From IMG/VR virus record IMGVR_UViG_3300025282_000116, positions 1-35,566 of that record: DNA of 35,566 nucleotides, one strand, 5' to 3'. The translations under genes and the position numbers were made by a program. Numbering within the stretch: position 1 is the first letter of the stretch; each line of letters opens with the position of its first letter. Source of the DNA: a virus. Of this stretch, positions 1 to 35,566 are shown piece after piece. The notes beneath the pieces were generated by a model, which saw only the letters and a program-made list of their open reading frames with translations, had not been told where the DNA came from and ran no database searches.

Positions 1-1
1 A

Positions 2-382
2 GATGCTTACCAGCGTCAGACTGAACGAATACGGGCAACAAGGTATCAGATAGAAGCCTTGGAATCCCAAATAGCAAAGAACGTGATTCCTTTGGAGTAT
101 CGGGGTATTGCAGAGAATGTGCTGGCGAATGAGTGGATGCGGCCCATGCAAAGGGGCGGCATAGCAACGGGCGGTTTGGCACTGGTCGGTGAACGTGGGC
201 CGGAAGTGGTGTCCTTGCCCGGTGGCGCCAGGGTCCATCCCAGCGGCACCGGCCCCGGTAGCAACCAATTCCATTTTCACGGGGCCGTCTACGGTCTGGA
301 AGACCTACGCCGGGTGGTGGTGGAAGCGGTGCGTGACCACGCCCTTTCCGGTGGCTTCCGTGGGGTATTCGGGGAAGCCTGA
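2..382 (+). CDS. Tail tape-measure protein, C-terminal fragment
   Basis: The reading frame is open from the window edge, so only the last 126 residues are present. The tape-measure protein fixes tail length and is a core tail-assembly component. The fragment begins in a charged, coiled-coil-like stretch. It then has the Gly-rich segment GGIATGGLALVGERGPEVV followed by SLPGGARVHP, a C-terminal signature I know from many siphovirus tape measures. The last 40 residues (HFHGAVYGLEDLRRVVVEAV) are also typical. It overlaps the next start by one base (TGATG). The gene is cut by the window, not visibly broken. Confidence 0.85.
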   Translation, partial: DAYQRQTERIRATRYQIEALESQIAKNVIPLEYRGIAENVLANEWMRPMQRGGIATGGLALVGERGPEVVSLPGGARVHPSGTGPGSNQFHFHGAVYGLEDLRRVVVEAVRDHALSGGFRGVFGEA

Positions 383-522
383 TGCCGTTGAAGAAAGGGA
401 AAAGCAAGAAGGCCGTCAGCTACAACGTGGAGGAGCTTCGGAGGTCCGGCTATCCTCAGAAGCAGGCCGTGGCGATAGCGATGGCGACAGCCAGGAACCA
501 ACGTAAGAGGAAGGCCAAATAG
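382..522 (+). CDS. Small basic conserved phage protein, 46 aa
   Basis: ATG overlaps the tape-measure stop by one base, and the next gene starts directly after the TAG. The product is Lys/Arg-rich (MPLKKGKSKKAV at the start, RNQRKRKAK at the end) with a central motif RRSGYPQKQAVAIAMA. Tiny proteins of this form with a PQKQAVAIA core are common in phage genomes and have no assigned function. The basic composition suggests nucleic-acid or capsid/tail contact, but that is inference. Confidence 0.75.
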   Translation: MPLKKGKSKKAVSYNVEELRRSGYPQKQAVAIAMATARNQRKRKAK

Positions 523-2094
523 ATGGCACGGGGAACGTATGTGCTGGCTATAGATTGGAACGGGGATTCTGATTTTTCAGATACAGGGGAAGACGTCACG
601 GCCCGGACCCTATCCTGTGAGTGGAAGCGGGGGAATGACTACGCTTCGCAGTTGGTGGGGAAGGCAGTCGCGGGATCGTTGGTAGCGGACCTAAATAATG
701 AATCCGGGGACTATTCCACCTTTAATACTTCGAGCCCGCTGGCCGGGAACTTGGTGCCAGGCCGGAAGGTGAAGCTCACCGGCAACGATGGCTCTACCAC
801 CACTACCCTATGGTCCGGGTTCGTCGACAGCATCGAGCCGGTCCCCAGCGCGACGGGCGCCAATAAGGCGAGGCTGAAGGCTATCGGAGCTCTGGGCTAT
901 CTGAACAAGTTCCGGGTATCGACAACCATGTTCGCCAACAAGAAGGCAGGGGAACTATGCGGAGAAGTCCTGGATGCGGCGGGGTGGCCTGATGGTGACC
1001 GGGACCTGGATACCGGTATCGTTACCTTCCCCCGTTTCTGGACGGAACAGATGAAGACCTTCGACGCCTTACGGATCATAGAGGAAACGGAAACCGGACT
1101 GCTGGAAGAGAATGCGGCTGGCGCCATCGTTTACCGTGACCGCCACGCCAGAAGCACGGATACCCGTTCTACGACCTCACAGGCCACATACAGCGATAGT
1201 GCAGGGGCGGCCTTAGCATATAGCCACATAAGCCAGATCGATCCGCTTAAATTCATATTTAACGAGCTCCGGGCCAAGGTCCAGTTGCATAGCGGCGCCT
1301 GGATCCTCGGTAGCTCGGCCCTCGGCACCCAGACCGAACTTGGCGGGGATACTGAAGTATTGTGGACGCACCCGGAAACCGGCTCCTTGTCGCCCAGCAT
1401 ATCGGCTGGAGCAGCTAGGGTCTTCACGGCCGCCTATCCAACCAGTGGCACGGCTTCCACATCTCGGGCGGTAGACTTCTGGACTAATCTCACGGCGACC
1501 ACCGACTACTTAGCCAACGACTCAGCGGACGGGACCGGGACCAACCGAACGAGCAATATCACCGTGAGCCTGACCAAGCGAGCCCAGTCGATGGATATCA
1601 GCCTGACCAACGGTCACAGCGCCACGGTCTATATCACGAAGCTCCAGGCCCAGGGACACAAGGTCACCACCAAAGACCCGGTGGAGATCGTCGCTACAGA
1701 TTCGACTAGCCAGACGGCGTTCGGAAAGCGGACCTACCCGCACCCCGGAAAATTCGTCCCGGATTCCACCGAAGCCCAGAACTGGGCTGACTTCCATGTA
1801 GCGACCTGGAAGGACCCGGTCCCTCTCCTGCGGCTAACTATGGTTGGGAACCGGTCCACGGCTACCCTGACCGATATCTATGCCAGGGAGATCAGCGACC
1901 TGGTGACCGTTACGGCCTCTAACGGCGCGGGCTTAGGGATCAACGAGGATTTCTTCGTGGAACAGATCTACCATCAATTAGATTCTCAGTTGAACCACCG
2001 AGCTACCTTTACTTTAAGCCAAGCCAGCGGGTATGCGGGCTTCTTCATCATCGGTGAATCGAGCCTTGGCAACAGTACCCGACTAGCTTATTAG
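523..2094 (+). CDS. Minor tail / baseplate protein
   Basis: A 523-residue protein directly after the tape measure, where distal-tail and baseplate hub proteins lie in siphoviruses. The N-terminus (YVLAIDWNGDSDFSDTGEDV, then GKAVAGSLVADLNNESGDYS and NLVPGRKVKLTG) matches an N-terminal domain common in metagenomic phage tail proteins, in which the DWN/GDYS loops precede a beta-barrel domain. The middle is Ser/Thr-rich beta structure and the C-terminus (FTLSQASGYAGFFIIGESSL) closes with beta strands. There is no peptidase or lysozyme motif. Role inferred from position and N-terminal pattern; exact baseplate position unknown. Confidence 0.7.
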   Translation: MARGTYVLAIDWNGDSDFSDTGEDVTARTLSCEWKRGNDYASQLVGKAVAGSLVADLNNESGDYSTFNTSSPLAGNLVPGRKVKLTGNDGSTTTTLWSGFVDSIEPVPSATGANKARLKAIGALGYLNKFRVSTTMFANKKAGELCGEVLDAAGWPDGDRDLDTGIVTFPRFWTEQMKTFDALRIIEETETGLLEENAAGAIVYRDRHARSTDTRSTTSQATYSDSAGAALAYSHISQIDPLKFIFNELRAKVQLHSGAWILGSSALGTQTELGGDTEVLWTHPETGSLSPSISAGAARVFTAAYPTSGTASTSRAVDFWTNLTATTDYLANDSADGTGTNRTSNITVSLTKRAQSMDISLTNGHSATVYITKLQAQGHKVTTKDPVEIVATDSTSQTAFGKRTYPHPGKFVPDSTEAQNWADFHVATWKDPVPLLRLTMVGNRSTATLTDIYAREISDLVTVTASNGAGLGINEDFFVEQIYHQLDSQLNHRATFTLSQASGYAGFFIIGESSLGNSTRLAY

Positions 2095-2105
2095 GAGGGA
2101 CCACA

Positions 2106-4526
2106 TTGGCCTGGACAACCCCCCGTTGTTGGACGACCGGCGAAGTAGTTACCGCCGCCATAATGACGACGCACGTCCGCGATAATTTCAATGTGACCGC
2201 GCCTGCCGTCTTAACAACGGCTGGAGATATACTCTATGCTTCTGGATCTAATGTCCCGGCCCGTGTCGCCAAGGGGACGAATGGCAACATTCTCCACCAG
2301 GCCAGTTGCGCCCCAGCCTGGACAGCCAGTCCCAGTTTTACCGGGCTGACGCTATCGGGAGCCTTGGACGTGAACGGCACCATCGACTACGACGGCACCG
2401 ATGTCGATATGCTATCCAGTGGTGACATCGACCTTGTTTCATCCAGCAACGCCGCCGCTGCCATCTACATCGCCCAATCCACCGGCACCAGCGGGACGAT
2501 TAAGATTCACGCTGACACCGGCACCAGCGTGACCGAAGGTGCTGAAAGCATCAACATCCTGTCAGACGTTGGCGGCATCGGCCTGCGAAGCACGGCTAAC
2601 CTAGCCAACGCCATCAATTTGACTGTGGATGGCGGCACGACCAGTTCAATGACTTTGTTTAACGACCAGGGCACCGGCAACACAGAGGGTTCGGCTTCGA
2701 TACAGCTTCTCAGCGATGCTGGGGGAATCAACATTAAATCCACGGCTGACCTTGCTGGCTCAGTACGGCTCACGGCTGACGGTGGGACAAGCGAAACCAT
2801 CATCCTTCATTCCGACCAAGGGACAAGCGTTACGGAAGGGGCCGAATCAATCAGCCTTCTATCTGATGCTGGCGGCATTGGTTTACGCAGTACCGCCAAT
2901 CTAGCCAATGCGATAAATCTGACTGTAGACAGCGGCACCACGTCTAGTATCACCGTTTTCAATGACACTGGAACGAGCGTCACCGAAGGTGCGGAAAGCA
3001 TCAGTCTGCTATCCGATGCGGGTGGCGTGGGGATTCGTAGCACGGCGAACTTGGCAAATGCCGTCAACATCACCGCAGACGGTGGAACGACTTCAACGAT
3101 TCAGATTTACAACGACCAAGGCACGGCGGTGAATGAAGGCGTTGCGTCCATCCAACTGCTTTCGGACGTTGGGGGAATCGGCGTTAAGTCTGGCTTGAAC
3201 GCTGCCGGGGCCATCCGGCTGACCGCCGATGCTGGCACCAGTGAAACCATCATCCTACACGCTGACCAGGGGAACGGCACTGGGTCAATTTGCCTAACGT
3301 CGGACGCTGGTGGTATCACCTTGAACCCCGGCACCTTCGTGACCATCGGGGGAATCGCTGACGGAGAAATCCGGTTGATGGAAGACTCCGGTGCTGGAAC
3401 CAACTATGTGGCTATCAAGGCGCAAGATATGAGCGCAAGTTACACGCTGACGCTCCCGGTTGATGACGGCTGTTGTGGGGAAGCACTAACCACGAATGGG
3501 TCAGGAACGCTGACCTGGGCATCGGCTGGTGGCGGCTGCGTGGCTTGCGACTCTTCACCCCAACTTGCTGCCAGTCTGGATGCACAGACCAACACTATCC
3601 TTAACATCGGTCATGCCTGTAATGACATCCTGGCTACTGGTATTCGTGTCATAGACGGCACCGGAAGTGCGCCATCCTATTCGTTCACCGGCTGTAGTGG
3701 AACCGGACTATTCCGTGCAGGGGGCAATCAGATAGGTTTTGCTACGGGTGGTGATGAACGGGCAAGGTTCGTAACAAGAGAATTCCACATCAATGATAGT
3801 GCCAATACTTTTTTGACCCAAGGAATAAATATAAATCAAGGTGCCTACGATGACGATATAATGGCTTTCAAGAGTAGTGACGTGTGCCAGCCAATGGTTG
3901 CCCAAATGGAAGCGGATACTTATGGAATTATTGCGAAGATACGAGTTACTGGTGGTATTCTGATAGAAGGGGCAAGCGAGTGCGAATACGGGGTTAAACT
4001 CTTGGGTGATGTAACCACCAAATGCACGGCGAAGACAACTTCGGCGATAGGCCCAATAATGCTGGCTGGTCGTGCCCACAGCAGCGGCAGCGTTTCCTGT
4101 GTCGGCACTGATGGGAACATACTCGTCGTGCGGAGTGAATGTACTACGAACTTCATATTCGACCATGAAGGTACGATGCACGGCAATCTAGCAACCGCCA
4201 TCTTCGATGACCAGTGTGACATCGAACTGATGCGAGGATTCCTGGCCGAAACCGTTCCCTGTTACCGGGAAAGATTCGGCAGGGACATGATGTATAACCT
4301 GTGCCACTATACCGATATGAAACTGATTGGCAAGGACTCAGTTCATTGGAAAAAGCGGGATTGTGGGCGGTGGGAACAACGAGCGATGATAAATATGTCC
4401 GGCCTGACGATGCTCCATCATTCGACCATTATCCAGATGCACGATAACTTGAAGACGGTAATCCAAAGCCAGGAACAACGCATCACCAGTTTAGAAACCC
4501 AGTTGGCTCTATCGGAGGGCAACTAA
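2106..4526 (+). CDS. Repetitive tail fibre / receptor-binding protein
   Basis: Starts with TTG (2106) behind a clear GGAGGG at 2095-2100; the protein is 806 aa. Residues ~1-60 (TTGEVVTAAIMTTHVRDNF) form the attachment type of N-terminus seen in many phage fibres. Residues ~139-400 hold about 5.5 copies of a 50-residue unit with the core EGAESISLLSDAGGIGLRS, likely a beta-prism or beta-helix shaft. The C-terminal ~110 residues carry VNVTGL-like INMSGLTMLHHSTI and a closing coiled coil (NLKTVIQSQEQRITSLETQL). This resembles the trimerising tail of S74-type chaperone fibres, but I see no certain catalytic Ser/Lys. The section near 3780-4260 is visibly more AT-rich than the shaft. Confidence 0.8.
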   Translation: MAWTTPRCWTTGEVVTAAIMTTHVRDNFNVTAPAVLTTAGDILYASGSNVPARVAKGTNGNILHQASCAPAWTASPSFTGLTLSGALDVNGTIDYDGTDVDMLSSGDIDLVSSSNAAAAIYIAQSTGTSGTIKIHADTGTSVTEGAESINILSDVGGIGLRSTANLANAINLTVDGGTTSSMTLFNDQGTGNTEGSASIQLLSDAGGINIKSTADLAGSVRLTADGGTSETIILHSDQGTSVTEGAESISLLSDAGGIGLRSTANLANAINLTVDSGTTSSITVFNDTGTSVTEGAESISLLSDAGGVGIRSTANLANAVNITADGGTTSTIQIYNDQGTAVNEGVASIQLLSDVGGIGVKSGLNAAGAIRLTADAGTSETIILHADQGNGTGSICLTSDAGGITLNPGTFVTIGGIADGEIRLMEDSGAGTNYVAIKAQDMSASYTLTLPVDDGCCGEALTTNGSGTLTWASAGGGCVACDSSPQLAASLDAQTNTILNIGHACNDILATGIRVIDGTGSAPSYSFTGCSGTGLFRAGGNQIGFATGGDERARFVTREFHINDSANTFLTQGININQGAYDDDIMAFKSSDVCQPMVAQMEADTYGIIAKIRVTGGILIEGASECEYGVKLLGDVTTKCTAKTTSAIGPIMLAGRAHSSGSVSCVGTDGNILVVRSECTTNFIFDHEGTMHGNLATAIFDDQCDIELMRGFLAETVPCYRERFGRDMMYNLCHYTDMKLIGKDSVHWKKRDCGRWEQRAMINMSGLTMLHHSTIIQMHDNLKTVIQSQEQRITSLETQLALSEGN
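2520..3300 (+). repeat. In-frame ~150-bp repeats in the fibre shaft
   Basis: Five full units and a partial one, each about 50 codons, begin at GTSVTEGAES (2520). Two flavours mix: one with NLANAINLTVDGGTTSS, the other with DLAGSVRLTADGGTSET. They are clear at protein level but diverged at DNA level, which suggests old duplication followed by drift. They allow length change by unequal recombination. Confidence 0.8.
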
Positions 4527-4861
4527 TGGCGATAACTTTCACCACGGATAAACTGCAAGGACTACCTTCGGCGGTGGCGGGTGTCTACGCCAGGATTCAA
4601 TCCGTCACGGTCAAGAAGTACGACACCGACCCGGTTAGTTGGAAGTGTCTTTATGACGTGGTTCTTCATGCTTCTGCCGCTGTCCGTAATGCCAGCGGGG
4701 AATATCCAGAGTGGGGCAACCGACTCCGTAGCCGGGAGATTGACCACTTCACCTGCACCTACGACCCGACCAGCAATTCCAACCCCTACGCCCAGGCTTA
4801 CACCGATTTGAAAAGCCGCCTGGCTAGTGGGTCACTGGCAAGTTCGATAGCAGACGCATAG
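4526..4861 (+). CDS. Hypothetical phage protein, fibre-associated
   Basis: ATG overlaps the fibre stop (TAATG). The 111-residue product is soluble, with no membrane segment or known motif. Its N-terminus (MAITFTTDKLQGLPSAVAGVYARIQSVTVKKYD) and the later FTCTYDPTSNSNPYAQAYTDLKSR look like small companion proteins often found after tail fibres in marine and environmental phages. Coupling to the fibre suggests a tail accessory or fibre-assembly role; this is inference from position only. Confidence 0.6.
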   Translation: MAITFTTDKLQGLPSAVAGVYARIQSVTVKKYDTDPVSWKCLYDVVLHASAAVRNASGEYPEWGNRLRSREIDHFTCTYDPTSNSNPYAQAYTDLKSRLASGSLASSIADA

Positions 4862-4869
4862 GAGAATTT

Positions 4870-5184
4870 ATGCCAACGCCTGAAATCATCGCCCGAAACA
4901 CGCTCTGGTGGTCTAACGAAGTTGACCGATTGGAAGCCGTGGTTGCGTCCCTGCGGAACGACATCAACACCTATAACGAAGTCATCGCCGGGTTGAAGTC
5001 TGGGGAACTGCCCTGGGATAGGGTACAGATTATGGAAACGGGGCAGCTTAAAGTCCATCAACCGCCCCAGCCCGTACCAGATACTTGCGTGGAAGAAGTT
5101 ACCAAGGAGTTCGGCAAGCGCAACGGCAAGAAGACCGAAGCCGCCGTGACCGAATTGGTCGAGGTAGTCGCTGATGGTAACTAG
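4870..5184 (+). CDS. Hypothetical protein with N-terminal helix
   Basis: A 104-aa product preceded by AGGAGAATTT (good Shine-Dalgarno). Residues ~10-45 (WWSNEVDRLEAVVASLRNDINTYNEVI) should form an amphipathic or coiled helix; the C-terminus is charged (KEFGKRNGKKTEAAVTELVE). It overlaps the next gene by 11 bases, implying translational coupling. No family recognised. Confidence 0.6.
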   Translation: MPTPEIIARNTLWWSNEVDRLEAVVASLRNDINTYNEVIAGLKSGELPWDRVQIMETGQLKVHQPPQPVPDTCVEEVTKEFGKRNGKKTEAAVTELVEVVADGN

Positions 5185-5725
5185 CAACATAATCCTGTAC
5201 GAAGACAGCCAGTACCAGAGCGACGAACCAATCGGAGAGCAACGCCAGATACCCGCTGGCGTACATAATATCGAACTGAGCTGGGACAGAAAGGCCGGCT
5301 ATATGCGGGTGGTCATTGAAAGTCAGACCTGGCACTTCAAGGAGTTTCTGGGGAAGGCCGTGGTGGTGGGAACTGATAACCAAAGGGGCCGAATCAACCT
5401 TCGGGGGATGGCTAGGATAGACGGGGAAACGCTGACGCTGTACCGCCCGCCCAAGGCCGAACCGCATCCTGTAGTGGAAGGGGAAAGGCGGGAAGCTACT
5501 CACAATCGGCTTTGCTACCGGCGCAGTTCCAGGGATTGGCGGCTGCGGGATGAACGGCGGCCCGAATCCCCTGATGCCCTGGTATTTACCGTCAGCTACG
5601 TTGGTGACCTATCGGCTGAGTGGGACAAGAGAGATAACATCGCCCACATCTACCATAACGGCTGGGCGGTCATTGACTCCAAGGACGTTGCCCATCTGTA
5701 TGACCCCGACCTGATTTATGGCTGA
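5174..5725 (+). CDS. Hypothetical protein, beta-rich
   Basis: A 183-aa protein in the coupled chain after the fibre, starting inside the preceding gene. Alternating hydrophobic and charged strands (HNIELSWDRKAGYMRVVIES and DNIAHIYHNGWAVIDSKDV) suggest a small beta fold. There is a basic, poorly structured middle (EGERREATHNRLCYRRSSRDWRL, residues ~100-122). No catalytic motif, signal peptide or membrane segment. Unrecognised. The gene neighbourhood (fibre before, membrane proteins after) does not decide between tail accessory and lysis or host interaction. Confidence 0.6.
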   Translation: MVTSNIILYEDSQYQSDEPIGEQRQIPAGVHNIELSWDRKAGYMRVVIESQTWHFKEFLGKAVVVGTDNQRGRINLRGMARIDGETLTLYRPPKAEPHPVVEGERREATHNRLCYRRSSRDWRLRDERRPESPDALVFTVSYVGDLSAEWDKRDNIAHIYHNGWAVIDSKDVAHLYDPDLIYG

Positions 5726-6032
5726 GATAGATGAACTGCGGGAGCAACTGGCTGACACCAGGGTGGAACTGGAAAAGGTTAAACTACGAGCAACAACCAC
5801 CCTGTCCGGTGCGGAGTTTCTGACCCTGATAATGTTGGCACCAGTCGTGGCGGCCTTTGTAATCTTGGGAATAATTATCGTGTGGCAGACAACGAGCAAT
5901 CCTGCATCAGTTGCTCCGCATCTCGACATAATTTTGGTGGCCTACGCAATTTTTGCCACGCCGACTACAGCAGGACTAGCGGCGATAACCGGGCGGTTCG
6001 CCAAGGAGGGAAGCGGCAGTAATGATAATTAA
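5718..6032 (+). CDS. Two-span membrane protein with coiled-coil N-terminus
   Basis: A 104-aa protein. Residues 1-27 form a heptad-like coil (MAEIDELREQLADTRVELEK). Two hydrophobic segments follow: about 35-56 (LIMLAPVVAAFVILGIIIVW) and about 70-92 (IILVAYAIFATPTTAGLAAI). The size, two spans and charged ends are compatible with a holin or holin-like accessory protein. No endolysin is recognised next to it, so the lysis role is only a suggestion. It overlaps both neighbours by 8-11 bases. Confidence 0.6.
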   Translation: MAEIDELREQLADTRVELEKVKLRATTTLSGAEFLTLIMLAPVVAAFVILGIIIVWQTTSNPASVAPHLDIILVAYAIFATPTTAGLAAITGRFAKEGSGSNDN

Positions 6033-6909
6033 GCTGGGGCCGAAGACGATTTCTATTCCATCGGCAAGATGGCCCAAAGTAAACGTGCCGCAGTTGAGAA
6101 TCTTGTCTGCGCTCCGCATCCCGTTACCGACCACGCTGCGGTTCGGCAGTGCAAGGGTTGGCCTGCTGAGCCTTGGAGTCGTGGCTATCGGCTTTGCCGG
6201 GACGTTGTTCCTTGTCATCGCTGGAACGAATAGCGAAATGCTATGGCCCGAAGCCGGTGCTGAATACGCCTTGCCTAATATAGTGGGCAACCCGCTCCCA
6301 CCCGACCCCGAAACCCCGGCATTGATTAACCAGACCTTGAGGATAAACCTGGCAGATGGAGTGCGCCTGGACAAGCTGCATTTGAAGAACCTTGACCTGG
6401 GCAAATCTGGGTTGACGAACAGCTTTGAGATAACCAGAACTACCGGCGTGACCGGGGCTTGGGTCAATGTTGGTCTATTCACCATCACGAACAGTTCGGC
6501 CCCGACACTGGACTGGGCCAACATGGAAGTCGGGACGCTCAATCTGGGAGCATATGTGGATGGACATACTAATTCCTCAGTCATCAATTCCACCATCAGC
6601 CATCTGGTTATAGATAGTGACCGGGGAAGCGGTTCCTATGTGGCAGAAAATAGCACCGTTGACCGTGTCATCATAAATTTGAACGGTGACAGTGGGGCAA
6701 CCATCGGGGAGCTGATTGTAGATGATGTAGACGCATCCGTTGGAGCCTGGGACTTTGACTACCTGAAAGTCGGCACCTTGACGATGGGCAACACGAACCA
6801 GTTTGGTGATGGAAGTGGTATCAACTCAGCGAGTGCAGTCTTTAATGACACCGTGAAAGCTAGAAGCATCACGGACAATCTAGTGGACACTCCACTAAAG
6901 GTACAGTAA
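6022..6909 (+). CDS. Membrane-anchored beta-solenoid-like protein
   Basis: A 295-aa protein. A basic N-terminal stretch of ~45 residues precedes one hydrophobic segment (about 48-68, VGLLSLGVVAIGFAGTLFLV). The rest lacks further spans and is rich in regularly spaced Asn/Thr/Val strands (INLADGVRLDKLHLKNLDL, VDRVIINLNGDSGATIGELI), as in right-handed beta-helices. Predicted topology: N-terminus inside, solenoid outside. An envelope-located product expressed from the phage could alter the host surface (for example superinfection exclusion) or take part in lysis. Neither is shown; no enzyme motif seen. Confidence 0.55.
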   Translation: MIIKLGPKTISIPSARWPKVNVPQLRILSALRIPLPTTLRFGSARVGLLSLGVVAIGFAGTLFLVIAGTNSEMLWPEAGAEYALPNIVGNPLPPDPETPALINQTLRINLADGVRLDKLHLKNLDLGKSGLTNSFEITRTTGVTGAWVNVGLFTITNSSAPTLDWANMEVGTLNLGAYVDGHTNSSVINSTISHLVIDSDRGSGSYVAENSTVDRVIINLNGDSGATIGELIVDDVDASVGAWDFDYLKVGTLTMGNTNQFGDGSGINSASAVFNDTVKARSITDNLVDTPLKVQ

Positions 6910-7070
6910 TGTCACAGCGGGACATCAAAAACGGCATAGACCGATATGGGTTCACGATTGGGATTGAACTGGAATGGAGCGTTGTTTTCCTGGCAATCTG
7001 TGGCATTGGATTCGCCGCCGTGATATTTTTCGTAGGGCTAGCCTACGGCGTGGGGGTAGTAGCCAAATGA
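6909..7070 (+). CDS. Small single-span membrane protein, 53 aa
   Basis: ATG overlaps the upstream TAA by one base. A soluble N-terminal ~22 residues (MSQRDIKNGIDRYGFTIGIE) are followed by a long hydrophobic stretch (WSVVFLAICGIGFAAVIFFV) and a short tail ending VVAK. First member of a chain of very small overlapping genes. The pattern fits a small inner-membrane phage protein such as a holin accessory, spanin-like or exclusion peptide; which one cannot be told. Confidence 0.55.
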   Translation: MSQRDIKNGIDRYGFTIGIELEWSVVFLAICGIGFAAVIFFVGLAYGVGVVAK

Positions 7071-7201
7071 AGAGAGCATTAGGGTTAGGGTTGATGACAG
7101 CAGTAGTAGCAGGCGTTAGTGGGGCAATGATGCTAGGCTGGGCCTACGAAGGGCCACGGCGGTTCTTTCGCCGGGTGCGGCTTCGTAAGGCGGTTCGCTG
7201 A
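7067..7201 (+). CDS. Small membrane-tethered basic protein, 44 aa
   Basis: The start is chosen at the ATGA overlap with the preceding stop; a longer in-frame start at 6974 would run through the upstream gene. One hydrophobic segment (ALGLGLMTAVVAGVSGAMML) is followed by a strongly basic tail (RRFFRRVRLRKAVR). The tail would stay cytoplasmic. Function unknown. Confidence 0.5.
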   Translation: MKRALGLGLMTAVVAGVSGAMMLGWAYEGPRRFFRRVRLRKAVR

Positions 7202-7332
7202 TGTGCTGGCTAGGATGGCATCTGTGGCGGCTTCTGGCGGATGACTGGGGAGTAAGGCAATGCTGGGTCTGCAAGGCTAAGGAACAAGCCATGTATCATT
7301 CGGCAACCGGCCATTATTGGATTAGATTATGA
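7201..7332 (+). CDS. Tiny Trp/Cys protein, 43 aa
   Basis: ATG shares one base with the preceding TGA, and its own TGA overlaps the next ATG (ATGA). The product is Trp-rich (MCWLGWHLWRLLADDWGVRQ) with a CWVC pair that could bind metal. Support comes mainly from the tight overlaps at both ends. Function unknown. Confidence 0.4.
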   Translation: MCWLGWHLWRLLADDWGVRQCWVCKAKEQAMYHSATGHYWIRL

Positions 7333-7379
7333 TTAGAAAGCTACGCCAGGTGCTACACTGGGTTGCCTTATGGATATGA
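7329..7379 (+). CDS. Possible 16-aa linking peptide
   Basis: An ATGA start overlaps the preceding stop, and the TGA (7377-7379) overlaps the next ATG at 7376. The peptide MIRKLRQVLHWVALWI is amphipathic. It may be a real microprotein or only a coupling device that carries ribosomes to the next start. Supported only by the start-stop geometry. Confidence 0.25.
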   Translation: MIRKLRQVLHWVALWI

Positions 7380-7552
7380 TTGGGAAGATACGCCCACAAA
7401 TCGCCCTTGCCATTTTGTGTGCCACGACCTTCAGCATGTTCGCCGCTTGGCTTGGCTATAAGATGGGTGCCATCGAAGTGCTGACGGCCATTATCGGCGG
7501 GATTTTCGGCTTCCTGGGTGGAGTTTCGCTCAAAGTTTTGGAGAATGAATAG
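7376..7552 (+). CDS. Two-span small membrane protein, holin-like
   Basis: A 58-aa product from ATG 7376 (alternative in-frame ATG at 7370). Two hydrophobic segments, about 7-27 (PQIALAILCATTFSMFAAWL) and 32-52 (IEVLTAIIGGIFGFLGGVSL), are separated by a short turn and followed by a charged end (KVLENE). Size and topology fit a class II holin, but no adjacent endolysin is recognised. It overlaps the next gene's GTG by one base. Confidence 0.5.
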   Translation: MIGKIRPQIALAILCATTFSMFAAWLGYKMGAIEVLTAIIGGIFGFLGGVSLKVLENE

Positions 7553-7905
7553 TGTTTGATTACATGGTCAAGGTTGGCCGGGTGGTAGACGGGGATACCG
7601 TGGACGTAATCATTGACCTGGGATTCTCCATTCACCACAAAGCCCGTGTCCGAATGATGGGGATAGACACACCGGAAAGCCGTACAAGGAACCTTGAAGA
7701 AAAAGCCTTGGGCCTAGCCAGCAAAGCCCGCTTGAAGGAATTATTGAAAGGTCAAAAAGTAAGGTTGGAATGCACCAAGGAAAAGGGCAAGTTTGGGCGC
7801 ATCCTTGGCTCACTCTGGATTGGGGATGTGAACATCAATGACCAGCTAGTGGAAGAAGGCCATGCCCGCCCTTACTGGGGCGGGAAAAAGGTCCCGTGGG
7901 TGTAA
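7552..7905 (+). CDS. Thermonuclease (staphylococcal nuclease-like)
   Basis: A 117-aa SNase-fold protein. Motifs: VGRVVDGDTVDVIIDL (Asp-x-Asp metal site), VRMMGIDTPESR (catalytic-region Arg and GIDTPE signature), KFGRILGSLWIGDVNINDQL and the closing EGHARPY. These are the classical conserved blocks of the family, which cleaves DNA and RNA in a Ca2+-dependent way. No signal peptide is seen, so action in the host cytoplasm is likely, perhaps host-DNA degradation. The GTG at 7552 overlaps the previous stop; an internal ATG at 7564 is an alternative start. Confidence 0.88.
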   Translation: MFDYMVKVGRVVDGDTVDVIIDLGFSIHHKARVRMMGIDTPESRTRNLEEKALGLASKARLKELLKGQKVRLECTKEKGKFGRILGSLWIGDVNINDQLVEEGHARPYWGGKKVPWV

Positions 7906-8162
7906 TGGATGCTAGTGTCGTACAAGCGGTTATTGCGGCTGTCGGCCCGGTAGGTGTGGGAGTTCTGGCGGCGGTATGGCTGCTGACGCGGAGGCGGGAG
8001 AATGGCACCCAGAACCTTCGTCGGAACCAGGTGCTGGAAAGCCTGACCAAGATCGGGACTGATGTCGGGAATTTGAAGGACACGACCGGCGAGATCCGAG
8101 AGGATATCCGGGAACTGCGCCAGTCCTATACCCAGCACCTACAGGACCATTCCTCCGCGTAG
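7905..8162 (+). CDS. Membrane protein with coiled-coil tail
   Basis: An 85-aa product with ATG 7905 overlapping the thermonuclease TAA (TAATG). One N-terminal hydrophobic segment (VQAVIAAVGPVGVGVLAAVW), then basic LLTRRREN, then a long amphipathic helix (LESLTKIGTDVGNLKDTTGEI and onward). This layout is common in phage holin-like or lysis accessory proteins. Last plus-strand gene of the late operon. Its last 24 bases overlap the convergent VRR-NUC gene, and I see no terminator hairpin between them. Confidence 0.6.
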   Translation: MDASVVQAVIAAVGPVGVGVLAAVWLLTRRRENGTQNLRRNQVLESLTKIGTDVGNLKDTTGEIREDIRELRQSYTQHLQDHSSA

Positions 8163-8474
8163 AGTCTTCTCTATCTCGGGCCAGTCCAGGGGCCTCCATA
8201 TATAGACCTCGATGGATGGTACGTCTGACAGGCGCTGAATCCATTCCTCCTGTTCCTTCCGTAGTTTCCCCTTGTGGGACTTCAACTCGGCAAAGATAAG
8301 CCGGGTACCCCGGACCATCGTAAGGTCGGGATACCCGGCTTCTGACCGGCGGCTATCATAGGTATGGTAGACGGTCCACCCAGCAAGCTGGGCGTACTTC
8401 ATGAGGGTCTGCTGGAAATCCTTCTCCAGTACGTAGGGCCACCGCCGTTTCCGTGGTCTAGCCTTCGTTGGCAT
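8139..8474 (-). CDS. VRR-NUC domain nuclease
   Basis: A 111-aa single-domain protein of the VRR-NUC (PD-(D/E)XK) family. Visible motifs: an N-terminal Glu in LEKDFQQTLMKYAQLAGW, GYPDLTMVRGTRLIFAELKS (Asp then ExK catalytic core) and KLRKEQEEWIQRL. Stand-alone phage VRR-NUC proteins act as Holliday-junction or flap nucleases in replication and recombination, consistent with the RecT/exonuclease/ATPase genes upstream in the same operon. Last gene of the minus-strand operon, convergent with the late genes. Confidence 0.88.
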   Translation of the reverse strand: MPTKARPRKRRWPYVLEKDFQQTLMKYAQLAGWTVYHTYDSRRSEAGYPDLTMVRGTRLIFAELKSHKGKLRKEQEEWIQRLSDVPSIEVYIWRPLDWPEIEKTLRGGMVL

Positions 8475-8484
8475 CCGGCGCCCT

Positions 8485-8739
8485 TTACCATCTCACCATG
8501 AGGTCTTCGGGTTCAACCTGCCGGATATAATGGTACCCGTTCTCCACCAGGATCCCGTCGTCCTGGAATAGCCGGATGATCCTGCAAGGACTATGCCAAC
8601 AGCTCTGTGGATTGCCTAGTAGGGCGCTAAGGCGCGGGTCGGCCGGAGGGTCAGGGTCGGCCGCACAATAGCCCGGTTCGTGGCCGTCCCCTACCATGGG
8701 TTTCAAGCTGACACGGTCGCCTATATGGAACGTCGTCAT
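8485..8739 (-). CDS. Hypothetical protein, SH3-like beta fold possible
   Basis: The start is placed at ATG 8739 because GGAGGT (8744-8749 on the minus strand) precedes it by four bases; an upstream TTG at 8751 lies inside that Shine-Dalgarno. The 84-aa product starts MTTFHIGDRVSLKP, a pattern seen in small SH3-like barrels, and ends with IRLFQDDGILVENGYHYIRQ. Two Cys (PGYCAAD, QSCWHSPC) are present but do not form an obvious metal site. Function unknown. Confidence 0.6.
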   Translation of the reverse strand: MTTFHIGDRVSLKPMVGDGHEPGYCAADPDPPADPRLSALLGNPQSCWHSPCRIIRLFQDDGILVENGYHYIRQVEPEDLMVRW

Positions 8740-8864
8740 AAGTACCTCCAATTGATAAATATGGTGCTGATATAGGGGATAGGCCAGTGGCTGCTATCAT
8801 CAGCATATACAGGTATTAGCGATACCAGCCACCAGTTATGCCATTTTCGACGCCCGCTGTACAT
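8736..8864 (-). CDS. Possible 42-aa protein filling the spacer
   Basis: ATG at 8864 lies one base after the stop of the preceding gene, and the TGA overlaps the ATG of the following one (ATGA). The frame contains the next gene's Shine-Dalgarno. The product (MYSGRRKWHNWWLVSLIPVY at the start) is Trp/Tyr/Ile-rich with a weakly hydrophobic centre. Evidence is the perfect fit between two genes; there is no family match. Confidence 0.35.
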   Translation of the reverse strand: MYSGRRKWHNWWLVSLIPVYADDSSHWPIPYISTIFINWRYL

Positions 8865-8865
8865 A

Positions 8866-9033
8866 TCATATCCCCTGGGCGGCACGAGCCAGTTCTGCCA
8901 TACTCAGATTCAAGTTCTCCATCTGGGTATTATGTTCCTGTAATTCTTGCGTCCATTCTTTGATAGCTGACTCAACTCCCTTGATCGCTTTGATAACGTC
9001 TTCCATCTGACGCCATTGGTTCTGTTCATTCAT
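8866..9033 (-). CDS. Small coiled-coil protein, 55 aa
   Basis: ATG overlaps the ATPase stop (ATGA). The product is almost entirely helical (MNEQNQWRQMEDVIKAIKGV, then VESAIKEWTQELQEHN), with heptad spacing of hydrophobics. Coupling to the ATPase suggests a small partner or loader, but this rests on position only. Confidence 0.55.
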   Translation of the reverse strand: MNEQNQWRQMEDVIKAIKGVESAIKEWTQELQEHNTQMENLNLSMAELARAAQGI

Positions 9034-10244
9034 CTATTCACTCCCCACGTATTATTCCCTTGCTTGGAGAACTGGTTGTTCCGGGACAGTATGACCTGAA
9101 CGCTCTGGGCATTGGCCCCGAGGTCTTCGGCTAACTCCCGCGCCGTCGTCGGCCCGCTCCGGACCAGGCTCGCCGCGATCCGTTCTCTCAAAGGTAATTC
9201 TTCAAAGAACTCAGGAACGTCCTCAAGCATCTCCATCTGGAGTTGGACGGTCCCGTTGTCGAAGTGGAACCGGTAGCTGCTGCTGGTCTGGAGTCGCCCC
9301 TCGTTAGCCTTGCGGTGCATCAGGGCCACGTGGATGATATTCTCACCCTCTTGCTGGGACTTCTTGAGCTCGTAGGTATTCCTGGGGTAGTTGACCCAGT
9401 ACACGCTTCCGAACGGCCCGATGGAGTTCCCTCCCTTGCTTCTGTGGGCGATCGTCAATGACGTGATATGAAGGGAGCGGAGGGCCGTGAAATAATTGAT
9501 CGCTGCCGCGGCTGACTCCGGCTCGCCTCCGCACGCGGGTCCGGCAGAATCTATTATCACCATCTTGATATCGTGTTCCGCGACGATCCTCTGGAGTTCG
9601 TCTACCTCGGACGCTACGGGTTGCCAGCAGAAACGGTAGAGGATCGTACTTGGTGCCTCCAGGCCGAAACCGCTCTGCAAGGCCTGGATCCGGCGGGCCG
9701 TCACCGATTTGCCCGTTTCGTAGTCCAGATACAGGACCCTTCCCTGGATAGGCCGAAGCCGGCCGAAGGTTATCCCCTGGTCTACCAGGAGGCCGCAGAG
9801 CGCGGCCATGTAGGACTTGCCGATACCGCCTTCCCCATAGAGAAGACAGGCCTCGCCGTCGATCAGCATCGGGGCTAGGCGCATCTCCGCTTGGGGAGGG
9901 GGATTGACCTGGCCCAGCGATACTACCGGCTCGCCCTGGCGCCACCGGTCAAGTACTGCCACGCACATCTCCTCTATGATAGCTGACCAGTCCCTTACCA
10001 CCATGTTCCCGCGTTCCGTGCAGAAGCGGGCTACCTCGTTCCGGGACCGAGTCGCCAGGAGGTTGAGGGTCGTGAGGTGGATATGTCCTTCCGGGTAAGC
10101 GGTGATCCGGACCTCCGCCGTCGGCGCTTGCCGGGATGATTCCCGGATACGGTCAACGGTGATCTGGACTTGATCGGATTCCCAGTTGAACCGGTAGGCA
10201 TTGCCGACGACGGTCAAGGTGAACGGGCGTTGGTGAGGCGTCAC
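9030..10244 (-). CDS. RecA-fold replicative ATPase, RepA-like, with C-terminal winged helix
   Basis: A 404-aa protein with three parts. Residues 1-120 are an unassigned N-terminal domain. Residues ~125-330 form a RecA/RepA-type P-loop ATPase: Walker A GEGGIGKS at 137-144, LYLDYE near 171-176, Walker B KMVIIDSAG at ~227-235, and SLTIAHRSKGG as sensor. Residues ~350-404 form a winged-helix domain (ERIAASLVRSGPTTARELAE). Phages use such proteins as replicative helicases or loaders; sites are cytoplasmic at the replication fork. GTG start overlaps the preceding gene (GTGA). Helicase role inferred from family and operon. Confidence 0.8.
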   Translation of the reverse strand: MTPHQRPFTLTVVGNAYRFNWESDQVQITVDRIRESSRQAPTAEVRITAYPEGHIHLTTLNLLATRSRNEVARFCTERGNMVVRDWSAIIEEMCVAVLDRWRQGEPVVSLGQVNPPPQAEMRLAPMLIDGEACLLYGEGGIGKSYMAALCGLLVDQGITFGRLRPIQGRVLYLDYETGKSVTARRIQALQSGFGLEAPSTILYRFCWQPVASEVDELQRIVAEHDIKMVIIDSAGPACGGEPESAAAAINYFTALRSLHITSLTIAHRSKGGNSIGPFGSVYWVNYPRNTYELKKSQQEGENIIHVALMHRKANEGRLQTSSSYRFHFDNGTVQLQMEMLEDVPEFFEELPLRERIAASLVRSGPTTARELAEDLGANAQSVQVILSRNNQFSKQGNNTWGVNR

Positions 10245-10600
10245 GGGGTATCCGTCCAGGTAGGACGCCTAGATGGAACAGGCCGGTCGATAGGAGGGGG
10301 CGGTTCCGGGGGCCTGGGCGGCGCGCTTACTTGCGATGGCCGTTTCTGGTCCCGCAAGACTTCCACTACTTCATCAAGCTTATCAATCATCTGCCATATG
10401 TCCGGGGTACTTGGCGCGGGTGGCTCGTCGAAACGGGCTTCGCGGATAAGGCCTTCAGACCTGCGCCGCCGCCGTCTGTCTTCTACTTTTGCTATCAGCC
10501 CCGGTGTAACAACCACGCCCATCTTCTGGGCGATCCGTTGCCATCCACCAGGCTGCGGGATATCTTCCAGAGGTTCCCATTCTTCGTCGTTCATCATCAT
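10241..10600 (-). CDS. Hypothetical protein, Pro/Arg-rich, replication operon
   Basis: A 119-aa protein with a run of three in-frame ATGs at the start (MMMNDEEWEPLED) preceded by GAGGGAAGG, so any of the three may be used. Contains a basic helix (LIAKVEDRRRRRRSEGLI), a short acidic helix (WQMIDKLDEVVEVLRDQK) and a Pro-rich disordered tail (PPRPPEPPPPIDRPVPSRRP). The stop overlaps the ATPase GTG by four bases, suggesting joint synthesis with it. A DNA-binding or adaptor role is plausible but not shown. Confidence 0.6.
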   Translation of the reverse strand: MMMNDEEWEPLEDIPQPGGWQRIAQKMGVVVTPGLIAKVEDRRRRRRSEGLIREARFDEPPAPSTPDIWQMIDKLDEVVEVLRDQKRPSQVSAPPRPPEPPPPIDRPVPSRRPTWTDTP

Positions 10601-10731
10601 CCTTCCCTCTAAGATTAGGAGGGGGCGGGAGCCATCCTAGTGGAGTAGTGGCCCCCATTATCGTCCTTGTGTGCCCATAACGGCGCAGAGTGATGGCCCG
10701 CATCCGCGTGGGAGGACGAACCCCATATAGT
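10601..10731 (-). other. Intergenic spacer without a supported gene
   Basis: 131 bp between the RecT-like gene and the Pro-rich gene. I see the next gene's Shine-Dalgarno but no convincing hairpin or promoter. An 82-residue frame crossing it overlaps the coding region for most of its length and looks like a shadow. Confidence 0.5.
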
Positions 10732-11595
10732 CTAGTCAGTAGATTCGGCGGCTACTTCTTCAAAGGTTTCCTCGATAGCCTCCGGGACGGACTCCATCGG
10801 TGGTTCGGCGTCCTCGGTGGGCGCGGCTGATCCGTCCCATACGCAATACCCGCCGTCTTCCTTCAGATGGACCCACCCGGTCACCCTGGTCTTGCTGCTT
10901 CGTTTCGACTCAAAGTAGACCTTGTGCTCGTCGCAGAAGGGCTTGGATGGGTTGCTCGGCTCTCCGGCTGGACGATTATTCGAGGTATGGACCACCGGAG
11001 GCGCGATCTGTTTCATACCCTCGGCAGCATCTTCTTCCGGCAGTTCAACCTTCATCTCGGCGGCGTCATAGAGGCCAGCGAACGTATTTGGGAAGGCTTC
11101 CCGGAGCGCCTGGACCAGGGCCACCTTCCGGATCATAGTACCTGGCATGGACTTCCATCCCGATCTCCCGGTGTCGTATTCCCTGAAGGACACCGGGATC
11201 TCCGTGGGTATCTTCCGGTCCATCCGGTGGATCTCAGCCCAGCCTCCGACCAGTTTCTCCTCATCCAATATCAGGCTGCCCTTCCGGTATTCCACCGCGC
11301 CGGAGCTATCCTGGACTATGACCCCGGCTACCATACCGGCGAACTGGGGATGGGCCTCGGCCCGTTTCGTGAAAGAGTCTTTCCCCACGACCATCGTGGC
11401 TACTCCGTCGCCGAACTTCAGCAAATAGGCGTCCCTTACGAAGGGGTTCAAGCCCTGATACCTACAGAGCTCAAGGAATAGTGCGGCCTCCTGGTCGGTG
11501 GCCTTAGGGCAGAACAACCGCTTGACATCGGTCAGCGATAGCGATACCTCGGCATTGGATAAGGTGTCCTTATATGTCACGATCTCAGTCGTCAT
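10732..11595 (-). CDS. RecT/Bet-family single-strand annealing protein
   Basis: A 287-aa protein. Start at ATG 11595, preceded by GGAGGAAAG and overlapping the exonuclease stop (ATGA). Family blocks: LTDVKRLFCPKATDQEAALF, CRYQGLNPFVRDAYLLKF and VGKDSFTKRAEAHPQFAG. These match the Bet/RecT pattern, in which LNPF and the DxFxKxA motif are diagnostic; SMPGTMIRKVALVQALREAF is the conserved C-terminal part of the core. These proteins anneal complementary single strands during recombination. The last ~90 residues are acidic and disordered with FCDEHKVYFES, a possible partner-binding tail. Works with the adjacent exonuclease. Confidence 0.88.
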   Translation of the reverse strand: MTTEIVTYKDTLSNAEVSLSLTDVKRLFCPKATDQEAALFLELCRYQGLNPFVRDAYLLKFGDGVATMVVGKDSFTKRAEAHPQFAGMVAGVIVQDSSGAVEYRKGSLILDEEKLVGGWAEIHRMDRKIPTEIPVSFREYDTGRSGWKSMPGTMIRKVALVQALREAFPNTFAGLYDAAEMKVELPEEDAAEGMKQIAPPVVHTSNNRPAGEPSNPSKPFCDEHKVYFESKRSSKTRVTGWVHLKEDGGYCVWDGSAAPTEDAEPPMESVPEAIEETFEEVAAESTD

Positions 11596-12479
11596 CTTTC
11601 CTCCGTTATGATTTGATCGGCCCAGGTCAGGTCGTCCCATACTCCCTTGGCAGCATGAAGGGACTTGAAAGCCAGTTTGGCCGCGTTCAGGTTTCCTACT
11701 CTGGCAGCCTCGAATATCTGCCGGTTGCTTCGGAGTACCCAGGCCGCGGTAGGCTCGATGCCCGTGATCTCCTTATAAGCCATCGCGTAACCGGCTAGCT
11801 GGACCTGGGCATTGTCGTATAGGCCGCCGGTCTTCCAGTCGAACAGGGTGATATTACCTCCCCGTTCGGCTACGCAGTCTATCTTCCCGGCATATAACAT
11901 CTCCGGGTGATAGACCGTGACCTCGAAGTCCAGGACGTTATACTCATGGCTTGCCAGCCATTCCCTTATGTTATAGGTGGACTCCTCCAGATCGGGGTCG
12001 ATGAAGTATTCTACGCCCATCTTGTCGGCTTTCAGAAGGGCTTCCAGTTCCTCATGGACGCGGTTCCCAAAGTCCCTTGCGATGGATGATTTGCTAGGGA
12101 CTTTCTCCGCTTCTTTGCGGAGTTTCAACAAGTCCCGTTTCTGGGTCCGGTGGTTGACTATAGATCCACCTTCGTTCAAGGTCTTCCTCTTCTCATCACC
12201 GTACTCGCCGAAGATGGTATCAAAGCCGTTCTTTCGGCCTGCGGCGTACATATTGGCCTTCATGTACATCCCGCTGATCGTGCTGCAACTGGTCATTCCG
12301 GTACAGCTCTCCGGCTTGGGTTGCCGGTCTTTCGTGGACCTTCCCGTGCATTGGCCGCAGCGCGTACAGGGGAACCCGTCCACCTTATAGGTATGGCCGT
12401 GCTCCCCCCACTTTCGCAGGGTAACTTCACGGTCGAATCGGGGCAGGGTGTTATCCGGTAGCCTGAGTATCTCAGCCAT
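11592..12479 (-). CDS. PD-(D/E)XK exonuclease, RecB/Cas4-like, with Cys-rich N-terminus
   Basis: A 295-aa protein. Start taken at ATG 12479, eight bases after AGGAGG; ATG 12485 and GTG 12488 lie too close to it. The nuclease core is at ~135-240: SIARDFGNRVHEELEALL (His142), YAGKIDCVAERGG (Asp201), ITLFDWKTGG (DxK at 214-216) and NAQVQLAGYAMAY (Gln motif). It sits directly upstream of RecT, forming a typical exonuclease/annealase pair that resects double-strand ends. Odd feature: five Cys at 38, 41, 44, 59 and 65 (CTRCGQC, then C and C) suggest a zinc or Fe-S site at the N-terminus, whereas Cas4/AddB-type clusters usually also use C-terminal Cys. Confidence 0.85.
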   Translation of the reverse strand: MAEILRLPDNTLPRFDREVTLRKWGEHGHTYKVDGFPCTRCGQCTGRSTKDRQPKPESCTGMTSCSTISGMYMKANMYAAGRKNGFDTIFGEYGDEKRKTLNEGGSIVNHRTQKRDLLKLRKEAEKVPSKSSIARDFGNRVHEELEALLKADKMGVEYFIDPDLEESTYNIREWLASHEYNVLDFEVTVYHPEMLYAGKIDCVAERGGNITLFDWKTGGLYDNAQVQLAGYAMAYKEITGIEPTAAWVLRSNRQIFEAARVGNLNAAKLAFKSLHAAKGVWDDLTWADQIITEER

Positions 12480-12669
12480 TGCCATCACCTCCTGGCGACC
12501 TATTGTATAGTTTGTTCAACCATGTAGATATCAGGTAATGCCATGGTTCCCGTGGGTTACCGCCCGCCCGGACATACTCGATGCCCAGGCGAACGTCCAT
12601 ATCGCTCAAGGCATGGCCCCGTTGCCGGAGCACTATGCCTATCAGAAGTTCGTCCCGGTGGTTAACCAC
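12472..12669 (-). CDS. Hypothetical small protein
   Basis: A 65-aa product, probable GTG start (12669) overlapping the end of the DUF932 gene by eight bases; the stop overlaps the exonuclease start and the frame contains its Shine-Dalgarno. The sequence (LIGIVLRQRGHALSDMDVRL, then EYVRAGG) is helical and soluble. Support is the double overlap. Function unknown. Confidence 0.5.
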   Translation of the reverse strand: MVNHRDELLIGIVLRQRGHALSDMDVRLGIEYVRAGGNPREPWHYLISTWLNKLYNRSPGGDGNG

Positions 12670-13711
12670 TAAAGGCTGAAACCCCTTCCCTTGAGAAGTC
12701 TTGCAAGAGGTTCCAGGCTTTGCCCTTAGTGGTCCGGCCAGGGCCGAACCAGGCCTTCTCTAGGCGGTGCTCGTCGGGTTCTCCTAACTGCCCATGCCCT
12801 ACCCGATCGTAGTAGTCCACGAACTCGGTAGCGGCATTGTACGCGGCCCAAGCGGTCTGCTTGACGCCGGGGATCTCCTGGCCCCTGCCCTCAACGAACA
12901 GGTGCTGGAGCATGTCGATAGCCTCGCGGGTATACTTATGGAGGGTCGTCGGGTCTACGGCCTCGGCTTCCATACGCTTGGGCTTCACCAGGGCCGTGGC
13001 GAAGGACTCCATATCGATGGTGGTCATATTGGCATTGACCAATCCGTCAACCCCTTCCATCATCCGTTCGAAGTATGCCTGGGATAGGCCCAAGCCTTCA
13101 CGGGCCTGGACCGCTTTACTGTAGACATCTCCGCTATGACGGATCGTCACGATGTCCGATGCCGAACCACGCCGGAAGGCGAAGTGTAAGGTATTGGAGC
13201 AGACTACCCGGATCATAGTCGGCCGCATGGTTAAGCCCAGGCTGCCGTCGTGGCTGGTGCTGAGGAGGATATAGGGTTCCAGTTCATCCCCCGGTACTAC
13301 CTCATAGGACTTGCCCATCTTCGCCAGGATCCAGACGATCTTGCCATCACGCAGGGCGCCAGCCGTATGGTATTGTCCCTGGCCCGGTCCCATCACCGCG
13401 TCAAACAACCCGAAGGCGTCGACGTTCTGGATCGGGCTGTAGTGCTCGGTACGGAGGCCCAGGACCTTGCCGTTGTCTTGCCGGACTATGAATCGGTAAG
13501 GGTCAACCTCGTTGTAACGGGTCTTGAACCAATCATGGGTCCCTCGGTAGACCGGCTCAAGGGCGACCGTCCAATCCAGGTGCGCGGCCTCCAGAGCTTC
13601 CTCCGCGGTGGCCGGACCCTCCAGGCGTTGCCCTAGCCCATGCCAGGGCGTGTCCCCGATGTAGAACATCTCTGCTTCGCCATTGGCGGCGATCGATAGT
13701 TCGTGAGGCAT
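12662..13711 (-). CDS. DUF932 / TIGR03299-type phage-plasmid protein
   Basis: A 349-aa protein. Start at ATG 13711 after AAGGGGG; a longer frame to 13804 would run through a palindromic leader. Family features: GDTPWHGLGQRLEGPATAEE at the N-terminus, then FIVRQDNGKVLGLRTEHYSP, WILAKMGKSYEVVPGDELEP, STSHDGSLGLTMRPTMIRVV and CSNTLHFAF. These are the hallmark blocks of the DUF932 family found in phages and plasmids next to recombination genes. The biochemical role is not established; association with exonuclease/RecT pairs suggests DNA metabolism. Confidence 0.85.
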   Translation of the reverse strand: MPHELSIAANGEAEMFYIGDTPWHGLGQRLEGPATAEEALEAAHLDWTVALEPVYRGTHDWFKTRYNEVDPYRFIVRQDNGKVLGLRTEHYSPIQNVDAFGLFDAVMGPGQGQYHTAGALRDGKIVWILAKMGKSYEVVPGDELEPYILLSTSHDGSLGLTMRPTMIRVVCSNTLHFAFRRGSASDIVTIRHSGDVYSKAVQAREGLGLSQAYFERMMEGVDGLVNANMTTIDMESFATALVKPKRMEAEAVDPTTLHKYTREAIDMLQHLFVEGRGQEIPGVKQTAWAAYNAATEFVDYYDRVGHGQLGEPDEHRLEKAWFGPGRTTKGKAWNLLQDFSREGVSAFSG

Positions 13712-13803
13712 AACTAGCCCCCTTCTATATATTTGGGCAACTGCCCGGGCAGTGTAACCCATCTCAACCCACCACGTCACCGTGATGGGTTGAAGGGACC
13801 GCA
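13712..13803 (-). promoter_or_regulatory. Palindrome-rich leader of the DUF932 gene
   Basis: Two inverted repeats lie between the genes on the minus strand: AACCCATC with GATGGGTT, and the palindrome ACTGCCCGGGCAGT (13740-13753). It starts with CGGTGA like the nine RNA elements upstream but lacks their UAA and CAAG core. May be a translational leader, an operator or a degenerate copy. Confidence 0.4.
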
Positions 13804-14019
13804 CTATCCGTCGGGGTCGGCGTCACACGTGACCCACTGGGTACAGGTCCGCAGCAGGTTGTCATAGTCGCCGCTCATACATTCCTTGAGGAACAGGTCC
13901 CTCTCGGCTTTGTCGACGCCTTTATAATGAAGGGCCTCGGTGACCCTTCCCATGATGGCGAAGGCGTTCCCGTCCTCCCCGACTAGCCTGACATAGATGT
14001 GTGGATATTTGATCGTCAT
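13804..14019 (-). CDS. Conserved small phage protein, 71 aa
   Basis: ATG overlaps the upstream stop. The product (MTIKYPHIYVRLVGEDGNAF, AIMGRVTEALHYKGV, CMSGDYDNLLRTCTQWV) matches a family I recognise from many actinobacterial phages and prophages, where it is annotated as hypothetical. Soluble alpha/beta mini-domain; function unknown. Confidence 0.75.
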   Translation of the reverse strand: MTIKYPHIYVRLVGEDGNAFAIMGRVTEALHYKGVDKAERDLFLKECMSGDYDNLLRTCTQWVTCDADPDG

Positions 14020-14267
14020 ATTCCATCCTTTGGTTTATCTGTGATCTCGAGGAACCCCACCCGGTCTAATTCCCGGATGAAGTCCTCGCAGGTGCCGAAC
14101 TTTATCCCTTCCCCCTGCCATTGCTCTATCCTCCAGGCCACGCGTTCCATCAGCTCGGCCTTGTCCTGAGGCTGGGAGAAGTTGGTTAGTTTAAGTTGAC
14201 CGACCAGGTCGTCCCAGGAGTCGGCCGTGAATACCTCGCCCATATAGGTCTGGACCGTTATGCTCAT
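14016..14267 (-). CDS. Hypothetical small protein, 83 aa
   Basis: Begins right after the upstream stop (14268) and overlaps the next gene by four bases. Sequence MSITVQTYMGEVFTADSWDD then LVGQLKLTNFSQPQDKAEL; a mixed alpha/beta soluble protein with no known motif. Part of the coupled trio 13804-14567. Confidence 0.6.
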   Translation of the reverse strand: MSITVQTYMGEVFTADSWDDLVGQLKLTNFSQPQDKAELMERVAWRIEQWQGEGIKFGTCEDFIRELDRVGFLEITDKPKDGI

Positions 14268-14567
14268 TCACTCCTCCGATGCTTTAGCGGCTTTTAGCTC
14301 AGCCGCGGTCTTCACCCCATAGCGCCGTTTCTCAACGGATACGTCCAGCAGGTGCTTGGCCTTCTTGATCCGGGTCATCGCCCCCTCCAGGGCTTGACCA
14401 GCCATGAACTCATCCCAGTCTTCCTTGTGGTCCGTCCCACAGGAGGGACAGGTCGTGACGGCGGCATTAAGATCGGCCTTCACCGTCGCCAGAAGGGTTT
14501 CTGCCAGGTTCAGCCGCTTGTCCCGTTTCCTATCGGTCGGGTCGGCTTCGTCCCAATGATTCCCCAT
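14268..14567 (-). CDS. Small helical protein with CPSC motif
   Basis: A 99-aa product. ATG 14567 lies five bases after GGAGG, the Shine-Dalgarno that closes RNA element E1. A CPSCGTDH motif (residues ~40-47) could bind zinc but has no clear second Cys pair. Helical segments flank it (RLNLAETLLATVKADLNAAV and GAMTRIKKAKHLLDVSVEKR). Function unknown. Confidence 0.6.
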   Translation of the reverse strand: MGNHWDEADPTDRKRDKRLNLAETLLATVKADLNAAVTTCPSCGTDHKEDWDEFMAGQALEGAMTRIKKAKHLLDVSVEKRRYGVKTAAELKAAKASEE

Positions 14568-14572
14568 CGGGT

Positions 14573-14648
14573 CCTCCACCCCGCTTAGTTTGCTGGGCTT
14601 GCCACCAGCTTGCGGGTTACGCCCACCCCGGAGGGTGGGTGGCTCACC
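14573..14648 (-). ncRNA. Structured intergenic RNA element E1, twister-like
   Basis: Minus-strand order: GGUGA, GCC, hairpin P1 (CCCACCC-UCCG-GGGUGGG, 14622-14639), G, UAA, CCCGC, hairpin P4 (GCUGG, loop UGGCAAGC, CCAGC, 14592-14609), A-rich linker, GCGGG, then Shine-Dalgarno GGAGG. Loop GGC pairs with GCC (14641-14643). CCCGC pairs with GCGGG. The predicted cleavage site by twister analogy is between 14619 (U) and 14618 (A). Precedes gene 14268-14567. Confidence 0.8.
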
Positions 14649-14657
14649 TTACCTCAA

Positions 14658-14942
14658 CTATTCCTGACGGCTCATCCCGAGCTCAAAGCTGAACGGGTGG
14701 ATCACCCCGCTAGTATCTTCGCCGTGGGTGTAACGATCGAAATTCCCGACGAAAGCGACGGCGGCTTCGGGCATCTGGTAGTCCGTCCAGTGACCATCGG
14801 TATCCATGATCGAGGCGAACTCGGTGTAGACCGAGCAGACCGGAAACCCGGCCCGATGAAGGGCCAGGGCGATAGGGCATGAATACTTATCCAGCGGCTT
14901 GCCGTGGTCGATATCTTCCTGGGTGACGTTCACGATGAACAT
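14658..14942 (-). CDS. Conserved phage protein, 94 aa
   Basis: ATG 14942 follows GGAGG by five bases; an upstream in-frame TTG is not needed. MFIVNVTQEDIDHGKPLDKY then SCPIALALHRAGFPV and a terminal FVGNFDRYTHGEDT...PFSFEL form a pattern I recognise from small conserved proteins of actinobacterial phages (QEDI...CPIALAL...F). No function is assigned there. It lies between RNA elements E2 (upstream) and E1 (downstream). Confidence 0.7.
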   Translation of the reverse strand: MFIVNVTQEDIDHGKPLDKYSCPIALALHRAGFPVCSVYTEFASIMDTDGHWTDYQMPEAAVAFVGNFDRYTHGEDTSGVIHPFSFELGMSRQE

Positions 14943-14947
14943 TAGTT

Positions 14948-15021
14948 CCTCCAACCCGTGTTATTTTGACCGGGCTTGCCACCGGTCTGCGGGTTACGGC
15001 CCCCGAAGGGGCTGGCTCACC
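14948..15021 (-). ncRNA. Structured intergenic RNA element E2, twister-like
   Basis: P1 is GCCCC-UUCG-GGGGC; P4 is GACCGG, loop UGGCAAGC, CCGGUC. Loop GGC pairs with GCC after GGUGA. AACCCG pairs with CGGGUU immediately before GGAGG. Invariant UAA; predicted cut 14996/14995. The UGA of GGUGA is the stop codon of the upstream gene 15017-15328. Confidence 0.82.
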
Positions 15022-15328
15022 TCTCCGTTATTACTTTGAACTTGCCGGTCCCGGCGCAGGGATCGCAACCATAATCGCCGCTGTCAGGGCCGGTAGCGCC
15101 GTTGAAGTAGCTGGGCGGCGACCAACCGTGTTCCCCGCGGCCTTCGCAGCAGTAGCAGATCAGATGCCAGTCGGAGTATTTGGGGCCGAAGACGGTTGCC
15201 TCTTCGCGTAGTTGCCGATGACCCTCCAGGGAAGGGCCTTGACCGTCAGGGCCATATAAGGCGTCTTCGATGGTTATACATTCGCCAGCCGTAACCTTAC
15301 GGCCATCACTTAATGTTGTTTGCATCAT
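15017..15328 (-). CDS. Small protein with two CxxCxGxG zinc motifs
   Basis: A 103-aa product. Two DnaJ-type half sites, CYCCEGRG (residues ~60-67) and CDPCAGTG (~89-96), would form one zinc site as in DnaJ Cys-rich modules or the small phage zinc proteins that carry them. Start at ATG 15328 or 15325. Only seven bases separate it from the preceding gene, so it lacks its own RNA element and is probably translated by coupling. Role unknown; possibly nucleic-acid or protein binding. Confidence 0.65.
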   Translation of the reverse strand: MMQTTLSDGRKVTAGECITIEDALYGPDGQGPSLEGHRQLREEATVFGPKYSDWHLICYCCEGRGEHGWSPPSYFNGATGPDSGDYGCDPCAGTGKFKVITER

Positions 15329-15335
15329 TTAATAA

Positions 15336-15644
15336 TTACCCCAAATCAGCAGAGCGGTTGCCCACGGTCCGAAGGGATCCGCGGCCGTTCGGCCTTTGCG
15401 CTCCGTCCCGCCCTACGACGATCGACCCGCTGGGGCCACACTCCACGTAGGTTATCTCTACCCTATAGGTATAGGCATTGGGCACGAAGCCCTGGCAGGA
15501 ATAGACCCGGACCCGTTTCCCGGGATTCTCCTCCCTCAGTTCAACGAAGACCTTGGCATCGCCACGGCTCAGGCACCGCTTCCTGGCTCGGCCTTCGACG
15601 CGCCGCGCCTCTTCCATTATGGATTCCACGGTCGGCTCGATCAT
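15336..15644 (-). CDS. Hypothetical protein, 102 aa
   Basis: ATG 15644 after GGAGGAACC that closes element E3. Helical N-terminus (MIEPTVESIMEEARRVEGRA) then a beta-rich middle (KRVRVYSCQGFVPNAYTYRV) and a disordered Arg/Gly end. No family recognised. Confidence 0.55.
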   Translation of the reverse strand: MIEPTVESIMEEARRVEGRARKRCLSRGDAKVFVELREENPGKRVRVYSCQGFVPNAYTYRVEITYVECGPSGSIVVGRDGAQRPNGRGSLRTVGNRSADLG

Positions 15645-15648
15645 GGTT

Positions 15649-15721
15649 CCTCCAACCCGACAGATTAGCCGGACTTGTGACCGGCTCGCGGGTTAACCCC
15701 GCCGAAGCGGGGCCACTCCCC
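15649..15721 (-). ncRNA. Structured intergenic RNA element E3, twister-like
   Basis: P1 is CCCCGC-UUCG-GCGGGG; P4 is GCCGG, loop UCACAAGU, CCGGC. Loop CAC pairs with GUG after GGGGA, a full compensatory change from E1/E2. AACCCG pairs with CGGGUU, which abuts GGAGG. UAA present; predicted cut 15695/15694. Precedes gene 15336-15644. Confidence 0.82.
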
Positions 15722-15727
15722 TGGTGT

Positions 15728-16558
15728 TTATTCCGGGACCGGATAGGATTCCGGGTTACGCCCACCAGCCCGCCAATAAAGAGCTCGGGGGGTCGTCTTG
15801 CCGGTCCGCCACATATTCCAGGCCTTGAATATCAGCGCCGTATAGTCGCGGATCGGCAGCTTGCGAATCGCTCCAGCGTCTTCAAGCAAGCGCCTTCGCA
15901 GGTGCAGGATCGGATGGGCTTGATGCAGGTCTATGCCGGTGGAGAGTTGGGACAGGAACGCCGCGGCGTCTTCTGCGTCAACTCCGCTGAGGATATAATG
16001 AACGATGGCCCACCGGCCCGCTCCTCCTTGGAAGAACCGGCGCATGGAATGTCCGGTCTTCAAACTACCCCGGAGTCCTGGAGCTTCATTCAATAGAGCC
16101 AGGGCCTCGGGGATAGTGAGGCCCTTTCCACCCCAGGATATCTTCTGCACCATGCCGGACCTGAGATATTCGGAATAGAAGTTGATGGTACTTGCCAGGC
16201 CTCCGCTATCAGCTTCTCCATTTATATAGAGGGCGTCTGCCAGGGTGCGCGTCCTGTTGAGGTCCATGACATAGAGGCCAGCGAGCGGGACGTTACGCAC
16301 CACGATGAAGGAAAGGGCCAACCCGGTGGCGATCAAAGCCCTCAAGCGGTGCTGCCCATCGATCAGGTTCCCATCGGTATCGAACCGGATGGGTCCGTTC
16401 GCTTCAGGTATCCAATCGTCCTCTTTCATAGCCTTGGCCCACCGATCGACCCCTGCTTGGCTGAGGCGTCTATTCTTGGGCATTTGATTCAGATATTCCT
16501 GGGCCGTTATTGGGCCAATGGTTTCGACGGTCACGGCAATATCACGCTGTGATGCCAT
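15728..16558 (-). CDS. DGQHR/ParB-like domain protein
   Basis: A 276-aa protein. The N-terminal half carries a ParB/Srx-type nucleotide-binding fold with NRRLSQAGVDRWAKAMKEDD and the signature LIDGQHRLRALIATG (residues ~65-80), followed by VVRNVPLAGLYVMDLNRTRT. This arrangement (DGQHR, then a D.NRTRT motif) occurs in phage proteins of unknown role related to DndB/ParB folds. The C-terminal half is helical. Cytoplasmic. May act in DNA modification or as an NTP-dependent regulator; function inferred only by fold. Confidence 0.7.
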   Translation of the reverse strand: MASQRDIAVTVETIGPITAQEYLNQMPKNRRLSQAGVDRWAKAMKEDDWIPEANGPIRFDTDGNLIDGQHRLRALIATGLALSFIVVRNVPLAGLYVMDLNRTRTLADALYINGEADSGGLASTINFYSEYLRSGMVQKISWGGKGLTIPEALALLNEAPGLRGSLKTGHSMRRFFQGGAGRWAIVHYILSGVDAEDAAAFLSQLSTGIDLHQAHPILHLRRRLLEDAGAIRKLPIRDYTALIFKAWNMWRTGKTTPRALYWRAGGRNPESYPVPE

Positions 16559-16566
16559 GTCGACTA

Positions 16567-16653
16567 CTCCTCGGTCTACACCTAACCCTTAGATTTAGCT
16601 GGGCTTGTGACCAGCCTGCGGGTTAAACGGCCCCGAAGAGCCGTCCACTCCCC
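16567..16653 (-). ncRNA. Structured intergenic RNA element E4, twister-like
   Basis: P1 is ACGGCUC-UUCG-GGGCCGU; P4 is GCUGG, loop UCACAAGC, CCAGC. Loop CAC pairs with GUG. UAACCC pairs with GGGUUA, a shifted register relative to other copies. Longest copy: about 20 extra bases separate the GGGUUA strand from the Shine-Dalgarno (GAGGAG). Predicted cut 16625/16624. Its 5' end shares a base with the stop of gene 16653-16820's neighbour strand (TAG at 16655-16653). Confidence 0.8.
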
Positions 16654-16820
16654 TAGCTAGCTTTCGCTAGCCGTTTGATCTCCTCCTTGGAGATGGTCAT
16701 AATGACCTCGACCTGGTTGTCGCCTAGCCTCCCGTTCTTGATGAACACCTCGTAGTTCTTGGGACCGCAATCCCGGAACCGAAGGCTGCCGTGGTCTATG
16801 GCTTGAATAATGTGTTCCAT
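16653..16820 (-). CDS. Small hypothetical protein, 55 aa
   Basis: ATG 16820 chosen because the frame upstream is occupied by RNA element E5 and GCGAGGAATATC precedes the start. MEHIIQAIDHGSLRFRDCGP then VEVIMTISKEEIKRLAKAS; a compact alpha/beta mini-protein with no motif. Placed between E5 and E4. Confidence 0.55.
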   Translation of the reverse strand: MEHIIQAIDHGSLRFRDCGPKNYEVFIKNGRLGDNQVEVIMTISKEEIKRLAKAS

Positions 16821-16826
16821 GATATT

Positions 16827-16902
16827 CCTCGCCCCCAATAATTTTGCCCCGGCCTTGGAACCGGCGACTGGGGGTTTACAGCCCCGAAGGGCTGTCCTCA
16901 CC
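16827..16902 (-). ncRNA. Structured intergenic RNA element E5, twister-like
   Basis: P1 is CAGCCC-UUCG-GGGCUG; P4 is GCCGG, loop UUCCAAGG, CCGG. Loop UCC pairs with GGA after GGUGA, a third solution of the same pseudoknot. CCCCCA pairs with UGGGGG directly before GCGAGG. Predicted cut 16878/16877. It occupies the entire gap between the stop of 16905-18080 and the start of 16653-16820. Confidence 0.82.
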
Positions 16903-16904
16903 TC

Positions 16905-18080
16905 TTAGTAGATATAGCGTTCATGATGGTGGACGGTTAAACCGTTACCGAGCCCGGTAAAATCAAAGGCGTCACATTCACAAGCCTGTTGCTCACAAGA
17001 CCAACTAGGATTATTCCCTTGAATACGGCTTGGGCATGTGCATTGTTTGGTTATCTGGAGGTCCGTTCCTTCAAGGAGTTTGTACCCGTCCTTCCGTTCA
17101 ACGGCTCCTTCCATATAGATCTGCTGGTACTTGTCGGCATACCTTTCACTGGGTATCCAAACCACTTTGACTACCGGCAATTCTTTGGTAAGGTCCGCAT
17201 CAGGATGGATCTTTCTCTTAGCATGTATCAGCCACTTGGGGTTCTTACGGCTCTTGCGGTTCTTACCCTTCTTAACGGTCGCCGTAGGCAGTTCCATCTT
17301 AGTTTGGGTTTCTATGGGGGCGGGCTCTTCACCCGCCTCCTCTGCGTAGAATTTAACCTTCTTCTTCATGCAACCTCTACCGATACGGCAGACGCTATGG
17401 GCAGGCATCAGGAAGGTCCGGGTCTTCTCTCCGAAGGTTTCCCGTAATATCTCACCGGTACTCGCGAAGGCCAGATATCCTAGCTTGTAGTTCCGCGTCA
17501 TGCAGATTGGATTGCTGTTCCGGGCCAGGAATATCCCATCAGGTTTCCGCGCGTCCACGACGGCTATGGCATATCCGCCTTCCAGTTCCGGTAAACGGGT
17601 CACCAGGTCGTTGACGGTCAAAGGTTTCTCCGTACTACTATCCCTCAAGAGGGCCATGATGGCAGCCGAGTCGACCTCAGCTACTTTGGTGTAAAGCCTT
17701 CCCAATTCCCGGTGGTTGCGGATCATACCGTTATGGACCCCAATGATGGGGTCATCAATGATGGGATGGTTGTTGGAATTTTCCTTCGGGCTGCCGGTCG
17801 TGGCTGCCCTGGTATGTCCAATCACCGCCACGGTGTCCGGCCCAATCTTGTCCATCAAGGACAGGAACTGCGCGTCTTCGGTAAGACGGGAAGCCTTCTT
17901 AGGGGCCTTATAATAGAAGATGTTTCCAATCCCTTTATTGACCACGAATGCTCCGGCGGCATCCACGCCCCGGACCTGGCAGTTCACTAGCAAACGGGTG
18001 AACTCCTCCCGGATAGTTGAGTAGTCTTCCTCAGTCCGGTCTTTTCCCGGCCCAAGGCAGAATCCAGCGATTCCACACAT
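16905..18080 (-). CDS. Class II (Ntn) glutamine amidotransferase with Cys-rich C-terminus
   Basis: A 391-aa protein. ATG 18080 gives Met-Cys-Gly-Ile-Ala-Gly-Phe, so Cys2 becomes the N-terminal nucleophile after Met removal; GGAGG lies five bases upstream. The GATase II domain (~1-230) shows GHTRAATTGSPKENSNNHPI, GVHNGMIRNHRELG and AEVDSAAIMAL, the GlmS-type glutaminase signatures. It should hydrolyse glutamine and release ammonia. No synthase domain follows; instead there is a Lys/Arg-rich linker (~270-300) and a C-terminal cluster (KQCTCPSRIQ, SCEQQACECDAF), possibly a zinc site. The amidoligase two genes upstream is the obvious ammonia or amide user. Confidence 0.9.
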   Translation of the reverse strand: MCGIAGFCLGPGKDRTEEDYSTIREEFTRLLVNCQVRGVDAAGAFVVNKGIGNIFYYKAPKKASRLTEDAQFLSLMDKIGPDTVAVIGHTRAATTGSPKENSNNHPIIDDPIIGVHNGMIRNHRELGRLYTKVAEVDSAAIMALLRDSSTEKPLTVNDLVTRLPELEGGYAIAVVDARKPDGIFLARNSNPICMTRNYKLGYLAFASTGEILRETFGEKTRTFLMPAHSVCRIGRGCMKKKVKFYAEEAGEEPAPIETQTKMELPTATVKKGKNRKSRKNPKWLIHAKRKIHPDADLTKELPVVKVVWIPSERYADKYQQIYMEGAVERKDGYKLLEGTDLQITKQCTCPSRIQGNNPSWSCEQQACECDAFDFTGLGNGLTVHHHERYIY

Positions 18081-18085
18081 GGGAA

Positions 18086-18165
18086 CCTCCAAACGCCTTT
18101 GATTGACACGGCCTTGTCACCGTGCTGGGCGTTTACGGCCCCGCCGAAACGGGGCTGACTCACGC
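18086..18165 (-). ncRNA. Structured intergenic RNA element E6, twister-like
   Basis: The most informative copy. P1 is GCCCCGU-UUCG-GCGGGGC; P4 is CACGG, loop UGACAAGG, CCGUG. Loop GAC pairs with GUC. AAACGCC pairs with GGCGUUU (7 bp) next to GGAGG, while ACGC can also pair with the upstream GCGU. Both alternatives changed in step compared with the CCC/GGG copies. Predicted cut 18135/18134. Precedes the amidotransferase. Confidence 0.85.
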
Positions 18166-18393
18166 TTATTCCAGGATCTCTCTGTTTGGGTTTGCCGTCC
18201 GAGTTATGTAATGGTGGTGGCAGCTTGATTCGATTCTTCCGCTGTTATAAGTGATCAGTACCTCAGCCTTAGCCGAACAAGGAATCGCGTCCTCAACGGT
18301 TGGGGTTTCATCGCTACCAAGAAAAGCCTCGCATTGGGTATCTTGTCCAGATAACCATCGAACTGTTAAACCGTCGAACATATTGGGTTTCAT
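18166..18393 (-). CDS. Small zinc-ribbon-like protein, 75 aa
   Basis: ATG 18393 is preceded by the GGAG ending element E7. Contains Cys/His pairs spaced as in small zinc knuckles: IPCSAKAEVLITYNSGRIES then SCHHHYI. The pattern C-x-x-x-A-E/D-V-x-x-T-x(7-11)-C-x-x-H-Y is shared with gene 19482-19676, so the two are likely paralogues flanking the amidoligase. Possible roles: metal-binding regulator, or small protein substrate of the amidoligase; neither is shown. Confidence 0.6.
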   Translation of the reverse strand: MKPNMFDGLTVRWLSGQDTQCEAFLGSDETPTVEDAIPCSAKAEVLITYNSGRIESSCHHHYITRTANPNREILE

Positions 18394-18399
18394 GGTTTG

Positions 18400-18479
18400 C
18401 TCCAACCCCTCTTTTATTTGGCCGGACTTGTGACCGGCCTGTGGGGTTACACCCGCCCCGAAGGACGGGCCACTCACCC
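18400..18479 (-). ncRNA. Structured intergenic RNA element E7, twister-like
   Basis: P1 is CCCGUCC-UUCG-GGGCGGG with one U-G pair; P4 is GGCCGG, loop UCACAAGU, CCGGCC. Loop CAC pairs with GUG. AACCCC pairs with GGGGUU abutting GGAG, and ACCC can pair with the upstream GGGU. Predicted cut 18449/18448. It starts immediately after the amidoligase TAA. Confidence 0.83.
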
Positions 18480-19397
18480 TTAGTTCCGCGTTGTGGTCCG
18501 GCGCCGTCGTTGCCGGTTCTCTTCTTCGATCTCAACGCCTTCCGGGTTTCCTCTTGATGGGCCACCTATTCCCAAACGGACGGCCAAGTTCTGCATGGCT
18601 TCGTGGGTTATCTCATCACGGTCTTTCAGCATCTCCGCTTTGAGTTCCTGTTTGAGCAAGTACCAGTCCTTGAGGACTCCGTCCATGTCCTGGTAGGGTT
18701 TCAACAGTTTGGCTTTGGTCTGCTTGGAGCGTGCCCGATTCATGATCATCTGGGTGAAGACTATCCAGTTCCAGATCTTGGTTGGATTGAGTGAGCCCTG
18801 GTGCTGTCGGAACTCGATGGTTCCATGCCTCAGGTAAGCCGTGAAGTTGACTCCGAAATACCGGCCGCCTCCATTGGCTTCACCGGCGAACGCTCTGGGT
18901 TGCATGGGAGTTCTTGGCCCTGCCCCTATCGCTAATTCCCAGTGGCGGTAGTGGTCCATCGGCCTTGCATACATCCCTCCCCGTCGGCTTGGGCTCAGTA
19001 GAAGATCGATGATGGGCTGATGGAGTTTGTAGATCTCACCGACATTCGCCATCTGTTTGGCGGTCATGCCGTCCGCGTCGTGGTGGACGTGGAGGCCGGT
19101 GCTGATGTTTACGAAGCAGCCTTGTTCCTTTAACACCCTGCAGACCGTTCGGATCTGTTCCCGTGCCTCAAGCCCCCTCATTGGAGGGCTTACCAGTTCG
19201 AACCCGTTGGGGACTGAGGCGTCCGTTACCATCTTCCAGTATTCCCGGGTGTGGTGGTTGTATCCCTCAGCGACACATGGGACTCCGGCCTCACTTATAA
19301 GAGAGGCTAGTTCATTCATCCGTCCCTGTCCTGGTCGGCGGCCTCTGGTTACGTTGAACTCGATTTCCACTCCGAATCTGTGATCTGAGAATTTCAT
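18480..19397 (-). CDS. Amidoligase family protein (Amidoligase_2-like)
   Basis: A 305-aa protein with ATG 19397. Family blocks in order: HRFGVEIEFNVTRG (first Glu), NGFELVSPPMRG (second Glu), STGLHVHHDADGMT (His-x-His-His) and RHGTIEFRQHQGSLNPTKIW (Glu-x-Arg). These are the glutamine-synthetase-like active-site motifs of the amidoligases described in comparative genomics as ATP-dependent amide or peptide-bond-forming enzymes. In phages and prophages such genes neighbour GATase II genes, as here. Likely role: joins an amino group, ammonia from the amidotransferase, or an amino acid to a carboxylate on a protein, peptide or wall precursor. Substrate unknown. The C-terminal 30 residues are basic and disordered. 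Confidence 0.88.
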   Translation of the reverse strand: MKFSDHRFGVEIEFNVTRGRRPGQGRMNELASLISEAGVPCVAEGYNHHTREYWKMVTDASVPNGFELVSPPMRGLEAREQIRTVCRVLKEQGCFVNISTGLHVHHDADGMTAKQMANVGEIYKLHQPIIDLLLSPSRRGGMYARPMDHYRHWELAIGAGPRTPMQPRAFAGEANGGGRYFGVNFTAYLRHGTIEFRQHQGSLNPTKIWNWIVFTQMIMNRARSKQTKAKLLKPYQDMDGVLKDWYLLKQELKAEMLKDRDEITHEAMQNLAVRLGIGGPSRGNPEGVEIEEENRQRRRRTTTRN

Positions 19398-19403
19398 GGT
19401 TTA

Positions 19404-19480
19404 CTCCAAACCCCTTTATTTATTTACTGGCCTTGGCACCAGTTATGGGGTTTACACCCGCCGGAGCGGGTGGCCTCACC
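19404..19480 (-). ncRNA. Structured intergenic RNA element E8, twister-like
   Basis: P1 is CACCCGC-UCCG-GCGGGUG; P4 is ACUGG, loop UGCCAAGG, CCAGU. Loop GCC pairs with GGC after GGUGA. AAACCCC pairs with GGGGUUU (7 bp) abutting GGAG. The linker after P4 is almost pure A/U. Predicted cut 19454/19453. Precedes the amidoligase. Confidence 0.83.
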
Positions 19481-19481
19481 G

Positions 19482-19676
19482 TTATTCGTTGTTGGCTTTG
19501 GCGGCTCGCCGTCCGGCGGCGGCTGGGTCTTTGGAGTCTATGGTGTAATGTTTGTTGCAGAGGATGGGACCGTTAGTTAGAACAACGTCGGCGTTGTTGG
19601 TGCAGTAACCGGTTGAAGTTTTCGCGCTGCAAAGGTAGGGGATCCGTCCGTGATTGATTGGCGTTGCGTTTTTCAT
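19482..19676 (-). CDS. Small zinc-ribbon-like protein, 64 aa
   Basis: First gene of the leftward operon. MKNATPINHGRIPYLCSAKT then GYCTNNADVVLTNGPILCNK and HY. Cys16, Cys25, Cys41 and the following KHY could make one zinc site. The second half resembles gene 18166-18393. The C-terminus is a basic Ala/Lys helix (AAAGRRAAKANNE). As the leading gene it could be a regulator, but no HTH is visible. ATG 19676 follows GAGGTAAGACAAG of element E9. Confidence 0.6.
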   Translation of the reverse strand: MKNATPINHGRIPYLCSAKTSTGYCTNNADVVLTNGPILCNKHYTIDSKDPAAAGRRAAKANNE

Positions 19677-19685
19677 CTTGTCTTA

Positions 19686-19760
19686 CCTCACCGCTTTAAT
19701 TTTGCTGGGCTTGGCACCAGCTTTGCGGTTTAAGGGGATGTTGCCATCCCCTGCCTCACC
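19686..19760 (-). ncRNA. Structured leader RNA element E9, twister-like
   Basis: First copy of the array, in the 5' leader of the operon, with no gene before it. P1 is GGGGAUG-GCAA-CAUCCCC: the usual UUCG cap is exchanged for a GNRA tetraloop. P4 is GCUGG, loop UGCCAAGC, CCAGC. Loop GCC pairs with GGC. ACCGC pairs with GCGGU just before GAGG. Predicted cut 19732/19731. The changed stem and cap with all core elements kept is strong evidence for RNA structure. Confidence 0.83.
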
Positions 19761-19960
19761 TTGTTTCCGTTCACCTTCGTCCTTCCGTCTATCATGACTT
19801 CGGGAATCGGCTAGCCCACTTGTTAAGCGCTGGGCTGGTGCTCTTCGGTCGGCTTCGTCAGCCGCCGCGTCGTGGCACCTTGCACTCGTACCGGCCTCGC
19901 GACCTCCGGCTCTCTTTCTTATATGTCGGTTGTTTTTGTTGCTGCTTGGGTGGTTCCTAT
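19761..19960 (-). promoter_or_regulatory. Long 5' leader of the leftward operon
   Basis: About 200 nt between the predicted start site and element E9, with no supported gene (a 17-codon frame from ATG near 19795 ends inside E9). Contains a hairpin AGCCCA/TGGGCT with a 12-nt loop (19813-19836) and further GC-rich pairing near 19840-19870. May act as an attenuator or hold regulator sites. Confidence 0.4.
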
Positions 19961-20064
19961 GGAACCATTATAGGTAGGATTGTACAAAATGTACATAGTT
20001 TGGAGGCTAAAATGGGACCAATCTGGGAATCGGTACGAAATTGGCCCCTTTTCGGCCCCTTTTC
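19951..20064. promoter_or_regulatory. Divergent control region with palindromic operators and leftward promoter
   Basis: Leftward promoter candidate: -10 TATAAT on the minus strand at 19972-19967, -35-like TGTACA 17 bp upstream (19995-19990). A perfect palindrome TGGTTCC-TAT-GGAACCA (19951-19967) covers the expected start site. TGTACA-AAA-TGTACA (19981-19995) covers the -35 region. GGGACCAAT and ATTGGCCCC form a spaced inverted repeat further right (~20015-20049). GGCCCCTTTTC is repeated in tandem at 20043-20053 and 20054-20064. The arrangement fits repressor or activator sites controlling the early operon. Confidence 0.55.
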
Positions 20065-20095
20065 TTTACAAATATTGTTTTTTATCTGTTCCGTG

Positions 20096-20140
20096 TAAGG
20101 CTGCCCGGACGGGTGTATACTGGGCGAAAGGGGGATTTTG
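20096..20140 (+). promoter_or_regulatory. Rightward promoter candidate and RBS for the HTH gene
   Basis: TATACT at 20116-20121 is a good -10. A weak -35-like TGTAAG lies 16 bp upstream (about 20094-20099). The purine-rich GAAAGGGGG (20126-20134) is the ribosome-binding site before ATG 20141. The weak -35 suggests activator dependence. Confidence 0.45.
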
Positions 20141-20362
20141 ATGGTAACGATTGAACAATCTGACACGGCCCATCTGGTCCGGCGGCTTCGGGATATGGGC
20201 TTCAGTTATATGGAGATAGGACGGCACCTGGGGGTCCACTGGAGGACGGTCTACCGGTGGGGGCGTAGTGAGAACCATCCGTGGGCTATGGGGCCGGTGA
20301 ACCAGGCCCTTGCCGGTATGATCCGGATCCAACCTTCAGGACGGCAGCCGCTAGACGGCTAG
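20141..20362 (+). CDS. Small HTH DNA-binding regulator
   Basis: A 73-aa protein, first gene of the rightward operon. The helix-turn-helix spans ~13-42 (LVRRLRDMGFSYMEIGRHLG, then VHWRTVYRWGR), the resolvase/transposase-like HTH_23 type, in which a WRTVYRW recognition helix is typical. No effector domain follows. Its position beside the palindromes of the divergent control region makes it the best candidate for their binding protein. ATG 20141 is preferred over TTG 20138. Confidence 0.75.
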   Translation: MVTIEQSDTAHLVRRLRDMGFSYMEIGRHLGVHWRTVYRWGRSENHPWAMGPVNQALAGMIRIQPSGRQPLDG

Positions 20363-20364
20363 TC

Positions 20365-20925
20365 ATGGACTACATCGAACGGCGGGTCTTGACGGACCTG
20401 GAGCGGACCCGGTGCCAGGAGGTCGCCCTGGAGCGGCACATCCGGAACCAGAAGCGGGGCCTCAAGTCCCACCGGAAGTTCGACGGGCTCTCGGATTACG
20501 ACATAGACCTGATCGGCTTCACCGGGGAATACGTGGTCCGGCAGCTCCTGGGGCTGGGCGGGTTCGAGCACTTCGACTTTGACGGCCCTGATAAGACCGG
20601 GGATATCCGGCTGCCCTGGGGCGAGTGGATCGAGGTCAAGACGACCACCAGGCCGTGGTACCGGTTCCCCATAGAGGAATGGGACTGGGAGTCATTATTC
20701 CGGGCCAAGTACGGCGCCCTGGTCTGGCCCGATTTTCCCTCCGGTACTTACGCGGTCGTAGGCTGGTGTACCAGGGAAGAGTTCCGCTTATATAAGAAGT
20801 GGCATGATCAGACGACCACGCCCGCCGTACCATCGCCTTGCTGGCTCATGCCCTGGCAGAAGTTCCATCCTTTGAGGGAGATGCGGGAGCGGATCCTGGG
20901 GTTCCAACAGCCCTCGTTATTTTAG
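20365..20925 (+). CDS. PD-(D/E)XK endonuclease-like protein
   Basis: A 186-aa protein starting at ATG 20365, two bases after the HTH stop; an in-frame upstream start would overlap the HTH gene by 80 bases. Core: GFTGEYVVRQLLG (Glu on the first helix), PDKTGDIRLPWGEWIEVKTT (Asp, then Glu-x-Lys), the classic restriction-endonuclease-like active site. C-terminal YAVVGWCTREEF suggests the closing strand. It could cut host DNA or act as the nuclease of a modification system with the methyltransferase 1.1 kb downstream. Confidence 0.75.
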   Translation: MDYIERRVLTDLERTRCQEVALERHIRNQKRGLKSHRKFDGLSDYDIDLIGFTGEYVVRQLLGLGGFEHFDFDGPDKTGDIRLPWGEWIEVKTTTRPWYRFPIEEWDWESLFRAKYGALVWPDFPSGTYAVVGWCTREEFRLYKKWHDQTTTPAVPSPCWLMPWQKFHPLREMRERILGFQQPSLF

Positions 20926-21170
20926 CGCCGGATTAAGTGGGTGCAACCGGCTGCCGGAGGTAAGGTTAGGTGTTAAGTTAACTGTTAAGCCAACGGATAA
21001 CGAGCGGAAACGGTCGGCCGGTATCACGGAACCCGTTTCAGACTTAACGACTTAACGCCCCTTATAGATAGTTAACTGTTAATAACCTTCCCTCCCCTAA
21101 GAACCCCACCCTACCAACACGGTCCGGCCCTGGACGGGCCTTCCCTTGATACCGCTAGCAGAGGACAGAT
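20926..21170 (+). other. Repeat-rich intergenic region, candidate replication or packaging site
   Basis: 245 bp without a gene. AGTTAACTGTTAA occurs twice (20976-20988, 21070-21082). ACTTAACG is tandem (21042-21049, 21050-21057). Further GTTAAG and AACGG copies lie between. Iterated AT-rich words between GC-rich genes, close to the terminase genes, suggest an origin of replication, a pac/cos site or regulator operators. A Shine-Dalgarno (GAGGACAG) for the next gene closes it. Confidence 0.45.
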
Positions 21171-21518
21171 ATGATAGACCAAGAACCAAGAGGAATACCC
21201 TACATGGTCAGTGCACCACGGACGGCTAGTTTTAAGCTGGTCTGGTGGCCGATAGAAGATAGGGGACAAGTCTGCTGGTCACTCCCTAAGGACCGGCCCT
21301 ATTGCCGGGAAGTCATATTCACCTGCCTGGCTGTCCTGAAGCGACAGGGCTGGGAGGTCCATAACGTCACGCCAGCGGAACCCCTTCCGCCGATGGGCAA
21401 AGCCGGAATGAAGCACTTTATGGCTATTTTGAAAGCAGCCATACAGGATACCCTGGGCAACACGGTCTGGGACTTCCAGCCGGGTATCATAGATTGGGAG
21501 GGGTCTAATGGCTTTTGA
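21171..21518 (+). CDS. Hypothetical protein, 115 aa
   Basis: ATG after GAGGACAGAT. Soluble alpha/beta protein: ASFKLVWWPIEDRGQVCWSL, EVIFTCLAVLKRQGWEVHNV and GMKHFMAILKAAIQDTLGNT. No recognised domain. Overlaps the ParB-like gene by 11 bases, so the two are probably co-translated. Position before ParB/methyltransferase/terminase suggests a packaging or DNA-modification accessory, by context only. Confidence 0.55.
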   Translation: MIDQEPRGIPYMVSAPRTASFKLVWWPIEDRGQVCWSLPKDRPYCREVIFTCLAVLKRQGWEVHNVTPAEPLPPMGKAGMKHFMAILKAAIQDTLGNTVWDFQPGIIDWEGSNGF

Positions 21519-22059
21519 CGTACAGATCCGCGACAGGATCAAAGAACTGAAACGTGTCCCGGCCTCCGAGCTCCTGGCGAACCCCAAGAACTGGCGCAGG
21601 CATCCCCAACCACAGCAAGAGGCTTTAGCCGGTATCCTTCAGCAGATAGGCTTCGCCGACGCGGTGATCGCCAGGGAAACCGATGACGGCCTGGAGCTTA
21701 TCGACGGCCATCTGCGCCAGGAGCTCATGGGAGATCAACCCGTGCCAGTCCTGGTCGTCGACGTGACGGCCGAGGAAGCGGATATGATGCTGGCTACCTT
21801 GGACCCTCTGGCCGCGATGGCAGGGACGGACTATGACGCCCTGGAGTCCTTATTGATGGCACTCCAGCCAGCCAACGAGGCCGTAGCCGATATGCTCCGG
21901 ACCATATCCGAAGGGGTGCCGGAACTCCCACCCCTGGGGCCGGAGATAGATGAATCCATAGCAGACGGGATATCCCTCTGCGAATGCCCGGAATGCGGTC
22001 ACGAACACCACCGGATCGATGCAACCGGGACCGGCTGGGGGAAAGATGATACAGACTGA
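21508..22059 (+). CDS. ParB-like nuclease domain protein with zinc tail
   Basis: A 183-aa protein. The ParB/Srx fold covers ~1-95: VPASELLANPKNWRRHPQPQ, LAGILQQIGFADAVIAR and the signature LELIDGHLRQELMGDQPVPV. The linker is helical and acidic. The C-terminus has CECPECGHEHHR, a compact zinc site. Phage ParB-like proteins of this kind commonly sit beside DNA methyltransferases and terminases, as here. They may bind nucleotides and DNA; the exact role is not established. Overlaps the methyltransferase start by 14 bases. Confidence 0.82.
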   Translation: MAFDVQIRDRIKELKRVPASELLANPKNWRRHPQPQQEALAGILQQIGFADAVIARETDDGLELIDGHLRQELMGDQPVPVLVVDVTAEEADMMLATLDPLAAMAGTDYDALESLLMALQPANEAVADMLRTISEGVPELPPLGPEIDESIADGISLCECPECGHEHHRIDATGTGWGKDDTD

Positions 22060-23329
22060 CAGCAAGCCGACCCTGGTAAGCCTGTTCGCCGGATGCGGCG
22101 GGTCGTCCCTCGGGTATAAATGGGCCGATTATGATATCCGTCTGGCGGTGGAATGGGATGAAGGGGCCGTGGATATCTACCGGAGGAACTTTCCCGGCGC
22201 CAACGTCCACCACGGGGATATAACTCAGCTATCAGGCGAGCAAGCCCTGGAGATGGCCGGTGTGGCTCCTGGGGAGCTAGATGTACTTGATGGCTCCCCA
22301 CCCTGCCAGGGATTCTCTACCGCTGGCCTCCGGGAGTTCGATGATACGCGCAACAGGTTATTCGAGGAATATATAAGACTACTGGACGCCTACCGGCCCA
22401 AGGTCTTCATCATGGAGAACGTGACCGGGCTCAAGAAGGGCAAGATGAAACTGACCTTCGCCGAGATGACCAGAGCCATGAAGGCCCAGGGCTACACGGT
22501 ATCCTGCCGGGAGCTCAACGCCTGGTGGTGGGGGGTGCCGCAGAATAGGCGCCGGTTGATTTGGATCGGCACGCGCGAAGACTTGGGGATCGTGCCATCC
22601 CATCCTACGGCTACCTACCGGAAGCCCGTATCCGTCGCCCAGGCCCTTAACCTGGACGGGACCATCCTGAGATACGGGGCAGGCTACCGGAAAGACAAGA
22701 ACCACTGGGAAACGGACGGCCCTCTGGGGTTAGCTATGGCGACCGGCCGCTTGAAGGTGAAAGAAAGTCTGGCCTCCGGCATGTACCCTGAAAAGGCTAA
22801 CGATATCAGTGAGCCTTCGCCTCCTCTGGGAACGTGCCGCAATCGGCTATATACTCAAAAGATCACTGGGGTTGAGGAATGGTTCAAGGGACATAATGGC
22901 CCGAAGTTTCAATCAGCGGACCAACCAGCGGGAACCTTAGCCGCTATCAGACCCCTTAGAGTCACGAGTTCAGCGGTAGATGTCAACCATTACGGGAAAG
23001 ATAATGACTGGGTTCCTACCGAGAAACCCGCCAGGACTTTAAGGGTCAGCCAGAAGCCCAGGATCACCGGCTCGTTCGCCTTCCCGGAGAATGAGGACCG
23101 GCGAAAGTCCATAGAGGGACCCGTAGCCGCCCTGGCAGCTATCCGGCCTCCGTCCGTCACGGATGGGTCTGAGGTGCGGTACCTCAATATCTGGGAGTCC
23201 AAGACCTTGCAAGGCTTCCCGGACTGGTTCGATATACGGGAGAATGAATACAAATACATCGGGAACAGCGTATGCCCGCCGATGGCCGAGGCTGTCGGGT
23301 CGCATATCAGGAAACTACTGGGGGTCTGA
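22046..23329 (+). CDS. C5 cytosine-specific DNA methyltransferase
   Basis: A 427-aa protein from ATG 22046 after GGGGGAAAG. All main motifs are present: I LFAGCGGSSLGYKWA (13-27), IV DGSPPCQGFS (catalytic Cys87), VI MENVTG (ENV), VIII PQNRRRLIWIGTR and X IGNSVCPPMAEAVGSHI at the C-terminus. The target-recognition region (~190-390) contains repeated P-x-x-T/A-L-x-x-x-x-P-x-V/I units (PAGTLAAIRP, PARTLRVSQKP, PVAALAAIRPP). It transfers a methyl group from AdoMet to cytosine C5. Likely protects phage DNA from host restriction or from the PD-(D/E)XK nuclease nearby. Full length and apparently active. Confidence 0.93.
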   Translation: MIQTDSKPTLVSLFAGCGGSSLGYKWADYDIRLAVEWDEGAVDIYRRNFPGANVHHGDITQLSGEQALEMAGVAPGELDVLDGSPPCQGFSTAGLREFDDTRNRLFEEYIRLLDAYRPKVFIMENVTGLKKGKMKLTFAEMTRAMKAQGYTVSCRELNAWWWGVPQNRRRLIWIGTREDLGIVPSHPTATYRKPVSVAQALNLDGTILRYGAGYRKDKNHWETDGPLGLAMATGRLKVKESLASGMYPEKANDISEPSPPLGTCRNRLYTQKITGVEEWFKGHNGPKFQSADQPAGTLAAIRPLRVTSSAVDVNHYGKDNDWVPTEKPARTLRVSQKPRITGSFAFPENEDRRKSIEGPVAALAAIRPPSVTDGSEVRYLNIWESKTLQGFPDWFDIRENEYKYIGNSVCPPMAEAVGSHIRKLLGV

Positions 23330-23853
23330 TGCAACACCGTACCGAGTCCAAGACCAGCCCCAGGAGGATCGAAGCGGTCTTCAAGCAGAGGCAAGCCCTG
23401 GAACTGCGAATGGCCGGTCGTAACTATTACGAGATCGCCGACGCGTTGGGCTATGCTGGACATACCAGCGCCCTGGCTGCCGTCAACAAGGCCCTTGAGA
23501 AGACCCTGGAGGAACCTTCCCAGAGGTACCGTTCGATGACTTTAGAACGCCTGACCAAGGTCTTGCAGGTCCATTGGCCTGCTATGCTTGCCAGGGATGA
23601 CGCGGCGACCAGGCACGTTCTGAACGCATTGAAGGATATCAGGCAGCTTATGGGGCTGGACGCCCCCCAGAGGTTGGAGCATAGCGGGCCGGAAGGCGGC
23701 CCTATCCAGCAACAGGTGGTTACATTGGACTTTGGTGACGTTACCGCAGCATTACAAGTCCTGGCAGATGCGGGGGCAATCCGGGTGGACCCCAATGGAC
23801 GCGGCCTTAACGGCTCCGTGGACGCCATACATCCCCCACAGGCCGACCGCTAA
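23329..23853 (+). CDS. Terminase small subunit-like protein
   Basis: A 174-aa protein starting at ATG 23329 that overlaps the methyltransferase stop. An HTH-like N-terminal domain (IEAVFKQRQALELRMAGRNY, YEIADALGYAGHTSALAAV) is followed by a helical oligomerisation region (LERLTKVLQVHWPAMLARDD) and the segment RLMGLDAPQRLEHSG typical of terminase small-subunit-like proteins. It recognises packaging sites on the concatemer and hands DNA to the large subunit. Position directly before the large terminase supports the call. Confidence 0.78.
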   Translation: MQHRTESKTSPRRIEAVFKQRQALELRMAGRNYYEIADALGYAGHTSALAAVNKALEKTLEEPSQRYRSMTLERLTKVLQVHWPAMLARDDAATRHVLNALKDIRQLMGLDAPQRLEHSGPEGGPIQQQVVTLDFGDVTAALQVLADAGAIRVDPNGRGLNGSVDAIHPPQADR

Positions 23854-25147
23854 GCAGTTAGCCTTCGGTCTGCTGAATACGCCCGAGGCCTTATATGGTG
23901 GAGCCGCGGGTGGCGGGAAGTCCGACGCCCTCCTGATGGCTGCCCTTCAGTACGTCCACGTCCCCGGCTACGCCTGCCTGCTGCTACGTCGATCCTACAC
24001 GGACCTATCCCTGCCCGGTGCCTTGATGGAACGGGCCAAGGAATGGCTGATGCCTACGGATGCCAGGTGGAGGGACACCGAGAAGACCTGGCGGTTCCCT
24101 TCCGGCGCCACGATGACTTTCGGCTACCTGGAACGCCTGGGGAACGAGTACCGCTATCAGTCCTCCGAATTCCAATTCATCGCCTTCGATGAGCTCACCC
24201 AGTTCCATGAGTCCCAATACCGGTATATGTTCAGCCGCCTCCGACGCCTGGAGAATGTACCCGTCCCCTTACGGATGCGGGCCGCGTCCAATCCCGGCGG
24301 CCTGGGTCACGAATGGGTCAGGCAGAGGTTCATCGATAAGGCCGAAGACGATGAGGACCGTATCTTTATCCCGGCGAACCTGGACGACAACCCGTACCTG
24401 GACCGTGAGTCTTATATCCAGAGCCTGATGCAACTGGATCCCCTCACCCGCCAGCAACTACTACAAGGGGACTGGTCAGCGCGGCAGGCCGGGAGCTTGT
24501 TCAAACGGGAATGGTTCGGTATCGTGGAGGAGTTGCCGGTGGTCGTGAACCGGTCTATCCGCTTCTGGGACTTAGCTGCTACTCCCTTGCGGCCGGGTAC
24601 GGACCCGGACTATACAGCCGGGGTACGGGTGGATTACGGCGCGGATGGCCTTTACTATGTGGTGGATGTCCAGAGGATGAGGGGAACACCAGCCGAGGTT
24701 GAGGCACGGGTCCGGCAGACGGCGGCGATGGACGGGGCCGGAACGCAGATCGTCATCGAACAGGAGCCAGGAGCGTCAGGCGTGAATACGATCCACCACT
24801 ATGTGACCAGGATATTGCCTGACTACACGGTCAGGGGCCAGAGGTCTACCGGCTCCAAGGTGGAACGGGCAGGGCCGGTCAGCAGCCAGGCCGAGGTCGG
24901 GAACGTGCGGTTGTACCGCGGCCCGTGGCTCAGCCCGTTCCTTGATGAGGTGGAGGCGTTCCCTCTGGGTTCCCACGATGACCAGGTGGACGCGATGGCT
25001 GGCGCTTTCATGCGGTTACGCGGCACCCATTCCCCCGAGCCGCTGGTCCATCAGCTAGTCGGCGCGGCCCGGATAGACCCCGCCAGGAACCCGCTGGGGT
25101 TAGATCCTAATAACCCGCTTTACTGGGATGTAGACCGTCCACGATAG
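23795..25147 (+). CDS. Terminase large subunit
   Basis: A 450-aa protein from ATG 23795; longer in-frame starts would overlap the small subunit more deeply. ATPase: Walker A GGAAGGGKSD (~35-44), LLLRRSYTDL, Walker B QFIAFDE (~127-133), coupling motif ASNPGG. Nuclease (RNase H fold): RFWDLAATPLRPGTDPDYTAG with the first Asp, IVIEQEPGASG and SHDDQVDAMAGAF with the closing Asps. It translocates DNA into the prohead through the portal and cuts the concatemer. Length slightly short but complete. Confidence 0.93.
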   Translation: MDAALTAPWTPYIPHRPTAKQLAFGLLNTPEALYGGAAGGGKSDALLMAALQYVHVPGYACLLLRRSYTDLSLPGALMERAKEWLMPTDARWRDTEKTWRFPSGATMTFGYLERLGNEYRYQSSEFQFIAFDELTQFHESQYRYMFSRLRRLENVPVPLRMRAASNPGGLGHEWVRQRFIDKAEDDEDRIFIPANLDDNPYLDRESYIQSLMQLDPLTRQQLLQGDWSARQAGSLFKREWFGIVEELPVVVNRSIRFWDLAATPLRPGTDPDYTAGVRVDYGADGLYYVVDVQRMRGTPAEVEARVRQTAAMDGAGTQIVIEQEPGASGVNTIHHYVTRILPDYTVRGQRSTGSKVERAGPVSSQAEVGNVRLYRGPWLSPFLDEVEAFPLGSHDDQVDAMAGAFMRLRGTHSPEPLVHQLVGAARIDPARNPLGLDPNNPLYWDVDRPR

Positions 25148-25262
25148 TAGATCCAATGATATGAGCCTATAACCGCGTCACCACGGGCCGTTTTAAGGCC
25201 TCTTGAATAAGCCGGGAGTATATTAGGCTAGCCGAGCCTGGGAAAACGGCAGAGGAGTCCAA

Positions 25263-26648
25263 ATGGTCCTGATGAGTATGAACGGCCTGGACCCGGTCAC
25301 CGAGTCCATGATGAGATGGATCCAACAGCAAGCCGACGACCGGCGAACGGATTATGAATTAGCCCGCCGATATTACAACGGCGACCACGATACCGCGTTG
25401 ACCGACCGTCTGAAGAAGTTCCTCCCGCCCAGGTTATCTTTCCGGGACAACTTCATGGACGTGGTGGTGGATACCCTGGCGGAACGGATGAACGTGATCG
25501 GCTTCGATATCGAGGACGAGGACATCCACGACTGGGCCTGGAACCTGTGGAACCTTAACAGGATGGACTATACCCAGGGGGTCGTCCATACCGAGGCGAT
25601 CATGCTAGGCGACTCCTATATCCTGTGCGACTGGGACCAGGAGCATGAGCGGCCGCGTTGGACGCATCAGCTCGCCGAGATGATAATCCCCCACTACTCC
25701 GAAGACAGCAGGCGGATAGATTGGGCCTCCAAGAAGTGGGTCCAGCGGCCCCGCCTGGGGGAAGAACCCGAAACGAGGTTGAACCTGTACTTCCCGGACC
25801 GTGTAGAGAAGTACGTCGCGAAGGGTGGGGTATGGGGCCACTACCAGGACGACCAGGACGAAGTCTGGCCTGCTCCCTGGCTGGATAAGAGCGGGCAGCC
25901 TCTGGGCGTACCCTTCATCCACTTCAGGAATAGGCCGATGGGTTCCGACTTCGGTATATCCGAGATCCTCAACGTCATGCCCATGCAGGACCTGCTGAAC
26001 AAGACCCTTATCGACCTGACCATGATCCTTGACACCTTAGCCTTCCCCCAGAGGTATACGTTAAATGTGAACCACGGTTCCTCACGCCTGGACATACTGC
26101 CGGGAAGCGTGACGGAGTTCCATTCCGAATACGACGGAGGCCAGGTCGGGCAGTGGAGTGCGGCGAATGTGGACGGCCCGTTGAAAGCTATCGAGTCCCT
26201 GGTGCAGCACATAGCCGGGACTACCCGGACGCCCCAGCACCTGTTCCAGATCATGGGAGGCGCGCCCAGCGGGGAAGCCCTGAAGACCGCCGAGTCCGGC
26301 CTGGTCCAGAAGGCCAAGCAGCGGATGATATCTTTCGGCAACGCTTGGGAGGACTGTATCATCCTGGCCCTCCGGGTACAGGAAGCCTTCGGGTCCTCCG
26401 TCGGGAACGTGGAGGAGGTAGCTCCGTCGACCACTTGGGGCGACCCGGAAACCCGGAACGAACAAGCCCACCTTGAAAGCCTCAAAGCCAAGGCCGAGCT
26501 CGGGATATCCAAGCACCAGATATGGCGGGAGCTGGGCTATACCCAGGAACAGATAGACCAGATGGATATCGACGGCGCTACCGAACGGCAAGGGGAAACC
26601 AATATAGGCGCCGAGATCCTGAGGAACTTCCAGGCCGGAGAGTTGTAA
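25263..26648 (+). CDS. Portal protein, SPP1 gp6-type
   Basis: A 461-aa protein; ATG 25263 after GAGGAGTCCAA. N-terminal RTDYELARRYYNGDHDTALT and RDNFMDVVVDTLAERMNVIG are characteristic of the Phage_prot_Gp6 family. MQDLLNKTLIDLTMILDTLA marks the long stem helix region and TRTPQHLFQIMGGAPSGEAL the crown-proximal conserved block. It forms the dodecameric ring at one capsid vertex through which the terminase pumps DNA. A 115-bp spacer precedes it (small hairpin AGGCT/AGCCT at 25225-25239, no clear promoter). Confidence 0.92.
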   Translation: MVLMSMNGLDPVTESMMRWIQQQADDRRTDYELARRYYNGDHDTALTDRLKKFLPPRLSFRDNFMDVVVDTLAERMNVIGFDIEDEDIHDWAWNLWNLNRMDYTQGVVHTEAIMLGDSYILCDWDQEHERPRWTHQLAEMIIPHYSEDSRRIDWASKKWVQRPRLGEEPETRLNLYFPDRVEKYVAKGGVWGHYQDDQDEVWPAPWLDKSGQPLGVPFIHFRNRPMGSDFGISEILNVMPMQDLLNKTLIDLTMILDTLAFPQRYTLNVNHGSSRLDILPGSVTEFHSEYDGGQVGQWSAANVDGPLKAIESLVQHIAGTTRTPQHLFQIMGGAPSGEALKTAESGLVQKAKQRMISFGNAWEDCIILALRVQEAFGSSVGNVEEVAPSTTWGDPETRNEQAHLESLKAKAELGISKHQIWRELGYTQEQIDQMDIDGATERQGETNIGAEILRNFQAGEL

Positions 26649-26649
26649 C

Positions 26650-28548
26650 GTGCCCGGACCATCCGACGCGCAGAAGTCTATCGAAGGGTTTCGGAAACTA
26701 CTTGAAGCCCAGGACGCCAGGGCCTCGGCCCAGGTGGTCCGTGCTTATGCGCCGGTCTACCGGCAGCTTCAACGTGATACCCAGGCCCTGGTCAAGATAG
26801 CCCAGGCGCAAGGCCTCAAACCCTGGCAGGCCATGCGGATGCAGCGGATGAAAGACCTGGAGAAACAGTTCCTGGCTAGCGCGTCACGTTTCTCCAAAGC
26901 CGCGGGGGATACGGTCACAGCTTCCCAGCGTGCGGCGGTCGGCCTGGGCCGTCGTGGCGCCCGCCAGGCGGTAGCCGCTGGATTGCCCCGTGGGGTCACC
27001 ATGGAGAACCTGGCGAATATCGGCCTGGAGTGGAACCGCCTGCCGGAGGAGGCTTTCACCAACTTCGTGGGGATCTCCGGTGACGGCCAACCGATAGGGG
27101 ACTTGCTGGCGCCGCTCGGCCCGGAGGCCGCGGCCCCGATCAAGGACGCGATAGGGAACGGGATAGCTCTGGGCAAGAGTCCAAGAGAAACCGCCCAGCT
27201 GATGCGGGTCGCTGCCGGGATACCGCTATCCAGGGCTCTGCTGATAGCTCGGACGGAAACCAACAGGGCTTTCCGAGAGTCCACACGGCTGCAATACGCC
27301 AACAATTCCCAGGTAGTCACGGGCTACAGGCGTATGGCTACCAAAGACGACACCACGTGTATGGCCTGCATCGCTCTGGACGGTACTCTCTACAAACTTG
27401 ACGAACCATTGAACGAGCACCCGAACGGGCGTTGCGCCATAGTTCCGGAAACCATCACCTATAAGGACCTGGGCCTGGACGTAGAGATGCCGCCCCAGCC
27501 GGAGAACGGGCAGAGCTGGTTCATGAACCAGGGGAAGGCGGTCCAGAAAAGGATGCTTGGCCCTTCCCGGTTCAGGGCATACCAGACGGGCGACCTTAAT
27601 CTAGCTGACCTGGTAGAGATCAGGAGCAGCCCGATATGGGGCGACGCGGCAGGAGTGCCATCCCTCAGGAATACACTGGTCAAGGCGGCGGGTAAGAAGC
27701 AGCCGGTCCCATTAACCAAGTGGATTGAGATCCATGACAAGGCCGCTATAGCGTCGAAGATATCGAAGGCGGCGAAGAAGGCCGGACTACCCGAGCCGCC
27801 CGCGTTTATCCCGGCCCCCAAAAGACCACCCAGGCCTCGCAAGCCCAAACAGGTGGAGCCCGAGCCTAGCAAGTATTCGAAGGTGAACAAGGAGCTGGAG
27901 AATATGAAGCTGCCACTCGGGAACCGTAACCAAGCCGACCTCATCGTAAACGCGAACCGCCAAAAGTTAGGGGCCACACGGGAAGGTGAGGAGATCAACC
28001 AGGCCGTAAGCCGTTGGATATCAGGTGGCAATGAGGGACACCGCGAAGGCGCCGCGAAATGGATGGCAGGGGAAGATGTAACCGGCGTTCGTAGTTGGCA
28101 GACCGGTGCAAGATTAGCCGAGGCCGCAGCGAACGGATCGCGAAGCAGGCACACGCTTTACCGAGGTATTAAAACATATGGGGATACTATTGAAGATGTA
28201 GAAGCTATCTATTCGAAAGGAACGGTATTCGATAGCCATATCTCCAGCTTCTCAAGGATCTATGAGAAAGCGGCATCCCCCGAGTTCGCAGGGGCGGGTA
28301 CCGACCAAGCTAACGCCTCCGTTGTATTCAAATTGCAACCTGGGGCTAGGGGATTGAATATCGAACCTATCAGTAGTTATATAGGGGAAGCGGAAACCAT
28401 CATTAGCGGCCGATTCGAGGTCGTGGGGACGTATCGCACTCTGTCTATACCTGAGGGCGGAGGACGCGCTGTTGGACGGATGCGAGTAGGGGAGATCCTC
28501 CACGTGGAGATCAGGCAGACTCAATCATTAGTCGAAGGGGTGAAATGA
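26650..28548 (+). CDS. Minor head protein (Mu F / SPP1 gp7-like) fused to ADP-ribosyltransferase
   Basis: A 632-aa protein; GTG at 26650 one base after the portal stop. Residues ~1-300 are the Mu F-like head morphogenesis domain, with ARTETNRAFRESTRLQYANN, the metal-site DDTTCMACIALDG and HPNGRCAIVP. Residues ~350-420 are a Pro/Lys linker. Residues ~420-625 form an ADP-ribosyltransferase domain of the R-S-E type: LYRGI (Arg505), HISSFS (532-535, STS-like) and EAETI (Glu580-x-Glu582), the Arg-specific ExE signature. Such domains ride in the capsid and can be injected with DNA to modify host proteins. The last ~400 bases are more AT-rich than the rest, suggesting acquisition. Confidence 0.88.
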   Translation: MPGPSDAQKSIEGFRKLLEAQDARASAQVVRAYAPVYRQLQRDTQALVKIAQAQGLKPWQAMRMQRMKDLEKQFLASASRFSKAAGDTVTASQRAAVGLGRRGARQAVAAGLPRGVTMENLANIGLEWNRLPEEAFTNFVGISGDGQPIGDLLAPLGPEAAAPIKDAIGNGIALGKSPRETAQLMRVAAGIPLSRALLIARTETNRAFRESTRLQYANNSQVVTGYRRMATKDDTTCMACIALDGTLYKLDEPLNEHPNGRCAIVPETITYKDLGLDVEMPPQPENGQSWFMNQGKAVQKRMLGPSRFRAYQTGDLNLADLVEIRSSPIWGDAAGVPSLRNTLVKAAGKKQPVPLTKWIEIHDKAAIASKISKAAKKAGLPEPPAFIPAPKRPPRPRKPKQVEPEPSKYSKVNKELENMKLPLGNRNQADLIVNANRQKLGATREGEEINQAVSRWISGGNEGHREGAAKWMAGEDVTGVRSWQTGARLAEAAANGSRSRHTLYRGIKTYGDTIEDVEAIYSKGTVFDSHISSFSRIYEKAASPEFAGAGTDQANASVVFKLQPGARGLNIEPISSYIGEAETIISGRFEVVGTYRTLSIPEGGGRAVGRMRVGEILHVEIRQTQSLVEGVK

Positions 28549-28721
28549 TGACGACACCAGGGTTTATTTCAAAGGATGAATATACGGACCCCGGCCCGAA
28601 GATTAACTCTCACTTCTCCGAAACTTTTGCCCAGGCCAGGGAGCGCGTAGCGAAGGAACGGGAGGAACGCCAGGCCGCAGAGGAAGCGGAGGCCATCGAG
28701 GGAACGGAGGAAGCGGAATGA
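28545..28721 (+). CDS. Small acidic helical protein, 58 aa
   Basis: Start ATGATG overlaps the minor head protein stop, and its TGA overlaps the next ATG. The C-terminal half is a highly charged helix (ARERVAKEREERQAAEEAEA). It might assist capsid assembly, given its place between the portal/minor head genes and the scaffold. No family recognised. Confidence 0.55.
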   Translation: MMTTPGFISKDEYTDPGPKINSHFSETFAQARERVAKEREERQAAEEAEAIEGTEEAE

Positions 28722-28930
28722 TCGCCCAATGGATAACGGGGGAGTCCAGGCCGGTGGTCCGGCACAGGAACGGGGTGGTCTGGTGCCCGTTCTGCGACCG
28801 TAGTATGCAGGACACCAGTACGCCCTTGATATGCGGCGGCTGCAACGCGGCATTCAAGGAAGACGCCCCGGAGGTGACCGAGCCACCGACTCCCCGGCGC
28901 CGCCGCCAGACGGAACAGGCCCCGGAATAA
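28718..28930 (+). CDS. Small zinc-ribbon protein, 70 aa
   Basis: ATGA overlap with the upstream gene. Two CxxC knuckles, WCPFCDRSM (~22-30) and LICGGCNAAF (~38-47), make a zinc ribbon; the C-terminus is Arg/Pro/Glu-rich and disordered. Small zinc ribbons are frequent in phage head modules, with unknown purpose. Nucleic-acid binding is possible. Confidence 0.65.
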   Translation: MIAQWITGESRPVVRHRNGVVWCPFCDRSMQDTSTPLICGGCNAAFKEDAPEVTEPPTPRRRRQTEQAPE

Positions 28931-28934
28931 CCCG

Positions 28935-29144
28935 ATGAGATGTTATCGGTGCGAGTCTGAAGACCTGACCCTGGCAGCCCTGTGGCCTCAGGACCGGGCG
29001 ACCTACGCCCAGATCCGGATCGTGATGAGGATCTGCCGGAACTGCGGCCTGGAACAGAACCACATAGGGGACGACGAACCGATGGACCCTGCCAGGGCCG
29101 CGGAGGAAGCGCCGGACCACCATATAGGAGGACGATATGCCTAA
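28935..29144 (+). CDS. Small zinc-ribbon protein, 69 aa
   Basis: Four bases after the preceding gene. CYRCESEDL (residues 3-11) and ICRNCGLEQNH (~33-43) form a zinc ribbon of the type found in short transcription-factor-like proteins. Overlaps the next start by eight bases. Second zinc ribbon in a row, not obviously a paralogue of the first. Confidence 0.65.
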   Translation: MRCYRCESEDLTLAALWPQDRATYAQIRIVMRICRNCGLEQNHIGDDEPMDPARAAEEAPDHHIGGRYA

Positions 29145-29265
29145 CAAGGCGAATGGTAAGATGGTCAACCGAAGATTGGGGCTGGCTCCCAAGGGAAGGG
29201 TGAAACCGGGGCCACCCAAAGACGGACGGTTGAAGAACAACAAGGGCGATAAATATTCCAAGTGA
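29137..29265 (+). CDS. Very basic 42-aa protein
   Basis: ATG 29137 follows AGGAGGACGAT, an excellent Shine-Dalgarno. MPNKANGKMVNRRLGLAPKG then RVKPGPPKDGRLKNNKGDKY. Net charge strongly positive, no hydrophobic core; likely binds DNA or RNA. Function unknown. Confidence 0.55.
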   Translation: MPNKANGKMVNRRLGLAPKGRVKPGPPKDGRLKNNKGDKYSK

Positions 29266-29352
29266 TTGTATAGTTTGGCACATTGTAATCCGCTTTCATG
29301 CCATCCTACAATGGAATCTACCGCAACCCTGCGGGTATAAGTAGGGGGATCT

Positions 29353-29961
29353 ATGGTATCAGAGAACACGGCTCCGACAGGAGATGAGGTAGCCCAGGCG
29401 GTCCCACCGGCAGGCCAGCCGGACCCGGAGGGCGAGGGCCAGCAGCGGACGTTCACCCAGGAAGACGTGAACCGCCTCCAGGCCCAGACCCGCAAAGAGG
29501 TCCGTAACCAGTTCGCTGATTACGGCCAGCTAAAGGACCGGGCCGCCAGGGCCGACGAACTGGAGCAAGCACAACTTACCGAGCAAGAGAAGCTGGAGGC
29601 CAGAGCGGCCGAAGCCGAACGCAAAGCCGCCTCCGCAGCCGACCAGATATCGGCAGCGATGATCGCCTCCGAGGTAAAGGTGCGGGCAAGCCAGTTGGGT
29701 ATCATCGACCCTGACGCCGCGTTGCTCCTGGTCGACCGGGCGAACGTCCGGTACAGCGAGGAGGACGGGGTGACCGGGGTGGATGCGGCCCTGACTCAAC
29801 TCATGGAAGACAAGCCGTACTTGAAAGGGCAGTCCAATCGCGCGCCGAACCTGAACCCGCAATCCGGGGAACCGGCCCCGACCCTGCGGCTAACGGAGGG
29901 CCAGCGAGAGGCGGCCCGTCTTATGGGCATGACCGACGAGGAGTATGCCCAGGGGATCTAA
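29353..29961 (+). CDS. Scaffolding protein
   Basis: A 202-aa protein before the capsid genes. Disordered Pro/Glu N-terminus, then FTQEDVNRLQAQTRKEVRNQ (typical start of the GP20/DUF4355 scaffold family), a long coiled coil (~50-100: QAQLTEQEKLEARAAEAERK), and a C-terminal ITQL-like region with TEGQREAARLMGMTDEEYAQ. It guides capsid assembly and leaves the mature head. ATG after GTAGGGGGATCT; the 87-bp spacer before it shows no clear promoter. Confidence 0.82.
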   Translation: MVSENTAPTGDEVAQAVPPAGQPDPEGEGQQRTFTQEDVNRLQAQTRKEVRNQFADYGQLKDRAARADELEQAQLTEQEKLEARAAEAERKAASAADQISAAMIASEVKVRASQLGIIDPDAALLLVDRANVRYSEEDGVTGVDAALTQLMEDKPYLKGQSNRAPNLNPQSGEPAPTLRLTEGQREAARLMGMTDEEYAQGI

Positions 29962-30000
29962 ACTTCTGAACCGGGGATAGAACCCGTAAGGAGATCAACT

Positions 30001-30468
30001 ATGGCCGCAAATGGCTTCGAGTGGCGCTACAACGTGTCAGGGGGACGGCCCCTGATCGCTACCTTCCTGATGAAGGATTCGGAAACACTGACCCGTGGGG
30101 ATATGCTGAATCTGGAGTCTGGCGAGGTAGACCTACTGGCGACGGGTGATACCGCCGCGGTAGGCGTATTCGTCGGCCCGGAGAACCCGGACGATGCCAC
30201 GGATGGACAACCTGGCGTTGTAGCCGGAACGGACAGTACCACCATCGTCAAGGCTATCATCAACCCGGACGCGGTCTATGCGGACCGGAACGACACCAGC
30301 GCAAGACTGGCAGGGGCTTTATTGGATGTGTCCGGGGCAACCGGGGCGCAGACTATCGCCGCCGCCAGCAATAATGAGTTTGTCGTCGTGGAGAGGAAGA
30401 GGCAGTCTTCGGACGAAACCCGCGTCCAATTCACGGCTCCGACCCACTATCTTTCCAAAGTCCAATAG
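30001..30468 (+). CDS. Probable capsid decoration protein
   Basis: A 155-aa beta-rich protein between scaffold and major capsid protein, the usual place of decoration proteins. NVSGGRPLIATFLMKDSETLT, RGDMLNLESGEVDLLATGDT and AAVGVFVGPENPDD resemble short beta-barrel DUF2190-type or lambda gpD-like head proteins. AAGGAGATCAACT precedes ATG. Assigned by context and fold-like pattern, not by a hard motif. Confidence 0.6.
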   Translation: MAANGFEWRYNVSGGRPLIATFLMKDSETLTRGDMLNLESGEVDLLATGDTAAVGVFVGPENPDDATDGQPGVVAGTDSTTIVKAIINPDAVYADRNDTSARLAGALLDVSGATGAQTIAAASNNEFVVVERKRQSSDETRVQFTAPTHYLSKVQ

Positions 30469-30485
30469 TTCGATAGGAGGGCTAG

Positions 30486-31412
30486 ATGCCTCTTACGAGT
30501 GGGAATTTCGCCGACCTGTTAAAGCCGGGGCTCAAGCGGATCTTTGACATCGGAATGAGCCGACCCCGGCCGATCATGGAACTCCTCTTCGGGGTGGAAA
30601 CCTCTACCCGCTTCGAGGAACAGTACCAGGGCATGGGAGCCCAGGGCCTGGTCCCCGTCTTCGACGGGACCGTAGCCTATAAGGATTTTGATGCCGGGTA
30701 CCGAACGGATATACGCAACTATGAGTTCGCGATGGGGATCCAGGTGGAACGTCGGCTGGTCGACGACGACCAGTTCAACCAGATCCGTAGGCGGGCTAGC
30801 AACATGGCCGATAGCTTCAACACCACGATCGAAGCAGACGCGGCCCAGATCTTCATTAACGGCTTCACCGATTCGGGCACGAACCGGATGGGAGCAAGCA
30901 CCAACGGGGCTGACAGCGTGGGTCTTCTGAGCACCGCCCACCCGCACGGTCCGGCAAATACAAACAACACCCAGGCGAACGAGGCCACCCTGGCCTTGAC
31001 CCTGGACAATCTGGACACGACCAGACAAGCCATGAGGAATTTCACGGACGACCGGGACCAGCTCCTGGGGGTCAACCCCGATATGCTGCTGGTCCCGCCG
31101 GAACTGGAGCGCACGGCTACCCAGCTGGTTAGCGAACGGGCCATCTATGAGCCCGGTTCGGCCCAGTACGACATCAATATGTTCTCGGGCAGATTCCGTC
31201 CGGTGGTCTGGGACCGCCTGACGGACAGTAACGCCTGGTTCCTGATCGATTCCACGCTCATGAAGCAGCACTTGATCTGGCAATGGAGGATCAAACCTGA
31301 GTTCTCCGAGGCTGAAGACTTCGATGGCTTGACCGCGAAGTTCAGGGGCTACATGAGATACGGCATCGGCTGGACTGACTGGCGCTGGATCTACGGACAG
31401 AACCCTAGCTAA
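30486..31412 (+). CDS. Major capsid protein, Mu gpT-like
   Basis: A 308-aa protein; ATG after AGGAGGGCTAG. Family-specific stretches: FADLLKPGLKRIFDIGMSRP, EEQYQGMGAQGLVPVFDG, YEFAMGIQVERRLVDDDQFN and DMLLVPPELERTATQLVSER. These fit the gpT-like head subunit (HK97 fold): N-arm, spine helix (around 95-125) and A-domain. The extended YKDFDAGYRTDIRNYEF forms the E-loop/P-domain region. It builds the icosahedral shell; no separate protease or pro-domain is visible, consistent with a scaffolded assembly. Confidence 0.88.
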   Translation: MPLTSGNFADLLKPGLKRIFDIGMSRPRPIMELLFGVETSTRFEEQYQGMGAQGLVPVFDGTVAYKDFDAGYRTDIRNYEFAMGIQVERRLVDDDQFNQIRRRASNMADSFNTTIEADAAQIFINGFTDSGTNRMGASTNGADSVGLLSTAHPHGPANTNNTQANEATLALTLDNLDTTRQAMRNFTDDRDQLLGVNPDMLLVPPELERTATQLVSERAIYEPGSAQYDINMFSGRFRPVVWDRLTDSNAWFLIDSTLMKQHLIWQWRIKPEFSEAEDFDGLTAKFRGYMRYGIGWTDWRWIYGQNPS

Positions 31413-31430
31413 TAGACCTGGGCTAAGCTG

Positions 31431-31464
31431 GTGGGGGTCGTGGTAAGTACCCCGCGGCCCCCAC
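31431..31464 (+). promoter_or_regulatory. Strong hairpin after the capsid gene
   Basis: A 10-bp stem (GTGGGGGTCG with CGGCCCCCAC, one U-G pair) and a 14-nt loop lie 19 bases after the capsid stop. No U-tract follows, so it is more likely an mRNA 3'-end stabiliser or attenuator than a full terminator. AAGGAGGAACTGGTC of the next gene follows. Confidence 0.55.
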
Positions 31465-31492
31465 TGGTTCCAACTTTAAGGAGGAACTGGTC

Positions 31493-32434
31493 ATGCCTAC
31501 CAATTTTCCATCTGGAGTAAAGAGCCGGGGTGTCCCGGTTGAGGGACTGGGCGGGATCGGTAGCCCGCTGCTTACTACTGGTAACGTCTACCACGTCGAT
31601 TCGGGAGCGGACGCTGCGGATAACGACAATGCCGCCACCAACCCTAAGCAGCCCGCGGCTACCCTGGACGGCGCCATCGGAAAATGTACGGCATCCAACG
31701 GGGACGTGATCCTGGTGGCTCCGGGCCACAGTGAAACCATCTCTGCCGCGGCCGCGATAACCTTCGACGTTGCCGGGATAACCGTCATCGGGATGGGAGT
31801 GGGCAACAGCCGCCCGACCATTACCCTGGACACCGCAGCCACGACGGATATCGATGTGACCGCCGACGATACGCAGATCCACAATATGATCTTCTCCATG
31901 AACTACGCCGACATCGTTGAGGTCTTTGACTTGAGCGCCGCCGGGTTCGTTGTAAACAAATGCCGGTTCGTCGATACCGCCACAAATATGAATTTTGTTG
32001 ACCTGATAAAAGGCACAACTACTAACAACGAATGTGACCGGTTGGAGTTCACCAACAATGTGGTCATCAGCCCAGATACGGGCAACAACGGTGTGATAGA
32101 CATCGGCGGTGACATCGCTGGACTGGTCTTCAACAACAACTATATCCGCATGGGTGTTGCCAACTCTGAAGCCATTATTTCAGTAGCAACGGGGAAAGAC
32201 GTCACCGATTGTGAGATTGCCTACAATCACATCTACAGGTTAAACACCGCTGGTGACCTGTTGATTGATTCGGACACCAGCGATAACACGGGCATCATCG
32301 CCCATAACCGTATCGGTCATGCTGATACCGCTTCTGAGATCCTGATTGATGCTGACGGTGTTAGGCAATTTGATAATCTGGGAAGCGCAGTTGATACGGC
32401 CAGCGGCTACGTCCTACCAGCCATTGACAGTTAA
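31493..32434 (+). CDS. Right-handed beta-helix protein, head appendage candidate
   Basis: A 313-aa protein; ATG after AAGGAGGAACTGGTC. Residues ~30-60 (NVYHVDSGADAADNDNAATN, PKQPAATLDGAIGKCTASNG) form the cap typical of pectin-lyase-like folds, followed by repeated strands with Asn/Asp ladders (LEFTNNVVISPDTGNNGVID, FNNNYIRMGVANSEAIIS). No lyase residues are evident. Location between capsid and connector genes implies a head-surface decoration or fibre rather than a tailspike. Known in environmental phages, function uncertain. Confidence 0.7.
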   Translation: MPTNFPSGVKSRGVPVEGLGGIGSPLLTTGNVYHVDSGADAADNDNAATNPKQPAATLDGAIGKCTASNGDVILVAPGHSETISAAAAITFDVAGITVIGMGVGNSRPTITLDTAATTDIDVTADDTQIHNMIFSMNYADIVEVFDLSAAGFVVNKCRFVDTATNMNFVDLIKGTTTNNECDRLEFTNNVVISPDTGNNGVIDIGGDIAGLVFNNNYIRMGVANSEAIISVATGKDVTDCEIAYNHIYRLNTAGDLLIDSDTSDNTGIIAHNRIGHADTASEILIDADGVRQFDNLGSAVDTASGYVLPAIDS

Positions 32435-32514
32435 ATGTCCGGCTGCCTTCGGGCAGACATCTAACTGTCACAGGGTGGATGTCCTGGGTGCCTGTCCCAT
32501 CGCAGGCATCCAGG
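32425..32514 (+). promoter_or_regulatory. Two stacked intergenic hairpins
   Basis: Hairpin A: TGACAGTTA (32425-32433) pairs with TAACTGTCA (32462-32470), then ATGT with ACAT, then CTGCC-TTCG-GGCAG (32443-32456). It overlaps the stop codon. Hairpin B: CCTGGGTGCCTG with CAGGCATCCAGG (32483-32494, 32503-32514), one wobble, 8-nt loop. A Shine-Dalgarno (AGGAGGGC) follows. No U-tract; may set transcript ratios in the head operon. Confidence 0.6.
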
Positions 32515-32533
32515 GAAAATATAGGAGGGCTGA

Positions 32534-32938
32534 ATGGCATACGGTTATGAATCGGTAACAATCAACACCGGGGCCGCCTCCGGTGGCGACGGCTCCGCTA
32601 CGGCAAACAATACCAGCGGCCATGTGGTAACCGGGCAGATATGCTCCATCGGGGTGACATATGGGGATTCCCCACCCAATACTACAGACGTGACGATAGC
32701 CACGGCGGGGAATAACGGCCCGGCCCTAACGATCCTGACTCTGACCAACGCCAATACCAGCGGCTGGTTCCATCCACGCCATGTCATAGATGATGAAACC
32801 GGGGCCGATGTCACCTACGATGGTACTGAAGAAGTCTACGACAAGGTCTGCATATCGGACAATATCAAGGTAACGATCGCCCAGGCCAACTCGCCGGACA
32901 CCGCTGAGGTGGTCGTCGTCTATTACGCTGGCCGCTGA
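32534..32938 (+). CDS. Small beta-sandwich structural protein, copy 1
   Basis: A 134-aa protein; ATG after AGGAGGGCTGA. SVTINTGAASGGDGSATANN, VTGQICSIGVTYGDSPPNTT and LTILTLTNANTSGWFHPRHV describe a strand-rich domain; the C-terminus (DNIKVTIAQANSPDTAEVVV) closes it. Related to the next gene in the motif T-[IL]-LT-x-TN-x-x-x-x-x-W-[FY]-[HY]-P. Such tandem pairs near head-tail genes are common in environmental siphoviruses. Probably a head or neck decoration protein. Confidence 0.6.
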   Translation: MAYGYESVTINTGAASGGDGSATANNTSGHVVTGQICSIGVTYGDSPPNTTDVTIATAGNNGPALTILTLTNANTSGWFHPRHVIDDETGADVTYDGTEEVYDKVCISDNIKVTIAQANSPDTAEVVVVYYAGR

Positions 32939-33309
32939 TGGCGATCGAGCGCCATGTCATAAAGGTTTCGACCACGGGATCCGATGCCTCGGCGACGGGT
33001 TCCCTGGTCGTGGCCTTGCCTTATTGCGAGCTCCTGGCAGGGTATTTCAACTTCCACGCGTCAGCCCCGGCTTCAACCGATACCACCCTTTCCTCGCCAG
33101 GCGACCCCGTGGCCTTAACCCTGTTGACCATCACCAACAGCGCCACGGACGCCTGGTATTACCCGTCCATCCAGATGGATGACAACTCTGGCTCTGCCAT
33201 AACCGGGGCGTACGTCCCGGCACTGATCCACGGGAACCTCCTGGTAGAACTGGCTGGCTCCGATGCTCTGACGGATGCTCTGACCTTAACCGTTTTCGTG
33301 AGGGTGTAA
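32938..33309 (+). CDS. Small beta-sandwich structural protein, copy 2
   Basis: A 123-aa protein overlapping its paralogue by one base (TGATG). VIKVSTTGSDASATGSLVVA, LTLLTITNSATDAWYYPSIQ and HGNLLVELAGSDALTDALTL correspond segment by segment to the preceding protein, including the TN...W-[FY]-[HY]-P turn. The pair may form a hetero-oligomer on the virion. The role is inferred from context. Confidence 0.6.
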   Translation: MAIERHVIKVSTTGSDASATGSLVVALPYCELLAGYFNFHASAPASTDTTLSSPGDPVALTLLTITNSATDAWYYPSIQMDDNSGSAITGAYVPALIHGNLLVELAGSDALTDALTLTVFVRV

Positions 33310-33719
33310 TGGCTTTCAGCTATACGGCAGGCAGCACGGCAGACCGGGACAGGGTCCGGCTGGAGATAGGCGATACCGACGAAGACCGGGCTCTATTCCA
33401 GGATGCGGAGATCGACGACTTCCTGAGCCAGGAAGGTGATAGCGTCCTCAAGTCCGCGGCCCGTGCCTGCGAAACCCTGGCGGTCCGGTTCGCCAGGGAT
33501 TTCACGTTCTCCGCGGACGGGGCCAGTTTCCAGAAGGGGCAAGTAGCCCAGATGTTCATGACGCAAGCCAAAAGGCTCCGGCGAAAGGCTAGCGGGACCA
33601 CCACGGTGATGCCGCGGCGAAAGGACGGGTACTCGGTCTACACCGATTCTGACGAGGTCACCGGCCTGAACATACTGGACTCCGGGACCGGACAATTCGG
33701 GCGATATAGCGATGGTTGA
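33309..33719 (+). CDS. Head-tail connector (adaptor) protein
   Basis: A 136-aa protein. YTAGSTADRDRVRLEIGDTD and EDRALFQDAEIDDFLSQEGD, followed by helix LKSAARACETLAVRFARDFT, are the signature of gp6/gp15-like adaptors that bind beneath the portal (the RLxIGDTD...LFxDxEI motif is very common). It extends the portal channel to the stopper. Overlaps both neighbours. Confidence 0.82.
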   Translation: MAFSYTAGSTADRDRVRLEIGDTDEDRALFQDAEIDDFLSQEGDSVLKSAARACETLAVRFARDFTFSADGASFQKGQVAQMFMTQAKRLRRKASGTTTVMPRRKDGYSVYTDSDEVTGLNILDSGTGQFGRYSDG

Positions 33720-34077
33720 TAAACTACTCCAGGGGAATGACCTGATCTATATGCGGACCGAAACCCGAAAGGCGATGCCCGATACCGTTACGATCCAGCG
33801 CAAGAGTCTGGCCGGCGACGGTCAGGGAGGATACGCGGAGTCGTGGGCCAACTCCTATCAGGACGTTCCGGCCCGCCTCTCCTTCACCGGTGGCGCCGAG
33901 TCCATAGCGGCCGGTCGCCAGGACGTGCAGCCGATCTCCGTCCTGACGGTGGGATACGATCAATCAGTAGAACCGACGGATCGGGTCTTGCATTCCAGTG
34001 GTACCTATGAGGTACAATCCATAGACACCGGCAAGTCCTGGACCGCGGTCAAACGATGCCAGATGCGCCGGTTGTAG
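33712..34077 (+). CDS. Head-tail joining (stopper) protein
   Basis: A 121-aa protein. MPDTVTIQRKSLAGDGQGGY with AESWANSYQDVPARLSF and SSGTYEVQSIDTGKSWTAVK are typical of the SPP1 gp16 / HK97 gp7 head-closure family: an N-terminal beta domain, a D-G-x-G-G-Y loop and a C-terminal strand. Seals the packaged head and contacts the tail terminator. Confidence 0.78.
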   Translation: MVDKLLQGNDLIYMRTETRKAMPDTVTIQRKSLAGDGQGGYAESWANSYQDVPARLSFTGGAESIAAGRQDVQPISVLTVGYDQSVEPTDRVLHSSGTYEVQSIDTGKSWTAVKRCQMRRL

Positions 34078-34274
34078 GGCTTCAGGAGGCGCGGTGCCGG
34101 AGGCCGGAATGCCGTAGCCTGCTAGCCCGGATCCGGCTGGAAGCCAATAGCGTAGTAGAGATCAAGTGCCGCTTGTGTAAACGGGTGAGCACCTTCGCCC
34201 CGGAAGGGGTAACGGTCCGGCTGAAACCGGACGGACAGGGAGGATATATCCAGGCGCCGGTAGGCGACAACTGA
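34056..34274 (+). CDS. Com-like zinc-finger protein
   Basis: A 72-aa protein overlapping the stopper by 22 bases. CRRPECRSLLARIRL, then VVEIKCRLCKRVSTFAPEG, fits the Com family (C-x(2-4)-C-x-x-L-L, then I-K-C-x-x-C), named after the Mu translational regulator. Com in Mu binds RNA to activate mom. Many phages carry Com-like proteins with no mom gene. Here its target is unknown; an RNA-binding role in late-gene translation is a possibility. The next 143 bases contain a hairpin-rich gap. Confidence 0.68.
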   Translation: MPDAPVVGLQEARCRRPECRSLLARIRLEANSVVEIKCRLCKRVSTFAPEGVTVRLKPDGQGGYIQAPVGDN

Positions 34275-34417
34275 ACGGGGACCGCCTTCAGAGGCCCCAG
34301 GAGGCCCATTAAGCGGCTAGACCGCTGGCGGGGATAGGAAAGGTAAGGGAGGCTCGTGGAAGCCCTTGATTACCCTTGTACGGGTAGTTGAGGGTTTTTA
34401 TTTTGGCCGCATTTAGG
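34275..34417 (+). promoter_or_regulatory. Hairpin-rich gap with terminator-like end
   Basis: 143 bp without a gene. Stem AGCGG/CCGCT (34312-34326) and stem TACCC/GGGTA (34371-34386), then a T-rich run (GGGTTTTTATTTT, 34391-34404). The second stem plus T-run looks like a weak intrinsic terminator or attenuator inside the late operon. No Shine-Dalgarno of normal strength precedes the next ATG. Confidence 0.45.
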
Positions 34418-34771
34418 ATGGACCTGAAAGTCGAAGTCACCCTGAATCCGAACTGGCGGGTGCTACAGTCACAGGTTACCCAGGCGACCGAGATCGCCGC
34501 CAGGAATGTGGAGAAGGACGCCAAGGCCCGGATAGCTGCCTGGCCCGCCGTAGACACCGGGACGACTATGAACTCCATCGAAGCGAAACCGGAGGGAGGA
34601 TTCATGAGGGGTGAGAACCTGGCCTGGCGTATCGGGCCGGTGACGGAGTATGCCCCCTTCATAGAGTTCGGGACCGTCTATATGAAGGCGAGGCCCTTCA
34701 TGATCCCGGCGCTTGAAGGGGAGGCTCCCCGCTTCAAGGAAGCGATCGCCCAGCTGATGGCGAAGCTCTAG
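34418..34771 (+). CDS. HK97 gp10-like tail-completion protein
   Basis: A 117-aa protein; start set at ATG 34418 (a TTG at 34388 lies in the T-rich hairpin tail). Helix (WRVLQSQVTQATEIAARNVE), KARIAAWPAVDTGTTMNSIE and the hallmark TEYAPFIEFGTVYMKARPFM followed by IPALEGEAPRFKEAIAQLM define the gp10-like family (Y-x-x-F-x-E-F-G-T, then R-P-F). It helps complete the tail end or neck. Confidence 0.85.
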   Translation: MDLKVEVTLNPNWRVLQSQVTQATEIAARNVEKDAKARIAAWPAVDTGTTMNSIEAKPEGGFMRGENLAWRIGPVTEYAPFIEFGTVYMKARPFMIPALEGEAPRFKEAIAQLMAKL

Positions 34772-34773
34772 CG

Positions 34774-35187
34774 ATGGCTAATCTACGGGTGAACCTGGAC
34801 ACGGCCATCTACTCCGTCCTGAATGTGGAGGCGGTGACCAACGAAGCCACGGGCGGGGTCTTCAACGGGATCGCGCCCCAGGGCACGGAGCCGCCCTTCG
34901 TGGTCTTCCAGGCCATGAGCAAGGTGGACGACTACTTCGCATTCACGGGAAGGGGAGGGGCCGCGATCTACATGGTCAAGGCGATCGACCGTAGCATCTG
35001 GCCCAAGGGGGCGGGGGATATCGATACCCAGATCGACAGCGTCATGCAAGACGCGTCGCTCAGCATCACGGGCCACGCCTTGCTGATGTGCCGACGGGAA
35101 TCCGATATCTACCTGGCAGAAGACCAGGCGGGAGTAGTCTTCCAGCATGTCGGAGGTCTATACCGGATAATTGCCGACCAAAGCTAA
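34774..35187 (+). CDS. Tail terminator / tail-completion protein (DUF3168-like)
   Basis: A 137-aa protein two bases after the gp10-like gene. LDTAIYSVLNVEAVTNEATG, GVFNGIAPQGTEPPFVVFQA and later SITGHALLMCRRESDIYLA show the N-terminal helix, V-x-x-x-A-P-x-G-T-x-x-P-[FY]-V motif and beta-sheet expected for lambda gpU-like terminators. Caps the tail tube and joins it to the head. Confidence 0.82.
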   Translation: MANLRVNLDTAIYSVLNVEAVTNEATGGVFNGIAPQGTEPPFVVFQAMSKVDDYFAFTGRGGAAIYMVKAIDRSIWPKGAGDIDTQIDSVMQDASLSITGHALLMCRRESDIYLAEDQAGVVFQHVGGLYRIIADQS

Positions 35188-35326
35188 ACGAGGCTCCTGT
35201 GTCCACTACTGGATCATCGAACCGGCCGAGGGGAAGACCAGCCAGGGCCGGTGTGAGAAGTGCCAGGAAGTGAGAGCCTTCGATAACTCGATCCCCGACG
35301 ACCAGTTCAGCTTTACGAAGAAATGA
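35171..35326 (+). CDS. Small HYW/CxxC zinc protein, 51 aa
   Basis: TTG start at 35171, overlapping the tail terminator by 17 bases; TGA overlaps the next ATG. CVHYWIIEPAEGKTSQGRCE then KCQEVRAFDNS fits a small family with H-[HY]-W-x-I-E-x(3)-G-x(2)-S-x-G-x-C-x-x-C-x-x-x-[RK]-x-F-x-N. Cys10, Cys28 and Cys31 with His12 may bind zinc. Function unknown; I associate the family mostly with environmental phages and Chloroflexota genomes, from memory. Confidence 0.6.
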   Translation: MPTKAKRGSCVHYWIIEPAEGKTSQGRCEKCQEVRAFDNSIPDDQFSFTKK

Positions 35327-35566
35327 CAAGTACGAAGAAGACGGCTGAAGCAGAAGAAGAACCAATCTGGTATCTGGCCCTGAAGAAGATGCTGATGGCC
35401 CAAGGGCCGGGGGTGAAGCCATCATCCATCCGCATCAACCGGGGCCAACGGTTCGCCCTGGACGGGGATGAACCCCTGGACATCGATGAATTGATACGGC
35501 TGAAGGTCGTGAAGATATACGAAGAATCGGACGCTGAATGGGCGCAAGGGGAGTTAGCGAAGGCAC
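35323..35566 (+). CDS. Hypothetical protein, truncated by the window
   Basis: 81 codons from ATG 35323 to the window edge, no stop reached. EEEPIWYLALKKMLMAQGPG, SSIRINRGQRFALDGDEPLD and IDELIRLKVVKIYEE suggest a short connector-region protein lying just before the major tail protein. The RGQxFxLDGDExLxxxxLxRLKxVK pattern is common in phage hypothetical proteins at this position. Confidence 0.6.
   Translation, partial: MTSTKKTAEAEEEPIWYLALKKMLMAQGPGVKPSSIRINRGQRFALDGDEPLDIDELIRLKVVKIYEESDAEWAQGELAKA

Follow-up and report, generated by a model that had tools for sequence, protein, structure and literature searches.

Twister-P5 ribozymes and a covarying alternative helix in the spacers of one phage operon

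Introduction

Why would a phage carry the same structured RNA in one spacer after another of a single operon? The question arises from virus record IMGVR_UViG_3300025282_000116, whose 35,566 nucleotides we call the window and in which an earlier note had described nine copies (E1 to E9) of an RNA motif, proposing no function for it. All nine are present at those places on the minus strand, and the claim of a functional, pseudoknotted, covarying motif repeated through one phage operon is supported by the Rfam model RF02684, by pseudoknot T1 and by helix permutations. Among the genes of this phage are Mu-like head genes. Both twister and hammerhead ribozymes are widespread near phage genes, Mu-like foremost, for a reason stated to be unknown (PMC10085705; PMC5408937).

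Nine twister-P5 ribozymes in one operon

The Rfam twister-P5 model (RF02684), built independently of E1-E9, recovers all nine copies with E-values from 2.6e-10 to 0.007, each thus below 0.01, and has matches in none of 14 control genomes; such recovery by an independent model is not chance. Six copies pass its gathering cut-off of 37.6 bits, while E1, E2 and E6 score 28-30 bits and have every other feature in common with the rest. E1-E9 are type-P5 twister self-cleaving ribozymes, a known class, with cleavage predicted. They share with twister-P5 (RF02684) the sequence core, P1, P2, P4, T1, T2, the type-P5 strand order and U^AA. All nine follow the order P2a-L1-P1 hairpin-UAA-P2b-P4, with a closed P1 hairpin and termini at the P5 position; the optional stem P5 was not seen in the nine. 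The P1, P4 and loop/triplet pairing of the motif as first described are therefore those of twister-P5, a class name that the earlier note had missed: the loop/triplet pairing is pseudoknot T1, and the "invariant UAA" marks where cleavage is expected, at U^AA. The core letters GAG, UAA and CAAG (L1, L4) do not vary among the nine, nor among 62 collected copies, for which they were required by the search patterns and the scan.

All features of the operon lie on the minus strand, and bit scores are those of RF02684. E9 (19705..19760; scissile U19732^A19731; T1 GGC/GCC; 48.9 bits) lies in the 5' leader of the operon's first gene (19482..19676, 64 aa, no family match); the other eight occupy the gap between two same-strand genes. 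E8 (19427..19480; U19454^A19453; T1 GGC/GCC; 42.3 bits) precedes an amidoligase gene (18480..19397, 305 aa; PF12224, E 4.1e-29), and E7 (18422..18479; U18449^A18448; T1 GUG/CAC, T2 AC/GU; 39.2 bits) a 75 aa gene with no family match (18166..18393). Behind E6 (18108..18164; U18135^A18134; T1 GUC/GAC; 30.4 bits, E 0.0019, sub-gathering), whose P2 pairs a CGU strand with ACG, comes a class II glutamine amidotransferase-like gene (16905..18080, 391 aa from this start; PF13522, E 3.4e-13). E5 (16849..16902; U16878^A16877; T1 GGA/UCC; 41.9 bits) is followed by a 55 aa gene (16653..16820, no family match), E4 (16599..16653; U16625^A16624; T1 GUG/CAC; 54.9 bits) by a 276 aa gene (15728..16558; phrog_5931, unknown function, with a weak ParB-like match) and E3 (15669..15721; U15695^A15694; T1 GUG/CAC; 57.3 bits, above gathering) by a 102 aa gene (15336..15644, no family match). 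The next gene (15017..15328, 103 aa) starts 7 nt past the previous stop, a ribozyme-free junction, and its own UGA stop is contained in the GGUGA of E2 (14970..15021; U14996^A14995; T1 GCC/GGC; 30.0 bits, E 0.0025, sub-gathering), which precedes a 94 aa gene (14658..14942; phrog_19191). E1 (14593..14648; U14619^A14618; T1 GCC/GGC; 28.3 bits, E 0.0069, sub-gathering) stands before the last gene with a ribozyme in front (14268..14567, 99 aa); the gene after it starts at 14267, with no spacer. About 200 nt upstream of E9 lies a promoter-like site, TGTACA-17-TATAAT (19995-19967), sites of this kind being no commoner in our promoter scan than in shuffles.

Other identities were considered for the nine copies. 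Their identification as twister-P5 by RF02684 rejects a single new pseudoknotted RNA class. Twister-sister ribozymes cleave on the opposite strand and lack the pseudoknots (PMC5408937), and this class was rejected because T1 and T2 are both present and covary. For riboswitches, no family reached the gathering threshold in the window, and the spacers are taken up by the ribozyme and the switch strand described below; a ligand-binding aptamer is unlikely here, although a ligand effect is conceivable on sequence grounds. At none of the nine copies, in which P1 is followed by UAA and a C-rich strand, did the scan for intrinsic terminators report a minus-strand site, and a tRNA reading was rejected, as none was found.

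Position and inheritance of the ribozymes

The ribozymes sit tightly between genes. The median distance is 1 nt from the upstream stop codon to the ribozyme and 27 nt from P4 to the start codon; the stop codon lies at or inside the 5' strand of the ribozyme, and 70 of 81 copies have a Shine-Dalgarno and a start within 75 nt downstream. A search of 47 further records found related copies in 39, which bears out the expectation of hits in other phages. In contig L130, relatives of the amidoligase (54% protein identity) and of the amidotransferase (70%) each again have a ribozyme in front, of the same P2 and T1 types as its window counterpart. By this comparison, the ribozymes are inherited with the same gene. 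A link to amidoligases as such was rejected: among 80 loci with amidoligase relatives, twister-P5 (Rfam) was found only in the four contigs whose amidoligase is 100% identical. Only Twister-P5 reached its gathering score in 16 related contigs, no other ribozyme class doing so as a spacer filler. The genome scan for a host yielded a single weak copy, from an Acidimicrobiales MAG (L205), which is insufficient to name the host.

These patterns bear on the idea that the copies are a selfish spreading element, or degenerate relics that chance to lie in spacers, without a role for the phage. The many copies per genome, and the differing copy numbers of related phages, fit such an element. However, the copies are inherited with their gene across large protein distances, their sequence has diverged while the pairing is kept, they hold one exact position between stop and Shine-Dalgarno with all core nucleotides retained, and neither flanking repeats nor mobility genes were seen; we regard a selfish or relic origin as very improbable.

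Covariation of the twister fold

The T1 loop/triplet pairs proposed earlier hold base by base in all nine window copies. Among 50 distinct copies that Rfam selected in this and related records, T1 is paired in 48, where permutation expects 12 and reaches at most 22; T1 is unpaired in the RF02684 model, and these 50 copies were not selected for it. Two further covarying elements had been overlooked, P2, in which GGU pairs with ACC or CGU with ACG, and T2, in which the bases after CAA pair with an L2 dinucleotide. T2 was not a selection criterion, and its types among 69 copies, a count that includes the mis-cut composite sequences L210 and L211, are GC/GC (30), CC/GG (25), AC/GU (5) and GC/GU (4). 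In the 62 collected copies, which exclude those composites and were selected by a rule of P1, P4 and T1 pairing, pairing holds in 96.8% of cells, with a covariation score of 0.715 versus at most 0.111 with partners slid; for T2, 92.7% of cells in this set are paired.

An alternative helix next to the Shine-Dalgarno

The C-rich/G-rich helix of the earlier note was also confirmed pair by pair, but it falls outside the twister fold. The C-rich strand is at the same time the partner of the P2 GGU and one side of T2, so the helix and the twister fold are mutually exclusive, and a single fold containing both, as first drawn, is rejected because it collides with P2 and T2. The C-rich/G-rich helix is instead a second state, which would displace P2 and T2. 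Its G-rich side, the switch strand, repeats the sequence of the 5' P2 strand; it is found beyond the P4 end of the Rfam model, past the A-rich linker and next to the Shine-Dalgarno.

In E9, the switch strand GCGGU (19690..19694) pairs with ACCGC (19729-19725) and abuts GAGG. GGGGUUU of E8 (19408..19414) pairs with AAACCCC (19453-19447) and GGGGUU of E7 (18404..18409) with AACCCC (18448-18443), each abutting GGAG, while GGCGUUU of E6 (18091..18097; partner AAACGCC, 18134-18128) abuts GGAGG. UGGGGG of E5 (16832..16837) pairs with CCCCCA (16874-16869), with GAGG 1 nt further 3'. In E4, GGGUU (16584..16588) pairs with AACCC (16624-16620), the helix can gain one more pair, between an A and the U preceding the cut, and the Shine-Dalgarno is not directly adjacent. 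CGGGUU abuts GGAGG both in E3 (15654..15659; partner AACCCG, 15694-15689) and in E2 (14953..14958; partner AACCCG, 14995-14990, starting at the first post-cut nucleotide), and GCGGG of E1 (14580..14584) pairs with CCCGC (14616-14612), with GGAGG 2 nt further 3'.

The nine window helices comprise 53 Watson-Crick pairs versus 42.2 +/- 2.6 with strands swapped, and only 24 of 362,880 permutations do as well. At least five Watson-Crick pairs form in 49 of 80 copies, compared with 12.5% in shuffles. Permuted pairing matched the true pairing in 0 of 50,000 trials over 69 non-redundant copies (L210 and L211 again included as mis-cut), in 0 of 200,000 when permuted within phages, and in 21 of 200,000 with the window omitted. 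The P2 strand, the middle strand and the switch strand covary three ways, as GGU/ACC/GGU, CGU/ACG/CGU and UGU/ACA/UGU. Judged from such comparisons, the switch helix is real. It is not a universal feature of twister-P5, being absent from at least 32 of 81 copies, including all seven in L207, and is thus dispensable for a ribozyme between genes.

Among 47 well-placed cases, the helix never extends upstream of the U before the cut, begins exactly at the first post-cut nucleotide in 21 and is followed by the Shine-Dalgarno with no gap in 26. The gap-free placement would suit a structure solely for translation initiation, functionally unlinked to cleavage, that keeps the P4 hairpin positioned and the Shine-Dalgarno accessible; an appended hairpin has likewise been suggested to expose the ribosome-binding site in the engineered insulator RiboJ (PMC6206723). 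A free-standing structure has no need, however, to re-use the P2/T2 strand exactly and to copy the P2 sequence down to the rare CGU and UGU, nor is Shine-Dalgarno accessibility predicted to change (0.63 in cut versus 0.61 in uncut RNA, no clear difference). We consider this reading quite unlikely. Folding likewise gives no support to sequestration of the Shine-Dalgarno before cleavage as a control point.

In the 3' product, the switch helices of the nine window copies have mean pair probabilities of 0.88-0.94. ViennaRNA, run without pseudoknots on 47 copies, gives the helix a probability of 0.60 in uncleaved RNA versus 0.62 in the product, near-equal values by which folding does not establish the order of events. 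The ribozymes might cleave while the helix acts beforehand as a brake that regulates what share of the message is cut: under slow folding, or with a ribosome covering the stop codon, the C-rich strand would be trapped downstream and the message stay polycistronic. The helix is indeed predicted in uncleaved RNA also; it excludes P2 and T2 and, as an isolated duplex, is stronger than P2 alone (-7.7 versus -2.1 kcal/mol), and the stop codon at or inside the 5' strand means that a terminating ribosome would cover P2/T1. Against a brake, in nearly all copies the helix goes no further than the scissile bond, which fits the end of a product (P1, however, would likewise prevent extension), the switch strand is transcribed last, after an A-rich spacer, which favors cleavage first, and there is no hint of a ligand or signal. 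We hold a brake to be possible but less likely than switching after cleavage.

Discussion

Sequence comparison establishes the ribozyme fold, its place between stop codon and Shine-Dalgarno, its inheritance with the same gene and a mutually exclusive covarying helix. The reading that we prefer, and think probable, is that the twister-P5 ribozyme in each spacer cuts the polycistronic transcript and that the switch strand then re-pairs the new 5' end. The copies would cleave in the host at U^AA, between genes. In the type-P5 order the cut comes downstream of the P1 hairpin and upstream of P4; the upstream message would therefore end in a GC-rich P1 hairpin just past its stop codon, and the downstream message would start with 5'-OH-AA(A)CCNC. 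Switching would come after cleavage: the switch strand, once transcribed, would displace GGUGA from the C-rich strand and break P2 and T2, releasing the upstream product and rendering the cut effectively one-way, while the new 5' end would refold as a hairpin ending directly before the Shine-Dalgarno. The outcome would be messages of one gene each, with a terminal hairpin on either side, and these hairpins may protect the ends or present the Shine-Dalgarno. It is an even call whether the locus is a natural device combining a ribozyme with post-cleavage strand exchange, in which a strand of the catalytic core becomes a protective 5' hairpin and double-capped single-gene messages arise protein-free.

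Neither the ribozyme chemistry nor the notion of operon processing is new, whereas the conserved switch helix is, as far as could be checked against open papers. In phage T7, RNase III cuts the early polycistronic mRNA between genes into messages with 3' hairpins, by means of a host protein enzyme, whereas here RNA would act in cis. The glmS ribozyme depends on a metabolite and its 5'-OH product is degraded downstream, while the 5' end here looks designed to be buried. As predicted for the copies here, glmS self-cleaves upstream of a coding region, in its case a bacterial one, and leaves a 5'-OH (PMC5408937). RiboJ is similar in that the leader is cut by a ribozyme, after which a hairpin stands immediately upstream of the ribosome-binding site, an arrangement proposed to stabilize the mRNA and expose that site (PMC6206723); it is, however, engineered, hammerhead-derived and given an independent hairpin, whereas here the hairpin would be the ribozyme's own strand after cutting. 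A halovirus hammerhead lies 13 nt upstream of a start codon, and a transcript 5' end has been mapped to at most 3 nt from its cleavage site; the clustered prophage hammerheads belong to another ribozyme class, with no post-cleavage alternative helix described in the parts of that report consulted (Perreault et al. 2011, PMC3088659). The Twister-P5 model (RF02684) itself stops at P4 and includes neither the A-rich linker nor the Shine-Dalgarno-adjacent switch strand; a further difference here is the presence of nine copies, placed one per spacer of one operon.

A phage with Mu-like head genes that pairs a ribozyme with a covarying second state in each spacer of one operon offers a test case for the role of such ribozymes. 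If true, the strand-exchange device would give phage-associated twister ribozymes a biological function, and engineered ribozyme insulators and ribozyme-separated operons would have a precedent in nature.

Nine type-P5 twister ribozymes in one phage operon

We searched the window against all 4,227 Rfam families and identified E1-E9, the nine elements on the minus strand at 14573-19760 of the 35,566-base IMG/VR virus record, as type-P5 twister ribozymes (RF02684), a class that is already known. Six of the nine score above the gathering score and all nine reach E<0.01 at a relaxed threshold, confirming the nine copies of a structured RNA motif proposed in an earlier note. The single architecture described there stands for most of its parts: the hairpin capped by UUCG, UCCG or GCAA is P1, the UNNCAAGN hairpin is P4 with L4 as its loop, and GGUGA opens with GGU as the 5' strand of P2, followed by bases that, with the GNN triplet, correspond to L1 and the L1/L4 pseudoknot T1. 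Twister ribozymes cleave 5' of a conserved A, and the UAA is the expected site (PMC5408937). The C-rich/G-rich helix, however, is incompatible with P2 and the L2/L4 pseudoknot T2.

A pattern scanner gathered 81 distinct copies from viral contigs. Across 62 composites, 96.8% of 992 cells are paired and the covariation score is 0.715, falling to at most 0.111 when partners are slid by 1 to 3 columns; the scanner demanded P1, P4 and T1, so their pair counts are favored by selection. T1, the loop/triplet pairing of the earlier note, is nonetheless paired in 48 of 50 distinct copies picked by Rfam alone (12 by permutation), and T2, which was not a selection criterion, takes the forms GC/GC, CC/GG, AC/GU and GC/GU. 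These two tests are free of scanner bias. The motif also recurs elsewhere, as had been suggested for checking: DNA patterns led to 47 further records, of which 39, one of them a bacterial MAG, match RF02684 at E<=0.001.

Copies with a GCC/GGC T1 (E1, E2 and others) mostly read CG-UAA-CCC at the cut site, and other T1 types mostly UAA-ACC. The former gives a U-C mismatch in P2, or a P2 shifted by one, linking T1 to a change in L1/P2.

A covarying helix excludes P2 and T2

In the switch helix, as we call the C-rich/G-rich pairing, AA(A)CCNC directly after the cut pairs with a strand 9-12 nt past P4 that usually touches the Shine-Dalgarno (SD). The Rfam model ends at P4, leaving this switch strand outside the described family, and the helix and P2 + T2 are mutually exclusive. 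At least five Watson-Crick pairs form in 49 of 80 copies, against 12.5% in shuffles. The covariation claimed for this helix holds: the window copies have 53 matched pairs versus 42.2 permuted (24 of 362,880 permutations as good), and matched pairing exceeds permuted pairing in 69 non-redundant copies (0 of 50,000). Permuting within the same phage gives 255 versus 226.6 +/- 5.3 pairs (0 of 200,000) or, minus the window copies, 202 versus 184.3 (21 of 200,000).

Rare sequence forms are the most telling: copies with CGU or UGU in the P2 strand carry ACG or ACA in the middle strand and repeat CGU or UGU downstream. As the three strands change together, the downstream strand duplicates the P2 strand and is kept in register by covariation.

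Among 47 copies, the helix starts exactly at the first nucleotide after the cut in 21, never reaches more than one nucleotide across the cut, and abuts the SD with no gap in 26.

Ribozymes occupy the spacers of the promoter-proximal genes

The collected copies lie 1 nt (median) from the upstream stop codon, and P4 is followed by a start codon at a median of 27 nt, with the SD in between (SD and start within 75 nt in 70 of 81 copies). Several copies have an open frame that stops at the UGA within GGUGA, a count that may include chance frames. At E2 the conserved GGUGA (15017-15021, minus strand) contains the stop codon of the upstream reading frame, and translation termination must therefore compete with folding of the ribozyme for these nucleotides.

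In the window operon, a ribozyme sits at every junction with room for a spacer, and the ribozyme-free junctions (15336/15328, 14268/14267 and 14016/14019) have no spacer. E9 precedes the first gene, lying in its leader, and gene separation is therefore not the sole role. The later minus-strand genes (9030-14267) are close-packed and often overlapping (14267, 14019, 13804), with no twister-P5 match among them; the ribozymes are limited to the promoter-proximal part of the minus-strand genes.

Another phage, record IMGVR_UViG_3300025131_000278, has seven consecutive twister-P5 copies on one strand (6431-10001) without the switch helix; where sequence was read, a conserved run near AACCGUAACAAGGGGG precedes each start codon.

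A proposed switch after cleavage

From the strand order, the cut would leave the P1 hairpin ending the upstream message and AA(A) beginning the downstream one. The ribozyme would fold and self-cut first, during transcription, with the A-rich linker holding back arrival of the switch strand. This strand would afterwards displace GGUGA, the cleavage products would then separate, and the new 5' end would end up buried beside a free SD. Three elements here are inferred: cleavage in the cell, the succession of steps just given, and shielding from nucleases.

In the product, the predicted pair probability of the switch helix is 0.88-0.94 for the nine window copies. Its bare duplex energy is -7.7 kcal/mol versus -2.1 kcal/mol for P2, making it far the stronger of the two, although T1, T2 and tertiary contacts also stabilize the ribozyme. 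In the main rival explanation the switch strand instead restricts cleavage; pseudoknot-free folding does not separate this from the post-cleavage switch, because uncleaved RNA also gives the switch helix.

Ribozymes are inherited with their genes

The window carries a class II glutamine amidotransferase-like gene (16905-18080) and an amidoligase gene (18480-19397), both on the minus strand. Relatives of both are encoded on a related contig, L130, at 54% identity for the amidoligase and 70% for the amidotransferase. A ribozyme precedes each of them and keeps the P2/T1 type of its window counterpart (GGU/GGC for the amidoligase, CGU/GUC for the amidotransferase), and the P1 and P4 of these ribozymes differ from the window's by compensatory change. 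A relative of the 55-aa gene that follows E5 lies in another record, L158, and its ribozyme carries a different yet matched T1 pair. These comparisons show that the ribozymes are inherited together with their genes. A recently spread selfish element is the alternative, and the evidence speaks against it: the ribozymes were passed on with their own genes, and other amidoligase-bearing contigs lack twister-P5.

The two genes lie close together in both the window and L130, possibly as a peptide or cell-surface modification pair.

Comparison with known systems

For clusters of hammerheads in phages, a possible role in processing long transcripts was proposed in 2011 (PMC3088659). Twister and hammerhead ribozymes are enriched near Mu-like phage genes, for a reason stated as unknown (PMC10085705); the window phage has Mu gpF-like and gpT-like head genes (26650-28548 and 30486-31412, plus strand). 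These co-occur with a terminase that shares about 51% identity with the terminase of Methanothermobacter phage psiM100.

RiboJ, an engineered ribozyme plus hairpin ahead of the RBS (PMC6206723), is the engineered equivalent of the ribozyme and hairpin before the RBS in the window. In the openly readable literature we found no natural self-cleaving ribozyme described as having a conserved post-cleavage switch. Altogether, these are ribozymes of a known family in an unusually dense, ordered array, and we rate their conserved extension, the switch strand, as a novel variation on that known theme.
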